This document shows positions 1-64,000 of a stretch of 64,000 nucleotides of DNA, one piece after another. Made by a program: the position numbers and the translations under genes. Below the pieces are notes generated by a model, which had not been told where the DNA came from, ran no database searches, and worked only from the letters and a program-made list of their open reading frames with translations. The first letter of the stretch is position 1, and the number at the start of each line of letters is the position of its first letter. Source of the DNA: Comamonas testosteroni (lineage in GTDB: Bacteria > Pseudomonadota > Gammaproteobacteria > Burkholderiales > Burkholderiaceae_C); NCBI RefSeq assembly GCF_014076415.1, contig NZ_CP043568.1, forward strand, positions 3,224,001-3,288,000, read 5' to 3'.

Positions 1-633
1 GTTTGGCTATTGGCTGTGATGGCATTCTTTTCGATTCCCAGCAGCAAGATCGTGGGCTATGTGCTGCCGGCACTCCCACCTCTGGCCTACCTGATCGCTC
101 GCATGTGGCAAACAGCTTTCGCTGGCGGCGAGCTGCATTTACCGCAGCTGACGTCTAAGCTCGCTATCAACATGGGAGTTTCAGCAGCTCTTTGCGCGGC
201 GCTTGCCATCGGCTTCGGCATCAAAGGTGTTCCTCAAAAAGCTCGTTGGGACCGCCTGGCTGCGTTACCGGTGCAACCTGGCGATCGAATCATGATGCTC
301 GGACAACTTTACTACGGCGTGCGTTTCTACATGCACACGGACCAGGTCGCTTGGATCGTCGATGACTGGCAAGCAGCCAAAGCATCAAAGTCAGACAACT
401 GGAGGAAAGAACTGCTGGATGCCGCAGATTTCTCTCCAAATAGCGCTAGTCATTTACTCCTGGGAAAGCAAGATGCAAACCATGCTTTGTGCACAACCAA
501 GCACAGGGTATGGGTTGTCGGAGAACCCGAGACAGCAAATCAGATGACTCCATCACTATCCAGCTCTAAACCGATGCTTGAACTGGGCTCTCGCGCTGTT
601 TGGCTCTGGACACCTGACAAGGCAAAGTGTTGA
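1..633 (+). CDS. C-terminal part of an ArnT/PMT-like membrane glycosyltransferase (5' end outside window)
   Basis: The reading frame is open from the first base of the window, so this is the 3' end of a longer gene. The first residues contain SSKIVGYVLPALPPLAYLIA, a signature loop and membrane helix of the dolichyl-phosphate-mannose/ArnT-type family that moves sugars from lipid carriers to lipid A or other envelope acceptors. A second membrane helix lies near residues 50-70, and the rest is a soluble, probably periplasmic tail. About 210 residues are visible of an expected 500-600. The donor and acceptor cannot be told from this fragment. Confidence 0.75.
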   Translation, partial: VWLLAVMAFFSIPSSKIVGYVLPALPPLAYLIARMWQTAFAGGELHLPQLTSKLAINMGVSAALCAALAIGFGIKGVPQKARWDRLAALPVQPGDRIMMLGQLYYGVRFYMHTDQVAWIVDDWQAAKASKSDNWRKELLDAADFSPNSASHLLLGKQDANHALCTTKHRVWVVGEPETANQMTPSLSSSKPMLELGSRAVWLWTPDKAKC

Positions 634-708
634 TGGCCTGATTCTGGCACTATTGCGACAGCCGCCCCCCCAAGCTGCCACCTCATCGCACCTGCATGGC
701 GTGTCGGG

Positions 709-1185
709 CTACAACTCATGGCTGTAAACGATAAATCCGCTATGTCTGGCCAACTTGTCGTAGAGCGCGCGGCCGGCTTCATTGGTTGCTTGCGTTTGCC
801 AGTAGACGCGGCTCGCACCAGCCAGCGTGGCTTGCTCGTAGACGTTGTTGATGAGGGCCTTGCCAATTCCGAGCTTGCGCCGTGTGGGGGCGGTGAAAAG
901 ATCCTGCAGGTAGCAGACCGGGGCAAGCCTGGTCGTGCTGCGGTGAAACAGGTAATGAGCCAGGCCAACTACCTCTCCTTCATGTTCCGCCACCACCGCA
1001 AACACTGGCTCGATGGGATTGAAGAAACGTTCCCAGGTTGTCTCGGTAATTTCTCGGGGCAGCCCGGAAGCTCCGGCCCGTCCGTAGAAAGCGTTGTAGC
1101 CGTCCCAGAGCGAGAGCCACTGATCAAAGTCTTTGGGTTGAATGGCTCTTGCCACGACACCAGCTACCACATTATTTTCAGGCAT
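709..1185 (-). CDS. GNAT-family N-acetyltransferase
   Basis: The 158-residue protein has the length and layout of a single-domain GNAT acetyltransferase, which transfers acetyl from acetyl-CoA to an amine. The acetyl-CoA binding segment is visible around residues 95-115 (LQDLFTAPTRRKLGIGKALI), a variant of the R-x-x-G-x-G/A loop. The C-terminal strand carries YWQTQATNEAGRALYDKLA, typical of the family's last helix. It is transcribed convergently with the upstream glycosyltransferase. The substrate is unknown. A plus-strand frame overlaps it but has no family features. Confidence 0.85.
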   Translation of the reverse strand: MPENNVVAGVVARAIQPKDFDQWLSLWDGYNAFYGRAGASGLPREITETTWERFFNPIEPVFAVVAEHEGEVVGLAHYLFHRSTTRLAPVCYLQDLFTAPTRRKLGIGKALINNVYEQATLAGASRVYWQTQATNEAGRALYDKLARHSGFIVYSHEL

Positions 1186-1270
1186 AGGACAGACTTTCTT
1201 GGCATGTGCCAGATTGATATTCGATCGTCTTTGCCGGCAGAGCCGGCTCTGCTTGACTCACCGCGGCCGT

Positions 1271-1540
1271 TCAAGGCCGCCCCCTTTGCCGGCCTCTTAG
1301 CAAAAAGTAACCTGCCAAGGCCAAGCTGAAGCCTAATAGCAAGTAGATTGATCCCGCCGCGGCGGCCCCAAACTCCGGGGTAAAAAGCTCTGCAAGCAAG
1401 AGCAAGATCCCGCATATTGCCTTGCAGCTGGTTCCTTCGACATGGATCGCACCGCGAATTAAAATGGCGCTTCCATTCACAATCCCGAACACACCAAGAA
1501 CCAAGATAAACCCACCAAAGACCATAGCCTCACGACGCAT
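1271..1540 (-). CDS. Small membrane protein, unknown function
   Basis: The 89-residue product is hydrophobic, with three probable membrane helices at about residues 6-28, 38-53 and 58-80, and a basic C-terminus (RGRQRGRP) that suggests a cytoplasmic end. An AAGGTC-type ribosome site precedes the ATG. It is on the same strand as the acetyltransferase, with an 85-bp gap between them. I recognise no named family. Confidence 0.55.
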   Translation of the reverse strand: MRREAMVFGGFILVLGVFGIVNGSAILIRGAIHVEGTSCKAICGILLLLAELFTPEFGAAAAGSIYLLLGFSLALAGYFLLRGRQRGRP

Positions 1541-1751
1541 GTCTGACCTTCGAAAATTCTGGTGGAAAAATAATTGCTGCTGAGTGTAGCTGGTAGCCCT
1601 AAAGGACAGCTATTGGCCGAATGCAACGGCAGCGCACAAACCCAAAGAGAAATTGATTAACGAAGGAAAATGGCACTTTTTCAGACCTCTGCCAAATTTA
1701 TTAAGGATCGAGCCAATAATCAGGCTCCCTCCGTAACAACCGAGACCTTGG

Positions 1752-2027
1752 ATGTCACCATTCTGGCTCTTTGCGCTCGCCGTGTTTTTTGGCTACTTGG
1801 CCTACGACGCATTTCAGTTTCACCATTCGGCGAATCATCGGGTTTGGGCTGTTCCCCCAGCGTCAGGCAGAGCTGTGAACGCCGCCCCCTTGTCGGTACG
1901 AGAGCAAGGGACTTCTCGCTCTCACAAGTACACAGGGGCCGAAGGCATTCCGGGCTTGCACTGGGTCTTCTTGGTGATGGCTTTGGCATGTGCTGCTGCG
2001 GGTGCTTATCTCTGGATATTTGATTGA
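1752..2027 (+). CDS. Small two-helix membrane protein, unknown function
   Basis: The 91-residue protein has membrane helices at about residues 3-18 (FWLFALAVFFGYLAYDAF) and 69-89 (HWVFLVMALACAAAGAYLWI), separated by a polar linker. The layout suggests a small inner-membrane protein with the linker on one face. No clear ribosome site is seen and overlapping frames exist, but only this one gives a sensible protein. The function is unknown. Confidence 0.5.
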   Translation: MSPFWLFALAVFFGYLAYDAFQFHHSANHRVWAVPPASGRAVNAAPLSVREQGTSRSHKYTGAEGIPGLHWVFLVMALACAAAGAYLWIFD

Positions 2028-2157
2028 AGCAGTGCTAGTCCACTGCCTCATCTGCAGACAGCCCGCTGCGCCTGGCCCAACTCGCTGCCCCATCCATATT
2101 GCCGCTGACACAGCCTTGCGTTAGCCTGCGTGCTCCACATTTGCTCAGGAGCCTGCC

Positions 2158-2838
2158 ATGTCCCGTCGTTTGGTTCTTTCTGCCAGCACCGCCCTCGCGG
2201 CGGCCGCACTGATCGTGGGTTGCGGCGCCATGGGGGCGTCGGGCGGCAACCCCATGAGCTTCTTCATTACCAGCACCAACCCCGGCAAGGGCGGCGACCT
2301 GGGCGGGCTGGCCGGGGCCGACCGCTACTGCCAGTCGCTGGCCGCAAGCGTGGGCGCAGGCAACAAGACCTGGCGCGCTTACCTGAGCAATGCGGCACTG
2401 AACGGACAACCGGCCGTCAATGCGCGCGACCGCATCGGCAACGGACCGTGGCGCAACGCCAAGGGCGTGGTCATTGCCACCAGCGTGGCCGACCTGCACA
2501 GCGCCAATGCCAAGGTCGGCAAGGACACCTCACTGACCGAAAAGGGCGAAGTCGTCTCGGGCTTTGGAGATGAGGTCAACCGCCACGACATCCTGACCGG
2601 CTCGCGCCCTGACGGCACCCTGGCCTTGCCCGAGCCCGGCAAGGACACCACCTGCGGCAACTGGACCAAGAGCGACGGCGGCTCTGCCATCGTGGGCCAC
2701 CACGACCACCAAGGCACCAACCCCGACCCTGTGGCCAATGCCTCGTGGAACTCGTCGCACGGCACGCGCGGCTGCAGCGTTGAGCAGCTCCAGCAAAGCG
2801 GCAGCGCCGGGCTGATGTACTGCTTTGCCACCAACTGA
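2158..2838 (+). CDS. Lectin-like lipoprotein
   Basis: The 226-residue protein starts after a good ribosome site (CAGGAG, 10 bp upstream). The signal peptide ends in a lipobox (IVGC, Cys22), so the mature protein is probably lipid-anchored. The rest contains LGGLAGADRYCQSLA, then a conserved W-x-A-Y-L-S segment, and ends in GSAGLMYCFA. This is the layout of a bacterial C-type-lectin-fold extracytoplasmic family annotated only as lectin or unknown. Several Cys residues in the mature part probably form disulphides. A ligand cannot be named. Long antisense frames are GC-rich shadows. Confidence 0.75.
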   Translation: MSRRLVLSASTALAAAALIVGCGAMGASGGNPMSFFITSTNPGKGGDLGGLAGADRYCQSLAASVGAGNKTWRAYLSNAALNGQPAVNARDRIGNGPWRNAKGVVIATSVADLHSANAKVGKDTSLTEKGEVVSGFGDEVNRHDILTGSRPDGTLALPEPGKDTTCGNWTKSDGGSAIVGHHDHQGTNPDPVANASWNSSHGTRGCSVEQLQQSGSAGLMYCFATN

Positions 2839-3032
2839 TCGGGATGAAAGTGCGGGCCTCGGCCCGCGCCGGTTGATGACAGGCAAGCGCCGCCCCGGAA
2901 CGACCCTGATGGTTCAATACCCTACTCTGCCTGGTCATTGAATCAGCGCTCAGCCAGGCCAAAGTCTGCAATCGACAAGCCGGCATCTGTGAAGTGATGC
3001 TTGGCCCACTATTCATGCAGTGATCTCGCTCA

Positions 3033-3064
3033 TATAATTAGCCACCATATTATATTTTGGCTAA
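3033..3064 (+). promoter_or_regulatory. Candidate MarR operator overlapping a TATAAT -10 box
   Basis: A perfect 7-bp inverted repeat, TTAGCCA at 3038-3044 and TGGCTAA at 3058-3064, has arm starts 20 bp apart. It lies immediately before the marR-like start codon at 3068. A consensus TATAAT sits at 3033-3038 and overlaps the left arm. Autorepression by the downstream MarR protein is inferred from position and symmetry. No good -35 box is seen. Confidence 0.55.
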
Positions 3065-3067
3065 CTA

Positions 3068-3562
3068 ATGAAGCTTGAACAGAAGTACCAGGCGCTAATT
3101 GAAGAAGCGCAAAAACGCAAACTTCCCGATGTGGATGGCATCCAGCTGTGTTTTCAAGTGCTGTCTATGGCTGCAAACATCGACCGCGACTGCGCTGCTT
3201 TGCTGGCTCCTCATGGTTTGTCTGAGGGGCGCTTTGTGCTGTTGTTCCTTCTCGATGTGGCGCCTGACGGACTCGCACCCAACGCGCTGGCCGAACGGGC
3301 TGGCGTGACCCGCGCCACGGTGACCGGCCTCTTAGACGGACTGGAGCGCGAGGGTCTGATTGAACGTCACGCCAACGCCGAAGACCGCCGCGCACTTTGC
3401 ATTCGACTGACCTCAAAAGGAAAACAACTTGCCAGTACCGTTATCAATCAGCATGGCCGGTGGATTGCAGGCCTGTTTGGCAACCTGTCTGTAGATGAGC
3501 GAAAGCAGCTGGCAGCGTTGCTGGAGAAAGTACGAGGCCCTGAATCGGACGTTGAATCATGA
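3068..3562 (+). CDS. MarR-family transcriptional regulator
   Basis: The 164-residue protein has the winged-helix core of MarR regulators: GRFVLLFLLD, then LAERAGVTRATVTGLLDGLEREGLI as the recognition helix region, and RHANAEDRRALCIRLTSKG as the wing with the conserved D-R-R motif. MarR proteins are dimers that release DNA when bound to a small ligand. It is first in a three-gene unit: its stop overlaps the next start by ATGA. A palindrome directly upstream is the likely autoregulatory site. The inducer is unknown. Confidence 0.9.
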   Translation: MKLEQKYQALIEEAQKRKLPDVDGIQLCFQVLSMAANIDRDCAALLAPHGLSEGRFVLLFLLDVAPDGLAPNALAERAGVTRATVTGLLDGLEREGLIERHANAEDRRALCIRLTSKGKQLASTVINQHGRWIAGLFGNLSVDERKQLAALLEKVRGPESDVES

Positions 3563-4332
3563 GGGATCAAGTCCGCAAGGGTGCGACGCGCACCGTTGAC
3601 ATTCCTCGGGACGTTCTGCATGCGCTATCGCACGGGGAGTTGCAATGCGCGACGCTGGCTGAGTGCCTAGCAGTCGACCAGGCCGTACTGGCACGAACAC
3701 TCTTTCCGGCACTTACGGCTCGCGCACTGAACACGATCGATGAAGCCTGCCAGCTGGGTGTGCTCAAACGCATGGCCCGTATCGGCGCAGTCTTGCTGGA
3801 GGACTTGGGTACTGGGGGCATCGCACAATGCCGAACGCACCACGCAGATATGGCACGAGGCTGGGCGTGTTTCATGATCGGTGCGCAGCCTAATGTAGAT
3901 CTCGGTGTACGGCTGGCCACAATGCGCCCGCTGGCAGATGATGCCCATTTTGGTGTGCGTGAATGGGCTTGGATGGCGATGCGGCCGCACCTGGTGCAAG
4001 ACCTAGCGACGGCTATCGCTCAGCTGATGCCATGGACACAAGATCCTTCTGACCGTATCCGACGATTCGCGTGCGAGGATTTGCGTCCCCGCGGGGTGTG
4101 GAGCACACATATCTCACAGCTCAAATGCTCGCCCGAGCAAGCGCTGCCTTTGCTCTCAGCTCTGAAGAGCGACCCTTCGGTCTACGTGCAGGACTCGGTC
4201 GCCAATTGGCTCAATGATGCCGCCAAGGACCAGCCAGCCTGGGTACGTGACATCTGTGCCCAATGGCTTCAAAGCTCCCAAGCCGCCACCACACATCGTA
4301 TATGTCAACGCGCACTGCGCAATCTCAAGTGA
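3559..4332 (+). CDS. HEAT-repeat protein of the AlkC/AlkD DNA-alkylation-repair type
   Basis: The 257-residue protein is made of alpha-helical HEAT-like repeats. The segment DPSDRIRRFACEDLRPRGVW (about residues 162-181) matches the conserved R-R-x-A-x-E-x-x-R-P-R motif of AlkC-type DNA alkylation repair proteins (COG4335), glycosylases that remove N-alkylated bases. A later repeat (DPSVYVQDSVANWLND) has the helix pattern V-x-x-S-V-A-N-W-L of the same family. It overlaps the MarR gene by 4 bp and is followed 10 bp later by a small gene. Glycosylase activity is inferred from the family and not shown. Confidence 0.7.
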   Translation: MRDQVRKGATRTVDIPRDVLHALSHGELQCATLAECLAVDQAVLARTLFPALTARALNTIDEACQLGVLKRMARIGAVLLEDLGTGGIAQCRTHHADMARGWACFMIGAQPNVDLGVRLATMRPLADDAHFGVREWAWMAMRPHLVQDLATAIAQLMPWTQDPSDRIRRFACEDLRPRGVWSTHISQLKCSPEQALPLLSALKSDPSVYVQDSVANWLNDAAKDQPAWVRDICAQWLQSSQAATTHRICQRALRNLK

Positions 4333-4342
4333 AAGTGGAACC

Positions 4343-4681
4343 ATGTCTCATTACCTCGTAGAGCTCTACACCCCCAATTCGGCTTGGCTCGCACTGCCTG
4401 CCGACCAAAGGCAACACTTTCTTGGCGGCATCGGACTCGCATTGAATCAACTCTCCAGCCTCGGTGTCGAAGTTCTCTCTCTGGCAGAAACGGACTCCAA
4501 CATTGACCAGGGAACCGCGCATACATTCCTTGGTATTTGGCGCTTTCCTGACCAGGCCGCTCGTGACGCCCTGCTGGCGGGCATCAAGGCCAGCGGCTGG
4601 TACGATTACTTTGACCATGTGAATGCGGCCAGCACTCAAGGGGCTGCGGATATTCACTTGGCTGCTCTAGCCGCCGCGTAG
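4343..4681 (+). CDS. Small soluble protein (DUF6616-like), unknown function
   Basis: The start is placed at the ATG at 4343, because the in-frame upstream extension overlaps the previous gene. The 112-residue product (MSHYLVELYTPNSAWLAL...) has the ferredoxin-like alpha/beta pattern of small dimeric barrel-type proteins, including WRFPDQAARDALLAGIKASGWYDYFDHVN. It lies 10 bp after the HEAT-repeat gene and is the likely last gene of the marR operon. The family name is from memory and tentative. Confidence 0.65.
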   Translation: MSHYLVELYTPNSAWLALPADQRQHFLGGIGLALNQLSSLGVEVLSLAETDSNIDQGTAHTFLGIWRFPDQAARDALLAGIKASGWYDYFDHVNAASTQGAADIHLAALAAA

Positions 4682-4925
4682 CGCAGTCATTCCGATAATG
4701 CCGTTATGCATCTGCAATGCATGCGGCTAGTCATTTTCTAGTGCCTGATAATGCCCACTTAATGGCCGCCCGCCACAGTCGCCACTGCGGGCCGGCCAGC
4801 CTTCGGCATAGCAGATGCAACTCAACATGGATCCCCGACTCCGCACAGAGCCGGACGCAAGATCGAGTACAAAGCATGCGACATCAACGTGGATTCATGA
4901 CACCTGATCCTCATCAACCGCTACA

Positions 4926-4941
4926 CTGTACATATGAACAG
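4926..4941 (+). promoter_or_regulatory. LexA box (CTGT-N8-ACAG)
   Basis: The 16-bp sequence is CTGT, acatatga, ACAG, a perfect fit to the SOS-box consensus CTGT-N8-ACAG. It overlaps the first ATG (4934) of the UmuD-like gene. That suggests either repression at the start codon itself or that translation begins at the in-frame ATG at 4952 or 4961. Confidence 0.8.
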
Positions 4942-5371
4942 TCATCGTCTCATGAGTGGTATGCCCGTCCAACTGATCGCGTCCCCGGTTACTTTGCCGC
5001 TGGCTGATTGCAGCGCGCGCGCAGGCTCGCCCGCCAATGACTTTGCTGGCAAGCGGCTGGATATTACAGACCTGCTGGTCACGCACTCCAAGGCCACATT
5101 TGTGCTGCGTGTGGCCGGTCCGTCCATGCAGGAACACGGCATCGATGACGGCGATATCGTCGTGGTGGACAGGGAGTTGCGCGCTCGTGATGGGAGCATC
5201 GTCGTGGCGGTTGTCGAGCGCGAACTCGTCATCAGAGTGCTGGAGGGCGATGGCGACACCTGCAAGCTCAAGGCAGGCGCCCCCACCTACCCCGACACCG
5301 TGCCGCAGGAAGGACAGGCTCTGGAAATATGGGGTGTGGTCACCAGTTGCATCAAGCGCTTTGCAAGATAG
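4934..5371 (+). CDS. UmuD-like S24 peptidase with catalytic Lys replaced by Arg
   Basis: The 145-residue protein matches UmuD/LexA-type autoproteases. The nucleophile Ser64 lies in AGPSMQEHGI, and DDGDIVVVDRE and the closing GVVTSCIKR fit UmuD. In E. coli UmuD the general base is Lys97 in the segment EFTVK. Here the aligned segment is ELVIR with Arg101 (AGA, 5234-5236), one base from the Lys codon AAA. The Ala-Gly cleavage dyad (30-31) is kept, but two residues that normally follow it (Phe-Pro) are absent. Self-cleavage is therefore doubtful. No umuC follows. The LexA box supports SOS control. Alternative starts are at 4952 and 4961. Confidence 0.8.
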   Translation: MNSHRLMSGMPVQLIASPVTLPLADCSARAGSPANDFAGKRLDITDLLVTHSKATFVLRVAGPSMQEHGIDDGDIVVVDRELRARDGSIVVAVVERELVIRVLEGDGDTCKLKAGAPTYPDTVPQEGQALEIWGVVTSCIKRFAR

Positions 5372-5557
5372 ACACATGCGCACGCCAGCCCAACGCAGGC
5401 TGTCGTTGAAATTTGATTAGCCCTCCCCCAAAAAGCACCTGCTAACGCACAAAGGCAATGTAGTTCTTTACACTGCCTTTTTCTTTGCTTTATTACAGTT
5501 AGCCAACATCGCGCCGCGGGCCGGGGTTAATATCTCGGTAACTAATTTTTACAGATA

Positions 5558-6109
5558 ATGCTCCGCATGCATTTTCTGCTTGCATTGACTGCCGCAGCAT
5601 TTTTGCTGTCAGCCACCGCTACCTCTCCGGCCATAGCGCAGCCCATCTATCGCTGCGGTAATGCCTATTCTCAAGAGGCATGCAAAGGCGGCAAAGTGGT
5701 GGAAGACAAAACCACCACCCTGCACAGCGGCCACTCCAGCAGCACCGTTTATCTGTGCAAAGGCCATGGCGGCGGGCTGTTCTGGAGCAGCCATTCATGC
5801 GGCCAGCACAACGCCTTTCTGGAACGCACGGAAACCGTACCCTCCGGCCTGCCCTGGGATCAGAAAGTGGCCCATGCCGAATCCCAATGGCGCAAAACCC
5901 AGCGCAATACCGCAGCCCCTGCAGTTGTCTATCAAAACCGCCCTGCCCAGCCTGCCGAGCCCGGCAAAAAACAAGTCTGCGATGCGCTGGAAGAACGCGT
6001 CAAAGCATTGGACAGCATGGGGCGAGCTGGCAGCCAGTATTACGATCTGGATTGGGTGCGGAGGGAGCGCAAGGTTGCTCGGGATGAGCAGTATCGGCTG
6101 AAATGTTGA
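5558..6109 (+). CDS. Secreted cysteine-containing protein, DUF4124-like N-terminus
   Basis: The 183-residue protein begins with a signal peptide (residues 1 to about 28, cleavage likely after AIAQ). The mature start PIYRCGNAYSQEACKGGK resembles the DUF4124 type of small periplasmic domain, in which two Cys flank a short loop. A second Cys pair follows (VYLCKGHGGGLFWSSHSCGQ), and the C-terminal third is charged and helical. Such proteins are common and uncharacterised in betaproteobacteria. It stands alone on the plus strand. Confidence 0.65.
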   Translation: MLRMHFLLALTAAAFLLSATATSPAIAQPIYRCGNAYSQEACKGGKVVEDKTTTLHSGHSSSTVYLCKGHGGGLFWSSHSCGQHNAFLERTETVPSGLPWDQKVAHAESQWRKTQRNTAAPAVVYQNRPAQPAEPGKKQVCDALEERVKALDSMGRAGSQYYDLDWVRRERKVARDEQYRLKC

Positions 6110-6201
6110 GACTCGAAATATGCAAGCGCCAAAAGCAATTGGGAAAATCCCATGCAAGCACTTATATATGATGCCCTCACAAACAACTTGAAGGAGAAAA
6201 T

Positions 6202-7311
6202 GTGGAGCTCTACGAAAGCCTTAACAACCTTGCCGCAAAGATCCGACAGCAGGGCCAAAACATCTCAACAGAGGAAGCGACAAAAACGGCATTCGTCATG
6301 CCTTTTATTCAATCCGTATTGGGGTATGACGTTTTCAATCCTTCCGAAGTTGTTCCAGAATTCATCTGCGATGTAGGCACCAAGAAAGGTGAAAAGATCG
6401 ACTATGCCATTTTCAAAGATGGTCAAGTCCAAATGCTGATCGAATGCAAAAAGCTCGGTGAGCCACTGAATGTCAACCATGCAAGCCAGCTTTTCCGCTA
6501 CTTTCACGTAACGACCGCAAGAATCTCTATCCTCACGAATGGACGGGTCTACAAGTTTTTCACAGACCTGGACGCCCCCAACAAAATGGATGAAAAGCCA
6601 TTTTTGGAGCTTGATCTACTGGATATCGATGAGCATGCGGCACCAGAGCTTCGCAATCTCACGCGCTCCGCATTTGACGTTGACTCCATCATCAGTGCAG
6701 CGGGCGAACTGAAATATATCGGTCAGCTCAAACGTGAATTGGCCAATCAGTTCAGCGACCCATGCGAAGAATTTCTTCGATTTTTTACTGCCCGTGTCTA
6801 TGACGGAGCAATCACTGCGCGTGTGCGTGAACAGTTCCAGCCACTGCTACTTAAAGCAGTCACCCAGTTCACCGGCGATTTGGTCAATGATCGATTGAAG
6901 TCAGCTATTACTGGAGTTGCACCACAGACTCTGGTGGCTCAGCCACTTGCTACAGATGATGCTGTGAAGTCGGAGAAATCGACCGACAAGCCACCAGCAT
7001 CACAAGATGAGGAAGCCGCTCGCATCGCAACGACCCCTGAGGAGATGGAAGGGTTCTTCATTGTGAAATCGATTGTGCGAACAAGCGTCGAGCCAGAACG
7101 AATTGGTCACAGGGACACACAGAGCTATTTCGGCATTTTGCTGGATGACAACAACCGCAAGCCCGTTTGTCGCCTCCACTTCAATCGCAGCCAAAAATAC
7201 CTTGGAATTTTGGATGCGGAAAAAAAGGAAGTGCGCCACCCTCTTAGCAAACTGGACGATATCTACAACTTTTCCACGGAGCTTATAGCTGCGACAAAGC
7301 TTGTGGCGTAA
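6202..7311 (+). CDS. HsdR-N-type restriction nuclease-like protein without hsdM/hsdS
   Basis: The GTG start at 6202 is chosen because AAGGAG precedes it by 5 bp. Residues 24-160 form the N-terminal nuclease domain of type I restriction subunits: Asp67 (KIDYAIF) and Glu81-x-Lys83 (IECKK) are the PD-(D/E)xK residues. No helicase motor follows and no methylase or specificity gene is nearby, so this is one of the stand-alone HsdR-N proteins. The C-terminal 100 residues form a separate small domain of unknown role. The gene is AT-richer than its neighbours, suggesting transfer. Cleavage of foreign DNA is inference. Confidence 0.8.
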   Translation: MELYESLNNLAAKIRQQGQNISTEEATKTAFVMPFIQSVLGYDVFNPSEVVPEFICDVGTKKGEKIDYAIFKDGQVQMLIECKKLGEPLNVNHASQLFRYFHVTTARISILTNGRVYKFFTDLDAPNKMDEKPFLELDLLDIDEHAAPELRNLTRSAFDVDSIISAAGELKYIGQLKRELANQFSDPCEEFLRFFTARVYDGAITARVREQFQPLLLKAVTQFTGDLVNDRLKSAITGVAPQTLVAQPLATDDAVKSEKSTDKPPASQDEEAARIATTPEEMEGFFIVKSIVRTSVEPERIGHRDTQSYFGILLDDNNRKPVCRLHFNRSQKYLGILDAEKKEVRHPLSKLDDIYNFSTELIAATKLVA

Positions 7312-7312
7312 C

Positions 7313-7986
7313 GATAGCCACGCTGATGTGGTTCGCGCCATCAAAAGACTCGACGCCCCCTGCCGAATTCACTGAACGCAATTTTGCGTTGAGCGATTTC
7401 ACTGACTCAACAGGACGCACGCTTCCGGCTCACCGAATCACTCGCGACGGTTTTACGCTGCTGGCCATGGGCTTTACCGGCAAGGAAGCACTGCGCAGGA
7501 AGGTCGCCTATATCGACGCCTTTAACCGCATGGAAGCCGCGCTGCACCCGCCTGCAGACTCGCAGCGTAGGGAACTGGCCTTTTTCTCTGGCCGCAGAGG
7601 CCGCGGCGCAGGTACACCGCACGGTGTTCAATGCCGTGATGCAGGGCGATGCAGACGAGTGGCAGCACAGCCGCTACTTGCTGAACCTGAACTACGACAG
7701 CCAGGGCCGCCCCACCCAGCCCTATGCCAAGCCGATTGCGACGGACCAGATGGTGGTGTCCTTCAGCAGCCTGCCGCAGCGCATTGCCGACGGCGAGATC
7801 ATCGGCGCGACCGATGCCCAGCTGGCCACGCCGGCAACGGCCTGCACGCAGCGCCTGACCCTGCGCGCCCAGCACCGCGAAAAGCAGGTGGCGCTGCCGG
7901 TGTACCCCGACCAGCGCCGGCGCTGTCAGCCAAGCAGCCCCCAGCGCCCGATGAAGGCCTGCTTGCTGCGCATGACGTTCCGATAG
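7313..7986 (+). pseudogene. Rha-family phage regulator remnant (truncated, two frameshifts)
   Basis: Three frames together read as a Rha-type phage protein: HADVVRAIKRLDAP, then PAEFTERNFALSDFTDSTGR...ITRDGFTLLAMGFTGKEALRRKVAYIDAFNRME, then FSLAAEAAAQVHRTVFNAVMQGD onwards. The first switch is in a run of five C (about 7352-7356) and the second in a run of five T (about 7578-7583). Removing one base from each run restores the frame. The usual first 20 or so residues are missing because the similarity begins right after the nuclease gene's stop. This looks like prophage debris. An assembly error at both homopolymers would not explain the missing 5' end. Confidence 0.65.
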
Positions 7987-8019
7987 TCTGCTCTGAAGCC
8001 CGAAGCGCTGTGCCATACA

Positions 8020-8043
8020 AAAAGCCCCTGGCTGGGGCTTTTG
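8020..8043. terminator. Rho-independent terminator, works on both strands
   Basis: AAAAGCCCC, a 5-nt loop and GGGGCTTTT form a 9-bp hairpin with A and T tracts on its two sides. It lies between the Rha remnant and the convergent membrane-protein gene. Confidence 0.75.
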
Positions 8044-8044
8044 T

Positions 8045-8479
8045 TCAGGCCTCAGGCGAGGAGGGCCAGAACATCTCTCGCACTTCGGGAGAGTAGTACG
8101 GCAATGCGAGTACCGCGCCAAACAGCGCAAAGCCCAAGGCCGATGTCGCGTTCCCCAGGCCGGACAGCACAATCGGCGGGCTGAAGCATGTGACGACCCA
8201 CGTCGCGGCAGAAGACCACAGGGCAAACCGAGGTGCCCATGCTCTGAACCGCAGCAGCCCATAAAACCCGTAAAAGGAAATGAGGCCGAGCACCACGAGC
8301 ACCGAAAGCGCCAGCAAGAAGATCCAGTCCGTGGGGCCGACTTCCGACTGCATCAGCAGGCTCTGGGAAAGATCGGTCAGCTCATGAGGCACCAGATCGA
8401 AGCCATATTCCGCCAGCATTCCGAATAATGGGATGCCCAGCGAAGCAATCACCAATGCGCGATACGTCGATTTGCCCAT
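8045..8479 (-). CDS. Four-helix membrane protein, unknown function
   Basis: The start is set at the ATG at 8479, five bases after GGAG. The 144-residue product has hydrophobic segments at about residues 7-24, 50-76, 86-108 and 111-128, consistent with four membrane helices. It ends next to the bidirectional terminator. No motif allows a family call. Confidence 0.5.
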   Translation of the reverse strand: MGKSTYRALVIASLGIPLFGMLAEYGFDLVPHELTDLSQSLLMQSEVGPTDWIFLLALSVLVVLGLISFYGFYGLLRFRAWAPRFALWSSAATWVVTCFSPPIVLSGLGNATSALGFALFGAVLALPYYSPEVREMFWPSSPEA

Positions 8480-8613
8480 ACCCACTCCAAGTTGCGATTG
8501 GCGAATCGTACTACCGCCCTCCCGCTTTTAGCGACCTGCACCGCGAATGCGCAAGCCCCGTGTTGCACTGGCTAGGCGCAGGCAGCGCCACAGACTACCC
8601 AAAACCTGCGCAG

Positions 8614-9171
8614 TTAAACGGACCGCTGCCCGTCCGCCAGCCGGCGCAGCAGCTGCAGCTGCTCGCTCTGGATGGTGATAAGTTCGCTCCACTGCGTTTT
8701 CTGCAGCTCGTCGATTTTTTCGTGCAGCAGCATGATTTCCAGCTCGGCCTTGAGGTTGACTTCGTAGTCGTGCTCTCCGCGAATGCGGTCCTTGTCTGCC
8801 TGCCGGTTCTGCGACATGAGAATGATGGGCGCCTGTATGGCCGCCAGCATGGACAGAAACAGGTTCAGCAGAATATAGGGGTACGGGTCGAAGGTGGAGC
8901 CGCGCGCCCACAGCAGCAAAGAGTTGAGGCCCACCCAGACCAGCATGGTTGCGCAAAACAGCGCCACAAAGGCCCAGGAGCCGCCAAAGGTGGCGACGGC
9001 ATCGGCTGCGCGCTGGCCGAAGGTGGGCGGCGTTTGATCCAGCTCCTGATCCACATTGCGCGAAATGTGCTTGCGCCGGGCAATGTGCTGGGCGACCTTG
9101 AGCGCTCTGGCGTCCAAGGTATCTGCGGAGGCGCCAAACAGCCTCTTCGCAACGGTATCCGTATTGAGCAT
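8614..9171 (-). CDS. DUF1003-domain membrane protein
   Basis: The 185-residue protein matches the DUF1003 family: a short polar N-terminus, two adjacent membrane helices (about residues 65-85 and 97-115, containing DPYPYILLNLFLSMLAAIQAPIILMSQNRQ), then a charged helical tail. AAGGAAG lies before the ATG. The segment PYPYILLNLxLS with the following MSQNRQ is the family signature. The function of DUF1003 proteins is not established. It is divergent from the universal stress genes. Confidence 0.85.
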   Translation of the reverse strand: MLNTDTVAKRLFGASADTLDARALKVAQHIARRKHISRNVDQELDQTPPTFGQRAADAVATFGGSWAFVALFCATMLVWVGLNSLLLWARGSTFDPYPYILLNLFLSMLAAIQAPIILMSQNRQADKDRIRGEHDYEVNLKAELEIMLLHEKIDELQKTQWSELITIQSEQLQLLRRLADGQRSV

Positions 9172-9329
9172 GGGACTTCCTTGTCATTCGAAGGATGAAG
9201 ACATCGTCAGCATGCTACCCAAGCCTGGCGCCTGCCTTGCGCCCTGTCGCGCCGCCGCCACCGTCATGCGGCAACAAGCACAAGCGGGGGAATGCTTGAA
9301 TATTGACGCCAGGTGTTGCAATGGCTGCC

Positions 9330-9370
9330 CCGGAGTGTGAGTATGGGTAGGCAATCGTTCGGATTGCGTT
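9330..9370 (+). repeat. Leader repeat copy 1, before first universal stress gene
   Basis: A 41-bp leader beginning CCGGAGTGTGAGTATGGGT and ending in a hairpin (GCAATC, 5-nt loop, GATTGC, 9351-9367) is nearly identical to the sequence at 9944-9985. Each copy precedes one universal stress gene, so the duplication included the control region. Its role, promoter or mRNA leader element, is not known. Confidence 0.6.
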
Positions 9371-9399
9371 GCTACCGCTGATGCCCAAGGAGGCTGAAA

Positions 9400-9852
9400 A
9401 TGTTCAAGCACATTCTGATTCCGACAGACGGCTCGAAACTCTCCGAAGCTGCACTGCGTGCAGGCTTGCAGCTGGCCAAGGAGCAAGGCTCCGACGTGAC
9501 GGTGCTTTATGTGATGCCGGACTATTCGGCCCTGATGTATAGCGGCGAGGGGATGGTGGCCTACAACCCCAGCGAGATGCGCCGGGACGCCGAGCTAACG
9601 GCCGACACCGTGCTAAAGACGGTGCAGGACATTGCCGAGGCCGAGGGAGTGGACTGCAAGTTGGAGCGGACGATGAACTTTTCGGTGCACCAGGCCATCA
9701 TCCAACAGGCCAAGGACAGCCACTGCGACCTGATCTGCATGGCATCGCACGGTCGCAAGGGCCTTGCCGGCATTTTGCTGGGCAGCGAAACCCAGCGCGT
9801 GCTGGTGAACAGCGGCATTCCGGTGCTGGTGCACAGGCCTGCGGCCAATTAG
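9400..9852 (+). CDS. Universal stress protein (UspA family)
   Basis: The 150-residue protein has the UspA fold: N-terminal FKHILIPTDGSKLSEAAL, and near the C-terminus MASHGRKGLAGILLGSETQRVLVNSGIPVLVHRP. That last stretch carries the ATP-binding G-x2-G-x9-G(S/T) motif in the form GRKGLAGILLGSE. AAGGAGG precedes the ATG at good spacing. It is the first of two tandem paralogs sharing a similar leader. Such proteins aid survival in stress or low oxygen. The trigger here is unknown. Confidence 0.92.
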   Translation: MFKHILIPTDGSKLSEAALRAGLQLAKEQGSDVTVLYVMPDYSALMYSGEGMVAYNPSEMRRDAELTADTVLKTVQDIAEAEGVDCKLERTMNFSVHQAIIQQAKDSHCDLICMASHGRKGLAGILLGSETQRVLVNSGIPVLVHRPAAN

Positions 9853-9943
9853 GTCAGAGCCGATTTCCACTGGATTTCAGGCCTTTGCTTGCCCATCAAA
9901 AAAACCGCCTGAATACCTACTTCTGGGTGTTGCATTAGCCATC

Positions 9944-9985
9944 CCGGAGTGTGAGTATGGGTTTGGCAATCGTTCGGATTGCGTG
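9944..9985 (+). repeat. Leader repeat copy 2, before second universal stress gene
   Basis: This is the second copy of the leader at 9330-9370, with the same GCAATC/GATTGC hairpin (9966-9982) and one inserted base after GTATGGGT. Confidence 0.6.
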
Positions 9986-10022
9986 GCAATCCCACAGGCG
10001 CTGGCGCGCAAGGAGGCTAAAA

Positions 10023-10478
10023 ATGTTCAAGCACATTCTGATTCCTACGGACGGCTCGAAACTCTCCGAAGCCGCGCTGCGTGCGGGCATGGAGTTTGCC
10101 AAGGAGCAAGACTCCCAGGTGACGGTGCTGTACGTGATGCCAGACTATGCCGCCTTGATGTACAGCGGCGAGGCGATGATGACCTACAACACCAGCGACC
10201 TGAACAAGGACGCCGAGAGAACGGCCGACAAGGTGTTGCAAGAGGTGCAGGACATTGCCAGGGCCGAGGGGGTGTATTGCAGGACGGCACGAGCCATGAA
10301 CGCCTCGGTGCACAAGGCCATCATCCATCAAGCCGAGGAAAGCCACTGCGACCTGATCTGCATGGCATCGCACGGCCGCAAAGGCATTGCCGGCATTCTG
10401 CTGGGCAGCGAAACCCAGCGCGTGCTGGTGAACAGCCACATTCCGGTGCTGGTGCACAGGCCTGTGGTCAAAGAGTAA
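10023..10478 (+). CDS. Universal stress protein (UspA family), tandem paralog
   Basis: The start is set at the ATG at 10023, which has AGGAGG 8 bp upstream and aligns with the start of the first copy. A longer upstream extension would translate the leader repeat. The 151-residue product keeps the same MFKHILIPTDGSKLSEAALRAG start and the GRKGIAGILLGSETQRVLVNS nucleotide-binding end, with most changes in the middle. The pair arose by local tandem duplication of gene and leader. Both may form homo- or heterodimers. Confidence 0.92.
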   Translation: MFKHILIPTDGSKLSEAALRAGMEFAKEQDSQVTVLYVMPDYAALMYSGEAMMTYNTSDLNKDAERTADKVLQEVQDIARAEGVYCRTARAMNASVHKAIIHQAEESHCDLICMASHGRKGIAGILLGSETQRVLVNSHIPVLVHRPVVKE

Positions 10479-10484
10479 AACTGC

Positions 10485-10637
10485 TTACCACCAGCGGATA
10501 GCCAGCACCAGGGCGGCCAGCCCGGCGGCCGCAACGCCACATGCTGCAATGACATAGGCGATGGCGATGCGGCGGGCATGGCGTTCTGCTGCGGCGGCAT
10601 TCAATGGCGCGGTGACGGTTATTTTGGAAGACATCAT
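10485..10637 (-). CDS. Possible 50-residue single-helix membrane protein
   Basis: Reading the minus strand from ATG at 10637 gives a 50-residue protein: a short polar N-terminus (MMSSKITVTAPLNAAAAERH), a basic patch (ARR) and one long hydrophobic helix ending in RWW. It is convergent with the stress gene. The composition fits a small inner-membrane protein, but no family is recognised and the ribosome site is weak. Confidence 0.4.
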   Translation of the reverse strand: MMSSKITVTAPLNAAAAERHARRIAIAYVIAACGVAAAGLAALVLAIRWW

Positions 10638-10716
10638 CAGCCCTGATGAGCATCAACCGCGTGCGCGCCGGCACCACCAACCACCTGAACCTGCAGCTTT
10701 TCGAGGAGCAGTCGCC

Positions 10717-10851
10717 ATGCGCATCTTTGTTCTGAAATGTGGCTGCGCTTCCACCCATCACATTGCCCGCAGCGCCGCCGAAGCGCTTGACCACGGCTTT
10801 GCCGAGCTGGGCCACCTGGGCTTGGGAGTCTCCTGCCGATGCATCCGATAG
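10717..10851 (+). CDS. Possible 44-residue small protein with Cys-x-Cys motifs
   Basis: AGGAG lies 9 bp before the ATG. The product has CGC near the start and CRC at the end (residues 8-10 and 41-43), which could bind metal. The stop codon overlaps the next small frame. No relative is recognised. Confidence 0.4.
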   Translation: MRIFVLKCGCASTHHIARSAAEALDHGFAELGHLGLGVSCRCIR

Positions 10852-10976
10852 ACACCGTGCTGCAGGAGCTGCAGCACCGCGAGCGCCAGCGCAGCCGCCT
10901 GCTTCACGCTATGGAAAGCAAAGCAGCTACCGCCAGCCCAGCAATGCTATCGGCAGCAAACTACTATCAAATGTAG
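10839..10976 (+). CDS. Possible 45-residue small protein, overlaps the previous one
   Basis: The ATG at 10839 lies inside the end of the previous frame (13-bp overlap), suggesting coupled translation. The product begins MHPIDTVLQELQHRERQRSR, a charged helical segment. It is followed about 50 bp later by a hairpin with a T-run. The function is unknown. Confidence 0.35.
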   Translation: MHPIDTVLQELQHRERQRSRLLHAMESKAATASPAMLSAANYYQM

Positions 10977-11024
10977 CTAGAGCAAGCGCAACGTGCTCAT
11001 AAATTGAGAAGCCACTACCCCAAC

Positions 11025-11061
11025 AAAAGCCCGCAAGGTTCAAGACCCGGGGGGCTTTTTT
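11025..11061 (+). terminator. Rho-independent terminator
   Basis: AAAAGCCC and GGGCTTTT form the base of a hairpin, followed by a T-run to 11061. It ends the two overlapping small frames. Confidence 0.65.
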
Positions 11062-11251
11062 GATCACCAAGGGGTTCTGATGACCGATACCTCTGACCGC
11101 GATGAACTGGTGCGGCAGCCCGCGTGCCGCTTTGTGTGGCCGGCGAAAATCGTCGGGAGTGTAAGAACTGCGAGCGGCTGCTCAGCAGCAGCCCGCTGTT
11201 TGCCCATCTCTCGTTCCTGGCGATTCTGCTCAGAAGATCGAAAAAACGCTC

Positions 11252-11860
11252 TCAGATATGCAGCATCGCCAGCCCGCCCACGCCCAGGCCGAGCGCGGCC
11301 ACGCCAAGCATCCCGTATTCGAGCCATTTCTTCTTGGTCAGCAGTGCAATGGCTGCAAGGGCAATGGCGACCTGCAGCGCGGTGGTGGCCTGAGCCCAGC
11401 GGTGATGCAGGTGCATCTGCATCTCGGACTGCTCGTCCCAATGCCGGGCCTCCGCTTCCAGACGCTCGGCATCGCGCTTGATGTCGTCCTTTTCCTTCTC
11501 GTAGCGCTCCACCTTGGCCTGGTAGGCAGCCCGCTTGTCCTCAGTGGCCACCAGATCGCGCGCAAACTCGGACATCGACTGCTTGGTGCTCTTGGCCTGA
11601 TAGAAGGCCCACTGATTCGCCGCCTCGGTCTTCTTGATGGCTGCGTCGTTCTTGTACAGCCCGGCACTGGCCTGGGTGGCACCGCCCATGTACGAGAAGA
11701 TGGCGCCCACCGTGGCGATAACGGCGGTGCACATGGCGATCTGGTTGGTCAGGCTGCCGCCGCCGATGCCGTGATGGGCGGTTTCGCCATGTTCGCCCTG
11801 GGCGGCATGTTCGAGTTCGTGATCGTGCGGGCCGTGGACGTGAAAGCCGTTGGAAGACAT
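11252..11860 (-). CDS. DUF4337-family membrane protein
   Basis: The ATG at 11860 (MSSNGFHVHGPHDHELEH) is preferred over an in-frame TTG. The 202-residue protein has a His-rich N-terminus, one membrane helix near residues 40-60, a long charged coiled-coil middle (TKQSMSEFARDLVATEDKRAAYQAKVERYEKEKDD...), and two C-terminal helices with WLEYGMLGVAALGLGVGGL. This order of helix, coiled coil and helical hairpin is the DUF4337 layout. The role is unknown. The long plus-strand frame opposite is a shadow. Confidence 0.8.
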   Translation of the reverse strand: MSSNGFHVHGPHDHELEHAAQGEHGETAHHGIGGGSLTNQIAMCTAVIATVGAIFSYMGGATQASAGLYKNDAAIKKTEAANQWAFYQAKSTKQSMSEFARDLVATEDKRAAYQAKVERYEKEKDDIKRDAERLEAEARHWDEQSEMQMHLHHRWAQATTALQVAIALAAIALLTKKKWLEYGMLGVAALGLGVGGLAMLHI

Positions 11861-12070
11861 AGGTGGCAAATTCTTGATAGCAATGGGTGGCGCATTATGG
11901 GGCCGGCATGACCGCCACCAGGGCTTCAGAGCCCACTGGTACGCCGAAGGCGCTGCCTTGCTGGACAGGCTTCGCGACCGGCATCAGCAAGTGGCCATGG
12001 GCAATTAGCGACCAGCAGAGCTGGCCAAGCTGACGGGGATCACTTGAGTCCCCACTCCCCTTCCCTCTCA

Positions 12071-12110
12071 CACAAAAGCCCGCCAGGTTTGCACCTGGCG
12101 GGCTTTTGTG
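12071..12110. terminator. Perfect 18-bp palindromic terminator
   Basis: CACAAAAGCCCGCCAGGT pairs perfectly with its complement across a 4-nt loop (12089-12092), giving an A/T-flanked stem that can terminate in both directions. It is near the left edge of the ISL3 element. Confidence 0.75.
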
Positions 12111-12169
12111 TGCCTGTGACGCTTTACTCAAAAAACGGCCAGCAGCAAGTATCGCCCCCCAAAGAAAAA

Positions 12170-13476
12170 GGTTCATCGCGCATTACCGGGGAAGGCTGCG
12201 CGAATCTTCAGAAAGAAATAGTCCTGATCGCGGTAGCCATAGGCCCGGCGCTTGATGACCTTGATGGTGTTGTTGATGCCCTCGACAACACTTGTGTTCA
12301 ACGGATGCCGGCATCGGGCGATGATCCCGTGCAGGTAGCTTTGCAAGCGCTGAGCAAAGGTGCTCAGTGCTGTAATACCGCTTTGGCGCGCTTGCTCACA
12401 CCAGTGCTGCCAGGCGCGATGCGCCCAAGCCGGACGACGGTAAAACCACAGCTGTTTTAGCTCATCGCGCAAGACGTATACCGCCATTAATGGCTCATTG
12501 GCCGCCAGCAGCTCCTTGAGCTGCACTGCTTGTTGAGCCTGCAGCTTGTTGCGATTGCGCAGTAGCAACCAGCGGCTGGACTTGAGCACCTTGCGCGCCA
12601 AGGGCTGTTGGCGCAGCAAGTTGGCCTGATCGACACGCACTCGGTCGATAACCTCCCGGCCATACTTGGCCACGACATGGAACAGGTCATAGACGATCTC
12701 GGCGTTGGGGCAGTTGGCCTGGATCTCCAGCTCGTAGGCAGTAGTCATGTCGATAGCAACCGCGCGAATGCGCTGGGCAACGCCAACGGGCAACTGCTCG
12801 AAGAACTGGCGGGCCGTCTCGCGTGAGCGCCCTTGCCCCACCCACAGCACCTGCCGGCTGATGGGGTCGATGACGACTGTGGCGTAGCGATGGCCCTTGT
12901 GCAACGCAAACTCGTCCATTGCCAAGTACTCGATCCGCTCCCATTGCGGCTGCGCGGTAGTGGCCAGCAATAAGGTCTTGTCGATGGACTTGACCGTGTG
13001 CCACCCAAGATCGAAGAAGGCCGCGACTGCCTTGATGCTGCTGCTGCGAAGCAACTGGCTGCACGCCTGTGCCAGACGGTCTGTGACGCGCTGGTAGCGA
13101 CCGAGCCAGCTGAGTTTCTCCAGGCGCGGGCCACCACAGCTATCGCACCACAGACGCCGACGCGGCACATGCAGCACCACCTTGTACTCGAACAATGCCA
13201 GATCGCGCACGCGCCGTGTCGTGGTCTCATGGACTTGGCTGCACTGCGCACCGCAGCGCTCGCAATGCATGATGCTGGCCTGCGGCTTCAGATAGATCGA
13301 CACGGTGCGGCTATCGCCCTGGGGCCACTGCACACGTTCAACCTCGTAGCCCTCCCAGCCGCCAAGAGCCTGCAATAACTTCGAGTCCAGCATTTGATTT
13401 GTTCTCCGATGTCAGCTTCGCTGCCGTCAGATTACAAAACGAACGGGCTCATCTCCACGGAATTCCTCGATGAACC
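12170..13476 (-). mobile_element. Complete ISL3-family insertion sequence with 8-bp target duplication
   Basis: The 1307-bp element is bounded by inverted repeats starting GGTTCATCG on the left and its complement CGATGAACC on the right. Similarity extends about 23 bp inwards with mismatches. The 8-bp flanks are identical, AAGAAAAA at 12162-12169 and 13477-13484, which is the duplication size known for ISL3. The transposase stop codon lies inside the left repeat. The target was the T-tract of the terminator after the RRM gene. Confidence 0.92.
12173..13393 (-). CDS. ISL3-family transposase
   Basis: The 406-residue protein has the ISL3 layout. An N-terminal zinc-finger region (CERCGAQC, residues 44-51, and CDSCGG, 82-87) is followed by a helix-turn-helix stretch and the DDE catalytic domain starting near YLAMDEFALHKGHRYATVV. 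Further motifs are IDMTTAYELEIQANCPNAEIVYDLFHV and the C-terminal VVEGINNTIKVIKRRAYGYRD, which carries the last acidic residue. It is full length and appears functional. A GGAGAA ribosome site precedes the ATG. Confidence 0.93.
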   Translation of the reverse strand: MLDSKLLQALGGWEGYEVERVQWPQGDSRTVSIYLKPQASIMHCERCGAQCSQVHETTTRRVRDLALFEYKVVLHVPRRRLWCDSCGGPRLEKLSWLGRYQRVTDRLAQACSQLLRSSSIKAVAAFFDLGWHTVKSIDKTLLLATTAQPQWERIEYLAMDEFALHKGHRYATVVIDPISRQVLWVGQGRSRETARQFFEQLPVGVAQRIRAVAIDMTTAYELEIQANCPNAEIVYDLFHVVAKYGREVIDRVRVDQANLLRQQPLARKVLKSSRWLLLRNRNKLQAQQAVQLKELLAANEPLMAVYVLRDELKQLWFYRRPAWAHRAWQHWCEQARQSGITALSTFAQRLQSYLHGIIARCRHPLNTSVVEGINNTIKVIKRRAYGYRDQDYFFLKIRAAFPGNAR

Positions 13477-13484
13477 AAGAAAAA

Positions 13485-13505
13485 GCCCACGCTTTTGGCG
13501 TGGGC
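13485..13505 (-). terminator. Terminator of the infA-RRM operon, split from its T-tract by the IS
   Basis: GCCCACGC, a 5-nt loop and GCGTGGGC form the hairpin. On the minus strand it is followed by TTTTTCTT, which is exactly the 8-bp site duplicated by the ISL3 insertion. A copy of the T-tract therefore still follows the hairpin. Confidence 0.75.
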
Positions 13506-13527
13506 CCTTCTTACAGATCGAAGAAGA

Positions 13528-13779
13528 TTATTTGCGTGGACGGGCCAGGGCCACTCCCACAGCACGACCGCCCAGCGGTTGGTCGTTCAGCTCCTGGATG
13601 GCTTTCTGCGCTTGCTCGGGAGTGCTCATTTCCACAAAGCCGAAGCCGCGCGAACGGCCGGTTTCACGATCCATGATGACGTCGGCGGCAACGACATCGC
13701 CGCAGCTGCCGAAATGGGCGCGCAGGGCATCGCTGTCAACCGTGTAGCTGAGATTGGTCACATAGAGATTGGATTCCAT
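13528..13779 (-). CDS. RRM-type RNA-binding protein
   Basis: The 83-residue protein is a single RNA recognition motif. RNP2 is LYVTNL (residues 5-10) and RNP1 is RGFGFVEM (44-51), with the aromatic residues needed to stack on RNA. Bacterial proteins of this small type are often cold- or stress-regulated RNA chaperones. It lies 61 bp downstream of infA on the same strand and is followed by a clear terminator. Confidence 0.9.
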   Translation of the reverse strand: MESNLYVTNLSYTVDSDALRAHFGSCGDVVAADVIMDRETGRSRGFGFVEMSTPEQAQKAIQELNDQPLGGRAVGVALARPRK

Positions 13780-13839
13780 GGTGTTCTTTCAAAGTGGGCT
13801 CATGCATTTCAGCGATGAGCGAATAGGAGGTTGAGAGGG

Positions 13840-14112
13840 TCAGCGACGACGCTTGAAGGCAGGGTTGCCACCAGGAGCGCCGCCAGTGCGTGGAGCAAGA
13901 TGGCGAAAGGTCACTCGTCCCTTGTTCAAGTCGTAGGGCGACATTTCAACGGTCACTTTGTCGCCAGCCAGAACGCGAATACGGTGCTTGCGCATCTTTC
14001 CGCCGCTGTATGCGATGAGCTGATGGCCGTTCTCCAGAGTCACGCGAAATCGCGCATCCGGCAGCACTTCATCAACTCGTCCTGACATCTCGATTAGTTC
14101 TTCTTTTGCCAA
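13840..14112 (-). CDS. infA: Translation initiation factor IF-1
   Basis: The 90-residue protein is IF-1: [62 protein letters not shown] spans the OB fold. IF-1 binds the ribosomal A site during initiation. It is longer than the usual 72 residues because of a basic glycine-rich tail ([18 protein letters not shown]), typical of the second, non-ribosomal-operon infA copy in betaproteobacteria. The neighbour is an RRM protein, so the unit may serve translation under stress; that is inference. Confidence 0.93.
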
Positions 14113-14143
14113 AGTAGCTCCTGTGAGTGAAGGATTCAGCCGC

Positions 14144-14362
14144 TCAATTCAGACTGTGGTTCAGCACCATGTTGCGCCCCTCGATCAGGGCATAGTTAGA
14201 GGCGAGCGACTCGTTAGAAAACTGAGGGACAAATCGAATGACGCGGTCATAAGCGCCGCGGCGAATGGAAACGGCAGCCAGGAATTGGCCGCTGGTGCTC
14301 GGCTGTGTCAGAGGTGTGACCACGTAGCGGCCAATCTGCTCTGTAATGTTTTTGTGCAGCAT
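14144..14362 (-). CDS. Small hypothetical protein upstream of infA
   Basis: The ATG at 14362 gives 72 residues ([15 protein letters not shown]...). A GTG at 14380 is an alternative. The core [40 protein letters not shown] resembles short betaproteobacterial proteins of unknown function often found beside cold-shock genes. It precedes infA by 31 bp on the same strand, suggesting a three-gene unit with infA and the RRM gene. Confidence 0.55.
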
Positions 14363-14380
14363 GAAAACGGACGGCCGCAC

Positions 14381-14765
14381 GCACGATTGCGCAGACCATC
14401 AAGTGAGATAGGGAAGGCCCGCTGTGAATTCAGGGGGCAACGCAGATCCATAAGAATGTTCAGGATCTGGGGGGTTCGCCTAGAGGGGAGTGACCACCGC
14501 GTGCTTTGCTAGAAGAGCGGCTACCTGCGGCCAAGGGGCGGCAATGGTGTCAGACAGGCACTGTTGGGGCGAACGGCCTAAACAGCGAGTGGAACCAGTA
14601 TAGGTGAACTGAAAGACCTTTGGTTGACAACATGCAACACCGGCAAAGGGGTGGTGCTTGAGCCAGATCTCCCCCTGCTCTTTCGAACAAGAAATCTATA
14701 GACCTGCCCGCGGTAACCCTGTACCGTGGGATCAACTGATCTGCAATCTACTGAGAGTCTTAGCC
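14381..14765. other. Gap with no recognised gene
   Basis: No frame in this 385-bp stretch has a ribosome site or family features. It contains the upstream region of the infA unit on one side and of the small plus-strand gene on the other. Confidence 0.4.
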
Positions 14766-14948
14766 ATGAGTCCAACTAAAAAGCCCGCCGTCCACCATAT
14801 CGTGGAGGCCAAGCGATGGGAGCTCAGCCGGGAGAAAGAGCGCATCACCTACCCGACCGACCATGCCGGCCCCGTCCGGATGGACTGGCGCAAGCGCGAG
14901 AACTACTCTGCCACCGATCTCGACTATCGAGGCCGAAACAAGACCTAG
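14766..14948 (+). CDS. 60-residue charged protein, unknown function
   Basis: The ATG at 14766 gives a highly charged protein (MSPTKKPAVHHIVEAKRWEL... ending YRGRNKT). An in-frame extension to 14658 is possible but reads through non-coding-looking sequence. A strong terminator follows within 30 bp, which supports a real transcript. No family is recognised. Confidence 0.45.
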   Translation: MSPTKKPAVHHIVEAKRWELSREKERITYPTDHAGPVRMDWRKRENYSATDLDYRGRNKT

Positions 14949-14972
14949 AGATCCTTCCACCCCATTGCCATT

Positions 14973-14996
14973 GCCCGCCTTCGTGCGGGCTTTTTT
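14973..14996 (+). terminator. Rho-independent terminator
   Basis: GCCCGC, a 6-nt loop containing TTCG and GCGGGC are followed by six T. It ends the small gene before it. Confidence 0.85.
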
Positions 14997-15018
14997 ATTG
15001 CCAAAACAGGAGGCATGC

Positions 15019-15384
15019 ATGCGCCATACCGGAACGCTTTTCCTCAGCCGCCCCCCGCCGCCACAGGCCAGCACGGCGCTGTGCGGCGCTTTTCAGCTGC
15101 AGTTGCAGCTGCTGGACCGCCTGGGCCCGCACCACACCGAGCCGTGGCGCGCCACCTGGACGGGCGTAGCAGCGCAGCGCTTTTGGCAAACACACCATGC
15201 CGCCCTGCTGCCCGGCACCGCCCTGGTGGTGGAGCTGGAGCGCGCCCACATCCACACGCTGGCCTGCCGCCCGCCACGTAGTGAGGTGCATACCCGCGTC
15301 GTCCACTGCGCACTGGTACCGGCGCGCAGCCAGGAGCCTGCCAGTGCTTCAACGCGGTATGCGCACCCGCAGCACGCAATGTGA
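15019..15384 (+). CDS. Hypothetical protein in the prophage-remnant region
   Basis: The start is the ATG at 15019, five bases after AGGAGG. The 121-residue product contains LQLQLLDRLGPHHTEPWRATWTGVAAQRFW and VVELERAHIHTL, a pattern I associate with small phage-type proteins of unknown function. It lies 70 bp before the excisionase-like gene. No catalytic motif is seen. Confidence 0.5.
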   Translation: MRHTGTLFLSRPPPPQASTALCGAFQLQLQLLDRLGPHHTEPWRATWTGVAAQRFWQTHHAALLPGTALVVELERAHIHTLACRPPRSEVHTRVVHCALVPARSQEPASASTRYAHPQHAM

Positions 15385-15454
15385 CCCACGCAATCGATCG
15401 ATCAACCCCGAGCCCTGCCACTGAGCAGGGTTCTTCTTTTTCAGGAGGTATGAC

Positions 15455-15682
15455 ATGGACTCTTTTCTCAGCAGCACCCAGCCGCCACCGGTCTTTCTGG
15501 CACCGGATCGCTTTGCCACGATCAAGATTTTTGCGGCCATCTCGGGCTTCACCGAGAAAGCCATTCGCCGAAAGATCGAGAGCGGTGTCTGGATCGAGCG
15601 GCGCGAGTACTTCAGGTCGCCCGATTCGCACATTTCTATCGACCGTGAAGGGGTCCGGAAATGGGTAATGCGCGGGATGTAG
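15455..15682 (+). CDS. Excisionase-like DNA-binding protein
   Basis: The 75-residue protein has the form of phage excisionases. FLAPDRFATIKIFAAISGFTEKAIRRKIESGVWIERREYFRSPDSHISIDREGVRKWV reads as a winged-helix MerR-like DNA-binding fold. CAGGAGG precedes the ATG. Its end overlaps the start of the broken integrase by 22 bp, the usual xis-int arrangement. It probably helped excise the element and is now orphaned. Confidence 0.7.
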   Translation: MDSFLSSTQPPPVFLAPDRFATIKIFAAISGFTEKAIRRKIESGVWIERREYFRSPDSHISIDREGVRKWVMRGM

Positions 15683-16845
15683 AGATTCGCGAGAGCGGCA
15701 TTCGGCTCTCGTTTTCCTTCCGGGGAGAGCGCATCCGCCGCACTCTTCTGGCAGAGGGCAAGACCATTGCACCAGCACCCGCCAACGCCAGCCAAGGCCC
15801 GCCAACGCCCGCCAACGCCCGCCAACATCAAACACGCCATCAGGCTGCTTGCCGAAATCAAGCTCAAGATCCGTGGAAGCAACTTTGTGATGCGCGAGTA
15901 CTTTCCGGAAGGCGGCACGGTGGCTGCCGGCAAGACCGTTGCCCAGCCGCTGGATCACTGGCTGTCCGTGAAGGTGGCAGAGCATTCGACGCTGGCGGGC
16001 TAACTGAGCGCGGTCAAGTTCTGGAAGCCGTTCATTGGCGAAAAGCAGGTCTCCGCCCTGAAGCATCCGGACATTCTTCGCGCCATCAAGACACGACCGG
16101 GTCTGAGCGGCAAGACCGTCAACAACTATGTGTCGGCCCTCAGGTCTGCGATGGACCTGGCCGTGCTCGACAAGCTGCTGACCGAGGACCCGGTCGCGGC
16201 GGTCACCAGCGCCAAGTGGCAACGGGAGCCGCCCGACCCGTTCGACCATGAGGAAGTCGAAAGAATCATTGACTGTGCGCGCGACACTTTGCGCCCACGA
16301 TTGCCAATCTGATCGCATTTCGATTCTTCTCAGGCCTGCGCACCAGCGAGATGGTGGCCCTGCGCTGGCACAGCATCGACTGGAGCAAAAAACAGGTGCT
16401 GATCCATGAGGCGGTCGTCAAGGGTCTGCGCAAGCAGACCAAGACCAACAAGGCCCGCATCGTCAGCCTGAACAGCCGGGCCCTGGATGCGCTGGAAAGG
16501 CAGAAGGAGCAGGCCCCGAGGGCGCAACTCGGCAGCCTGGTCAGCGACGTCATGAGCCAGGCCGCGCCCAAGGATTCTCAGGCGGTCTTGGTCGACCAGA
16601 CACATGGCGAGCCCTGGGCAGACGACAAGCGGTTTCGCAACCCCTTCTGGATGCCGATGCTCAGGGCGCTGGGCATTCGTTACCGCCCGCCCAACAACAT
16701 GCGCCACACCTATGCGACGATGCTGCTCATGGCAGGAGCCACGCCGGCCTATGCAGCCAAGCAGATGGGGCATTCTGTGGAGATGTTTTTGAACGTCTAT
16801 TCCAAGTGGCTGGACGACGGCCAGGGGGATACCGAGCAGGCGTAG
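15661..16845 (+). pseudogene. Tyrosine-recombinase integrase, broken by three lesions
   Basis: The pieces read in order as a phage integrase. They give an arm-binding DUF3596 start (ESGIRLSFSFRGERIRRTLL), then KHAIRLLAEIKLKIRGSNFVMREYFPEGG, a core-binding part, and a catalytic part with Arg in GLRTSEMVALRW, RHTYAT, MGH and the Tyr in LNVYSKW. Three lesions interrupt it. A 10-bp tandem repeat (15781-15830) puts the frame off by exactly one unit. A TAA stands at 16001-16003 where Tyr is expected. One T is missing near 16288-16290. It cannot make a full protein. Confidence 0.85.
15781..15830 (+). repeat. 10-bp tandem repeat, five units, inside the integrase
   Basis: Five consecutive decamers of the form GCCAACGCCC (units 1, 2 and 5 slightly changed) lie in the linker after the arm-binding domain. 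Since 10 is not a multiple of 3, the copy number sets the reading frame, and deleting one unit joins the upstream and downstream frames. Confidence 0.8.
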
Positions 16846-16932
16846 CTGGAGTCCTTCATCGGACAAAACTCCCCTGGAACTCCCCCGAAAAAACAAAGAT
16901 CGTGACAAGTCTTTGTTTTAGAAGGGTAAATC

Positions 16933-16958
16933 TGGAGCGGGCGATGGGAATCGAACCC
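16933..16958 (-). other. tRNA-Gly 3'-end fragment, probable attachment-site core
   Basis: The minus strand reads GGGTTCGATTCCC then ATCGCCCGCTCCA, the T-loop, acceptor strand and CCA of a glycine tRNA. Identity to a tRNA stops sharply at the start of the T-stem, so this is not a gene. It lies 88 bp after the integrase, the usual place for the att core of a tRNA-targeting element. The matching intact tRNA is not in the window. Confidence 0.7.
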
Positions 16959-17203
16959 GGTTCAGCATGCTTATTTTTTAGCCATAGGCCTGGGCTCTCC
17001 TCTGAAGTACCATTTACATGCAACGTGTCAATGCCCCTGCTTCCCCCTTATTTCCCCTTTTTTTGCCCAAAAATTTGCCCAAAACTATAGGTCTTCCCTA
17101 GCACCCATTTCGCTATGAAACCAGCGGCCTATTTACGCAAAAAACCGCAGCAACTGACTCATTGGTACCGTTCAAGCACCGCAGATCAACGACAGCCTTG
17201 CAG

Positions 17204-18429
17204 TGTGGATTCAACCGATCGATGCAACACATTCGTTAAACATCTCAGCCGGGGTTCTGTACCCCAAGGTCTTCCTGGGCCGCTCGTTTAATTTTCTTGC
17301 AATCGCATCTAATTCATCTTGCGAGTAGCCAGAGATGTCGATGCCCTTGGGTAGATACTGCCTAAGTAGCCCATTGGTGTTCTCGTTCGTTCCGCGCTGC
17401 CATGGGTTTTGTGGATCGCAGAAGTAGACCAGGATGTCGGTAGCCACAGTGAATCGTTTGTGCCCCGCCATTTCCGATCCTCGATCCCAGGTCAAGGAAC
17501 GATAGAGCTCTTGTGGCAAGGTCTGCGCATGCCTGGCCAGCGCTGCCGCCACGGTGTACGAGTCCTTGTCCACTAGCTTGACCAACATTACGTAGCGGGT
17601 GTGCCGCTCTACTAGCGTTGCCACCTGGCTGTAGGCATCGCCAAACAACAGATCGCCCTCCCAATAGCCCGGCACTGCTCGATCCTCTATGCAGGCTGGG
17701 CGCTCGCTCATGGGCACTGCATCGACGATCCGGCCATGGATCGGCGTCTTCTGGGTGTAATGGCGTGAGCGTCGCATTCCTCTGGTACGCCGCAAATGCT
17801 CCAGAAGCTCTTTCTTCAAGGCTCCGCGTGTTTGAACGAAGAGCGTGCGATAGATGGCTTCGTGAGACACCTGCATGTCCTTTGCGCTCGGGTAAGTTCG
17901 TTTGAGCCACCCTGCTATTTGCTCGGGCGACCATTGACTTTGTAATTTACCCGCCACGATCTGCGCCAACGCAGGATTGCAGGCCAACTTGCACGTCTTT
18001 GGGCGGTGCGCTCGCTGCCAGGCTGCCTCATCTGCTTTTGTAGCTCGGTAGCAGGTTTTGCCGCCATTGCGCATGAGTTCTCGACTGATGGTGGATGCTG
18101 CTCGCTTCAAGCGCCTGGCAACGCAGCGGATGGATTCACCGGCAGCCAAGCTGCGCGATATCTCCTCGCGCTCAGCCAAAGACAAGGCCAAACGCGGCCG
18201 ATGCCTTGCTGGTGGCCGGATGCCCCCTGTCGCACTCAGGATGTTGTGAATCGAGGTGTGCGGTCGCTCAAACAGCTTGCCGATCTCGTGCAAGGTATCG
18301 CCAGCTTTCCAGCGATCCCACATCAGGGCCTTCTGAGCTTCGGTGTAGTAAATCCGCGGTCTTTGCTTCATGCCAACACTCCTTGCGCCAGAGGCGATCA
18401 TTGTGTTGCATTGACCAGTTGAATCCACA
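17204..18429 (-). mobile_element. IS30-family insertion sequence
   Basis: The ends are inverted repeats. The left reads TGTGGATTCAACCGATCGAT, and the right complement reads TGTGGATTCAACTGGTCAAT, with matching sequence continuing about 10 bp further (GCAACACA). The flanks are AG on both sides, a 2-bp duplication as seen in IS30 elements. One intact transposase gene fills the element. Confidence 0.88.
17211..18371 (-). CDS. IS30-family transposase
   Basis: The start is the ATG at 18371 after AAGGAG; a longer frame would include the terminal repeat. The 386-residue protein has two N-terminal helix-turn-helix regions (WKAGDTLHEIGKLFERPHTSIHNIL and GESIRCVARRLKRAASTISREL). The DDE domain follows with the first Asp in PGYWEGDLLFG, the second in LTWDRGSEMAGH and the Glu in RGTNENTNGLLRQYLPKG, the classic IS30 signature. 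It looks functional. Confidence 0.94.
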   Translation of the reverse strand: MKQRPRIYYTEAQKALMWDRWKAGDTLHEIGKLFERPHTSIHNILSATGGIRPPARHRPRLALSLAEREEISRSLAAGESIRCVARRLKRAASTISRELMRNGGKTCYRATKADEAAWQRAHRPKTCKLACNPALAQIVAGKLQSQWSPEQIAGWLKRTYPSAKDMQVSHEAIYRTLFVQTRGALKKELLEHLRRTRGMRRSRHYTQKTPIHGRIVDAVPMSERPACIEDRAVPGYWEGDLLFGDAYSQVATLVERHTRYVMLVKLVDKDSYTVAAALARHAQTLPQELYRSLTWDRGSEMAGHKRFTVATDILVYFCDPQNPWQRGTNENTNGLLRQYLPKGIDISGYSQDELDAIARKLNERPRKTLGYRTPAEMFNECVASIG

Positions 18430-18978
18430 AGCGATTGCCGTCTTTCATATCGCTGAACGCACTACCTAGAAAAGGTCGTTCACCCCTCAAGCTGCGGGTG
18501 CTCGCTTGCCCAATGGATCGTCAGTACTGCCGTTGGTCGACGATGTCATGCTTGCTTAGGGTCAGACTAGGAGTTACTGCAGGAAGACCGCGCTGAAGTT
18601 GGGCACCGACCACCCCAGAATTGACAAATGCAAAAGGGACTCCACACAGCACATGGTTTGGCGTAACGCTAGATATGAACAAGCACTTGTTTGTCTGATA
18701 AAACTGGACGGCTGCGTCAGAGAACTTCGGGCTGCGCCCGCATTAACCCTTCGTGTAGCCAAACCACTGCACATACTTGTTAAGCCAGAAAGTCAGTGCC
18801 CCTGGGGCTTTGAGTGTAGCGTTGTAGCACTTCCATTTCGTTTTTCGGTAGCGGCAGTTGAGACGAAGCTGCTCACTCATCTCCCAAGCCTACCTGCTGG
18901 CAAGCTGTAATTTGCGCAACAGTGCCAAAGACAAGCAAAGTGTTAGGATGAGATATTTACAAAAAGTAACTGCAAAAA
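18430..18978. other. Upstream region of the four-gene defence-like operon
   Basis: This 549-bp stretch carries no gene I can support. Two overlapping frames of about 60-100 codons lack ribosome sites and family features. It must hold the operon promoter, but no convincing -35/-10 pair is seen near 18979. It is AT-richer than the chromosome to the left, like the operon itself. Confidence 0.4.
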
Positions 18979-20427
18979 ATGCGGCTATTCGTCATTTCAG
19001 ACTTGCATCTTGGTGGGCGTCCACATACCGACTCCGGGGCCATAGGATCACAAATTTGCCAAGCTTACATCGAGCTGATAAGTTTCATTGACTGGGTTCG
19101 AAAGCAGGCGAAGGGAAAAGGGTCTGTCGAGCTGGTTATCAATGGAGACATTGTCGACTTTTTGATGGAAGACGATTATGGCGATGCGAACGCAGCATCA
19201 CCCTGGACCTCTGACGAGTCACTTGTCCTTGAAAAACTCAAGCTCATAATTGATCGAACTAGAAATGGTACCGAATATGGCCCCTTCGATGCCATGGCAG
19301 CTCTGCTAGCAGCTGGACAAAATCTCACGTTTCTGCTTGGAAATCACGATGTCGAGTTGTCCCTACCGGCAGTACGTCGCTACCTTGAACAACAATTAGG
19401 TGGAACCGGGCGTTTCAGATTTATCTACGATGGTGAAGCGTATGTGAAGGGCGATCTGCTTATCGAACACGGCAATCGCTATGACAGCTGGAATATCATT
19501 AATCACAGCGCTTTACGCCAAGAACGTTCTATGCTTTCTCGTGGCTTAGGGAAGCGCATGCAACAGCGCACATCGGATGCGTTCACGCCGCCACCAGGGT
19601 CGTTCATGGTGATCAAGGTCATCAATGAGATCAAGCGAAAATTCCGATTTGTCGATCTTCTAAAGCCGGAGACAGAAGCGGTACTCCCTATTTTGCTGGC
19701 ACTACATCCGAACCTCCAGCATGCACTGCAAGCAGCTTTGCGAGCAGGCTATCAATCGGCAAACGAATTCGTTACATCTGCTGAACCATCCAATGCGGGT
19801 CAACTTTCAACACAGAGTCAAGTTGCGATACCTACGCTTGCTACGACTCTGAAAAAGGTAGTTGGTGCAGAAGACGCCTCAAAGTTCTCTGTCCAGGCCA
19901 CTAATGGTGGAGAGCTCGGCGCAGCAGACTCTTTGCAGAAATTGCGAGAGCTCAGCGCAAATATCAAAGCATTCATTGATGGAAAAGCCAGCCTGTTTTC
20001 GGAACATACTGCCGGAGCACGAGATGAACTTCTTCGGATGGGGCTAAATGCTTGGCGAGGAAAGCTGTCTCGTGATGAGCAACGAGAGGTTTCGCCGTAC
20101 CGCGATGCTGCGGAAGAACTAGTAACTGAAGGCAAGTTCAAGTGTGTAGTTTTTGGTCACACTCACTTACCTAAAAGAGAAGTCATTGCCCTAGATGAAA
20201 CTTCCGCGATCTATATAAACACCGGCACTTGGACCGACACAATGCAGATTCCATTGAATTTACTTGAGCCCGGCGCTGCGGCTAGCGCCGACTTCCGTAA
20301 TTTCTTAGGAGACCTTAAGGCGAACCGATTGGACAAATATCTCGAACGCCGTCTGTCTTATGCAGACATCACGCTGGATGATGATGATCACGTCTTGAGT
20401 GCAGATCTTAAACGCTACCTGATATAA
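18979..20427 (+). CDS. Calcineurin-like metallophosphoesterase, defence-operon gene 1
   Basis: The 482-residue protein has all metal-binding motifs of the calcineurin/SbcD/Mre11 fold: SDLHLGG (Asp8, His10), NGD (Asp57), GNHD (121-124), EHGN (near 165) and a late GHTH (393-396). A long insert of about 200 residues, largely helical, separates the last two motifs. It probably hydrolyses phosphodiester bonds in nucleic acid or a nucleotide. It is 5 bp from the protease gene and in one operon with an SMC-like ATPase, so an SbcCD-like nuclease pairing is plausible. That pairing is inference. Confidence 0.85.
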   Translation: MRLFVISDLHLGGRPHTDSGAIGSQICQAYIELISFIDWVRKQAKGKGSVELVINGDIVDFLMEDDYGDANAASPWTSDESLVLEKLKLIIDRTRNGTEYGPFDAMAALLAAGQNLTFLLGNHDVELSLPAVRRYLEQQLGGTGRFRFIYDGEAYVKGDLLIEHGNRYDSWNIINHSALRQERSMLSRGLGKRMQQRTSDAFTPPPGSFMVIKVINEIKRKFRFVDLLKPETEAVLPILLALHPNLQHALQAALRAGYQSANEFVTSAEPSNAGQLSTQSQVAIPTLATTLKKVVGAEDASKFSVQATNGGELGAADSLQKLRELSANIKAFIDGKASLFSEHTAGARDELLRMGLNAWRGKLSRDEQREVSPYRDAAEELVTEGKFKCVVFGHTHLPKREVIALDETSAIYINTGTWTDTMQIPLNLLEPGAAASADFRNFLGDLKANRLDKYLERRLSYADITLDDDDHVLSADLKRYLI

Positions 20428-20432
20428 AAATA

Positions 20433-22172
20433 ATGTTGGCACGTAAAGTCGCCCGCTTGATGGCAGGCACAGAACACCAAGGCTCAGCCTGGCTAATCTG
20501 CGGAGAGTACGCGTTGACAGCACTTCATTGTGTGCAAAGCGACGACGGCTTCGCTCGAACTGACTTGACACTTGTTTTCCATGGCCAGTCGCTTCAAATT
20601 GAGGCAGACATCTTAGAAACTGCAGACGATATTGATGTCGCGCTCCTGAAACTGAAGACGCCGATCACCGACCTCCGCAATGTCATAAGCCTATCACGCA
20701 GTAAAGTTGAGCTAAGTGACGAATTAGGACTACATGGCCATCCCGCAGCAGCGATATCCTCCCCGCAGGGCATTAGCGTATTTTGCACCGTCATCGATCC
20801 GGCTCATCCCTATGTAGGAACTAAAGACACTCTCAAGGTCAACACGATTGCGATGCACTCTGAGAGTACGACTCCAGCCCTGTCAGGTGTTCAACCGACA
20901 AGTGGCTTAAAAGGAGCGTCTGGAGGCGTTATAGCGAGAAAGTTGGGCAACGACTCCGAAAGTGCAGTCGGTCTTCTGATTGAGGATTCACTGAGCGGAA
21001 ATGCTCTTCACGCGGTACCAATTTTCGAGATCGCTAGATGCTTTCCGCAGGTTCAGGCCGCGCTCGAACGCTCCCCTCATGTAGACCGTAGGTCTCCCCG
21101 CATCGTCCTGCGCGCGGGGGAGTCGGGACGAATTCAATGGTCCGGCTCACTCGCTCCTACGGAGATTAGTGAGCTCTGGGACATAGATGCAACGAAACAA
21201 GGCGTCTTACGAATCTTGGTCACGGCAAAGTTGCGCGAACTCGGATCACTAGACGACGCCCTAGTTCGCCTTAGCGCATACGCAAATCTAAAATCGCTTC
21301 GAGTACCGGATCAAGATGCTTGGGCGCGCCGACTGCAGTCGTTAATCGACTCACATCGAGAACCAGATAAATCACTCACATTCGATACCAGCTCCAATGA
21401 GGAACATTGTCCGAGCGCGTGGCAAGATTTTGATAAGGACGAATTATCTAACCTGATTCATCAGGAGCTTGATCGCAAGATGTTAGCTTGGCTTAGCGAC
21501 GAATTATACGGTTGCCTTAAGAATGGTAAAGCTACGGACATTGGCGAAAAAATTGAGGGTAATCTGAGTAGTGCGATGTGGACCCGTTGGGAGAGTTGGG
21601 AAGTAGCGCTCCAAGGCGACGCTGAATTGCTCAGGCACTTCCTAAGTCGAGTATTTGATGTCGATGCAAACGCGCCCGTTGCCAAATCAAATTTCGTAAG
21701 CATCGGCTTCTGCACAAACGTACGCAAACAATTGTTACTCGCCACTCTGTTTGCCTTAGCGCTGGATGCTGCAGGCATTTCTACTACCCCCAGGGCTCGA
21801 GACATCGGAAACCTTGATGTTGCAGAACAATCCGGTCACGCATGTGGAATTTCGAGGCGCAGCCAACAAGATCTTCGGCGATTTGCCACCTCGCTTGATT
21901 GGAAGTCTGACGTAGTCTTCCTTCCATATCTTCAGACTTCCCTACTCCACCTCTACTTGAGATCCGTATCCATGACTCGAACAGAGGGAACAGAGGATCA
22001 TTCACTCACCCAAACACTTCCTATTGCCTTAACTGCTGAGGACGATTTTTTGGACGCACTTGCGCGTGGGGCTAAGGATGTGCACGATTTCTACGAACGA
22101 AAACGCGCTGAAAGAGATTCGCGTTTGTCAGCCCTTGCGTTGCCAAGCAGAACGGAGCCGCTAAATGCTTGA
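20433..22172 (+). CDS. Trypsin-like serine protease with large unknown C-terminal region, gene 2
   Basis: Residues 1-215 form a trypsin-fold protease. The catalytic triad is visible as His32 (TALHCV), Asp68 (DVALLKL) and Ser163 (KGASGGV). The remaining 360 residues include a short module (about 235-290, WSGSLAPTEISELWDIDATKQGVLRIL onwards) and a helical C-terminus with no recognised motif. Trypsin domains fused to variable regions are known as effectors in bacterial conflict systems, including ABC-three-component loci. The last 8 bp overlap the next gene. No signal peptide is seen, so it acts in the cytoplasm. Confidence 0.82.
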   Translation: MLARKVARLMAGTEHQGSAWLICGEYALTALHCVQSDDGFARTDLTLVFHGQSLQIEADILETADDIDVALLKLKTPITDLRNVISLSRSKVELSDELGLHGHPAAAISSPQGISVFCTVIDPAHPYVGTKDTLKVNTIAMHSESTTPALSGVQPTSGLKGASGGVIARKLGNDSESAVGLLIEDSLSGNALHAVPIFEIARCFPQVQAALERSPHVDRRSPRIVLRAGESGRIQWSGSLAPTEISELWDIDATKQGVLRILVTAKLRELGSLDDALVRLSAYANLKSLRVPDQDAWARRLQSLIDSHREPDKSLTFDTSSNEEHCPSAWQDFDKDELSNLIHQELDRKMLAWLSDELYGCLKNGKATDIGEKIEGNLSSAMWTRWESWEVALQGDAELLRHFLSRVFDVDANAPVAKSNFVSIGFCTNVRKQLLLATLFALALDAAGISTTPRARDIGNLDVAEQSGHACGISRRSQQDLRRFATSLDWKSDVVFLPYLQTSLLHLYLRSVSMTRTEGTEDHSLTQTLPIALTAEDDFLDALARGAKDVHDFYERKRAERDSRLSALALPSRTEPLNA

Positions 22173-22728
22173 ATCATTCGATAGTCTCATCATGAATGCT
22201 GCGACGGCAGCTGGCTGCACCAGGGTTTTTCAAGAGGAGAACACTCCGACAATTTGGCTAGATTTCCACGCGGTTTGGACTAGCGCTCTACCTGCCGAGT
22301 GTAATCGCCAACAGGTATTAGATACCGTCGATGCGATGCTAAACAATGTGCTTGAGATGCGCAAATCCTTGAAGGCTACGCCGTCGAGCGACCTATATGT
22401 CATGTTGGCGGCACCATATGGAAGCGCAGACAATTCGGAATGGAATGCATTAGCTGCCGAAATTGAACGCGATGACAGACTAGCCCGAAAGCACGTATGG
22501 CTTCCTGATGACGCTGGCAAAAATTTTGACGCTTTCATTGAAACTACATTCCTCGCACGTCCATGGGCTGTCGATGGCGACGACCAAGCCCGAGCAGACG
22601 CTTTGCAGCTGCTTACAAAACAAGTCTCAATTCCAGCAGGATGGCAAGAGGTTTTGCTAGACGACGATCTACAGGGCGAAGATTTGGTTCACAAATTATT
22701 GAGCATAGAAATGGAACAGGCATCGTGA
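22165..22728 (+). CDS. ABC-three-component system middle component (MC1-like), gene 3
   Basis: The 187-residue protein lies between the protease and the ATPase, overlapping both (8 bp and 4 bp). Its core, SSDLYVMLAAPYGSADNSEWNALAAEIERDDRLARKHVWLPDD followed by FIETTFLARPW, matches what I recall of the ABC-3C middle component 1 family. These small proteins are thought to link the ATPase to the effector. The family call rests on pattern, size and position. No catalytic residues are evident. Confidence 0.7.
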   Translation: MLESFDSLIMNAATAAGCTRVFQEENTPTIWLDFHAVWTSALPAECNRQQVLDTVDAMLNNVLEMRKSLKATPSSDLYVMLAAPYGSADNSEWNALAAEIERDDRLARKHVWLPDDAGKNFDAFIETTFLARPWAVDGDDQARADALQLLTKQVSIPAGWQEVLLDDDLQGEDLVHKLLSIEMEQAS

Positions 22729-25700
22729 GTGACGTCTATCTTGAAAAACTAAAAATTAAAGGCTTTCGCTCGTACAAGAGCGAAACGGACGTGACGTTCT
22801 CAGCCGGCCCCGGGCTTACAGTTATCGTCGGGCCAAATGGCCTCGGAAAGAGCACTTTATTCGACGCCGTAGAGTGGGGACTTACAGGGGAACTGCGCCG
22901 CCTCAACGGAATGGATGCAAAGGCTGCTGAAAAAAAAGCTGCGCTCGGTAAGAAACCTGAAGTACAGTTGTGGTTTAGTGACTCTGCACATGTCTATCGA
23001 AGTCTAACCACGGGCACGATTAACAAGGTCGGAGAAACCAAAATTGAAGATTGGCTCACCGCAGAACAGTGGCGAGGCGTAAGTAGCATTGCAGACTGCT
23101 TGCAACTCACTCACTTCTTGGGGCAGTCATCTCGCCAGATGTTTGTCCATCTCGACGGAAAGCAGCGATGGGGGTTGTTAGAAGGACCTGCGGGGCTGCA
23201 GTCGCTCTGGAAGGTTCAAAGTACGCTAGGTAGAAAACAGACCGACATAGGTTTCGATCGAGTGAGGGAGGGGTTTGCGCGCGAGGAAACCAAGCTTGAA
23301 GAAGAATTGAGCCTCATCGACGACCTCCAGGAGCAGTTACGCTCGAAACGCGAATTGGAACGCGCCGATGAAATCTTGGCGCCTGAAGAGATACTAGCGC
23401 GCGGTCAGCACATAAGCGACGAACTAGCAGCCGAACTTGGAACGACTGCGCTTTCTCAACAAGATTCCGACCTAAGCGGCAATGACGTTGATAGATTCTT
23501 GCAACGCATGCGCATGAGTCTTGAGTTGGCTCAGCAGAATCTCGCGAACCAACGTGCGCAATTAACGCAATGGTCAAGCCTGGCACAGAACTATGCGGAC
23601 GCGATAGCAAAGCAAGCTTCACTACATAAAGAAAAGGACTTGGCAACAAGAGAATTTGAGATTGCGGAAACTAACGCATCGACGGCGGTATTCCAAGCCA
23701 CATCAACTCGCGCTAATCACCAATTGCTTGTTGATGAAAATTCAGCACTGCAAACAGCTCGAGATATCGCGGTCTCGGAAATCGAGCGGATGCGTCAAAT
23801 CTTGGCGACGGACGTAAAACTGGAAGCGGCTAAACGACTTTCGATCGATCTGACAAAGAAACACAGTGAGCAAATACAATTACTTGCAACTAACCGGGCG
23901 CTATTAGAAACAATCGATCTTCAACGCAGCCAGCAAACTGCATTAATCGACCAAAGCACCTCGCTGAAAGCTGGGCTTACACAAGCCGAAAAGCTGCTGA
24001 AAGACGATGCTATCCGACGTGCCGCGCTACTTGAACTTGTTGCGTTCCCTGAATCCCAATCGACCCTAGCAACGTCGATCAATGACGAGCGTCAGGTGCT
24101 AGCGCGACTTGAAGCCGAAGCAAATTCTTTGAAGCTCGAGAAAGATGCAGCATTCGCTGTCAGTAACGCTATTTCAACCGGTGTAGCGCAGATTGCAACA
24201 GCACTCCGCGAGGAGGACTGTATTTGTCCTGTTTGCCAAACAACGTTCATGGTCACTGGCCGTCTAAAGCAACTCGCAGCCCAACAAGCGCACGAAGCAG
24301 ATCAAAGGCTAGTAGGTATCGAGGAGAGGATATCGCAGCAAGCCGACAAAATTCAAACGACTAAGCAGAAGCTCTTTGATCTAAATGCCAACGCCATTCA
24401 ACTGAAGCAGAGACAAGAGGACCTTAATAAACTGGTTCTCGCAACTGACCAATTGGAAAACACGCTGCGTGGCACACCTCTTTTGTCCGATCTAGAAATT
24501 AAAGAGTTTATTCCCACGTTGACCTCAGCGTTGAAACAAAATCAGGATGCGGCTAAAGCGTTGATCGCATCTATCGCTTTGAACCCGGAGGCCAGCACGG
24601 TTCGTGCTGATATTCAACGGCTTAACGATTTACAAATCGAGACGACTTCCGAGCGAGAAAGAACGGCCACAGTTCTAGCTAGTTTGGAGCGAGAGCTCGA
24701 GCAGCTTCGGAATATCGCATCATCAGGGATGACTGCAGAGCAATTACAAGCTACCGTACTTGAACATGATTTCACTTTACTTACGAATTCTGGACGAATC
24801 TTAGAATCCCAGGCAAAACTTGATGCGACCAACCGGAACGAAACGGCATCGAGGATTACCTTGGCCGGCAAGAAAAATCTGCTGGATGAAATCGATGCAA
24901 AAATATCCTCGCAGTTTCAAACCGGAAAAGACTTGACTGAACGCTGGACTAGGCAGGGGTACACAGGCCTTCCGATTCCAGAAAATGTGCAACGCATCGA
25001 TGAATCACATGTGAATAGCGAAATCCGTCTGCGGCGTATTTCGCAAGAGCACAGTACTCTATTGGAAGGACGTCGCCGCTACTTAGCACACGTGGACCTT
25101 CAGCAAATTGAAGCTAGCTTAAAAGCTCAGTGCGAGAAACACGAAGTGCAAGAAATTGACGGTGCGATTTTGAAAATCAACGCCCAGCTGGCCACGCTAA
25201 AGAAACAGCAGGACTCGTTATCGACTGTTCTGCAAAAGCGGACTCACTTGCTAAGCCAATTGAACCAAAAGGCAGCAGATATTCGTAATTCGGTCAGTGA
25301 GCCGCTAAATTCCAACACCGAAAAATTCTGCGCAGCCCTCATGTCGGATCGGAACTCTCCAGTCAACTTGAGTGCGGTTGCCAGTGCGACTACGGCTCAA
25401 GCGCTCCTGAGTTTCCAACCGGACGGGAAAGGCGAAGCCAAAAATCCACTGCTATATATGAGCGAAGGACAACTCGCAGCAACTAGCCTTTGCTTGCTGT
25501 TTGGTGCCTCTGCAACTTATCCGTGGAGCAGATGGAAAGGTCTCTTGATGGATGATCCTCTGCACCATAACGATAGCATTCATGCGGCTGCATTTATCGA
25601 CGTCGTACGCAATCTCATAAGGTCTCAAGGCTATCAAATCATCGTTTCAACGCACGATATGGAGCAGGCAGGCTATTTCCTTCGAAAGTGCCGTAATGCA

Positions 25701-25772
25701 GGCATTAATGCTCGATACCATCACTTATATGGCCGAGCCGAAGATGGTACGGCACTTGTGCAAAGCGCATAG
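22725..25772 (+). CDS. SMC/Rad50-like zinc-hook ABC ATPase, gene 4
   Basis: The start is the GTG at 22725, which overlaps the previous stop (GTGA). An upstream frame extension lies inside gene 3. The 1015-residue protein has Walker A GPNGLGKST (36-44), two long coiled coils, and a zinc hook CPVC at 501-504, exactly at the midpoint as in Rad50/SbcC. The C-terminal half has the signature MSEGQL (Ser913), Walker B LLMDDP (Asp943-Asp944) and H-loop STHD (His977). Such ATPases tether or scan DNA ends. With gene 1 it may form a SbcCD-like pair, and with genes 2 and 3 an ABC-3C defence system. Confidence 0.9.
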   Translation: MSDVYLEKLKIKGFRSYKSETDVTFSAGPGLTVIVGPNGLGKSTLFDAVEWGLTGELRRLNGMDAKAAEKKAALGKKPEVQLWFSDSAHVYRSLTTGTINKVGETKIEDWLTAEQWRGVSSIADCLQLTHFLGQSSRQMFVHLDGKQRWGLLEGPAGLQSLWKVQSTLGRKQTDIGFDRVREGFAREETKLEEELSLIDDLQEQLRSKRELERADEILAPEEILARGQHISDELAAELGTTALSQQDSDLSGNDVDRFLQRMRMSLELAQQNLANQRAQLTQWSSLAQNYADAIAKQASLHKEKDLATREFEIAETNASTAVFQATSTRANHQLLVDENSALQTARDIAVSEIERMRQILATDVKLEAAKRLSIDLTKKHSEQIQLLATNRALLETIDLQRSQQTALIDQSTSLKAGLTQAEKLLKDDAIRRAALLELVAFPESQSTLATSINDERQVLARLEAEANSLKLEKDAAFAVSNAISTGVAQIATALREEDCICPVCQTTFMVTGRLKQLAAQQAHEADQRLVGIEERISQQADKIQTTKQKLFDLNANAIQLKQRQEDLNKLVLATDQLENTLRGTPLLSDLEIKEFIPTLTSALKQNQDAAKALIASIALNPEASTVRADIQRLNDLQIETTSERERTATVLASLERELEQLRNIASSGMTAEQLQATVLEHDFTLLTNSGRILESQAKLDATNRNETASRITLAGKKNLLDEIDAKISSQFQTGKDLTERWTRQGYTGLPIPENVQRIDESHVNSEIRLRRISQEHSTLLEGRRRYLAHVDLQQIEASLKAQCEKHEVQEIDGAILKINAQLATLKKQQDSLSTVLQKRTHLLSQLNQKAADIRNSVSEPLNSNTEKFCAALMSDRNSPVNLSAVASATTAQALLSFQPDGKGEAKNPLLYMSEGQLAATSLCLLFGASATYPWSRWKGLLMDDPLHHNDSIHAAAFIDVVRNLIRSQGYQIIVSTHDMEQAGYFLRKCRNAGINARYHHLYGRAEDGTALVQSA

Positions 25773-26131
25773 CGCCGGTGCAAATCGGTTAAATTGCCGC
25801 TCAAAAACAGCCAATGTGCCAGGTCCACCCCAGCGCACAATCCCTTAACCTTTCAAGGGTGCGCTCGGTTTAGACACGGTGCGGCGGTTACTGATGGATG
25901 GCATCTCTCACTGTCTTTTAATCATCAGCGCGTCCCTGATAGTCCATGGGTGCACAGCGATGGAAGATCTCGACACTTCGCAAGGCTGAACGCGCCTCGA
26001 TGCGTTCATCCCTAAGATGAAAGGGGACGAAATACCAAGCGCCGTTGACCGGCGAATGGTAGTTGGGGTCACGGCCTCCTGCAGTTGGTGGCGACGAATC
26101 GCCCGCCGGGTGGGTGTAAAGCGGCACTAAG
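25773..26131. other. Spacer between the defence operon and the IS481 element
   Basis: No independent gene is supported here. The minus-strand transposase frame of the adjacent IS runs out of the element and through this spacer to 25918, giving about 71 extra codons without family similarity. Confidence 0.5.
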
Positions 26132-27090
26132 ATGTTCAGCCCCACAGTGAACTGGTGCGGATGCAGTCTAAAGCGGCTTGGCTCTTTTTCCCACGCCTCG
26201 CACATCGCACGGAATGGTGTCTTCCACCTGAGCGCTTTCAAGTGCTTGCCGAAGTTGTAGCTTTGAACAAATGCCTGGACATGCTCCCGTAGTTGCTCCA
26301 GGCCCTCGTACTCGTACGCCTTGATCGTGGATTCCTTGATGGTCCGGTTCATGCGCTCGACCATGCCGTTAGTCCAAGGGTGGTACGGCTTGGTATGTCG
26401 TTTCTCGATTCCATTGAACTTGCAGATGCGCTCGAAGATGTGACCGATGCATGTGTCGGTGACGCCGCCTCTGAAGCGTTCTTGCCCTGTGAAGGCCATG
26501 CCGTTGTCCGTCAGAACGGTATGTATGCGGTACGGGAAGACCACGAGCACCTGCCGAAGGAACTGCGCTGCGTTGGCTTTCGTGGCCCTGTCAAAGAACG
26601 CAACATGCGTGAACTTTGTGACGCGGTCTATGGCAACAAACATGTGCTGTCTGCCGCTGGAGATCTTCATTTCGGCACTGTCGATGTGCACGAAGCCCAG
26701 CGTTGTTTCTTCAAACTTTCCGTGCCTTCGCGGCACCTGCGTTGCGGGCTGTCGGCTGATGCCGTGTCGCTGCAGGCAACGATGTAAGGCGCTGCGGCTG
26801 AGCTTGGGTGCCGTCTCCAGGAGCTGCCCCATGAGATCGTCCAGCGACAGATGCCCTTGCTTGCGTAATGCAATTGCCAGGTGTTCTTGCTCTTGAGAAA
26901 GATGCTGGCTTGCTCTGTCCCGAGGACCCATGGGCTCATCGAGAACAGAGGTGCGCGCACGCCACTTGGCCACGGTCTTGGGGTTGAGGCCATAGAGCTT
27001 GGCCAAAGACCGATGGGATCCGGTGGCTAGCTGGAGTTCTGCGCGGATACGCGGCGTCGTGCGAGCGCTGCCATGCAGGCGGATTGCCAT
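25918..27090 (-). CDS. IS481-family transposase, reads out of the element
   Basis: The 390-residue frame starts with an HTH region (HRSLAKLYGLNPKTVAKWRAR) and continues into the rve-type DDE domain. Asp lies in FVHIDSAEM, the second Asp in VLTDNGMAFTG and the Glu in NGMVERMNRTIKE. The element-encoded part ends at VGLNI (26132). The last 71 residues come from flanking DNA because no stop occurs at the junction. The sibling copy gets its stop from the flank. Confidence 0.9.
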   Translation of the reverse strand: MAIRLHGSARTTPRIRAELQLATGSHRSLAKLYGLNPKTVAKWRARTSVLDEPMGPRDRASQHLSQEQEHLAIALRKQGHLSLDDLMGQLLETAPKLSRSALHRCLQRHGISRQPATQVPRRHGKFEETTLGFVHIDSAEMKISSGRQHMFVAIDRVTKFTHVAFFDRATKANAAQFLRQVLVVFPYRIHTVLTDNGMAFTGQERFRGGVTDTCIGHIFERICKFNGIEKRHTKPYHPWTNGMVERMNRTIKESTIKAYEYEGLEQLREHVQAFVQSYNFGKHLKALRWKTPFRAMCEAWEKEPSRFRLHPHQFTVGLNILVPLYTHPAGDSSPPTAGGRDPNYHSPVNGAWYFVPFHLRDERIEARSALRSVEIFHRCAPMDYQGRADD

Positions 27091-27147
27091 AGTGCTTTCT
27101 CCTGTTCCAGGCTAAAGAATGCACCATGACTTCCTGGGACCATACAT
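26132..27147 (-). mobile_element. IS481-family element, copy 1
   Basis: The 1016-bp element begins ATGTTCAGTCCC-like (here ATGTTCAGCCCC) and its other end reads ATGTATGGTCCC on the opposite strand, imperfect inverted repeats that continue to GGTGC. It is almost identical to the copy at 53714 and in the same orientation. The left flank is CTAAG and the right flank CTTAA, so the element is not bordered by its own duplication. Confidence 0.88.
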
Positions 27148-27432
27148 CTTAAGAGTGGCTTATATGGAAGCCTCCCGGATTACAAGCAACCCTTGTGCAT
27201 GAAGAGTCAGGAGGCAGGGCTGCAGTCTTATATCTGGCCTATTGTGCAGGCTAGTACACCTGCTGGCCCTGATGGCATTCGCTGATGAGGCTCCCATCTA
27301 ACACTCGAACTGAGCGCTCTTGGCTCTTATCGGAGTGTCCTCATCTCGGTCCGACCTGTCTGGCCCATCACACATTTCGGATCGCTTGCTCTCCTTCAAA
27401 ACGTCAGATTCGCAATCAATTCTTCGTGCTCT

Positions 27433-27900
27433 TCAGTGCGCGCCTTGCCAAGCTTGCGCATTCCACGCTTGCCCTTTGGCAAGCACAGCCCAGATGGTCC
27501 TGGCCAGCTTGTTGGCAACTGCCGCAACAACTACGTTGTAGGGCCTGCGTTTGAGCAACGTTTGCAGCCACGGCCATGCGGACGCCTCGTGGCTTTTAAG
27601 CACAACAGATCTCGCCGCGTGCATCAACAGCGTTCGCAGATATGCGTCCCCACGTTTGCTGATGCCCATTTGCCGCACTCGACCACCTGTGCAGCTTTGG
27701 CGTGGCACCAATCCGACCCACGCTGAGAACTCTCTCGCGTCCTTGAACGCCTGGGCATTACCCATGCTGGCAACAACTGCGGTCGCCGTGAGCAGGCCAA
27801 TGCCAAGCACCTGTTTGATCCTTCCTGATGCTGGCCATGACGTCGCCATTGAGCTCCTGAAGGGCTCCCAGACATAGCGCTGTTGCTCCGGTCCGCCTCA
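27433..27900 (-). pseudogene. IS110-family transposase, C-terminal remnant
   Basis: The visible 138 residues are the C-terminal transposase domain of IS110/IS116/IS902 elements: VLGIGLLTATAVVASMG, AFSAWVGLVPRQ-like DAREFSAWVGLVPRQSCTGGRVRQMGISKRGDAYLRTLLMHAARSV. The N-terminal RuvC-like DEDD domain is missing, so it cannot transpose by itself. Traces of the preceding segment continue to about 27900. It lies inside the segment bounded by the two IS481 copies. Confidence 0.8.
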
Positions 27901-28023
27901 GGCAGCGTACTCCCATTCGGTTTCAGTCGGCAGGCGCTTGCGCGTGCTCTTAGTGGAGAGGTTGAGGCCGGACTCCCTTACTTATGAAACCTCTCAAGTG
28001 AAACCTTGCTGCTGCGCAGTCTA

Positions 28024-28036
28024 TCCACAGAGTGGA
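28024..28036. promoter_or_regulatory. Candidate IphR operator, upstream site
   Basis: TCCAC, 3 bp and GTGGA form an inverted repeat centred 45 bp upstream of the second site. The same TCCAY-N3-RTGGA pattern occurs at 28069 and 32290. Confidence 0.5.
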
Positions 28037-28050
28037 CAGATTTAATAAAT

Positions 28051-28081
28051 TTGACACACATCCAGAAATCCATAAAATGGA
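28051..28081 (+). promoter_or_regulatory. iphA promoter with operator over the -10 box
   Basis: A consensus -35 TTGACA (28051-28056) and a -10 TAAAAT (28073-28078) are 16 bp apart. The inverted repeat TCCAT, AAA, ATGGA (28069-28081) covers the -10, as expected for a repressor. The iphA ATG is 57 bp further on. The promoter call is from sequence only; binding by IphR is inferred. Confidence 0.65.
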
Positions 28082-28137
28082 CATCAGTCTCATCAGACGA
28101 ACACCATCGAAATCAAACCACCTCACGGAGACAAGGC

Positions 28138-29412
28138 ATGAACAAGGAAATGTCCGAGACGCTCACCCGCGTCGGCCCCAATACACGAATGGGAAATTTG
28201 CTGCGCCGCTACTGGGTGCCAGCACTGATGTCCAGCGAGATCGCCGAAGCGGACGGTCCGCAGGTACGGGTCCAACTGCTAGGCGAAAAGCTGCTGGCCT
28301 TTCGAAATACGGACGGCAAGGCCTGCCTGATCAGCGAGTTCTGCTCTCATCGCGGCGTGTCGCTCTACTTTGGTCGCAACGAAGAGAACGGCATTCGCTG
28401 TGCCTACCATGGCGTCAAGTTCGACGGCGATGGACAGTGCGTGGATGTTCCTTCGTCGCCGCAATCCTGCGCCCGCATGCATATCAAGGGCTATCCGTGC
28501 GTGGAGCGCGGGGGCATCGTCTGGACCTACATGGGCCCCGAGGAGCACAAACCATCTCCTCCAGAGTTGGAGTGGTGTACCCTGCCGCCGGAGCATGTAT
28601 TTGTCTCCAAACGCCTGCAATACAGTAACTGGCTGCAGGCCATGGAAGGCGGTATAGACACTGCCCATGTGTCATATGTGCACCGCTTCGAGGTGGATAC
28701 GGATCCCATGCACCAGGGCGTCAAGGCGCTGGACTACATCAAGGCCGACGGCAATGTGAAGTTCGAGATCGAACAGACGCCTTTTGGTCTGAGCCTATTC
28801 GGCCGTCGCAATGGTGAGCCTGACTCTTACTACTGGCGCATCACGCAGTGGCTGTTCCCCTGGTTCACGCTCATTGCACCGTTCGGCAACCATGCACTGG
28901 GCGGTCATGTGTGGGTGCCTATCGACGACCACAACTGCTGGGCTTGGAGCATCAACTGGCAGCCGGACCAGCCGCTCACTAAGGAAGAGCGGCAGTCCAT
29001 GGAGGAAGGCAAAGGCATACATGTGGAGTACGAAGAGCCCGACAGCTTCATCCCCAAGGCCAATCGCAACAATGACTATGGCATGGACCGGGTTGCACAG
29101 CGCGAGGAGCGTTCCTACAGCGGAATTTTCGGTTTCTCCGCGCAGGACTATTCGCTGCAGGAAAGCATGGGTCCCATCCAGGACCATGCCGCAGAGAGAC
29201 TGCTGCCTACGGACAAGGCCATTGTGATGGCTCGCCGCATGCTCAATGAAGCGGCCTTGGGCCTCGAGCAGGGTGAGACACCTCCCGCCCTTGACGCAAG
29301 CGAGCAGCACGTGCGCCCTGCAGGCGTGCTGCTGCCCCGCGACCAGGACCCCGTGGCCTGGGCCCGCGAGGAACTGGCGGATGCGACGAAGAAGCCAGTC
29401 TTCAGCCTCTGA
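28138..29412 (+). CDS. iphA: Rieske aromatic-ring dioxygenase, isophthalate 4-dioxygenase oxygenase (iphA-like)
   Basis: The start is the ATG at 28138 after CGGAGA. The 424-residue protein has the Rieske centre Cys69-x-His71 and Cys88-x2-His91, and the mononuclear iron motif Asp174-x2-His177-x4-His182. The sequence type is the single-component-oxygenase phthalate 4,5-dioxygenase group, not the alpha-beta group. Gene order oxygenase, Bug receptor, dehydrogenase, reductase, IclR equals iphACBDR described in Comamonas sp. E6. There IphA hydroxylates isophthalate to a cis-dihydrodiol. Enzyme class is certain. The substrate is inferred from gene order. Confidence 0.8.
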   Translation: MNKEMSETLTRVGPNTRMGNLLRRYWVPALMSSEIAEADGPQVRVQLLGEKLLAFRNTDGKACLISEFCSHRGVSLYFGRNEENGIRCAYHGVKFDGDGQCVDVPSSPQSCARMHIKGYPCVERGGIVWTYMGPEEHKPSPPELEWCTLPPEHVFVSKRLQYSNWLQAMEGGIDTAHVSYVHRFEVDTDPMHQGVKALDYIKADGNVKFEIEQTPFGLSLFGRRNGEPDSYYWRITQWLFPWFTLIAPFGNHALGGHVWVPIDDHNCWAWSINWQPDQPLTKEERQSMEEGKGIHVEYEEPDSFIPKANRNNDYGMDRVAQREERSYSGIFGFSAQDYSLQESMGPIQDHAAERLLPTDKAIVMARRMLNEAALGLEQGETPPALDASEQHVRPAGVLLPRDQDPVAWAREELADATKKPVFSL

Positions 29413-29453
29413 ACGAGAAACACCAAGACAAGAAATGACGGAGACAAAAAAAC

Positions 29454-30440
29454 ATGAAATTCCCTATGACACTCAAGGCTGCCCTGGTCGCAGGAGCCTG
29501 CGCGGCAACTGCGGCCTGGGGTCAGGCTGCCGCTGCGCCCGAATGGCGCCCCACCAAGCCAGTGCGCATCGTGGTGCCCATTACAGGCAGCACGAATGAT
29601 GTGTTGGCGCGCCTGATTGCGCCCAAGCTGCAGGAGGCGCTGGGCCAGCCCTTCGTGGTTGAGAACAAGCCTGGTGCAGGCGGGAACATCGGCGCCTACG
29701 AAGTCAGCCGCTCCGTGCCGGACGGCCATACCTTGCTGATTGGCTACAACGGGCCTCTGGCAATCAATGTCACCCTGTTCGACAAGATGCCCTATGACCC
29801 ACTCAAGGACCTGGCTCCCATCACGCTGGCGGTGAAGTCGCCCCAATACCTGGTGGTCAACCCCAAGGCCGGATTCAAGGACGTGAAGGACTTCATCGCC
29901 AAGGCCAAGGCGAACCCCAGCAAGTACTCTTATGGCTCGGTGGCCATGGGCAGCGCTTCGCACCTCACCATGGAGATGATGAAATCGGCTGCTGGCTTCC
30001 AGATGACTCATGTTCCTTACAAAGGGGCGGGGCCTGCGGTGACAGATCTGATCGCTGGCAATGTTCAAAGCGGTTTCTTTGTTCCGGGCAATGTGCAGGG
30101 ATTCGTCAAGGAAGGTCGGTTGAAGCTGTTGGCCTCCACGGGAGCTAAGCGTTTCCCCAGTACACCCACGATTCCCACACTGGCGGAATCTGGTCTCAAG
30201 GACTTTGAGGCCACGTCCTGGATCGGTCTATTGGCGCCTGCCGGAACACCGCCTGCCGTCATTAACACCTACCACCAAGCCATGGTGCGTATTCTCAACT
30301 CACCGGACGTACGCAAGCATCTGGATGAGATGGAGTTTGAGACCATTGCTAGCACTCCCAAGCAATTCAATGACTGGATAGCAACCGAAATCGGGCGCTG
30401 GGGCAAGGTCATCAAGGCAACGAATGCAAAGGCGGATTGA
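29454..30440 (+). CDS. iphC: Bug/TctC-type periplasmic isophthalate receptor (iphC-like)
   Basis: The 328-residue protein has a signal peptide (1 to about 27, cleavage near AAAA). It then shows the Bug hallmarks: [47 protein letters not shown] and the later PYKGAGPAVTDLIAGNVQ. Bug proteins bind carboxylates for tripartite tricarboxylate transporters. It sits between the oxygenase and dehydrogenase genes, as iphC does, so isophthalate is the likely ligand. No TctA/TctB gene is in the window, so it must use membrane partners encoded elsewhere. Confidence 0.8.
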   Translation: MKFPMTLKAALVAGACAATAAWGQAAAAPEWRPTKPVRIVVPITGSTNDVLARLIAPKLQEALGQPFVVENKPGAGGNIGAYEVSRSVPDGHTLLIGYNGPLAINVTLFDKMPYDPLKDLAPITLAVKSPQYLVVNPKAGFKDVKDFIAKAKANPSKYSYGSVAMGSASHLTMEMMKSAAGFQMTHVPYKGAGPAVTDLIAGNVQSGFFVPGNVQGFVKEGRLKLLASTGAKRFPSTPTIPTLAESGLKDFEATSWIGLLAPAGTPPAVINTYHQAMVRILNSPDVRKHLDEMEFETIASTPKQFNDWIATEIGRWGKVIKATNAKAD

Positions 30441-30443
30441 ACA

Positions 30444-31223
30444 ATGAGCGAATCCAGAATGGCGGGACGCACCGCCTTGATTACCGGCGCCGGTGCGGGC
30501 ATAGGCGCCGCCGCCTCCCATCTCTTCTGCAAGGAAGGGGCTGCAGTGCTGATGGTGGACGCAAACGCTGAGGCTCTGGAACGCACGCGTGAAGCCATTT
30601 TGCAGGCCGTGCCGGGAGCCCGGCTGGCATGCGTCATGGCCGATGTGTCGGACGAATCGGCTGCAGCGGCAGCCGTAGGGCAGTGCGTGCAACAGTGGGG
30701 CGGTCTCGATACCCTGGTGAACAACGCAGCCATGCGCAACTACAGTGCCGCAGCCGATGCCACTGCTGCCGAATGGCAGGCCATGGTCGGCGTCAATCTG
30801 GTGGGCATGTCCAACTACTGCAGGGCTGCGCTTCCTGCACTGAGGCAGTCGGGAACCGGCAGCATCGTCAACGTGTCCTCCTGCTACGCGGTCACGGGTC
30901 GCAAGGGCATGGCCCTGTATGACGCGACCAAGGCGGCGCAACTGGCCTATACCCGTAGCCTGGCATTCGAGGAAGCCGCTCACGGCGTACGCGCCAATGC
31001 GGTGTGCCCGGGCTCCACGTTGACCGACTTCCACGTCGGCAGGGCACGCAACGCGGGCAAGAGCGTGGAGCAGCTCAGGACGGAGCGCAAGGACACATCG
31101 CTCATAGGGCGCTGGGCGTCGCCGGAGGAAATCGCCTGGCCCATCTTCTGGCTGGCTTCCCGCGAAGCGTCTTTCATCACCGGGACCACCCTGATGGTCG
31201 ATGGTGGCCTGCACATCATGTAA
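30444..31223 (+). CDS. iphB: SDR-family cis-dihydrodiol dehydrogenase (iphB-like)
   Basis: The 259-residue protein is a classical short-chain dehydrogenase. It has the NAD-binding TGAGAGIG (14-21), NNAA (93-96), catalytic Ser145/146, and Tyr159-x3-Lys163 in YDATK. It starts 3 bp after the Bug gene. In the iph pathway this step oxidises and decarboxylates the isophthalate dihydrodiol to protocatechuate. The assignment as dihydrodiol dehydrogenase comes from position between oxygenase and reductase genes. A general SDR role cannot be excluded. Confidence 0.78.
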   Translation: MSESRMAGRTALITGAGAGIGAAASHLFCKEGAAVLMVDANAEALERTREAILQAVPGARLACVMADVSDESAAAAAVGQCVQQWGGLDTLVNNAAMRNYSAAADATAAEWQAMVGVNLVGMSNYCRAALPALRQSGTGSIVNVSSCYAVTGRKGMALYDATKAAQLAYTRSLAFEEAAHGVRANAVCPGSTLTDFHVGRARNAGKSVEQLRTERKDTSLIGRWASPEEIAWPIFWLASREASFITGTTLMVDGGLHIM

Positions 31224-31227
31224 CGCC

Positions 31228-32205
31228 ATGGCCTCTACATATCTTCAGGCGCGCGTCCACCAGATGCGCTACGAAGCGGCAGGCACCCTCAGCGTGGAGC
31301 TGCGGCCGCTTGTTGTGGCAGAGGAGTTTGCCCAGCCCGTGCAGGCGGGTGCCCATATCGACCTGCACCTGGCCGATGGGTTGATCCGAAGCTATTCGCT
31401 GATCAATCCGGGGGAAAGTCATCGCTATGTGGTGGCGGTTTCCCTGGACCCAGCCAGCCGTGGCGGTTCACGCTTTGTCCATCAAAGGCTGAGGGTCGGG
31501 GACGTCATCCAGATTGGCGGGCCGCGCAATCATTTCCCCCTGGTCGAGACTGCCCCCCATAGCGTGCTGGTAGCCGGAGGGATCGGCATCACGCCTGTTC
31601 TTGCCATGCTCAGGAGGCTGGATGCCCTGGGCAGGACGGCGCACCTCATCTATTGCGCATCCAGCCGCGCGAGCGCCGCCTTTGTGCCGGAGATCGAGGC
31701 CATTGCAGCTCAGGTCGGCGGCAGGGTGACTGTCGACTGGCACTTCAAGGAAGAAAAAGGTGTGCGTGCCGATCTGCACAACCTTCTCCAGGGACATGCC
31801 GAAGGCGCGCACTTCTATGCCTGTGGGCCCCTGGCCTTTCTGGATTCGTATGAAGACAGTTGCGGGAAACTGGGGCTGGCGCATGTACACCTGGAGCGCT
31901 TTGCTGCCGCGCCGCTGGCAGCCCCCCGGACGCCGGAAGTCGGCTATGCCGTCGAATTGCGCAGGACCGGCAGGACCGTGCAGGTGGCTGCAGGGACTTC
32001 TTTGCTGGATACCTTGATCAACGCGGGCATGAACCCCGAGTACAGCTGCCGTGAAGGTGTATGCGGGGCCTGTGAGGTCCGGGTCATTTCCGGTGATGTG
32101 GATCACCGCGACCAGATACTGAGCGAGCAGGAGCGGGCCGCGAACAAGAGCATGATGATCTGCGTCTCTGGATGCCGTTCAGGCAACCTGGTCCTGGATT
32201 GCTGA
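31228..32205 (+). CDS. iphD: Phthalate-dioxygenase-reductase-type electron transfer protein (iphD-like)
   Basis: The ATG at 31228 lies 4 bp after the SDR stop; an in-frame ATG upstream overlaps that gene. The 325-residue protein follows the PDR/VanB order. It has a flavin domain with RSYSLINPGE (about residues 52-61), an NAD domain with VAGGIGITPVLAMLR, then a C-terminal plant-type 2Fe-2S domain with Cys274, Cys279, Cys282 and Cys312. It passes electrons from NADH to the Rieske oxygenase. The C-terminal ferredoxin position differs from the tph reductase in this window, where it is N-terminal. Confidence 0.85.
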   Translation: MASTYLQARVHQMRYEAAGTLSVELRPLVVAEEFAQPVQAGAHIDLHLADGLIRSYSLINPGESHRYVVAVSLDPASRGGSRFVHQRLRVGDVIQIGGPRNHFPLVETAPHSVLVAGGIGITPVLAMLRRLDALGRTAHLIYCASSRASAAFVPEIEAIAAQVGGRVTVDWHFKEEKGVRADLHNLLQGHAEGAHFYACGPLAFLDSYEDSCGKLGLAHVHLERFAAAPLAAPRTPEVGYAVELRRTGRTVQVAAGTSLLDTLINAGMNPEYSCREGVCGACEVRVISGDVDHRDQILSEQERAANKSMMICVSGCRSGNLVLDC

Positions 32206-32289
32206 GCGGCATGGGAACAGTGTGCGGATGGCAGGAAGGGGTGGCAGTGTCCAGGGAATGACGCCAGCCTTTTTCTCTTCCATGTTTCC

Positions 32290-32306
32290 TGTCCATCAGA
32301 TGGACA
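32290..32306. promoter_or_regulatory. Candidate IphR operator before iphR
   Basis: TGTCCAT, CAG, ATGGACA is a perfect 17-bp palindrome, 20 bp before the iphR start. Its core equals the site over the iphA -10 box, suggesting autoregulation. Confidence 0.6.
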
Positions 32307-32326
32307 ATTGCAGGTAGAGTATCGGC

Positions 32327-33115
32327 ATGAATCAGAAAACCGTTGACATAGCCGAATCCGAAAAATCCGAAGGCGGGGTGCGCGCGGTCCAGAGGGCCCT
32401 TGACGTGCTTCTTGCTTTCAGGCCTGGGGACGATGGATTGCTGGTGGCCGAACTACTAAAGCGGGTCGACCTGAGCCGGCCGACCCTCTATCGCTTGCTC
32501 GATACGCTCAACACTAAGGGGTTTCTCGTTTCCGAGGGCGAACCCCAGCGATTCCGGCTCGGCCCTGCAGTCGCCCAGATGGCCCATGCCTGGTCCGCAG
32601 GCATGAGCTACGAAACCGTTGCCCAACCAATGATGCGCCGCCTGTGGGAGAAAACCCGTGAGACCGTTTCCCTGCATGTGCAGGAAGGTGTCTCCAGGAC
32701 ATGTGTTGCCGAACTCCCCAGTACACAGCCCCTGAGTTTCAAGCGCGGCGTGGGCTACCGTGAGAATCTGGTGCGGGGGGCCAGTGGACGGTCCATTCTC
32801 GCCTGGCTGAACGTGGACAAGCAGGATCTTTCTGTCTACGGAGCGGAAGGTACCGAAGAAACCAAGCGGTGCACGGAGCAACTGAGGCAAATTCGCATCG
32901 AAGGCTATGCAACAAGCCGTGATGAGCTGATTCAGGGAGCCGTCGCCATTGCCGCACCATTTTTCGACAGTAGCGGTCGTGTGGTGGGATCACTTGGGTT
33001 GTTTGGCCCTAGCGCAAGACTCAGCGAAGAGGTTGTTCGGGGCTATGCTGTGCTCCTCAGGGAGGAGGCGGCCCAGCTTTCAGCGGCACTGGGATTCAAG
33101 AGCCTGGAGCCATGA
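32327..33115 (+). CDS. iphR: IclR-family regulator (iphR-like)
   Basis: The 262-residue protein has an N-terminal winged helix (VQRALDVLLAFRPGDDGLLVAELLKRVDLSRPTLYRLLDTLNTKGFL) and the IclR effector-binding domain. The domain ends GAVAIAAPFFDSSGRVVGSLGLFGPSARL, the usual ligand-pocket strand pair. It is last in the iph gene order and lies 121 bp after iphD. Three TCCAY-N3-RTGGA palindromes in front of iphA and iphR are its probable sites. The iphA site covers the -10 box, pointing to repression relieved by isophthalate. Confidence 0.8.
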   Translation: MNQKTVDIAESEKSEGGVRAVQRALDVLLAFRPGDDGLLVAELLKRVDLSRPTLYRLLDTLNTKGFLVSEGEPQRFRLGPAVAQMAHAWSAGMSYETVAQPMMRRLWEKTRETVSLHVQEGVSRTCVAELPSTQPLSFKRGVGYRENLVRGASGRSILAWLNVDKQDLSVYGAEGTEETKRCTEQLRQIRIEGYATSRDELIQGAVAIAAPFFDSSGRVVGSLGLFGPSARLSEEVVRGYAVLLREEAAQLSAALGFKSLEP

Positions 33116-33116
33116 T

Positions 33117-33135
33117 GTCCAGTCTCATACTGGAC
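33117..33135. repeat. Inverted repeat just after iphR
   Basis: GTCCAG, 7 bp and CTGGAC lie two bases after the iphR stop. The half-site resembles the IphR sites, but the spacing is 7 instead of 3, so it may be a weak hairpin instead. No T-run follows. Confidence 0.35.
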
Positions 33136-33384
33136 GGTGTTGCCGTTTCGGAAATCTTTACCGATCTCTTTTTTCAAGAGGGATCTGCGAAGACCACGCT
33201 CTAGGTGCTGCAAATTTAGTTGAGGGTTTGAGACCGCCTAGCTGTTGGAGTCGATCGGACGCTCTTGGATGTATGTATGACGCCTATCTTTTATCTCCTA
33301 GAGACGGGTAGCAACGGCGCCAAGTCTGCTATTCGAGGAAACCTTGAGGTCAGAGCGCACAACACTAAGAGTCTGTTCAAAGTC

Positions 33385-33690
33385 TTTTGAGCAATAGAAC
33401 CCAGAAGGCCAAATGGACAAACTGCAAGCTAGCATTGAGCAGCCGCTCGCAGTCCTTCCATATTCCACAGGGCTTAAACGTCCCAGAGATACCACGATAC
33501 GTTTTTTCGTTGTACCAAAGAATGCAAGTATCGACAGCTTCGATGAACTGCCCAATCGTCGTTGATTGCCAATTGCCGGGATAAAACAGCTCCATTTTCA
33601 GCCTTCCGAAGAAGCCTTCACATGCAGCATTGTCTGGCGAGCACCCTTTGCGGGACATCGAGCGAACCAACTTTGCAGCCAGCAGGAATC
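33385..33690 (-). pseudogene. IS3-family transposase (OrfB) C-terminal remnant
   Basis: The minus strand encodes RSMSRKGCSPDNAACEGFFGRLKMELFY, the third-acidic-residue region of IS3 OrfB, then WYNEK. The expected continuation (RIVVSLGRLSPVEYG) is in another frame because a run of six A near 33507-33512 carries one extra base. Both upstream and downstream parts of the element are missing. It marks the seam between the iph and tph clusters. Confidence 0.75.
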
Positions 33691-33743
33691 TGGAATTCAG
33701 TAGTGCCGGTGATTCATCTCAGCGGGTCAGCTTTGCGTGTAAA

Positions 33744-34508
33744 TCAACAGGACGGATATAGTTTTTTTTCCAATTCATTGCGAGCGCGCTTCAACGGCAT
33801 CAAAAAAGTCTCTTTGAACTCGCTCATACTGAGTCTCTCGGCCCTAACTGCAATGCTCATGGCAGCAATAGTGTTGCCTTGAGGGTCGCGCACCGGCGCT
33901 GCCATAGAGCGCACCCCCAGCTCCAGCTCTCCGTCGCTGCATGACCACCCTGATTGCCGGCAAGTTTCAAGCAGACCTAGCAGCTCCTCCAAGTCAGTCA
34001 CCGTCTGAGGGGTCAGAGCCACCCGCTCGATCATCTCTAGCCTTGCACGCGCCTCATGTTGAGGCAGTCCTGACAGCAGCGTCCGACCAATCGCAGAGCA
34101 GTACACCGGCAACCTAGATCCTATTCCTAGACCCGTGCTCAAGCTGCGCCGAGCGGTCGAACGCCCAATGATGATGGCATCGTCCTCCAACAAAGTACCA
34201 AGCGAAGCGGATTCTCTGGTGCGCTCCGACAGTGCATCCAGTAAAGGCTGAGCCAACGCAGGCATGGGGCGCGATGACAGAAATGAATAGGCGATCAGCA
34301 GTGACTTGGGCTGCATCCAAAACAGCTTTCCGTCACTCTCTAAATAGCCGAGCTGTACCAGTGTGCTGAGCGAACGTCTGGCTGATGCTGGCGTGGACTG
34401 CGTGAGCCTGGCCACCTCCGACAGCGTGAGCCGGGTATGCCGACGGTCAAAGCAAGTCAGTACGCCCAATCCCTTGCGCAGCGATTCCACAAAGTTCTTG
34501 TCCTGCAT
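33744..34508 (-). CDS. tphR: IclR-family regulator of the terephthalate operon (tphR-like)
   Basis: The ATG at 34508 (MQDKNFVESLRKGLGVL) is preferred over an in-frame TTG at 34517. The 254-residue protein has the winged helix (LTLSEVARLTQSTPASARRSLSTLVQLGYL) and the IclR ligand domain (LELGVRSMAAPVRDPQGNTIAAMSIAVRAERL). It is divergent from tphC, the arrangement known for tphR in Comamonas, where it activates the operon in response to terephthalate. A 21-bp palindrome in the shared intergenic region is its likely site. Confidence 0.85.
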   Translation of the reverse strand: MQDKNFVESLRKGLGVLTCFDRRHTRLTLSEVARLTQSTPASARRSLSTLVQLGYLESDGKLFWMQPKSLLIAYSFLSSRPMPALAQPLLDALSERTRESASLGTLLEDDAIIIGRSTARRSLSTGLGIGSRLPVYCSAIGRTLLSGLPQHEARARLEMIERVALTPQTVTDLEELLGLLETCRQSGWSCSDGELELGVRSMAAPVRDPQGNTIAAMSIAVRAERLSMSEFKETFLMPLKRARNELEKKLYPSC

Positions 34509-34535
34509 AGCGATCAAATCAAGGTGTTTTCAACA

Positions 34536-34556
34536 TTTTTGCGCATAGCGCAAAAA
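34536..34556. promoter_or_regulatory. Candidate TphR operator in the tphR-tphC intergenic region
   Basis: TTTTTGCGC, ATA and GCGCAAAAA form a perfect palindrome with 9-bp arms and the same 3-bp spacer as the IphR sites. It lies upstream of a weak -35/-10 pair (TTTAAC 34561-34566, CATACT 34584-34589, 17-bp spacing), a position that suits activation of tphC. It is close to the tphR start, which suits autoregulation. Confidence 0.65.
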
Positions 34557-34617
34557 CAGGTTTAACACAAAGTACGACATCCCCATACTGCAGTTCCCCA
34601 CACAAGAAGGAGACAAG

Positions 34618-35586
34618 ATGCGCAACGCATCCATTCGCAGACGCGAAGCATTGATCGGCATTGCCGCTGCGGTCGCTGCAACAGGTAGCCTGGCTCAGTC
34701 AAATCAACCTCTCAAGATTGTCGTGCCTTTCTCAGCCGGAGGTACCGCCGATGTACTGCCGCGCCTAGTAGCCGAAAAAATCCGCGCGGACTACGCAGGT
34801 GGCGTGATCATTGAAAACAAGCCCGGGGCCGGCGGAAACATCGGTGCCGATCTAGTGTTCCGGGCACAACCGGACGGAATGACAGTGCTGGCCTCCCCTC
34901 CGGGGCCCATCGCCATCAACCACAACCTCTATCAAAAGCTTAGCTTCGACCCTACTCGCTGGGTGCCAGTAACGATTTTGGCCACAGTGCCCAACGTCTT
35001 GGCCATCAACCCCAAGTTACCGACTAAGTCACTTGGCGAGTTCATTGCATACGCCAAAGCCAACCCCAAAAAAGTGACTGTGGCGACGCAAGGCGACGGC
35101 TCTACATCCCACCTGACTGCAGCCATGTTCATGCAGCTGACTGGTGTTGAGTTAACCGTCATTCCCTACAAGGGGACAGCCCCGGCACTGATCGACCTGA
35201 TCGGCGGCAATGTGGATGTGTTTTTCGACAACATCAGCTCATCGGCAACTTACCACCAAGCCGGCAAGGTGCGCATTCTGGCCATTGCCGACGAGCAGCG
35301 CTCTCAAATATTGCCCCAGGTCCCCACCTTCGCGGAGCAGCAATGGCCAGCCATGCAAGCAGTGACGTTCTTTTCTGTCGTCGCGCCCCCAGGCACGAGC
35401 TCAGAAATCGCTCAGAAGCTTCAGAAGCAGATGGCCCTGGCTCTGTCATCGAACGACATCCGCAAGCACTTTCAGGAACAGGGCGCCGTGCCCTGCGGCT
35501 GGGATCCCACCAAGACTGCTCAGTTCATCCGTCAGGAAACCGAGAAGTGGAAGAAGGTGCTGAAGGCCGCCAACGTCAAGCTCTAA
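34618..35586 (+). CDS. tphC: Bug/TctC-type terephthalate receptor (tphC-like)
   Basis: The 322-residue protein starts after AAGGAGA and has a short signal peptide (cleavage near SLAQ, about residue 25). Bug motifs follow: [43 protein letters not shown] and [22 protein letters not shown]. In Comamonas, TphC is the periplasmic terephthalate receptor for a tripartite transporter whose membrane part is encoded elsewhere. It is first in the operon, and tphA2 begins 14 bp after its stop. Confidence 0.88.
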
Positions 35587-35600
35587 TCCCAGGAACCAAC

Positions 35601-36842
35601 ATGCAAGAATCCATCATCCAGTGGCATGGGGCCACTAATACACGCGTGCCTTTCGGTATCTACACTGACACAGCCAATGCTGATCAAGAACAGCAGCGCA
35701 TCTATCGCGGCGAGGTCTGGAACTACCTGTGCCTGGAATCTGAAATCCCCGAGGCTGGTGATTTCCGTACTACCTTTGCCGGTGAAACACCGATAGTTGT
35801 CGTACGGGATGCCGACCAGGAAATCTACGCCTTCGAGAACCGCTGCGCGCATCGCGGCGCTCTCATCGCTCTGGAGAAATCGGGACGTACGGATAGTTTC
35901 CAGTGCGTCTATCACGCCTGGAGCTACAACCGACAGGGAGATCTGACCGGCGTTGCCTTCGAGAAAGGTGTCAAGGGCCAGGGTGGCATGCCGGCCTCAT
36001 TCTGCAAAGAAGAGCATGGCCCGCGCAAGCTCCGCGTGGCTGTCTTTTGCGGTTTGGTCTTTGGCAGTTTTTCCGAGGACGTACCCAGCATTGAGGATTA
36101 CCTTGGCCCTGAGATTTGCGAGCGCATAGAGCGCGTGCTGCACAAGCCCGTAGAAGTCATCGGTCGCTTCACGCAAAAGCTGCCTAACAACTGGAAGCTC
36201 TACTTCGAGAACGTGAAGGACAGCTATCACGCCAGCCTCCTGCATATGTTCTTCACCACCTTCGAGCTGAATCGCCTCTCACAAAAAGGCGGAGTCATCG
36301 TCGACGAGTCGGGTGGCCACCATGTGAGCTATTCCATGATTGATCGTAGCGCCAAAGACGACTCGTACAAGGACCAGGCCATCCGCTCCGACAACGAGCG
36401 TTACCGGCTCAAAGATCCCAGCCTTCTAGAGGGCTTCGAGGAGTTCGAGGACGGCGTGACCCTGCAGATCCTTTCTGTGTTCCCTGGCTTTGTGCTGCAG
36501 CAGATTCAGAACAGCATCGCCGTGCGTCAGTTGTTGCCCAAGAGCATCTCCAGCTCGGAACTCAACTGGACCTATCTTGGCTATGCAGATGACAGTGCAG
36601 AGCAGCGCAAGGTCAGACTCAAACAGGCCAACCTCATCGGCCCTGCAGGATTTATTTCCATGGAGGACGGAGCTGTCGGTGGATTCGTGCAGCGTGGCAT
36701 CGCAGGCGCTGCCAACCTTGATGCGGTCATCGAGATGGGCGGAGACCACGAAGGCTCTAGCGAGGGCCGCGCCACAGAAACCTCGGTACGCGGCTTTTGG
36801 AAGGCCTACCGCAAGCATATGGGACAGGAGATGCAAGCATGA
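35601..36842 (+). CDS. tphA2: Terephthalate 1,2-dioxygenase, large oxygenase subunit
   Basis: The ATG at 35601 follows AGGAACC. The long upstream frame lies inside tphC and is rejected. The 413-residue protein has the Rieske Cys82-x-His84 and Cys102-x2-His105, and the iron site Asp207-x2-His210-x4-His215. It adds O2 to terephthalate to give 1,2-dihydroxy-3,5-cyclohexadiene-1,4-dicarboxylate. It partners with the small subunit, whose start overlaps its stop (ATGA), and with the TphA1 reductase. Confidence 0.92.
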
Positions 36843-37303
36843 TCCATGAAATTCAAATCGCGGCCTTCAATGCCGCTTACGCGAAGACCATAGACAGTGA
36901 CGTTATGGAGCAATGGCCAACCTTCTTCACGAAGGATTGCCATTATCGCGTCACCAATGTCGACAACCATGCTGAAGGACTTGCTGCTGGCATTGTCTGG
37001 GCGGATTCGCAGGACATGCTCACCGACCGAATTTCTGCGCTGCGCGAAGCCAATATCTACGAGCGCCACCGCTATCGCCATATCCTGGGTCTGCCTTCGA
37101 TCCAGTCAGCCGATGCAACACAGGCCAGTGCTTCCACGCCATTCCTGGTGCTGCGCATCATGCATACCGGGGAAACAGAGGTCTTTGCCAGCGGTGAGTA
37201 CCACGACAAATTCACCACGATCGATGGAAAGTTACGTCTGCAAGAGCGCGTCGCGGTTTGCGACAGCACGGTGACGGACACGCTGATGTCATTGCCGCTA
37301 TGA
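36839..37303 (+). CDS. tphA3: Terephthalate 1,2-dioxygenase, small oxygenase subunit
   Basis: The 154-residue protein has the cone-shaped NTF2-like fold of dioxygenase beta subunits: [26 protein letters not shown] and [11 protein letters not shown]. The middle contains [19 protein letters not shown], a common beta-subunit segment. Beta subunits are structural and help form the hexamer. The start overlaps tphA2 and the stop overlaps tphB, both by ATGA, so the three are translationally coupled. Confidence 0.9.
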
Positions 37304-38247
37304 CAATAGTGCACCGTAGATTGGCTTTGGCCATCGGCGATCCCCACGGCATTGGCCCAGAAATCGCACTGAAAGCTCTTCAGCAGTTGTCTGCCACCGA
37401 AAGATCCCTGATCAAGGTCTATGGACCGTGGAGCGCTCTTGAACAAGCAGCGCAGATCTGCCAAATGGAGTCCCTTCTTCAAGACCTCATTCATGAGGAA
37501 GCCGGCTCGCTTGCACAACCAGTGCAATGCGGAGAGATCACCCCGCAGGCAGGCCTATCCACGGTGCAATCCGCAACAGCAGCCATCCGGGCGTGCGAAA
37601 GCGGCGAGGTCGATGCCGTCATTGCCTGCCCCCACCATGAGACGGCCATTCACCGTGCAGGCATAGCGTTCAGCGGCTACCCATCTTTGCTCGCCAATGT
37701 TCTTGGCATGAACGAAGACGAGGTATTCCTGATGCTGGTAGGGGCTGGACTGCGCATCGTGCATGTCACCTTGCATGAGAGCGTGCGTAGCGCACTAGAG
37801 CGGCTCTCACCTCAGTTGGTTATCAACGCGGTGGATGCCGCCGTGCAGACATGCACCCTACTCGGGGTGCCTAAACCGCAAGTCGCTGTATTCGGGATCA
37901 ACCCTCATGCATCCGAAGGACAGTTGTTCGGCCTGGAGGACTCGCAGATCACCGTTCCTGCCGTCGAGACACTGCGCAAGCGCGGCCTGACGGTAGACGG
38001 CCCCATGGGAGCAGACATGGTTCTGGCACAGCGCAAGCACGACTTGTATGTGGCCATGCTGCATGACCAAGGGCACATTCCCATCAAGCTGCTGGCTCCT
38101 AACGGAGCCAGTGCGCTCTCCATCGGCGGCAGGGTGGTGCTTTCCAGCGTGGGCCATGGCAGCGCCATGGACATTGCCGGCCGTGGCGTGGCTGACGCCA
38201 CGGCCCTCCTACGCACAATCGCCCTACTCGGAGCCCAACCGGTCTGA
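37300..38247 (+). CDS. tphB: Terephthalate dihydrodiol dehydrogenase, PdxA family
   Basis: The 315-residue protein belongs to the PdxA family: [20 protein letters not shown] at the start, the metal-ligand region [13 protein letters not shown], and the later [13 protein letters not shown] with the conserved His pair. TphB oxidises and decarboxylates the dihydrodiol to protocatechuate with NAD and a divalent metal. It overlaps tphA3 by 4 bp. Typical PdxA runs about 330 residues, so the length is right. Position in the tph operon separates it from a true pyridoxine enzyme. Confidence 0.9.
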
Positions 38248-38256
38248 GGACTCTCT

Positions 38257-39267
38257 ATGAACCACCAGATCCATATCCACGACTCTGATATCGCGTTCCC
38301 CTGCGCGCCTGGGCAATCCGTACTGGATGCAGCCCTGCAGGCCGGCATCGAGCTGCCCTATTCCTGCCGCAAAGGTAGCTGTGGCAACTGTGCGAGTACG
38401 CTGCTCGACGGAAATATTACTTCCTTCAATGGCATGGCCGTGCGCAGCGAACTCTGCACCTCGGAGCAGGTATTGCTGTGCGGCTGCACCGCCGCCAGCG
38501 ATATACGTATCCAGCCGAGCTCCTTTCGCCGTCTCGACCCGGAAGCCCGCAAACGTTTTACGGCCAAGGTGTACAGCAATACACTGGCGGCACCCGATGT
38601 CTCGCTACTGCGCCTGCGCCTGCCTGTGGGCAAGCGCGCCAAATTTGAAGCCGGCCAATACCTGCTGATTCACCTCGACGGCGGGGAAAGCCGCAGCTAC
38701 TCTATGGCCAACCCACCCCATGAGAGCGATGGCATCACATTGCATATCAGGCATGTACCGGGTGGTCGCTTCAGCACTATCGTTCAGCAGTTGAAGTCTG
38801 GTGACACATTGGATATCGAACTGCCATTCGGCAGCATCGCGTTGAAGCCTGACGACAGCAGACCCCTAGTTTGCGTTGCAGGAGGCACCGGATTTGCACC
38901 CATCAAGTCCGTTCTGGATGACCTGGCCAAACGCAAGGTACAGCGCGACATCACGCTGATTTGGGGTGCTCGCAACCCCTCTGGCCTGTATCTTCCTAGC
39001 GCCATCGACAAGTGGCGCAAAGCTTGGCCGCAGTTTCGCTACATTGCAGCCATCACTGACCTAAGCAACGTGCCTGCGGATGCTCACGCCGGTCGGGTGG
39101 ATGACGCGCTACGCATGCACTTTGACAACCTACACGATCATGTTGTCCACTGCTGTGGCTCACCAGCCCTCGTTCAATCTGTGCGCACAGCAGCCTCCAA
39201 TATGGGCCTGCTAGCACAAGACTTTCATGCGGATGTGTTCGCTACAGACCCGACTGGCAACCATTAG
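38257..39267 (+). CDS. tphA1: Terephthalate dioxygenase reductase
   Basis: The 336-residue protein has an N-terminal plant-type ferredoxin domain (CRKGSCGNCASTLL, residues 36-49, with the fourth Cys in LLCGCTA near 72). It then has an FAD domain (RSYSMANPP) and an NAD domain (VCVAGGTGFAPIKSVLDD). It moves electrons from NADH to TphA2A3. It follows tphB by 9 bp and is the last gene of the operon. Confidence 0.92.
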   Translation: MNHQIHIHDSDIAFPCAPGQSVLDAALQAGIELPYSCRKGSCGNCASTLLDGNITSFNGMAVRSELCTSEQVLLCGCTAASDIRIQPSSFRRLDPEARKRFTAKVYSNTLAAPDVSLLRLRLPVGKRAKFEAGQYLLIHLDGGESRSYSMANPPHESDGITLHIRHVPGGRFSTIVQQLKSGDTLDIELPFGSIALKPDDSRPLVCVAGGTGFAPIKSVLDDLAKRKVQRDITLIWGARNPSGLYLPSAIDKWRKAWPQFRYIAAITDLSNVPADAHAGRVDDALRMHFDNLHDHVVHCCGSPALVQSVRTAASNMGLLAQDFHADVFATDPTGNH

Positions 39268-39953
39268 AAGTAGCTATCCATTCGATATCAACACGGCGGG
39301 ATTAAGGCAGGTATAAATGCATTCACGGCATTGACAGCGTACTTGCTTCCTTGCAGCCTGTGTTGATATTGACGCCAATGGTCGGGCCTTTCTAGCTAGC
39401 CCGGGCTACAGGTTTTTCCGCCGCAAATCGTCGCCGATCTCGAAGCTGCTGCACTGTTCGACGACCGTTTGCGTGCTGACGCCCTCCTCTCTTGACATTC
39501 GTGTTGCCTTTGACTTGCTACATCGACTCCATCATCGCCGGCTTGAATGCCACTTTGCTTACTAACGCTGGATTCGCCGGCGCATACACATCGCCACGAG
39601 CGTGCATGATTACATTCGCTACCGAGAGCATCTAGCTCAGATTGCAAGGACCGAGCCCGGCGGGATACCCGCTGAGAAACACCGCCTGCTCGGTGGCAGC
39701 GTAACCGTCCAACTCCTTAGGATCAATTCAAACCTGAGGCAATTTACAGTGCAACCTGACTCTGACAGTGATGGCCTGCTGGTAGCACAGCCAGTGGTTT
39801 TTCTTCAGGCAAATATGAGCGCCATGGGGGATTAATGATTAAGGAGGAGAATAGGATCTATTGGAGCGCATCGTTTCTTACTTTGTAGCTCCGAACCTCA
39901 AGGGCTAAGCCGTTGTCCGGAGCTTCTCAGAGGACCATTCAGTGAACGCAAGC
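39268..39953. other. 686-bp gap, no recognised gene
   Basis: A 77-codon plus-strand frame at 39602-39835 (GTG start, no ribosome site) and an 83-codon minus frame overlap here, but neither shows family features. The region may be decayed sequence at the junction between the tph operon and the CoA clusters. Confidence 0.4.
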
Positions 39954-40934
39954 TCACAGCTTTTCCAGGCCAGCCTCGGCAGCTGTTTTCTCCCACATCC
40001 CCTTTTCCTCGACCACGAATTGGCGAAAAGCCTGATTCTTCAAGGGCAGCACGCTCTGACCCGAGGCTTCCAGCGATTGCTTGAACTCGCTGCTTTTCAG
40101 CACCGCCTCCATGGCATCTCCCAGCTTCCGGCTCACGGCGGCATCGGTTCCCGTCAGCGCCACGATCCCGCTCCAAGCCTTGACATCCAGGCCGTCAATC
40201 TTCTGGAGCTTATTGGCATATGCGCCGGTGAGCACACCCGTCACGCCAATGGCTTTGATGCGCCCCGACTCGATCATCGGCACCGCCACGCTGGGAGAAA
40301 TGAAGGCAAAGTCCAGAGAGCCTCCGCCAATGTCATTGATGGCGTGCGCATCGCCCCGATACGGAACGCCTGTCGCAACCACTCCCAGTTTCTTCTTGAA
40401 CAGCGCAAGCGTCAGCTCCTGGGTATTGCTGACCGTACCTGCACTCAGCCCATCCTTGGCCTGCCGGGACTGGCTGATCAGCTCAGGGAGCGTGTTGAAC
40501 GAGGAACCCTTGTTGGTGACCAAGATGGACGGATAGGAGGCAACGGCGCCGATGTATTCGAAGTCCTTCTCCACGTTGTAGGGAAGATTCCTGTAGCGCG
40601 CCGGCGCCACGCTTAGGCTGCCGCTGGTGATGAACAGCAGGGTGTAGCCATCGGGCTTGGCCCGCTTGAGCTCGCTAATGGCATTTTGGCCGTTGGCACC
40701 GGGCTTGTTCTCGATCACAACCGAGGTGCCCAGCTTCTTGCCGACTCCCTCGGCCACGAATCTGGCGGCCGAGTCCGTTGGGCCGCCCGGCGCGAACCCC
40801 ACGATCATGCGTATGGGCCTGGCAGGCCAGGCTTCACCCGCGCTGGCTACGCCTGCCGAAGCGACCAGCACGGAAAATGCGCAAAGCGCAGAAACGGCCG
40901 CCCTGGAGGTGCTGTTCTTGAAGATATGGCTCAT
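39954..40934 (-). CDS. Bug/TctC-type solute receptor
   Basis: The ATG at 40934 follows GGTGGAG. The 326-residue protein has a signal peptide ending near ASAGEA (about residue 32), then RPIRMIVGFAPGGPTDSAARFVAEGVGKKLGTSVVIENKPGANGQNAI and later YRGDAHAINDIGGGSLDFAF. It is downstream of the enoyl-CoA hydratase-like gene on the same strand, 91 bp apart, so its ligand is probably the carboxylate processed by this cluster. The ligand is unknown. Confidence 0.85.
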   Translation of the reverse strand: MSHIFKNSTSRAAVSALCAFSVLVASAGVASAGEAWPARPIRMIVGFAPGGPTDSAARFVAEGVGKKLGTSVVIENKPGANGQNAISELKRAKPDGYTLLFITSGSLSVAPARYRNLPYNVEKDFEYIGAVASYPSILVTNKGSSFNTLPELISQSRQAKDGLSAGTVSNTQELTLALFKKKLGVVATGVPYRGDAHAINDIGGGSLDFAFISPSVAVPMIESGRIKAIGVTGVLTGAYANKLQKIDGLDVKAWSGIVALTGTDAAVSRKLGDAMEAVLKSSEFKQSLEASGQSVLPLKNQAFRQFVVEEKGMWEKTAAEAGLEKL

Positions 40935-41025
40935 CGTCTTGTCTCCACCTTGGAGCCGCTGCGGCATGGGCATTCACTGCAACGCCCGTGCCGCGCAGGC
41001 CTCTGTTTTCGGGTTCTGGAAAGCC

Positions 41026-41799
41026 TCAGTCTTTGAAGACCGGATCGCGCCGGTCCCGTGCCGCAGCCACGCCTTCCTGTAGGTCTTGCGATGTCATCTG
41101 ACCGGCCTGCACCTCGCTCTCGCGAGCCACGGCTTGGCGTATTCGCTCCAGCCGGCCACCCAGCAAAGTGGCCCTCGTGGTCTGCACGGCTCGCGGTGAG
41201 GAAACGGCAATCTCACGCGCCCATTGCATGGCCGTGGCGCGTACCTGGTCTGACGCCACGAGCGCATCGACCAGCCCCAGTTCCAGGGCCTTCAGGCCGT
41301 CGATGCGCGCACCTGTGTAGAACATCCATGCCGCCTTCTGTTGGCCTATCAGCTGCGGCAGCGTGTACGACAGCGCAAAGCCGGGGTGAAAGCCAAGGCG
41401 GTTGAAGTTGGCGGAAAAACGGGCCTGCTCGCAGGCGATGCGAAAGTCGGCAGTCAGAGCCATGCCCAAGCCACCGCCAATCGCGGGCCCTTCAATCGCC
41501 GCCACCACCGGCTTAGTGCAGGCAAACATCCGGATCGCTTCCTGGTAGATAGGATTGAGCTGGCGTGGGCTGCGCTCCTTTGTGACGTTTTCCCGCTTCG
41601 AGAAATCAGCCCCGGCGCAAAACGACTTGCCGCTGGAACACAGCACGATGGCGCGCACCCTAGGATTGAGTTCAAAGTCCTCCCAGGCATCAGCAATAGC
41701 TGCAATCAACTCAACATCGAAAAAATTGTGCGGCGGCTTGTTGATCTCCACCACCCCGACGGAGCCGTCGACGGAAATATTCAAAATAGCTTCAGTCAT
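41026..41799 (-). CDS. Crotonase-family protein lacking both usual hydratase glutamates
   Basis: The ATG at 41799 follows GAGGAC by 5 bp. The 257-residue protein has the two oxyanion-hole segments of crotonases, SSGKSFCAGADFS and EGPAIGGGLGMALTADFRIA. In enoyl-CoA hydratase two Glu residues do the hydration. By alignment to the rat enzyme, the first falls in SANFNRLGFHPG (no Glu) and the second in QQKAAWMFYTG (Trp). It may therefore catalyse another crotonase reaction such as isomerisation, hydrolysis or C-C cleavage. It is 7 bp from the dehydrogenase before it. Confidence 0.8.
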   Translation of the reverse strand: MTEAILNISVDGSVGVVEINKPPHNFFDVELIAAIADAWEDFELNPRVRAIVLCSSGKSFCAGADFSKRENVTKERSPRQLNPIYQEAIRMFACTKPVVAAIEGPAIGGGLGMALTADFRIACEQARFSANFNRLGFHPGFALSYTLPQLIGQQKAAWMFYTGARIDGLKALELGLVDALVASDQVRATAMQWAREIAVSSPRAVQTTRATLLGGRLERIRQAVARESEVQAGQMTSQDLQEGVAAARDRRDPVFKD

Positions 41800-41806
41800 G
41801 GAGTCC

Positions 41807-42886
41807 TCAGGCAGGTATGACACGCTCTGTCAAGGAGTGCCAGAAGCCCTCCCCCGGCTGCTTGGCAAAGGCCTGGCCCAACAGGCCCGCCCAGAACGCA
41901 GCATTGCCGAAATCCCCCCGCCAGGCCCAGAGGCGGCGCGTGGCGAAGTTCAGCGTATGCTCATAGGTGAAGCCGATGGCCCCATGCACCTGATGCGCAA
42001 TAGAGGTACCGTTGGTCACGGCTTCGCCCGCGCAGACCTTGGCTGCAGCCACGCTGAATTCTGCGCTGGGTGCCACCAGGCGGTTGACATGGGGCATGTC
42101 CTTGCAGGCCATGACCGCGCTGGCGCGGGCCACGGCGACCTCTCCGGCCATCAGGGCCAGTTGCTGCTGGATGGCTTGGTTCTTGCCAATTGGCTTGCCG
42201 AACTGCACGCGGTCCTTGGCGTATTGCACCGATTGGTCCAGGGCGAACTCCAAAGCCCCCACCATCATGGCGGCGCGGGCTCCCGCGCCCAGCACCTTCA
42301 CCGGATCGGCCAGATTGGTAAAGGGATTCGTGAACAGCGTATGTACGGGGGCCTTAGACAGAACCAGCCGGTCGGCCGCCATCTTGGAGGTATCCGTGCC
42401 CTGCTCCACGCACACGCCGGCCGCTGACAGATCGACCACGACCAGTTGCCCGGCATTGATGCCAATGACGACGAAGCCGGCGTGGCGCACCCATTTCACA
42501 TTGCACAGTACTCCGGTGAGCGTCGCGGCATCGGCGTCCAGGACCAGAGACTGCTGCGCCTGGTCGTATGAAGCGATGGCCATGGGCCGGTCCGTGGTAA
42601 GGCCGACATTCCCGGCCGACAGGAGCAGATGGGCGATGGCGGTCTCGGCCACCGGCACAGGCGCCTGGTAGTAACCAAGGTTGTGGAGCACCGGGTAGGC
42701 ATCTTCCCAGGTGGCTTCGATGCCGCCCATTTCTTCCTTGCTGAACAAGGACGTGAAGCCCGAGGCTACGACCTGGAGCCACAGTTCTTTCGGGAAGTCG
42801 CCCGCTTCCACTTTTTCAATCAAGCCTTTGTCGACTTCATTGGCAAACAGCCTCTTGGCTGCATCGGCGATAAATTCGTTACTCAT
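41807..42886 (-). CDS. Acyl-CoA dehydrogenase, small (PimD-like) subunit
   Basis: The 359-residue protein has the acyl-CoA dehydrogenase C-terminal FAD domain (GALEFALDQSVQYAKDRVQFGKPIGKNQAIQQQLALM) and the end motif HQVHGAIGFTYEHTLNFATRRLWAWR. The central beta domain is short and divergent, as in the smaller partner of heteromeric enzymes such as PimC/PimD. It overlaps its larger partner by 4 bp (ATGA), so the two probably form one enzyme that introduces an alpha-beta double bond. Confidence 0.85.
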   Translation of the reverse strand: MSNEFIADAAKRLFANEVDKGLIEKVEAGDFPKELWLQVVASGFTSLFSKEEMGGIEATWEDAYPVLHNLGYYQAPVPVAETAIAHLLLSAGNVGLTTDRPMAIASYDQAQQSLVLDADAATLTGVLCNVKWVRHAGFVVIGINAGQLVVVDLSAAGVCVEQGTDTSKMAADRLVLSKAPVHTLFTNPFTNLADPVKVLGAGARAAMMVGALEFALDQSVQYAKDRVQFGKPIGKNQAIQQQLALMAGEVAVARASAVMACKDMPHVNRLVAPSAEFSVAAAKVCAGEAVTNGTSIAHQVHGAIGFTYEHTLNFATRRLWAWRGDFGNAAFWAGLLGQAFAKQPGEGFWHSLTERVIPA

Positions 42887-44022
42887 CTCAGTCCCATTCC
42901 CCTGGCAATGATTCCACGCAAGATCTCCCGGGTACCGCCTCTCAACGAGAACGAGGGAGATGCCATCAGCAGGAAGTTCATGACCTTCTCCAGGTTCGAC
43001 CCCGTGCCAATGTGTTCTCCGAATTTGTCGTGGGCGATGTTGGGAATGGACTGCTCCATCAGAGCACCCTGATCCTTGACCACCGAGGCGGCCAGGGCCG
43101 GGTCTTCTCCCCTGGACATCATCAGCGCAATGCCTTGTGACATCTGGCGCAGGGCTGCGTACTTGGCGATCAACTTGCCGATGGCCACCGTTTGATCGGT
43201 GGACTGCGGGTCAGCCGCATCGATCATTTCAATCAGAAGCTGCGTGCTGCTCAGAAAGCGCTCCGGCCCGGAGCGCTCGAACTTCAGTTCGCTGGTCACC
43301 TGCTTCCAGCCCTCGCCCTCCGTGCCTATGAGGTTCTCGTCGGGCACGAAGACATCGTCCAGCACCACCTCGTTGAAGATATGGGTGCCCAGTTGCGAGT
43401 AGATGGGATTGACCTTCAGCCCCGGGCGATCCATCTCCACAAGGAACTGGGTCATGCCGGCATGTCGGTCCTCGGTCTTGTCCCGCGTGCGGACCAGCGC
43501 CACCATGTACTGCGCATGGTGGGCGCCAGAGGTCCAGACCTTGGTGCCGTTGATCTTCCAACCGCCCTCCACCTTGACGGCCCTGGTACGGATCGAGGCC
43601 AAATCGGAGCCCGAGTCGGGCTCACTCATGCCGATGCAGAACGCGCATTCGCCGCTGACGATCCTGGGAACGATCCTCGGCGCCAGCGTCTCGGCCGCGT
43701 AGCGCATCAGCAAGGGCCCCATCTGCCGGTCTGCCGACCAGTGCGCCCCCATGGGTGCCCCTACCGCCAGCATCTCCTCCAGCATCACGTAGCGCTCCAG
43801 CATGGAGCGCTCAGCCCCGCCGTACTTGCGGGGCCAGGTCATACCCAGCCAGCCCTGCTGGGCCATTTTCCGGGTCATTCCGGAATCGCGTCCCGTCCAG
43901 TTATGGGCACGCTGCTCCTTGGAATAAGCAGCCATATGCTCGGCAATGAAGGCGCGAACCTCTTGCCTCAATGTCTCGCATTCCGGTGGCAGCTCACCCA
44001 GTTCGATGTGCAGTCCGTCCAT
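42883..44022 (-). CDS. Acyl-CoA dehydrogenase, large (PimC-like) subunit
   Basis: The ATG at 44022 follows GGGAGA and is preferred over an in-frame ATG 30 bp upstream. The 379-residue protein has CIGMSEPDSGSDLASIRTRA and the substrate-loop region WKINGTKVWTSGAHHAQYM of the family. The C-terminal motif that carries the catalytic Glu in medium-chain dehydrogenase (YEGTxQIxR) reads RGGTREILR, so that Glu is absent here. This is common in two-subunit enzymes where the base comes from elsewhere. A palindrome lies just upstream. Confidence 0.87.
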   Translation of the reverse strand: MDGLHIELGELPPECETLRQEVRAFIAEHMAAYSKEQRAHNWTGRDSGMTRKMAQQGWLGMTWPRKYGGAERSMLERYVMLEEMLAVGAPMGAHWSADRQMGPLLMRYAAETLAPRIVPRIVSGECAFCIGMSEPDSGSDLASIRTRAVKVEGGWKINGTKVWTSGAHHAQYMVALVRTRDKTEDRHAGMTQFLVEMDRPGLKVNPIYSQLGTHIFNEVVLDDVFVPDENLIGTEGEGWKQVTSELKFERSGPERFLSSTQLLIEMIDAADPQSTDQTVAIGKLIAKYAALRQMSQGIALMMSRGEDPALAASVVKDQGALMEQSIPNIAHDKFGEHIGTGSNLEKVMNFLLMASPSFSLRGGTREILRGIIARGMGLR

Positions 44023-44034
44023 GTTTCTCCCAAC

Positions 44035-44052
44035 TTGTTTGCCGTCAAACAA
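44035..44052. promoter_or_regulatory. Candidate TetR operator between the divergent dehydrogenase and CoA-transferase genes
   Basis: TTGTTTG, 4 bp and CAAACAA form a perfect inverted repeat 13 bp upstream of the dehydrogenase start and 69 bp from the CoA-transferase start. The TetR-type gene is in the divergent arm, so control of both arms is plausible. Confidence 0.5.
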
Positions 44053-44120
44053 ATATATATATTCACAACATCGACTGTCAACTCAGTAGAAACGTGAGCC
44101 AACACATTCAAGGAGCAAGC

Positions 44121-45290
44121 ATGGGACCTCTCAAGGGCATTCGCGTCATCGACCTCACCTCCGTGGTGCTGGGGCCGATGGCCACACAGGTACTGGCCGA
44201 CTACGGCGCAGACGTCATCAAGCTTGAAGCGGTAGAAGGAGACCTGATGCGCGCCAACGGGCTGTCGCGCAACCGCGGCATGAGCTCCACCTTCATGAAC
44301 CTCAATCGCAACAAGCGGTCCGTGGCGCTCAACCTTAAGACCTCCGAAGGTCTGGAGGCCGCCAAGGCCTTGATTCAGTCAGCAGATGTACTGGTCCACA
44401 ACATGCGAACCAAAGCGATCAACAAGCTCGGTCTGGGTTATGAAGATGTGGCCCGGATCAACCCCAGCATCGTGTATTGCGCGGCGACCGGCTTTGGCGA
44501 CGATGGCACATATTCGGGCCAGCCCGCCTTCGATGATGTGATCCAAGGCGCTTGCGGGCTGGCCAGCCTTGTCGGCCACGAAACGGGCAAGCCCGAGTAC
44601 CCTCCCACACTATTGGCCGACAAGGTCGCAGGCCTTGCGACGGCCAACGCCGTAATGGGTGCACTGGTGCACAAGATCCGCTCCGGCGAAGGCCAATACG
44701 TGGAGGTGCCCATGTTCGAGACCATGGTCGCCTTCACCATGACCGAGCACATGGGAGGGAATGGTTTTCAGCCTTCTATCGGACCCGCCGGCTACTCTCG
44801 CCTACTCAAGGGAGGCCGCAAGCCGACTCCCACCAAGGACGGCTATCTGGCGCTGCTGCCTTATACGGAAAACCACTGGAAAGCGTTCTTCTCGGCCCTG
44901 GGCCGACAGGATCTGTTCGACAAATACGACCTGACGAACCGACATGAACGCAACAAGCGCATTCAAGAGCTGTATGCCGATCTTCGCTCCGTCACCGTCA
45001 ACTTCACCAGCCAGGAATTGATGACTCTGTGCCGCAAGCTGGACATTCCCGTCACGGAAATCTTCAGCATAGACAACATCCACGAACACGAGCACCTCAG
45101 AAGCGTGCAATTGTTCGAAGTCCTGGAACACCCGACAGAAGGCAACGTGGTGGCCATTCGCCCTACGGCCCTCTTCAGCAAAACACCCTCTAGAATTACC
45201 CGCCATGCGCCCAACATCGGCGAACAGACCGATGAAGTACTCGGCGAGCTGGGCTACTCCGCGGACTTCATCCTCCAGACCCGAAAATAA
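44121..45290 (+). CDS. Class III CoA-transferase (CaiB/BaiF family)
   Basis: The ATG at 44121 follows AAGGAG. The 389-residue protein starts with GPLKGIRVIDLTSVVLGPMATQVLADYGADVIKLE, the class III signature. The catalytic Asp that forms the aspartyl-CoA anhydride is probably Asp167 in LLADKVAG. It would activate a carboxylate with CoA taken from another thioester. It is divergent from two dehydrogenases and followed 9 bp later by a TetR gene. The substrate is unknown. Confidence 0.88.
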   Translation: MGPLKGIRVIDLTSVVLGPMATQVLADYGADVIKLEAVEGDLMRANGLSRNRGMSSTFMNLNRNKRSVALNLKTSEGLEAAKALIQSADVLVHNMRTKAINKLGLGYEDVARINPSIVYCAATGFGDDGTYSGQPAFDDVIQGACGLASLVGHETGKPEYPPTLLADKVAGLATANAVMGALVHKIRSGEGQYVEVPMFETMVAFTMTEHMGGNGFQPSIGPAGYSRLLKGGRKPTPTKDGYLALLPYTENHWKAFFSALGRQDLFDKYDLTNRHERNKRIQELYADLRSVTVNFTSQELMTLCRKLDIPVTEIFSIDNIHEHEHLRSVQLFEVLEHPTEGNVVAIRPTALFSKTPSRITRHAPNIGEQTDEVLGELGYSADFILQTRK

Positions 45291-45299
45291 GAATCCGTA

Positions 45300-45917
45300 A
45301 TGTCTGCAGAACTGAAAACCTCGAAAACACAGATCCAACGCAAAGAAGAAGCTATTCGAAAAATTCTCGATGCAGCCGTTGACCTGATCGTGGTCCGTGG
45401 AGTTAAGGATTTGACCATGGCGGAAATCGGCGTCCATGCCGGCTACAGCCGCGGCCTGCCGCACCAGCATTTCGGCTCCAAGGAAAACCTGATCGAGGCA
45501 GTTCTGCATGCCATCATTGGCCGCTTCAACCAGCGACTCAGGGGGCGGCAACCGCCTGCGCCCGGCATGGAAAGCATCAAGTCGCTGGTTTCGACCTATC
45601 TGGAACGCGATGCCGAAGGCTGGAAGGCCTCCAAGGCCTTCATCATCCTGATGGCCGATGCTTCACTCATCAGCACCCGGCACAAGACCCTGATTCAGAA
45701 GCACAACCAGAAAAATATTGAATTCATCCTGAAGCATCTGGAAATTGAGAAGACCCAGCGCCATATCGAGTTCAAGATTCAGGAAAAAGACATCGCCACG
45801 ATCATCATGGGCACAATGCGAGGACTGGCCTTGCATGCACTTAATGAAGAGGAAGTCGATTTCTCCTTGACCGCCCAATCGCTCAATTATCTGCTTGATG
45901 ACTTGATGGTCAAGTAG
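45300..45917 (+). CDS. TetR-family regulator
   Basis: The 205-residue protein has the TetR N-terminal helix-turn-helix: IRKILDAAVDLIVVRGVKDLTMAEIGVHAGYSRGLPHQHFGSKENLIEAVL. The C-terminal part is the variable ligand domain. It is 9 bp after the CoA-transferase gene and probably regulates the divergent dehydrogenase and transferase genes through the palindrome at 44035, perhaps sensing an acyl-CoA. The effector is not identifiable. Confidence 0.88.
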   Translation: MSAELKTSKTQIQRKEEAIRKILDAAVDLIVVRGVKDLTMAEIGVHAGYSRGLPHQHFGSKENLIEAVLHAIIGRFNQRLRGRQPPAPGMESIKSLVSTYLERDAEGWKASKAFIILMADASLISTRHKTLIQKHNQKNIEFILKHLEIEKTQRHIEFKIQEKDIATIIMGTMRGLALHALNEEEVDFSLTAQSLNYLLDDLMVK

Positions 45918-45962
45918 GGCATCCTGCCTGCCGCTTTCAATGCGCCAGGGCCTTCACCATAC

Positions 45963-46919
45963 TCAGACTTTCCTAGATTTCTCCAGGATGGACTTGAAAC
46001 GGTTGAATTCCTTGCGCTGGAACTCTCCCATCTCATCCATGGAAATGGACAAAAATTCTCCGGGGCGTGATGCCTCATATGCCTTGCCTGCATCGGAAGC
46101 CTGAAATTTTGCCACTGCAGCGGCAAACTCCTTGATCCAGCCCACGTCCGTTCCCTTTTTCATATAAAGGGAAGTCCAGACGTATGTTTCGAAATCTTTA
46201 TATCCCAGCTCCATCATGGTCGGGACCTTGGGCAACTCCTTGTCGCGCTTGTTCCCCGTAGTGGCCAAGACATTCAACTTACCGCCCCGGTACATCTGCA
46301 AGATGCCACCTATATCATTCAACCCCATTTCCAGCCGGTTGCCAATGATATCCGTCACCATAGGCGACCCACCCTTGTAATTCACCGGCGACACCTCGAC
46401 ACCCAATGCCTGGGAAAGCCACTCGGAAATCAGGCGGTATCCATCCGAATAATTACCCACAGCCAGCGGCGCTTTGATTTTTCTGTATTTTTCCTGAATA
46501 TCCTTTATCTCATTGATGTCCGAGCCTTTTCCAGAAATCATGGCCACCGAAGAAATTCCCATGCCGTGCACCGGCACAATTTCCTTGAACGGGTCATAAC
46601 CCAGGTTGGGATTGACGGCCGGATTGACCGAAACCACTGAGTTGCTGGCCAGCAGAACGGTGTTCCCGTCCGCCGGTTCAGCCAAGACAGTTTTCACGGC
46701 AATCAAGCCACTAGCGCCCGGCTTGTTTTCTACAACAATACTCCTATTAAGTATCTCACCCAATTTTTCGGCATAGAAGCGAGCCCCCTCATCCGATCCA
46801 CTTCCTGCCGTGAAGGGAACGATGATTCTGATCGTTTTAGGGGCTGCGGCAACCACTTGCGGTATCAGGAAACTCCCCGCACCAGCCAGCAGCGATGTAT
46901 TAAATATCCGTCTCTCCAT
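45963..46919 (-). CDS. Bug/TctC-type solute receptor
   Basis: The ATG at 46919 is chosen (MERRIFNTSLLAGAGSFLIPQVVAAAPKTIRI), giving a clean signal peptide of about 24 residues. The 318-residue protein has TIRIIVPFTAGSGSDEGARFYAEKLGEILNRSIVVENKPGASGLIAV and YKGGSPMVTDIIGNRLEMGLND. It is closely related to the next gene upstream, sharing the unusual GSGSDxGARFYAxxL stretch, so the pair arose by duplication. The gene is AT-richer than its neighbours. Confidence 0.85.
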   Translation of the reverse strand: MERRIFNTSLLAGAGSFLIPQVVAAAPKTIRIIVPFTAGSGSDEGARFYAEKLGEILNRSIVVENKPGASGLIAVKTVLAEPADGNTVLLASNSVVSVNPAVNPNLGYDPFKEIVPVHGMGISSVAMISGKGSDINEIKDIQEKYRKIKAPLAVGNYSDGYRLISEWLSQALGVEVSPVNYKGGSPMVTDIIGNRLEMGLNDIGGILQMYRGGKLNVLATTGNKRDKELPKVPTMMELGYKDFETYVWTSLYMKKGTDVGWIKEFAAAVAKFQASDAGKAYEASRPGEFLSISMDEMGEFQRKEFNRFKSILEKSRKV

Positions 46920-47036
46920 CACTATATCCTTTGAAGATTCACGAAACACAGGATATCCCGCCAAGACAATCGATTAATAAAGTTCATTTTTCACAAATGA
47001 TCCAGGCAGGGAAATAATTCTCATCCAGCCAACGCT

Positions 47037-47999
47037 TCACGCAGGATTTATTTTCGCCTTCTCTGCCACTTTTCTGAAACGTTCGTATTCAGCGCGTTGA
47101 AATAATCCAAGAGCTTCCAGTTTTTTGTCCAAAAACTTTCCTGCGCGCGCCCCCTGATAATCCTTGGCTTCCTTGGTCTTCTGCGACTCAGAAATAGCCG
47201 TTGCCAAATCCTCCATGACGGATCTTGGCGTTCCCATCTTCATCGAAAAAGCAGACCACACATAGGACTCCATTTCCATATACCCCAGTTCACGCATCGT
47301 TGGAATATGGGGTAAAAGATGGTCACGATCCTTACCAGTGATGGCTAGGATCTTGATTTTTTTTGATTTCTCCAAGGGAGCCACACCGGTAATATCGTTG
47401 AGCCCGATATCCAATCGATTTCCAATGACGTCTGTGACCATTGCCGCGCCGCCCTTGTACGGTACGGGAATTGACTGGATATTCAGTACTTGGGACAACC
47501 ACTCGCCCACTAGCCGATATCCTTCCGAATAATTTCCGATAGAAATGGGGGACTGGCTATTTTTGTAGCGGGTCGTCAGATCGGAAAAGGAGTTAATTCC
47601 GGATTCATTGCCGGTCAATACCGCAGGCGACGAAATGGCCAGTCCATGCAAGGGCAGGAGCTGTTTGAAAGGGTCGTACCCAAGATTTTTCACCATCACC
47701 GGATTAACCGAGATCAGGGAATTGCTGCCCAACAAAATGGTATTGCCATCTGCAGGCTGCCCAATGACCTCCTTCACCGCCAGCAACCCACTGGCGCCGG
47801 GTTTGTTTTCGACAATCACCGCCCGCTTGATGGTCCTGGAAAGCTGATCTGCATAGAAGCGCGCGCCGTCATCCGAACCGCTACCGGCACTGAACGGCAC
47901 GATGATCCGGATGGCCTTGCCCTGCGCCAGGGACAAATATGGGAAAACCATGGCCGACGTTGTCAGTGCCAAGTTCTTGGAAAAATCTCTACGTTTCAA
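47037..47999 (-). CDS. Bug/TctC-type solute receptor, paralog of the neighbouring gene
   Basis: The 320-residue protein has a signal peptide (MKRRDFSKNLALTTSAMVFPYLSLAQ) and the Bug segments AIRIIVPFSAGSGSDDGARFYADQLSRTIKRAVIVENKPGASGLLAV and YKGGAAMVTDVIGNRLDIGLND. These match the previous gene almost position by position. Two adjacent receptors of the same subtype suggest related but distinct carboxylate ligands. No transporter membrane genes are near. Confidence 0.85.
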   Translation of the reverse strand: MKRRDFSKNLALTTSAMVFPYLSLAQGKAIRIIVPFSAGSGSDDGARFYADQLSRTIKRAVIVENKPGASGLLAVKEVIGQPADGNTILLGSNSLISVNPVMVKNLGYDPFKQLLPLHGLAISSPAVLTGNESGINSFSDLTTRYKNSQSPISIGNYSEGYRLVGEWLSQVLNIQSIPVPYKGGAAMVTDVIGNRLDIGLNDITGVAPLEKSKKIKILAITGKDRDHLLPHIPTMRELGYMEMESYVWSAFSMKMGTPRSVMEDLATAISESQKTKEAKDYQGARAGKFLDKKLEALGLFQRAEYERFRKVAEKAKINPA

Positions 48000-48205
48000 C
48001 TCGACTCCTTCGGGTCTGCGCGCTCACCATGAAACCCTCAAGTGACGCGAACTGAGCAATTTTCTAAATATTTGCTTGTTGGATAACAAACATAAATTTA
48101 CATACAAACCATGCGCACCAAAACTAGTAAAAACACCACAAACCTCAGGTCTGTGCTTGCTCTGGATCAAGCAAGCCGGACCATGCACAAGCTTGCTCCT
48201 GGACC

Positions 48206-49192
48206 TTATTGCTTCTCGATTCCAGCTTCGCGGAGGGACTTGGCCAGGCTCACCTGCTCACTGGCTAGGAACCGGCCATAGTCCTCAGGACTCCCTCCAT
48301 AAGGCTCCGCGCCGCTGGCTTCAAGCTTCTTCAGGAATACCGGATCTTTGATGGCCTCGTTGACGACCGTATTGAGCCGTTTCACAATTTCCTTGGGCAC
48401 CCCCACAGGGGCCACGATACCGTTCCATGCTGTCAGTTCGATATCAGGGATGCCTGTGGCCTCCGCCACAGTGGGAATGGTCGGCAGCAAAGAGGTCCGT
48501 ACTTTGGATCCCACCGCCAAGGCCGTCAGTTGCTTACTCTGCAGGAAAGGGAGCACCGTGTTAAGCGTAGTCATAAAAGTGTCGGTCTGGCCACCCACTA
48601 GGTCTGTGAGCGCAGGAGCTGTGCCCTTGTATGGAACATGTGTCAGCTTCATACCCAGACGCGACTCCAGCATCGCAAAGGCCAAGTGGTCAATCGTCCC
48701 TGCACCTGAGGACGCATAGTTCATCGTGCCTGGTTTGCTCTTAGTCAGCACAACAAACTCCTGGATGCTCTTCGCGGCCACTTTAGGGTGCACCGCGATT
48801 ACTAGCGGAACTCCCACAGTCCGCACTACTGGCACAAAATCCTTCATCGGATTGTGGGTAGCTGACTTGTAGGCCAATGCGCCCAGCAGGAAGGATGACG
48901 TGTTATAGAGCAGCGTGTACCCATCCTTGGGCGCATTCGCCGCCATCGTCGAAGCAACGTTCCCGCCTGCACCGGGACGGTTTTCCACCACCACCGGTTG
49001 CCCCAGCCTCTCACCCATGTACTGAGCAAAGAGCCGCGCATTCACGTCGGTGGGTCCACCTGCCGGAAACGCTACCAGCATCCGAATGGGTTTGTCGGGA
49101 TAAGTATTGCCTTGCGAGAGCGCAAGGTCAGCTCTTAACAAGGCAGCACCCGCGACCGCACCTACCACAATAAGTTTGTATATGGCACTCAT
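48206..49192 (-). CDS. Bug/TctC-type solute receptor
   Basis: The ATG at 49192 follows AGGAGA. The 328-residue protein has a signal peptide (MSAIYKLIVVGAVAGAALLRADLALSQ). It continues with KPIRMLVAFPAGGPTDVNARLFAQYMGERLGQPVVVENRPGAGGNVAS and [22 protein letters not shown]. It lies 61 bp after the second CoA-transferase gene and is probably the receptor for the substrate of that cluster. Confidence 0.87.
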   Translation of the reverse strand: MSAIYKLIVVGAVAGAALLRADLALSQGNTYPDKPIRMLVAFPAGGPTDVNARLFAQYMGERLGQPVVVENRPGAGGNVASTMAANAPKDGYTLLYNTSSFLLGALAYKSATHNPMKDFVPVVRTVGVPLVIAVHPKVAAKSIQEFVVLTKSKPGTMNYASSGAGTIDHLAFAMLESRLGMKLTHVPYKGTAPALTDLVGGQTDTFMTTLNTVLPFLQSKQLTALAVGSKVRTSLLPTIPTVAEATGIPDIELTAWNGIVAPVGVPKEIVKRLNTVVNEAIKDPVFLKKLEASGAEPYGGSPEDYGRFLASEQVSLAKSLREAGIEKQ

Positions 49193-49253
49193 GATTGTCT
49201 CCTGTCGTTGTAATGGCTCGACGTCAAAGGTCGTCGCCTGCGCAAATCCGGCT

Positions 49254-50426
49254 CTAGGACGCAATGCGGCCTGACATACATGCAGATACCTCTTCGAGGA
49301 CCTCATCGGTGTGTTCGCCAAGCAACGGCACCGGGCGCGCCATGACCGGAGGTGTTCGCGACCAGTTACCCAGACCAGCCATCTCGATCAGTGGACCTTC
49401 GGTCGGGTGGTTGCGATACTTAAAAAATTCCACAGCCTCCAGGTGCGGGTCGTGCATCAAGGTCTCCAGCGTATGCAGAGGCATCACGGGAATATCCTGA
49501 TCCGCAAGCGCCTCCAACCAATAGGCGCTCGGCTTGGTGCACAGATAGCTAGCAACCTCGCCGTAAAGCTCGTTGATGTGGCTGGTGCGAGCTTCGATGG
49601 TTGCAACCCTAGGGTCATTGCGGTACTTTTCGTCTGCCCCCACCAACTCAAAGAAGGAACGCCAGTGCTTGGTGGCGTACAAAACGGTGCAGACGTGACC
49701 GTCGGCAGTGGCAAAGGCCTTCCGCGATGGTGACAGCAGCCGTTTGTAGCCCATGTCACCTGCGGGAGGCTCATAGGTATGCCCAGCCATGTGCTCGCTC
49801 ATAACGTAGGGCACCATCGTCTCAAACATCGGGATCTCTACCGCCTGCCCTTCCCCGGTTTTCAGCCGGTGGATGTATGCCGCCAAAATAGCCGTCGCCG
49901 CAGCCTGGCCCACAACTCTGTCCACGATGGCCAACGGCACATAGTGCGGCACCCCATCTCCCACTTCCGCAATCAAGCTCGGTATCGCGCATACCGCCTG
50001 GATCATGTCGTCGTAAGCCGCGCGGGACGCATATGGACCCTTCTGACCATAGCCAACCAACGTGACATAGATGATGGAAGGATTTACTCGGGCGAAGTCT
50101 TCATGGGACAAGCCCAGCCGAGCGAGCGCTGCCGGCCGAATGTTGCTCACAAAGACGTCAGACGTCCGCGCGATGTCCAACAGAGATTTGTGAGCCTGAG
50201 CGTCCTTCACATCCAGTACAACACTGCGCTTGTTGCGGTTAACGTGCAGAAAGCCAGCGCTCATCCCTGGATTCCTCATCGGCCCCAGATGGCGGATCGT
50301 ATCGCCCTCCGGGGGCTCGACCTTGATGACATCAGCCCCCAGATCCGCAAGTATCTGCGTCGCAAAAGGCCCCATCAGAACAGAAGTCATGTCCAGAACG
50401 CGCAGCCCATTCAGTGATCCTGCCAT
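49254..50426 (-). CDS. Class III CoA-transferase (CaiB/BaiF family), second copy
   Basis: The 390-residue protein starts SLNGLRVLDMTSVLMGPFATQILADLGADVIKVE. The likely catalytic residue is Asp169 in LAIVDRVVG, matching Asp167 of the first copy. The two copies share the MFETMVxxxMSEHM/MTEHM segment. It is in a four-gene run with a Bug receptor downstream and two dehydrogenases upstream. The whole unit parallels the TetR-controlled cluster but lacks a crotonase gene. Confidence 0.88.
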   Translation of the reverse strand: MAGSLNGLRVLDMTSVLMGPFATQILADLGADVIKVEPPEGDTIRHLGPMRNPGMSAGFLHVNRNKRSVVLDVKDAQAHKSLLDIARTSDVFVSNIRPAALARLGLSHEDFARVNPSIIYVTLVGYGQKGPYASRAAYDDMIQAVCAIPSLIAEVGDGVPHYVPLAIVDRVVGQAAATAILAAYIHRLKTGEGQAVEIPMFETMVPYVMSEHMAGHTYEPPAGDMGYKRLLSPSRKAFATADGHVCTVLYATKHWRSFFELVGADEKYRNDPRVATIEARTSHINELYGEVASYLCTKPSAYWLEALADQDIPVMPLHTLETLMHDPHLEAVEFFKYRNHPTEGPLIEMAGLGNWSRTPPVMARPVPLLGEHTDEVLEEVSACMSGRIAS

Positions 50427-50446
50427 ATAGCTCTCATCTCCCTAAC

Positions 50447-51421
50447 TTATATCGCCTGCACGAACTCGCAAAACGATGCTTGCTGCCCAAGTGCACCCTC
50501 ACCCACCCGCCGATACCAGTACGTCTCAGAGCCGTGAGTGATTCGCCATTCATGCAGACGGCGCGTAAAGAGTTGCAAGTCATACTCGGCAGTGATGCCG
50601 ATGGCTCCATGCAGTGCGTGTGCCGTATTGGCCACTAACAGGGCCGCCTCACTGGCTCGCCCTTTAGCGATAGCGGCCAAAATCATGTCCGGTACCAACC
50701 TATCCCCACTGAAGGCCACTTGCGTCGCCAAGCTCGCGGCCACAATATGCTCGGCCATGACCGCCAACTGATGCTGAACTGCCTGAAACTTGCCCAGGGG
50801 TTTACCAAACTGCACCCGGTCGTTGCAGTACTGCATCGTCAGGCGGAATACTTGCTCCATGGCACCACATAGCATGGCGGCGTAACTTGTCGCGACGAAA
50901 GCACTTAGCTCCGCACCAGTGCCAGAGATAGGCACGCACACATCTGCCGGCCAATCAAACGAGGCCAGTTGGCTACCCCACAACCCAGCGGCCGAGCAAG
51001 AAGCAGAGGCCACTGGCAGCAAAACCAGCCCTAGCCCTCTCGGAGCAAGCACATGTCCAGCCACGGCGCCAAAAGACACATTTGCACAACGCACGCCGCC
51101 GTCCGGCAATGCCACTGACGAAGATGCCAGTGCGATAGGCCCACTCGGCAGGCTGGCAGGCGTGGCCGTCAGCACTCTCGCGATAATGGTGTCGGCCAAC
51201 GGCAGTGGTGTCGCATGTGCTCCCAGCAGATGGAAAATACCGTACAAGTCCGACAGGGACAGGCCCGCACCGCCCTGCGCCTCCGGCACCAAGAGCTCCA
51301 GATAACCCGCTTCCTCTAAAACATCCCAACCCCTGCCCATCGCACTCCCCGCTTCCACCTTTCGCACGTATTCGGGAGTCACCTCAGCCTGCAAGATCCT
51401 CTGTAATGCTTCAACAAACAT
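50447..51421 (-). CDS. Acyl-CoA dehydrogenase, small subunit, second cluster
   Basis: The 324-residue protein has the family's C-terminal FAD-domain segments MEQVFRLTMQYCNDRVQFGKPLGKFQAVQHQLAVMAEHI and HALHGAIGITAEYDLQLFTRRLHEWR. It is about 35 residues shorter than its counterpart in the TetR cluster, mostly from the N-terminal domain. It lies 20 bp before the CoA-transferase and 9 bp after the large subunit, so a heteromeric enzyme is likely. Confidence 0.83.
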   Translation of the reverse strand: MFVEALQRILQAEVTPEYVRKVEAGSAMGRGWDVLEEAGYLELLVPEAQGGAGLSLSDLYGIFHLLGAHATPLPLADTIIARVLTATPASLPSGPIALASSSVALPDGGVRCANVSFGAVAGHVLAPRGLGLVLLPVASASCSAAGLWGSQLASFDWPADVCVPISGTGAELSAFVATSYAAMLCGAMEQVFRLTMQYCNDRVQFGKPLGKFQAVQHQLAVMAEHIVAASLATQVAFSGDRLVPDMILAAIAKGRASEAALLVANTAHALHGAIGITAEYDLQLFTRRLHEWRITHGSETYWYRRVGEGALGQQASFCEFVQAI

Positions 51422-51430
51422 AACAACTCC

Positions 51431-52600
51431 TCAGCGAAGGCCCAGACCGCGAGCAACCATGCCACGCAGAATCTCTCGCGTTCCCCCACGCAGGGAGAAG
51501 GATGGCGCAATCAGGCTCAGATAATTCAGTGCGCGCAGCAACTGAGGCTCAACCTCTTCCGGAGCTATTGACCCCAACACGGCCTCCAGCACCGCAGGTA
51601 TCGACTGTTCGAACTCCGTGCCCAAATCCTTCATGAGCGCCGCCTCGATCAATGGACTCTCGCCTGCAGCGAGCTTAGTGGTCAGCGCAATGGACATTTG
51701 CCGTAGGGCAGTCATATGGGCAGCAAACCGCCCCAGCACCACCAATTCCTCACCACTTACGGCACGCGAGCCTTGCTGAATACGCAGAAAGTCCATCCAT
51801 GCATTCAATAGGACGGCACTTGAATAGAAACGTTCAGGACCGCTGCGCTCCAAGGCCAACTCCGCGTTCACCTGGGTCCATCCCTGGCCTACCTGACCAA
51901 CCAGTGCCTCGTCAGGCACGAAGACATCGTCAAGCATCACTTCATTGAAGTGGGCATCGCCGGACAAATCGACTAGAGGGCGTACCTCTACGCGCGGCGA
52001 TTTCATGTTTACGATGAATTGAGACAGCCCCTCCTGCCGGTCTTCAGGGACGCCGGAGGTCCGCAACAGAGCAATCATGTAATCGCAATGCTGTGCGTTA
52101 GTGGTCCATATCTTTCGCCCCTGCAGCTTCCACCCGCCCGGCACACGTGTGGCACGTGAGCGAATACTTGCCAGATCGGAGCCCGAGTTGGGCTCACTCA
52201 TCCCAATGCAGAAAAAGGCTTTCCCTGCGCAAATGCGCGGCAAATAGAAATCGCGCTGCTCTTGCGAGCCAAATTTCAGGATAAGAGGCCCACTTTGCCG
52301 TTCGGCCACCCAGTGCGCGGCGACAGGCGCGCCGACACTGAGCAACTCCTCCACTAGCACAAACCGCTGCAAAGGTGTCATGTGCGCGCCGCCATATTCC
52401 TTTGGCAACGTCACACCAACCCAGCCCCGTTTGGCCAAGCGCCAACTGAAATCAGCATCGAACCCCATCCAGCTACGCGCTCGTCGATCTACGGACGGAT
52501 TGCCAAGATGTTCGCGTAGAAAACTTCGGACCTCTTCACGCAGGACCTCAACGTCAGAAGGCAAGGAGGCAAACTTGAGAGAGACTAGCAAATCAACCAT
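51431..52600 (-). CDS. Acyl-CoA dehydrogenase, large subunit, second cluster
   Basis: The 389-residue protein has CIGMSEPNSGSDLASIRSRA and WKLQGRKIWTTNAQHCDYM. Like its counterpart, it ends SFSLRGGTREILRGMVARGLGLR, with Gly where the medium-chain enzyme has catalytic Glu. It is the first gene of the minus-strand unit and divergent from a LysR gene, with a LysR-type box between them. Substrate size or branching cannot be read from sequence. Confidence 0.87.
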   Translation of the reverse strand: MVDLLVSLKFASLPSDVEVLREEVRSFLREHLGNPSVDRRARSWMGFDADFSWRLAKRGWVGVTLPKEYGGAHMTPLQRFVLVEELLSVGAPVAAHWVAERQSGPLILKFGSQEQRDFYLPRICAGKAFFCIGMSEPNSGSDLASIRSRATRVPGGWKLQGRKIWTTNAQHCDYMIALLRTSGVPEDRQEGLSQFIVNMKSPRVEVRPLVDLSGDAHFNEVMLDDVFVPDEALVGQVGQGWTQVNAELALERSGPERFYSSAVLLNAWMDFLRIQQGSRAVSGEELVVLGRFAAHMTALRQMSIALTTKLAAGESPLIEAALMKDLGTEFEQSIPAVLEAVLGSIAPEEVEPQLLRALNYLSLIAPSFSLRGGTREILRGMVARGLGLR

Positions 52601-52693
52601 CGGCTTGAAAGCACGTCGTGCCCGCAGTTACTTTGATGGGCGAATGCTATTGGAGGAGCTTCCCGCTTGTCTAATATCGTATTTCTCCGCCAC

Positions 52694-52710
52694 CATACCG
52701 AGTCAGTATG
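52694..52710. promoter_or_regulatory. LysR-type box (CATAC-N7-GTATG)
   Basis: CATAC, 7 bp and GTATG form an inverted repeat of the ATAC-N7-GTAT (T-N11-A) class bound by LysR regulators. It lies in the 189-bp region between the divergent dehydrogenase and LysR genes. Confidence 0.6.
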
Positions 52711-52789
52711 ACTATTCATGGTTTTCCAGTAACGCCTATATGGCGAGGCCCTGCCAGGGAATGGCTGTGCCTCCGTGGAGCCGCCGCCT

Positions 52790-53713
52790 ATGATGGACCT
52801 CAAGCGCATTCGAAACTTCGTCACCTTAGCCGAGGCTGGCAGCTTCCGGCGGGCCTCTGAGCGACTACACCTAGCACAACCACCCCTATCAGTCTCCATT
52901 CAGAAGCTCGAGGCTGAACTTGGCACTAGGCTCTTTGATCGTGGCCCAGCCGGAGTGACTCTCACCGTTGCAGGAGAATCCGTGCTGCGGGAAGCAAAAC
53001 GCCTGCTTTTTTTTGAACGCCAAGTGATCACTGCGGCCCACGACGCTATCTCCGGGATCGGAGGCACGCTCCGCATCGGATTCGTAGGGACTACCACATT
53101 CGGCATGCTCCAGCGTCTGCTGCCGGCCTACCGGGCGCAATATCCCGCCGTCGAGCTCAAACTGCAGGAAGCACCATCCGTCTCCATTGTTGAGCAACTT
53201 GAGCACGGCTCGCTGGACTTGGGCCTTGTACGCGCACCAGTGATGGCTGCGACCTCTACCACGCTCGTTTCCTTGGAACGTGAGAGCCTCATCGCCGCCT
53301 TGCCCAAGGACCATTTCTTGGCCAAGCACACTGCCATTCGTCTGAACGATTTGTCCGGAGAGGCATTTCTTATGTATGCCGAGGGAGCCGCCACAAGCCT
53401 GCGCTCCCTTGTGATGGCCGCCTGCCAGCGCGCGGGGTTCATTCCCCGAATCACCCAGGAAGCCACCCAGGTGCAAACCATACTGGCCCTTGTCGAAAGC
53501 GGCCTGGGCGTCGCACTCGTGCCATCAGTCATGCGCCGCTACGCCAGTGACGTAATTGCCTATCGGGAAATTTCAGACTTGGGGCACGACAGCTGGATGG
53601 GCCTGTCGCTTGCCTACATGGCGGATGCCGAGCCACCTGCTGCAGTCAAGTTCAGAGAAGTTGCACTGCAAACAATGGCAACTGAGGTTGCCCCTGAAAA
53701 CCGGAGTATTTAG
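52790..53713 (+). CDS. LysR-family regulator
   Basis: The ATG at 52790 follows GTGGAG by 9 bp. The 307-residue protein has the classic N-terminus MDLKRIRNFVTLAEAGSFRRASERLHLAQPPLSVSIQKLEAELGTRLFDR and a periplasmic-binding-fold effector domain. It is divergent from the second CoA cluster and probably activates it. Its stop codon TAG (53711-53713) directly abuts the IS481 copy, so the element landed at the very end of the gene without removing coding sequence that can be detected. Confidence 0.9.
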   Translation: MMDLKRIRNFVTLAEAGSFRRASERLHLAQPPLSVSIQKLEAELGTRLFDRGPAGVTLTVAGESVLREAKRLLFFERQVITAAHDAISGIGGTLRIGFVGTTTFGMLQRLLPAYRAQYPAVELKLQEAPSVSIVEQLEHGSLDLGLVRAPVMAATSTTLVSLERESLIAALPKDHFLAKHTAIRLNDLSGEAFLMYAEGAATSLRSLVMAACQRAGFIPRITQEATQVQTILALVESGLGVALVPSVMRRYASDVIAYREISDLGHDSWMGLSLAYMADAEPPAAVKFREVALQTMATEVAPENRSI

Positions 53714-54728
53714 ATGTTCAGTCCCACAGTGAGCTGGTGCGGATGAAGTCTAAAGCGGCTTAGATCTTTTTCCCACGCCTCGCACATCGCACGGAATGGT
53801 GTCTTCCACCTGAGCGCTTTCAAGTGCTTGCCGAAGTTGTAGCTTTGAACAATGCCTGGACATGCTTCCGTAGCTGCTCCAGGCCCTCATACTCATACAC
53901 CTTGATCGTGGATTCCTTGATGGTCCGGTTCATACGCTCGACCATGCCGTTAGTCCAAGGGTGGTACGGCTTGGTATGTCGTTTCTCGATTCCATTGAAC
54001 TTGCAGATGCGCTCGAAGATGTGACCGATGCATGTGTCGGTGACGCCGCCTCTGAAGCGTTCTTGCCCTGTGAAGGCCATGCCGTTGTCCGTCAGAACGG
54101 TATGTATGCGGTACGGGAAGACCACGAGCACCTGCCGAAGGAACTGCGCTGCGTTGGCTTTCGTGGCCCTGTCAAAGAACGCAACATGCGTGAATTTTGT
54201 GACGCGGTCTATGGCAACAAACATGTGCTGTCTGCCGCTGGAGATCTTCATTTCGGCACTGTCGATGTGCACGAAGCCCAGCGTCGTTTCTTCAAACTTT
54301 CCGTGCCTTCGCGGCACCTGCGTTGCGGGCTGTCGGCTGATGCCGTGTCGCTGCAGGCAACGATGCAAGGCGCTGCGGCTGAGCTTGGGTGCCGTCTCCA
54401 GGAGCTGCCCCATGAGATCGTCCAGCGACAGATGCCCTTGCTTGCGTAATGCAATTGCCAGGTGTTCTTGCTCTTGAGAAAGATGCTGGCTTGCTCTGTC
54501 CCGAGGACCCATGGGCTCATCGAGAACAGAGGTGCGCGCACGCCACTTGGCCACGGTCTTGGGGTTGAGGCCATAGAGCTTGGCCAAAGACCGATGGGAG
54601 CCGGTCGCTAGCAGGAGTTCTGCGCGGATACGCGGCGTCGTGCGGGCGCTGCCATGCAGGCGGATTGCCATAGTGCTTTCTCCTGTTCCAGGCTAAAGAA
54701 TGCACCATGACTTCCTGGGACCATACAT
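53714..54728 (-). mobile_element. IS481-family element, copy 2
   Basis: This 1015-bp copy is in the same orientation as the one at 26132 and differs by a few substitutions and one deleted base. The ends are ATGTTCAGTCCC and, on the other strand, ATGTATGGTCCC. The right flank CTAAG equals the left flank of copy 1, while its own left flank is TTTAG. Together the copies bound a 28.6-kb segment. Confidence 0.88.
53716..54671 (-). pseudogene. IS481-family transposase, frameshifted
   Basis: The frame is intact for 283 residues, including the HTH and the DDE core (same motifs as copy 1). A single A is then missing near 53850 compared with copy 1 (AACAATG against AACAAATG), which shifts the end to QALFKATTSAST and stops early. 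The last quarter of the protein is lost, so this copy may depend on the transposase of copy 1. Without the shift, translation would end with TAA formed by the flank. Confidence 0.85.
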
Positions 54729-54843
54729 CTAAGCAACCTTTTCGCCATGAAATGAGCAGCTAACTCGCGAAAAAGCCGGCACTAACCATCACCAAATCTT
54801 GTGAATAAGCGACCGATTCAGAATACCTTAAGGAGAATAACCA

Positions 54844-55377
54844 CTAACGCGCTACTAAACTATTGGGCGTAGGCCATATATAAGCGTCGTAGACCGAATC
54901 AGCTACTCTTTTAAATACAACACATGCATCTTTTTCATGTAAGAAAGATTTTAGTGAAAGATCTGAATCGAGCTGTTCATGAAGATATCCAAGTTTTTCA
55001 AGTTTATGTACGTTTAGACGGCGTCGCCAATCGTAACCAAATATCTCCTCAGCCCGAATCGATGTAATGTGTTTACGTGATTTTCCATGCTCATTCCTAT
55101 AAGTTTTAGATTGAGTTAGAACAATACGATCATCTTTTCTACCATTGACATAAATATCCGGATTCCTACAGCCTACTTTCCTAAAATCTTCTTCCGAAAC
55201 GCGGGCCATGACTTTATTTTTTGTTTCGTGAGTTACCTCCACCCAAGCATTGAATCGGATAATATCCAGCTTGGTGCTCTCTTTATTAGAGAGACACAAA
55301 TCCAAATGAATTATATTCAGTAATTCATAACTGTTTATTTCTTTTATAAAAGTTTGCATTTTCTGATTAATTTTCAT
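54844..55377 (-). CDS. Unrecognised 177-residue protein in an AT-rich island
   Basis: The protein is soluble and basic, with a long helical start (MKINQKMQTFIKEINSYELLNI) and a charged middle containing WVEVTHETKNKVMARVSEEDFRKVG. Base composition is clearly AT-richer than the catabolic genes. It lies 17 bp after an 83-residue gene on the same strand, and the two look like one transcript. I recognise no family. A two-gene toxin-antitoxin type unit is possible but unsupported by motif. Confidence 0.55.
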   Translation of the reverse strand: MKINQKMQTFIKEINSYELLNIIHLDLCLSNKESTKLDIIRFNAWVEVTHETKNKVMARVSEEDFRKVGCRNPDIYVNGRKDDRIVLTQSKTYRNEHGKSRKHITSIRAEEIFGYDWRRRLNVHKLEKLGYLHEQLDSDLSLKSFLHEKDACVVFKRVADSVYDAYIWPTPNSLVAR

Positions 55378-55394
55378 TTGAGTATAGCAGATTT

Positions 55395-55646
55395 TCAGGC
55401 TAAGAATTGGGGCCTTTTTAGTATTTCTGCTTGTCTGAGCATCTCCATCGCTTTAATCGCTTTTTCTATCTGAGATAAAGTTTCTGCTACGGCAGGATTT
55501 TTCTCTATAGACAGTTTTTTGGACTGAGCTCCAAAGCTGATGTGTTTAGCCTGCCACGGCGCATATCCAAGAGCTGCTGCATCTGCAATTTCATCTGCTG
55601 AGTAGCCTTCGTTGTGCATGTCATGTAGAAAATCCCAATCGCTCAT
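55395..55646 (-). CDS. Small acidic helical protein upstream of the 177-residue gene
   Basis: The 83-residue protein begins MSDWDFLHDMHNEGYSADEIADAAALGYAPW, an acidic helix-turn-helix-like stretch, followed by a coiled-coil-prone helix (NPAVAETLSQIEKAIKAMEMLRQAEIL). GGAGATATG-type spacing precedes the ATG. Similar short proteins with a D-W-D-F-L-H start are seen in mobile DNA, but their function is unknown. It is cotranscribed with the next gene. Confidence 0.55.
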   Translation of the reverse strand: MSDWDFLHDMHNEGYSADEIADAAALGYAPWQAKHISFGAQSKKLSIEKNPAVAETLSQIEKAIKAMEMLRQAEILKRPQFLA

Positions 55647-56085
55647 CTCATATCTCCTAGATTCGGCTATTAATGCTGTAGAGGATGCAAAGCTGTCCGA
55701 TATATTTCTTAAGAAGAAGATGCTATGAAATTGACGAACTTGCTCGTTAAGTTCAAGGCGCTATCAAACGGAGCATCGTAACACTTGGTAAGGTATCCTT
55801 GCGAAAGGCGCAAAGCCTTCCATCTTTCCGATATGCGCACACGCCGAACCGAAGCATCATCTCAGCAGAAAACAACAATTAAGCCCTTGGTAGCGGCTCT
55901 CCACGCTACATCTTGTCTTGAGAGTACGAAGGTCGAACTGAGGCTATCTCTGTTCCAACACTCCTTAGCTAAGCCCACAAAATAAACTGCACATAAATCA
56001 GCGGAGCGTCTCCAATTAATTTTTGGAACATCTACTATTGACACATGAGCTAAATAGATAGATCAAACAACCAAAGGAGCAAAAA
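55647..56085. other. 439-bp divergent intergenic region
   Basis: This region separates the minus-strand pair from the plus-strand run. It holds the promoters of both. A 66-codon frame (55785-55985) has no ribosome site or family features. Confidence 0.4.
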
Positions 56086-56511
56086 ATGCATATTGCAAGA
56101 ATTTTTCGTGAGACTAAAGGTGGTCATAAGACTTACCGCGCATTTATTATCAACAACCTCGGAAATGGTGCACGCACTTGCCGCATCTGCATTGATGATG
56201 ATAGCGATATCGAGGTCGGCGCTAGTGTTTATGCACTCGTTGCTAGTAGAAGCAAGCCCACAGCGTCACCATTTCAACACTACGTTGTTATTGAGCGTGT
56301 CAGTGATGCCGCTGGTGCTGAGTACCTCGAAAAAAACTCTGAAGTTAAGAAAGCTTATAAAGCTTTGTGCACAGCGACAAAGCATATTGAAGCAGGTAAG
56401 CTCAAATCTCCTGCTATCAAAACTGTCAAAGAACTCGCATTGAATATGCCATTTTTCAAGGCAGAATCTGAAGAAATTTTGGATACTCTCGCTGAGAAGC
56501 AAAAAAATTAA
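56086..56511 (+). CDS. Unrecognised 141-residue protein, first of a plus-strand run
   Basis: AAAGGAG precedes the ATG at good distance. The N-terminal half is beta-rich (MHIARIFRETKGGHKTYRAFIINNLGNGARTC...ICIDDDSDIEVGASVYALVASR), followed by a helical C-terminus. The next frame continues in phase after the TAA stop. No family is recognised. It starts a tight run of five frames that ends at a terminator at 58239. Confidence 0.55.
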   Translation: MHIARIFRETKGGHKTYRAFIINNLGNGARTCRICIDDDSDIEVGASVYALVASRSKPTASPFQHYVVIERVSDAAGAEYLEKNSEVKKAYKALCTATKHIEAGKLKSPAIKTVKELALNMPFFKAESEEILDTLAEKQKN

Positions 56512-56706
56512 GCAAGCATAATTAACGAAAACCCAGCAGACGCAAAAGCACGCAGCGTCAACGAAAAACTGGCTCGCAGCCGAGAAATCTTCGCTCGCGC
56601 ATCCAAGGCAGCGAAGCCACTCCCACTCACCACCGCATCTGGCGGGGTGAGCCTGGCTTGGCTCAAAGAGAAGACTGATCTCGAGCGCCAAGGCCGTGAA
56701 TATTAA
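56512..56706 (+). other. 64-codon open frame without ATG/GTG/TTG start, in phase after a stop
   Basis: Directly after the TAA at 56509-56511 the same frame stays open for 64 codons and reads like protein (NENPADAKARSVNEKLARSR ... ending RQGREY). Its stop overlaps the GTG start of the next gene by 11 bp, the coupling used elsewhere in this run. Only ATA or ATT (56518-56523) could start it, or the TAA may be read through. Confidence 0.35.
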
Positions 56707-57289
56707 AAGCAATTCTGATATCAGGAGCTATCAAATCAACACCAAAAAATTCAATGCGCTGGCCGCCAAGCTTGCTGTCACCCGCCCCGACATCGGACAT
56801 CCCGATGTCGTGGAAAGGATCTTGAAAAAGGCTCGAGATGCTGGCGCTGCCGGTTTGCTGATCACCCCCATCGCAGATGGAGGGCTCGCTGTGCGAGCTG
56901 CTGAGTGCCCAGACCACATCCCCGCAGCACTGATCTCTCTCCCTGGAGGGCCATCTCTGCTGCTGAGTACAGACTCGGATGCTACAGACGCTACAGATCT
57001 GCTCATGTATCTCCAAATGCTAAGTGCAAAACTGCCTGTACCGCCGTTTTACATCGTGTCTGCAGCCATGAGTGCTGTCGCTGCAATTCGCATCGACACA
57101 GGAATGTCTGCGTTGAGCTACGTCCAACGCTGGGGTGCTCAACAAAACCCTGCGGTTGCCGGCCAGCGGCCCGAAGATGTTTGGCACACGCCAGCGAATC
57201 ATGCAGCTCTTACATATCTAGTTCGTTTGTCTGTTGCTGCCCGCAGCGCTACAGCTGCAAACGACAGATTCTGGAGGAAATCAGCATGA
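56696..57289 (+). CDS. Unrecognised 197-residue protein
   Basis: The GTG at 56696 overlaps the preceding frame by 11 bp, and the stop overlaps the next ATG (ATGA). The product has a central alternating hydrophobic segment (AAGLLITPIADGGLAVRAAECPDHIPAALISLPGG) and a C-terminal half with many Ala and Ser. No motif is recognised. Its place in the coupled run suggests it acts with its neighbours. Confidence 0.5.
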   Translation: MNIKSNSDIRSYQINTKKFNALAAKLAVTRPDIGHPDVVERILKKARDAGAAGLLITPIADGGLAVRAAECPDHIPAALISLPGGPSLLLSTDSDATDATDLLMYLQMLSAKLPVPPFYIVSAAMSAVAAIRIDTGMSALSYVQRWGAQQNPAVAGQRPEDVWHTPANHAALTYLVRLSVAARSATAANDRFWRKSA

Positions 57290-57744
57290 ATCACGACTCC
57301 AGCACCACTACCTCAACGCTGGAATCTGAATTCCAGCGCATTGCGGCCAAGTACGGATACGACGACCTCTCGAGCATCAGCAGATCCTTGGATGATACAG
57401 AGCTACAACGCAAGGACGCTAGGGGTTTGCTCATGGACCTTGGGAAGCCATTGTCACAGCTCAACACTAGAGATGTTATGCGTGCTCGCGGCATAGGAGA
57501 CAAACCCATGCCACGGACAGCTGATGAAGCCGCTATGCAAGCAGCGATGGAAGTCGTTATGCAAATCCTGAAAACACTTTTTGGGATTCGTACTGCCGAT
57601 GACCTCGAGCGAGATCTCGAACAGCTCGAGCAAACCCGACTAGCTCTCAATCTGGAGCGCAACCACGCACAGGCAATACAGATGATGAGCGACGCAGCAA
57701 ACGATGACGAATTCCGCGCAAGATCAACGCGCAGGAGGCCCTGA
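57286..57744 (+). CDS. Unrecognised 152-residue helical protein
   Basis: The ATG at 57286 is preceded by GGAGGAA. A longer upstream frame is inside the previous gene. The protein is helical and charged, with a coiled-coil-like C-terminus (DDLERDLEQLEQTRLALNLERNHAQAIQMM). The segment MEVVMQILKTLFGIRTADDLERD could mediate oligomers. No family is recognised. Confidence 0.5.
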   Translation: MNHDSSTTTSTLESEFQRIAAKYGYDDLSSISRSLDDTELQRKDARGLLMDLGKPLSQLNTRDVMRARGIGDKPMPRTADEAAMQAAMEVVMQILKTLFGIRTADDLERDLEQLEQTRLALNLERNHAQAIQMMSDAANDDEFRARSTRRRP

Positions 57745-57745
57745 C

Positions 57746-58216
57746 ATGGCCCGCAAACCCTCCCCACGCCGAACTCTGACTGGCATGACCAAGGAACGAG
57801 CCGGCCGGTTCCTTAACCGCCTTGCCGAGGTCCGCAGTCTGGGTTTCCAGCGCCTCTACATCACATGCAACTGGGAGAATAGACGTTTCGTCATCGAATC
57901 CTGCGCAATCGAACCCCCGGCTAGCGAAAACGAAAACATAATCGCAATTGACACTAATATCGAAATCGAAACTTTCGTCAACGTAATAATTAAGTTTGGA
58001 GCGAAGCGAGAATACCATTATCGAAATAGAAAAAATGACGATATCGAAAATGTATTATCTGCTGACGACATGCTAATACATTTAGTGCCCGCATATTCTC
58101 ACATCGCATTATGTAAGCAAAAATCGATTCTGTGGAGTTCGGCGCTTAAATACACGCCAGATCCTGAGATTTGGTGCCCGGATTGCGGTGCTGCATTTCG
58201 CGATCGAGATGATTGA
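57746..58216 (+). CDS. Unrecognised 156-residue protein with C-terminal Cys pair
   Basis: The ATG at 57746 starts 1 bp after the previous stop. An in-frame ATG at 57704 is possible. The protein has a basic N-terminus (MARKPSPRRTLTGMTKERAGRF) and ends WCPDCGAAFRDRDD, a half zinc-ribbon. The middle is AT-rich and beta-type. It is last in the run and followed by a terminator 23 bp later. Confidence 0.5.
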   Translation: MARKPSPRRTLTGMTKERAGRFLNRLAEVRSLGFQRLYITCNWENRRFVIESCAIEPPASENENIIAIDTNIEIETFVNVIIKFGAKREYHYRNRKNDDIENVLSADDMLIHLVPAYSHIALCKQKSILWSSALKYTPDPEIWCPDCGAAFRDRDD

Positions 58217-58238
58217 AGATGACGAAATATGAACCACC

Positions 58239-58266
58239 AGAGCCCGGAAATTCCGGGGCTCTTTTC
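58239..58266 (+). terminator. Rho-independent terminator
   Basis: AGAGCCCGGAA and TTCCGGGGCTCT pair with one bulge and are followed by a T-run. It ends the 56086-58216 run. Confidence 0.75.
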
Positions 58267-58388
58267 GTTTGCGGAGAGTGTTTCGTTGACTAAAATTGGT
58301 GCGTTGCCGAGATAAGCGAAACCGCAGGTACAGGGCCGCAATAACTGAGTAAAAAAGTGCTTCTGGTTACGTTACTGTTAAGTTTGGC

Positions 58389-58423
58389 ACAGGGGGTGCA
58401 CTACCTCAAAACAGGGGGTGTAC
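58389..58423 (+). repeat. Two direct repeats spaced 22 bp
   Basis: ACAGGGGGTGCAC (58389) and ACAGGGGGTGTAC (58411) lie 110-140 bp before the coiled-coil gene. Their spacing equals two helical turns, which suits a dimeric binding protein. Confidence 0.4.
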
Positions 58424-58532
58424 TGTGTATCTAAACAGCCATATCTGCATTTTTAAAATTAGCTGCGAGAGAGTAGAGTTGGACCTACATCACAGAGCTG
58501 TTGTAGGGTTCTGTCTACACAGGAGATCTCAC

Positions 58533-58796
58533 ATGTCATTCGTCAACGCCGGCCAAATTCTGGATATGCAGCTCAACGCCTTTGGGGTCGCATATTCATC
58601 TCTTATTAACAGCCTGGAGCACGATAAAATCAAGCGAGAGATTCGCACAGAGGTTAATCAATACAATGCGCTCGTGAATAAATATAACGAACTGCATTAT
58701 CGAGCGACTAATACAGTTAGCATTCTGCATCATGAAAATATGCTGCTTGAAATAGAAAACGCCAAGCTCAAGAAGACACTTGGCATCTCACGTTAA
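58533..58796 (+). CDS. 87-residue coiled-coil protein
   Basis: The ATG at 58533 follows CAGGAG. The product is almost entirely helical with heptad-like leucines and asparagines (EHDKIKREIRTEVNQYNALVNKYNELHYRATNTVSILHHENMLLEIENAKLKKTL). It is convergent with the next gene. No family is recognised. Short proteins of this sort are frequent in phages and plasmids. Confidence 0.55.
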   Translation: MSFVNAGQILDMQLNAFGVAYSSLINSLEHDKIKREIRTEVNQYNALVNKYNELHYRATNTVSILHHENMLLEIENAKLKKTLGISR

Positions 58797-58799
58797 AAA

Positions 58800-59099
58800 T
58801 TACAAGCTCGGCTTGTTGCCCTTAGCTTTGTTAACTTCCTCTGCTTGCTTTGCACGTGCGCCATCCTGTTCGGACGCTTTTTGCATCTTAAGCTCGTTGA
58901 AAATTTGCTGCACGTCAGATAGCGTAGCTGTGTAATATCTCAATGGGTTAGATGAATCAAAAATATATCCAAGCGCCTTTTTGCAATGGCGCATGTATTC
59001 TGTGAATTGGTCAACACCTGCACAATCGCCGACCATAAATTGTCCTGATGTTTGCTGATCGGGTTGACCATATTTATTTTTCAGCTCAGAAACAAACAC
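58800..59099 (-). CDS. Unrecognised small protein, possibly 5'-truncated
   Basis: The GTG at 59099 gives 99 residues, but the frame is open 36 bp further upstream to a TAG and there is no ribosome site, so the true start is uncertain. The sequence has a charged Lys-rich C-terminus (QKASEQDGARAKQAEEVNKAKGNKPSL). It is adjacent to an IS remnant and could be the end of a larger gene cut by rearrangement. Confidence 0.4.
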   Translation of the reverse strand: MFVSELKNKYGQPDQQTSGQFMVGDCAGVDQFTEYMRHCKKALGYIFDSSNPLRYYTATLSDVQQIFNELKMQKASEQDGARAKQAEEVNKAKGNKPSL

Positions 59100-59296
59100 G
59101 TCTTGCGTTATATTAACGCCTCGTACTCTGCGCTACATAAGCCATGTTTTGCCGGTTGCGGTGCTAAATGCTATTTTTTTAAAATTATCTGTGCAGCTTC
59201 CGTTACATGCATTTTCGCTTTAGATTTGACTGAATACACAACTCCATACTGCGATGCAGGTATACTTTCAAGCGTGACATCAGGCTAATTTTTCTT

Positions 59297-60170
59297 AGAA
59301 CGGCTAACACCACCGATCCACGAAGGGTTCACAGATGATCGCAGCGGCCAGTTTCAGCAATGCGTCGTGGATATCTAGCCGCCTTTCAAAGCGGATGCGC
59401 AACTTGCCAAAGCCTGCAACCATCCGTGTGTTCTCTCCACGACCCAGCGATGCTTGCCCAATCTTTCGCTGCTTTCGATACCTCGCCTGGCAATCCGACT
59501 GGCGATGCCTCGTCGCCTCAGATAGGCACCGCAGCGCTTGTAGTCGCAGCCTTTGTCCTCATGCAGCTTCGCCAGCCACTTGCGTACCCGCCCTCGCACG
59601 CCTGCAACGACTGGAATCGCATCCATGCACTTCTCGAACAGCATGGAGTCGTGCCTGTTGGCAGCGCTGACGAGGATCACCAGTGGGATGCCTCTGGCAT
59701 CTACGACGATATGTCGTTTGGAGCCGAGCTTGCCTCTGTCGGCTGGATTGAGGCTCATCTCCTGGCCCTCCGGGGCTTGGCACCGAGGAGCCATCTATGC
59801 TTGCTCGGCTCCAATCAATCTGGTCATGCTCGCGCAGACGTACCAGCATAGCTTGGTACAAACGCTGCCAAACGCCATTGGCATTCCAGTCACGCAAGCG
59901 CCGCCAGCAGGTCATACCACTGCGTAACCCAAGGACTGAGGCAAGTTTTCCCATGGGATGCCTGTTTGCAGCACTAACAGAATGCCATTGAGCGCTGCTT
60001 CATCGCTCACGGTGGGCTTGCGTGCGCCACCTCTGACGGAAGGGATGAAGGCTGGGATCAGGGGCTGCAGCTGTCGCCACGGTTCATTGCTAACGGGTTG
60101 TCTTGCCATGAGGTCCAGATGCATAAATGCTTCTGGCTGATCCCAAAGCGAAGTGGCATTAGCGGCTCTT
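59297..60170 (-). mobile_element. IS5-family element, decayed
   Basis: The ends are imperfect inverted repeats: AGAACGGCTAACACCAC on the left and, on the other strand, AGAGCCGCTAATGCCAC on the right. The transposase inside (59304-60124) is broken. The right end lies inside an IS3-family orfA remnant, so this element inserted into an older one. Exact end bases are uncertain by a few positions. Confidence 0.7.
59304..60124 (-). pseudogene. IS5-family transposase, several frameshifts
   Basis: Segments in three frames join to a standard IS5-type transposase. The N-terminal part has WRQLQPLIPAFIPSVRGGARKPTVSDEAALNGILLVLQTGIPWENLPQSLG. A middle part has RDWNANGVWQRLYQAMLVRLREHDQIDWSRASIDGSSV, then GSKRHIVVDARGIPLVILVSAANRHDSMLFE and GKHRWVVERTHGW. 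The end, GKLRIRFERRLDIHDALL, is in yet another frame. At least three frame changes separate them. One may be a programmed OrfA/OrfB shift, but not all. Confidence 0.82.
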
Positions 60171-60366
60171 ATACAAGCTATATGTCAACACCCCTTAGCG
60201 GGCTTGCGGCTCCAACTACCGAGAGCCTCTTCTCAGTGACTTGCTTGACCACTTCTTCCTTGAATTCCAGCGTAAACCTCCATGCCCTCCTATGCTCAAA
60301 GATAGACCGGGTAGGCAGCCTCACTTGAACGCTACCCCTACATGTTACGTAACACAGCCGTGCCAC
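60171..60366 (-). pseudogene. IS3-family orfA remnant, interrupted by the IS5 element
   Basis: The minus strand reads RRAWRFTLEFKEEVVKQVTEKRLSVV, the start of an IS3 OrfA helix-turn-helix protein. The similarity ends at the IS5 border, and the rest of the IS3 element is not found on the other side. Only about 60 codons remain. Confidence 0.6.
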
Positions 60367-60522
60367 TCACTTGAAATCGCCCTTAAGAAAATAAAATTCC
60401 AATAAAAATCAATTATTTAACTACAAAAAAAACATTAAACTTTTTTGGCACAAATTTTGCTTAGAAAGAGTATAGATACCCATCATCAATACCTAGTGAC
60501 AATTGATTGATCAGGAAAAATT

Positions 60523-61026
60523 ATGCTCACATTAAAGAGATATGTCTCCGGCTTTTATCAGCCTCTTCAACAATGGATGACAAGTGGAATCTTTCGTCAA
60601 CTCGAAAGAGCAGACATACCTTCAGAGCCGACCTTTCAAGCATCAAATGAAGAATCTCCCCCTCAGGCTAGGCTTCTCCAAAGCAGCGAAGGCGTTCTTA
60701 TTCTACGCGACGGTTATGCGCACTCCGCACATTCAGGACTTCTCCTTCAACTTGGTGACCGCGTGATGGTCCCTAGGCAAGGCCAGGCTCAATTCATATT
60801 TCATGAACAGGGGAGTAAAGCTTTGCTTGGTCGCTTTGAAGGAGGAAGCATTGCCTCCTTGGTCCATTTCAGTAAGGAAGATGGGGCTTGTTCAGTCGCC
60901 TTTGACGTACTGAGCGGCAAAGTACACCTATTCATGGAAGCTATTGGTGGAAACTGTCTTTGGGTTGGACGCAACACATCGGGCCAAACCACCGTCGGAA
61001 TTTACTGCGCCCCATCTCGGACCTGA
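60523..61026 (+). CDS. FecR-like-domain protein of unknown role
   Basis: The 167-residue protein has no signal peptide. The middle reads SSEGVLILRDGYAHSAHSGLLLQLGDRVMVPRQGQAQFIFHEQGSKALLGRFEGGSIASL, resembling the FecR or LysM-retention type beta domain (a G-D-x-V strand followed by a flat beta stretch). It is isolated, with intergenic DNA on both sides. The similarity is by pattern only. Confidence 0.5.
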   Translation: MLTLKRYVSGFYQPLQQWMTSGIFRQLERADIPSEPTFQASNEESPPQARLLQSSEGVLILRDGYAHSAHSGLLLQLGDRVMVPRQGQAQFIFHEQGSKALLGRFEGGSIASLVHFSKEDGACSVAFDVLSGKVHLFMEAIGGNCLWVGRNTSGQTTVGIYCAPSRT

Positions 61027-61327
61027 TTATGGTTAACAGTCACCAAATTTCGCTGACGTAACTTTTACTCCCCTTCTACCTTTTTGCTAATTAGCTTCGT
61101 GAGGCTTGAATACTCCTTAGGTGTGATTATACCTTCGGTTTATTAGAAGTAAATAATTTGCAGGCTTCGGATAACCAAGTGATTGATTAGTAATCCGGAA
61201 TTTTTAACAGACAGTCAAATCTAATCTCATTGCTTACAAAGAACAATAATTACGAAAATCATGAGATTTAATCGAATTGATTTTATAACACTGACATGAG
61301 ACAAAGTGCAAACGTTCGGACAACAGC
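61027..61327. other. AT-rich upstream region of the GGDEF-EAL gene
   Basis: No gene is seen. The stretch is AT-rich and presumably carries the promoter of the following gene. No clear terminator or operator was found. Confidence 0.4.
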
Positions 61328-63790
61328 ATGCAATATGACTTTCCTGTGATCGTCCTGACAACAGTGATCTGCACGGTCGCTTTGTTTACCTCCATATATC
61401 TTCTGGATCGCATCAGTATAACCACTCGTAAGGTATGGCTCAGCGTGGCAGGAATTGCCACGGGATTCGGCATCTGGGCCACTTACTTCATTGCGATGCT
61501 CACTTATTCTCCAAGAATACAGAATAGCTATAACACCACCCTAGTTTTAGTCTCTCTATCCGCTGCCATCCTTCTGGCAATCCTGAGCTTTGCGGTCACC
61601 TCTGGTCTCCCGCAGAGATTGGGCCGTGAGAAAGGTGGACTGTTGGTAGGCTGCGGAATTGCTATCATGCACTATAGTGGCATGGCTGCATTCGAGGTCC
61701 CTGGTCGTATTCTGTGGAACCCATCAATGATGGTTATATCCATTGTGCTGGGAAGCCTATTCTCCACCTTCGCATTGCCGACAGAATTACGCAAGAAAAC
61801 ACACCGCACCATCACCTCTGGAGCTCTGCTGCTGACCCTGGTCATTTGCAATCACCACTTTGCTGCGATGGCGACTGCGGATCTGATTCAGGATCAATCC
61901 ATCACGGTTTCAACCAACGCAACTCCCGTTTACTGGCTAGCGATCACGGTAACCATTGCCTGCCTTCTGATCTTTTTGCTGACCCTGATAGTTTTTACAC
62001 TGAATGTCTGGAATCTTCATCTGGCCACTCGCGAAATGGAACATTTAAACAGCTTGGCCAATGCAGCATTCGAAGGCCTACTCGTATATGAGGACGGTGT
62101 GATAACTATGGCTAATACCAGCCTCGCTAAGTTGGCCGGTTGCAGCGCCGAAGAGCTTACTCACCGTGACCTCTCTTTAATTTTTCCTGACGCTATGGCG
62201 CGCAATTGGCTGGAAGAAAAGCCGTGCATTGCACTCAAGACTATGCTCCACCCGCTTAGCGGCGAAGATTCCATAGTGGTCGAGGCGACATCTCGTTCCG
62301 TCATTTATGCCCGGAAACTGCAAAAAATCGTTGCTATTCGCGACCTGCGAGATCACATAAAGGCCGAGCGGGACATTCACTATCTATTCAATCACGATAC
62401 GTTGACGGGCCTAATCAACCGCAAAGCATTTAACCAAGAGCTGGAAAAGTTGCTGCAAGACCATGGGGCGAACGGGCGACTCTGTGGCAAGCATCTGGCC
62501 GTGCTGTGCTTAGACCTAGATCGATTCAAAGAAGTCAATGACCTTTTCGGTCATGCAGCCGGCGATGGTCTTTTGCAAACTGTGGCCCGCAGGGCGCAGC
62601 AAACGCTGCGCAGTGATCAATTGATGGCGCGCCTGGGAGGTGACGAGTTCGCGATCATTGCACCTGGGCTAAGCGATCCGCAACAGGCCGAGCGAATTGC
62701 GCAAAAGCTATTCAGTGTATTCGCCGATGCAAACCGCTCAGCCTCAACATCCTGCGCCACCATCTCCATCAACATCGGCATAGCTATCTTCCCTCAGCAT
62801 GGACATAACAGTCCCTCTATAATGAGGTGCGCTGCTAAAGCACTCTGTCAAGCCAAAGCCGATGGCCGTGGGGTTTACCGCTTTTTCGATGTTACGCTGG
62901 ACCAGCAAATGCGTGATCGCCAGCGCCTAGAGCATGATCTACGCTTAGCCATTGCGAATCAGGAGCTATCATTGGTCTACCAGCCACTGGTTCAGACCAA
63001 AAGCCGAGAAGTTGTAGGCTTTGAAACCCTGTTGCGCTGGAAACATCAAAAGCGCGGTTTAGTGCCTCCAAGTGTCTTCATTCCAATCGCAGAAGAATGC
63101 GGGCAGATCTTGCAGATTGGAGAATGGGTATTGCACCAGGCTTGCAAAGAGGCATCAAGTTGGAAACGCCACTTGAATATTGCGGTGAATGTGTCGGCCG
63201 TGCAGTTACACAGCCCACAGTTTGTGCAGATAACCCGTGAGATCCTGAAGCAAACCAAACTACCGCCGAGCCGCCTCGAGCTGGAAATCACGGAAACAGC
63301 ACTGATCCGAGATCCAGATATTGCATTATCTACCATACGTCAACTCAAGGAAATCGGCGTGCGCATCGCCATGGACGACTTCGGCACGGGATACTCCTCT
63401 CTATCTCACCTACTGACCTTTCCCTTCGACAAGATCAAGATTGATGGCTCATTCATCAAATCTGTTCACGTCAACCCGCGAGCGGCAACAATTGTGCGCG
63501 CAGTCTTAGAGCTTGGACGTGGCTTGGAGTTGCCAGTGCTTGCTGAAGGGGTAGAGACTGAAGAAGAGCTCGCTTTCCTAAGCGCAGAATCATGCGAGGA
63601 AGTTCAAGGCTATCTATTTGGAAAACCTGAGAGCATCGAGAGGTACTTGCAACTCACAACACGGGCACTCCAAGTCCCCAGATATACGGGGCCGATCGCA
63701 CCAAAGGGTCCCGTTCGTGAAGACACGTGCCACCACACAAAGTTGCTCAAACAGGACGCGGATCTTGAGCACCAGATCATTCGCGTTTGA
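61328..63790 (+). CDS. MHYT-PAS-GGDEF-EAL cyclic-di-GMP signalling protein
   Basis: The 820-residue protein begins with a seven-helix MHYT sensor (residues 5-230, with IMHYSGMAAFE). A PAS domain follows (about 235-330, AAFEGLLVYEDGVITMANTSLAKLAGCS), then GGDEF with an intact motif at 437-441 (GGDEF) and an EAL domain. The EAL motif reads ETL (Glu566-Leu568), while DDFGTGYSSL and KIDGSF are kept. MHYT domains are thought to bind copper and sense O2, CO or NO at the membrane. It could both make and break cyclic di-GMP. Which activity dominates is not clear. Confidence 0.93.
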   Translation: MQYDFPVIVLTTVICTVALFTSIYLLDRISITTRKVWLSVAGIATGFGIWATYFIAMLTYSPRIQNSYNTTLVLVSLSAAILLAILSFAVTSGLPQRLGREKGGLLVGCGIAIMHYSGMAAFEVPGRILWNPSMMVISIVLGSLFSTFALPTELRKKTHRTITSGALLLTLVICNHHFAAMATADLIQDQSITVSTNATPVYWLAITVTIACLLIFLLTLIVFTLNVWNLHLATREMEHLNSLANAAFEGLLVYEDGVITMANTSLAKLAGCSAEELTHRDLSLIFPDAMARNWLEEKPCIALKTMLHPLSGEDSIVVEATSRSVIYARKLQKIVAIRDLRDHIKAERDIHYLFNHDTLTGLINRKAFNQELEKLLQDHGANGRLCGKHLAVLCLDLDRFKEVNDLFGHAAGDGLLQTVARRAQQTLRSDQLMARLGGDEFAIIAPGLSDPQQAERIAQKLFSVFADANRSASTSCATISINIGIAIFPQHGHNSPSIMRCAAKALCQAKADGRGVYRFFDVTLDQQMRDRQRLEHDLRLAIANQELSLVYQPLVQTKSREVVGFETLLRWKHQKRGLVPPSVFIPIAEECGQILQIGEWVLHQACKEASSWKRHLNIAVNVSAVQLHSPQFVQITREILKQTKLPPSRLELEITETALIRDPDIALSTIRQLKEIGVRIAMDDFGTGYSSLSHLLTFPFDKIKIDGSFIKSVHVNPRAATIVRAVLELGRGLELPVLAEGVETEEELAFLSAESCEEVQGYLFGKPESIERYLQLTTRALQVPRYTGPIAPKGPVREDTCHHTKLLKQDADLEHQIIRV

Positions 63791-64000
63791 GAAGTCAAAG
63801 TCCCAACCATCCTACTTTGAGCAAGCCCCCTAAGGCACCCTAAATGCTTCAATCCGGCAAGTTTCCATACTTTTTGGTAGGCACTGACAAACAGACCGAT
63901 ACATTAGTAAGACCAAGCATAGTCCTATGTTTTGGAATACGCATGCTACATGCCATCGGCGATACAGCCACTGCAAAGCTGACCTAGGAGCCAGAAATCA
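63791..64000. other. Window end, no gene seen
   Basis: No frame over 60 codons with a start and ribosome site lies here. It may be the upstream region of a gene beyond the window. Confidence 0.4.

Follow-up and report, generated by a model that had tools for sequence, protein, structure and literature searches.

In the window analysed here, the whole 64,000-nucleotide stretch of Comamonas testosteroni contig NZ_CP043568.1 from position 3,224,001 to 3,288,000, four open reading frames follow one another on the plus strand (18979-20427, 20433-22172, 22165-22728 and 22725-25772), spaced in order by a 5-bp gap, an 8-bp overlap and a 4-bp overlap. The mechanical frame of the fourth gene opens earlier, at 22563, and the GTG codon at 22725 yields a protein of 1015 residues. 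With a G+C content of 0.496 versus 0.56 in the remainder of the window, the operon is flanked on either side by reading frames judged by eye to be transposase-like (17211-18428 and 25918-27090), so that the compact layout, the AT-richness and the insertion-sequence neighbours described in an earlier note on this DNA all agree with the coordinates and composition. The gene-neighbourhood check proposed in that note also turned out in its favour: two distant loci, L008 and L015, have their genes in the identical order, with gene 4 of L015 split over two overlapping frames, which argues that the operon is not a mere product of chance. Its features, all on the plus strand, are as follows.

18979..20427, +: gene 1, calcineurin-like metallophosphoesterase (MPE) of 482 residues, proposed protease-activated effector
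19486..20142, +: long segment of gene 1 between metal ligands H164 and H394, about residues 170-388 (alignment A1)
19786..19812, +: candidate cut site 1 of gene 1, residues 270-278, PSNAGQLST, P1 = Leu276 (codon 19804-19806), pLDDT about 50
19906..19923, +: candidate cut site 2 of gene 1, residues 310-315, GGELGA, P1 = Leu313, pLDDT about 58 (residues 311-320)
20433..22172, +: gene 2, protease-LmuA of 579 residues, a trypsin-like domain fused to ABC-3C CTD2
20433..21020, +: trypsin-like domain of gene 2, triad His32, Asp68, Ser163
21123..22091, +: CTD2 of gene 2, predicted docking domain of LmuA (PF20278, 3.9e-39)
22165..22728, +: gene 3, LmuC or ABC-3C middle component 1 (PF20289, PADLOC LmuC)
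22725..25772, +: gene 4, LmuB, SMC/Rad50-like ATPase of 1015 residues with GTG start (PADLOC LmuB, SMC_N)
22830..22853, +: Walker A motif of gene 4, GPNGLGKS, residues 36-43 (Lys42)
24225..24236, +: zinc hook of gene 4, CPVC, residues 501-504 of 1015

Genes 2-4 and the Lamassu core

Residues 208-566 of gene 2 match PADLOC LmuA (PDLC03858, 1.5e-41), gene 3 matches LmuC (PDLC03876, 3.3e-28) as well as PF20289 MComp1 (E 7.1e-7; 29.4 bits, cut-off 27.3), and residues 1-1009 of gene 4 match LmuB (PDLC03868, 1.4e-152) together with Pfam SMC_N (1.3e-16). By these profile matches, genes 2-4 constitute a Lamassu (ABC-3C) system with protease-LmuA, LmuC and LmuB, and the order LmuA-LmuC-LmuB is likewise that of Lamassu, ABC-3C and DdmABC systems, which a review places in one Lamassu superfamily (PMC10586767). 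Gene 2 has the defining build of LmuA, a variable N-terminal effector, here trypsin-like, followed by a C-terminal docking domain, here CTD2, while genes 4 and 3 supply the LmuB and LmuC components; a trypsin peptidase is already among the catalogued LmuA effectors (PMC10586767). The protease domain has HtrA/chymotrypsin fold matches, and its triad is kept across 40 aligned trypsin domains (H32 in 39, D68 in 40, S163 in 39). Gene 4 carries, besides the Walker A motif and a zinc hook in the middle of the protein, the motifs SEG at 913 and MDD at 942. The earlier note had recognised the complete protease triad, the MC1-like small protein, the Rad50-like ATPase and the ABC-3C character of the operon from the sequence, and each of these assignments is borne out by the matches above; its suggestion that the combination was not an experimentally described antiviral system fails for genes 2-4, which are the PADLOC Lamassu core. 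Sequence searches of the PDB with genes 1 and 2 returned nothing useful, and LmuB as a single-protein query against the genome contig collection gave 59 stretches, none of them confirmed.

The phosphoesterase and its neighbours

What sets the operon apart from PADLOC Lamassu is the calcineurin-like phosphoesterase gene upstream of protease-LmuA. Gene 1 matches Metallophos (PF00149, E 1.8e-10), and D8, H10, D57, N122, H164, H394 and H396, which we take to be the canonical metal-ligand positions, are each kept in 164-167 of the 168 relatives in the alignment, in line with the phosphoesterase and its metal motifs as first noted. Against PADLOC the protein had no match at E up to 1. The label of a nuclease-type enzyme given in the earlier note sits less well with the best-scoring solved fold, which is LpxH, with Mre11/SbcD behind it. 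LpxH (UDP-2,3-diacylglucosamine diphosphatase) has about 240 residues against 482 in gene 1, and gene 1 scores 17.5 bits on the LpxH NCBIfam equivalog, whose cut-off is 134. We would give DNA an even chance of being the substrate and regard an LpxH-like lipid or UDP substrate as rather unlikely, the remaining probability falling to nucleotides or other compounds. A search of the viral contig collection with the MPE gave 23 stretches, none of them confirmed.

To see what the enzyme travels with, a pairing census was taken from the MPE side. The gene 1 query retrieved 2003 proteins at E <= 0.001 among 7995 scored; 120 of these were listed, and aligning gene 1 to 37 of the listed homologs (alignment A1) led, via two short peptide patterns, to 53 loci in the genome contig collection. 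In 38 of the 53, a same-strand trypsin-like domain starts no more than 240 bases after the MPE (the adjacency in L048 being taken from its coordinates); in three more (L051, L054 and L055) a CHAT protease is the next gene. Neither protease adjoins the MPE in the other 12. Three of these, L005, L037 and L042, have just 399, 0 and 727 bases present downstream; nine have room yet lack an adjacent protease and are counted against the cascade reading developed below, five of them (L009, L021, L025, L032 and L053) forming one tree branch, all Bacteroidota, and four (L028, L034, L052 and L056) being singles. When 11 of the 12 (all but L037) were searched in six frames, a trypsin-like match turned up in L042, over 10 kb away from the MPE there, and there was no other match below E 0.05. 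Ten extra MPE matches came from eight plasmid records and two of 300 genomes of the order (window excluded), and a CHAT protease adjoins the MPE in all five of those inspected (L070-L074), bringing the loci with an adjacent protease to 46 of 58 inspected in total. L003 has a weak MPE-like match.

Lamassu genes, by contrast with proteases, lie near the MPE in three of the 53 loci (L008 and L015 with LmuC and LmuB; L004 truncated by the contig end), and many loci that pair an MPE with a protease have no detected SMC gene. Searching 398 genomes with the LmuB family yielded three other loci (L105-L107), which have a CTD2-type LmuA with no trypsin-like match and, within the 12.5-13.5 kb fetched, no MPE in any of the three, a small number. 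The nine Metallophos and four Trypsin_2 matches in the window's own genome pair up by position solely at this locus, and the trypsin alignment recovers the same four Trypsin_2 matches there. Across the 398 genomes that alignment matched 38 at 1e-12, led by the window (1.4e-34) and an Avs1 locus (4.8e-24), and the Avs1b family matched nine at E 1e-6, with one above cut-off (L060). Of 30 protease-LmuA homologs (the window's own two rows excluded), 14 agree by eye with a listed MPE homolog in the length of the longest contig, which suggests that the two genes share a contig. As judged from gene neighbourhoods, gene 1 goes with the protease and not with the SMC-like ATPase.

The proteases that accompany the MPE are themselves fused to diverse partners. 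BLAST sorts their 39 C-terminal fusion parts, from the window and 38 loci, into 16 clusters, and scans of cluster representatives found nSTAND1-WD40 (L010), NACHT (L006 and L030; below cut-off in L036), weak AAA matches (L029, L038 and L031), TIR with TPR-S (L013 and L019) and EAD1 (L011). A further 14 nSTAND1-, three TIR- and two EAD1-cluster members were placed by BLAST similarity, which WD40 and TPR repeats could inflate. The Pfam scan of the L007, L027, L035, L041, L043 and L049 representatives found no domain besides the protease, and that of L027 found no Pfam domain at all. On these domain matches, the protease-phosphoesterase pair also occurs beside several other predicted types of bacterial immune sensor.

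Distances within the two families are correlated. Over 38 pairs (the window and 37 loci), the MPE and protease distance matrices give r 0.82, a value reached in 0 of 2000 permutations; confined to the 622 pairs whose MPE distance exceeds 0.5, r is 0.52, and in 18 of 38 cases the two proteins have the same nearest neighbour. On an MPE tree of 55 rows with the linker columns removed (a quick tree with 11 of 52 forks open, from which L005 and L042, at contig ends, were omitted), partner labels change 17 times against a shuffled mean of 36.0; as the eight labels include two collective ones ("none" and "trypsin, other"), switches between known partners number fewer than 17. Protease type (trypsin, CHAT or none) changes six times, and the CHAT-linked MPEs form a single clade (99*). 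The four Lamassu MPEs are spread over three changes, at least one of them forced, and may have a single origin.

Candidate cut sites in the phosphoesterase linker

H164 and H394 of gene 1 are separated by 229 residues. AlphaFold2 models the protein with a mean pLDDT of 81 and the linker mostly as helices with low-confidence loops; the weak stretches are 261-280 and 311-320 in the linker, together with 61-70 and 181-210. In an alignment of 168 rows, the otherwise variable linker has two conserved islands, P-xxx-G-x-[LIM]-[SGA]-A at 270-278 and G-x-[LMI]-[SGA]-A at 311-315, and both are contained in the two weak linker stretches. Both motifs fit G-x-[ILMV]-[SGA], resembling the [ILV]-S-A at the named Avs1a cut sites. 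The long segment by itself is no proof of gating, since the protease-less Bacteroidota clade has it too.

A site was scored as intact when [ILMV] at P1 was followed by [SGA], in a trypsin-linked set of 38 MPEs (the window and 37 loci) and in 117 listed homologs of gene 1 taken without regard to genomic context (the 120 less three under 400 residues); the short rows L037, L048 and L055 were dropped from the first large alignment, and L037 and L048 from later ones. Among the trypsin-linked MPEs, P1 is I, L, V or M in 38 of 38 at site 1 and 35 of 38 at site 2, most commonly Ile (24/38 and 15/38), and the following residue is small (S, G or A) in 31 and 29; in the 117 homologs P1 is Leu or Met in 114 and 112. 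Both sites are intact in 23 of 38 trypsin-linked MPEs, none of eight CHAT-linked ones, one of nine without a protease (L034) and 79 of the 117 homologs. Taken singly, site 1 is intact in 31/38, 5/8, 1/9 and 85/117 of the same sets and site 2 in 29/38, 1/8, 2/9 and 108/117. The CHAT contrast therefore rests on site 2, as site 1 is intact in five of the eight CHAT rows and site 2 is gapped in four. Several points count against the cascade: 15 of 38 trypsin-linked MPEs fail to show the two sites jointly under the strict rule, the protease-less L034 has both motifs, and the motif is short.

When the linkers of the 38 MPEs were shuffled and realigned 40 times, the maximum was 19 for site 1 and 15 for site 2, against 30 observed for each. 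With the 117 homologs and 12 shuffles, site 1 again exceeded the shuffled maximum (85 against 63), and site 2 did not (44 against 49); this strict test works on adjacent columns, and site 2 is interrupted by an insertion. Counted per sequence, at least two G.[ILMV][SGA] motifs occur in 20 of 38 trypsin-linked MPEs (shuffled mean 21%, maximum 42% or 16/38, 200 shuffles) and in 73 of 117 homologs (shuffled mean 12%, maximum 21%), as compared with one of eight CHAT-linked and one of nine protease-less MPEs, roughly as in shuffled sequences.

A predicted protease-phosphoesterase cascade and its relatives

On this sequence evidence we consider it probable that the operon guards against invaders as a Lamassu (ABC-3C) system, with a serial cascade from protease to phosphoesterase as its effector. 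Other Lamassu systems are reported to sense DNA ends or hairpins (PMC12904381), and LmuB-LmuC would here detect such invader DNA while keeping LmuA silent; sensing would release or oligomerise LmuA and so switch the protease on, oligomerisation being reported to turn on fused effectors in relatives (PMC12799240). Protease-LmuA would then cleave the gene 1 linker after Leu276 and/or Leu313, cleavage would ungate the MPE active site, and the freed enzyme would carry out broad phosphodiester hydrolysis that halts the cell, its substrate being the least certain step. The earlier note had proposed a two-output device, with DNA cleavage and proteolysis side by side. A serial cascade fits better than such parallel outputs, because numerous loci pair the MPE with the protease and yet show no SMC gene, and because its linker holds two motifs resembling cut sites.

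One form of the parallel arrangement would make gene 1 an Mre11/SbcD-like nuclease subunit of the Rad50-like LmuB, with proteolysis as a second output. We regard this as improbable: the trait of SbcCD and Mre11-Rad50, a phosphoesterase gene beside a Rad50-like gene, is not the habit of this family, and the role of SbcD partner to LmuB was set aside on context, given the three of 53 MPE loci with Lamassu genes and the absence of an MPE from all three other Lamassu loci. Just as unlikely, in our estimate, is that the MPE serves as an antidote, or removes a nucleotide or phospho-group signal, and that the protease destroys it instead of activating it. Such an enzyme would produce an identical gene arrangement, and a calcineurin-family enzyme that cleaves cyclic nucleotides has been proposed in related conflict systems (Kaur et al. 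2020, PMC7159879); against it, the MPE active site is strictly conserved, the motifs are confined to two defined linker islands, and the analogous metallo-beta-lactamase (MBL) pairs show proteolytic activation (PMC12799240). We give little credence, finally, to protease and MPE acting independently on different targets in the cell. Both active sites are intact, which speaks for it, but the adjacency and the distance correlation of the two proteins persist across very different systems and the two-site motif tracks the trypsin partner, the contrast with CHAT resting on site 2.

The serial cascade that we favour has a close precedent in the MBL-trypsin pairs of Hachiman (HamM), AVAST (Avs1a/b), Lamassu and DRT, in which a separate metallo-hydrolase is likewise encoded upstream, the trypsin-like domain is N-terminal on the core defence protein, aliphatic-small motifs lie in hydrolase loops and the pair is reused across systems, Lamassu included (Tuck et al. 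2025, PMC12799240). The Hachiman trypsin cuts and activates its upstream MBL pro-nuclease, with HamM cleaved after Ile118 and Ile218; for EpiAvs1a, Ile134 and Ile234 are named, with an AVAST cleavage product for Ile134 and supporting mutants (PMC12799240). Among 120 listed homologs of one Avs1a MBL, residue 134 is I in 114 and V in six, followed by S in 119 and A in 118, and residue 235 is I in 51, L in 49 and V in 19, followed by S in 118 and A in 95; these columns lie at most one residue from the published Ile134 and Ile234, being matched by number and not by alignment with EpiAvs1a. Gene 1 differs from these pairs in fold, being calcineurin-like (Metallophos PF00149) and not MBL, in carrying both candidate sites within one long segment, and in that its cleavage is a prediction. 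The CHAT-MPE minority recalls the Canu caspase-nuclease loci, where a protease of another family stands beside the same hydrolase family, although Canu joins a paracaspase-like protein to an MBL and here CHAT is joined to an MPE with the protease gene downstream (PMC12799240).

Calcineurin-family phosphoesterases and trypsin are both among the domains of conflict systems (Kaur et al. 2020, PMC7159879; Kaur et al. 2021), which include NucA-trypsin and DO-GTPase systems where trypsin is coupled to a nuclease and calcineurin-family effectors occur (PMC7159879), and the DGR 7 locus of Thiohalocapsa combines the two in another arrangement, the PF00149 phosphodiesterase domain being part of a NACHT sensor and the trypsin being fused to VMAP (PMC10907252). 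The available portions of these three sources describe neither a stand-alone MPE gene preceding a trypsin fusion nor cut-site motifs in such a gene, and in their main text Tuck et al. 2025 use no word that begins with "phosphoesterase" or "calcineurin" (PMC12799240). Within open-licence PMC papers we found neither the MPE as a protease-paired class nor its multi-sensor reuse nor the CHAT branch, and nothing on Lamassu with "hydrolase protease". "Lamassu-Hydrolase_Protease" is the name of a DefenseFinder subtype, under which the MPE form may already be filed. The mechanism class is thus already known, and, by comparison with open-licence papers, the predicted calcineurin-like enzyme class within it is apparently new.

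On balance we lean towards placing gene 1 in a second class of immune effectors gated by proteases: pro-phosphoesterases of calcineurin fold with an origin separate from that of the MBL pro-nucleases and similar aliphatic-small cut sites, which would have moved between Lamassu, STAND/NACHT, TIR and EAD1 systems together with their proteases and given rise to a CHAT branch with a different cut code. With its unrelated fold and two named candidate sites, the family looks like one of the further enzyme classes foreseen by Tuck et al. 2025 (PMC12799240), and an MPE next to a protease would be a marker for candidate defence systems in several phyla. If the assignment is true, bacterial immune systems came upon the gating of metallo-hydrolases by proteolysis on more than one occasion.

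Features outside the defence operon

Outside the operon, the window holds the following features:

6202-7311, a 369-residue protein giving a weak hit (2.9e-5) to the N-terminal portion of a PADLOC model for type IIG restriction enzymes
9312-9848 and 9926-10471, adjacent direct duplicates with 84% identity
15661-16845, a tyrosine-recombinase-like integrase
26130-27149 and 53712-54730, two copies of a transposase-bearing element

The integrase, located upstream of the operon, is by eye apparently split across several frames and seems decayed. The two transposase-bearing copies are 98% identical, share the same orientation and lie about 27.6 kb apart, enclosing genes which by eye were named as dioxygenase, acyl-CoA and tricarboxylate-binding types; copies and enclosed genes together perhaps constitute a composite mobile unit adjoining the defence operon.

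Metallophosphoesterases found without a protease

Within the calcineurin-like metallophosphoesterase family of gene 1, the homologs of five loci (L009, L021, L025, L032 and L053) form a single Bacteroidota branch, in which the linker between the metal ligands spans 81 to 112 residues, the paired candidate cut-site motif is absent and no protease was found at any of the five loci. The function of this branch may be ungated or different. At a further locus, L034, the metallophosphoesterase (3264-4820) carries both candidate cut-site motifs and sits in the tree beside that of an nSTAND1-trypsin locus; no protease was found near it, and the opposite strand encodes a kinase-AAA protein.

Protease-linked metallophosphoesterase loci

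A Methylobacterium plasmid (L072; coordinates of interest 5114-8586 and 12070-14084) carries a metallophosphoesterase-CHAT pair; another metallophosphoesterase, neighbouring a Dam-type methyltransferase, is located a few kb from this pair. At three other loci, trypsin lies behind a metallophosphoesterase of the gene 1 family, joined to EAD1 (L011) or to TIR and TPR-S (L013 and L019), and these fusions possibly represent uncatalogued defence systems.
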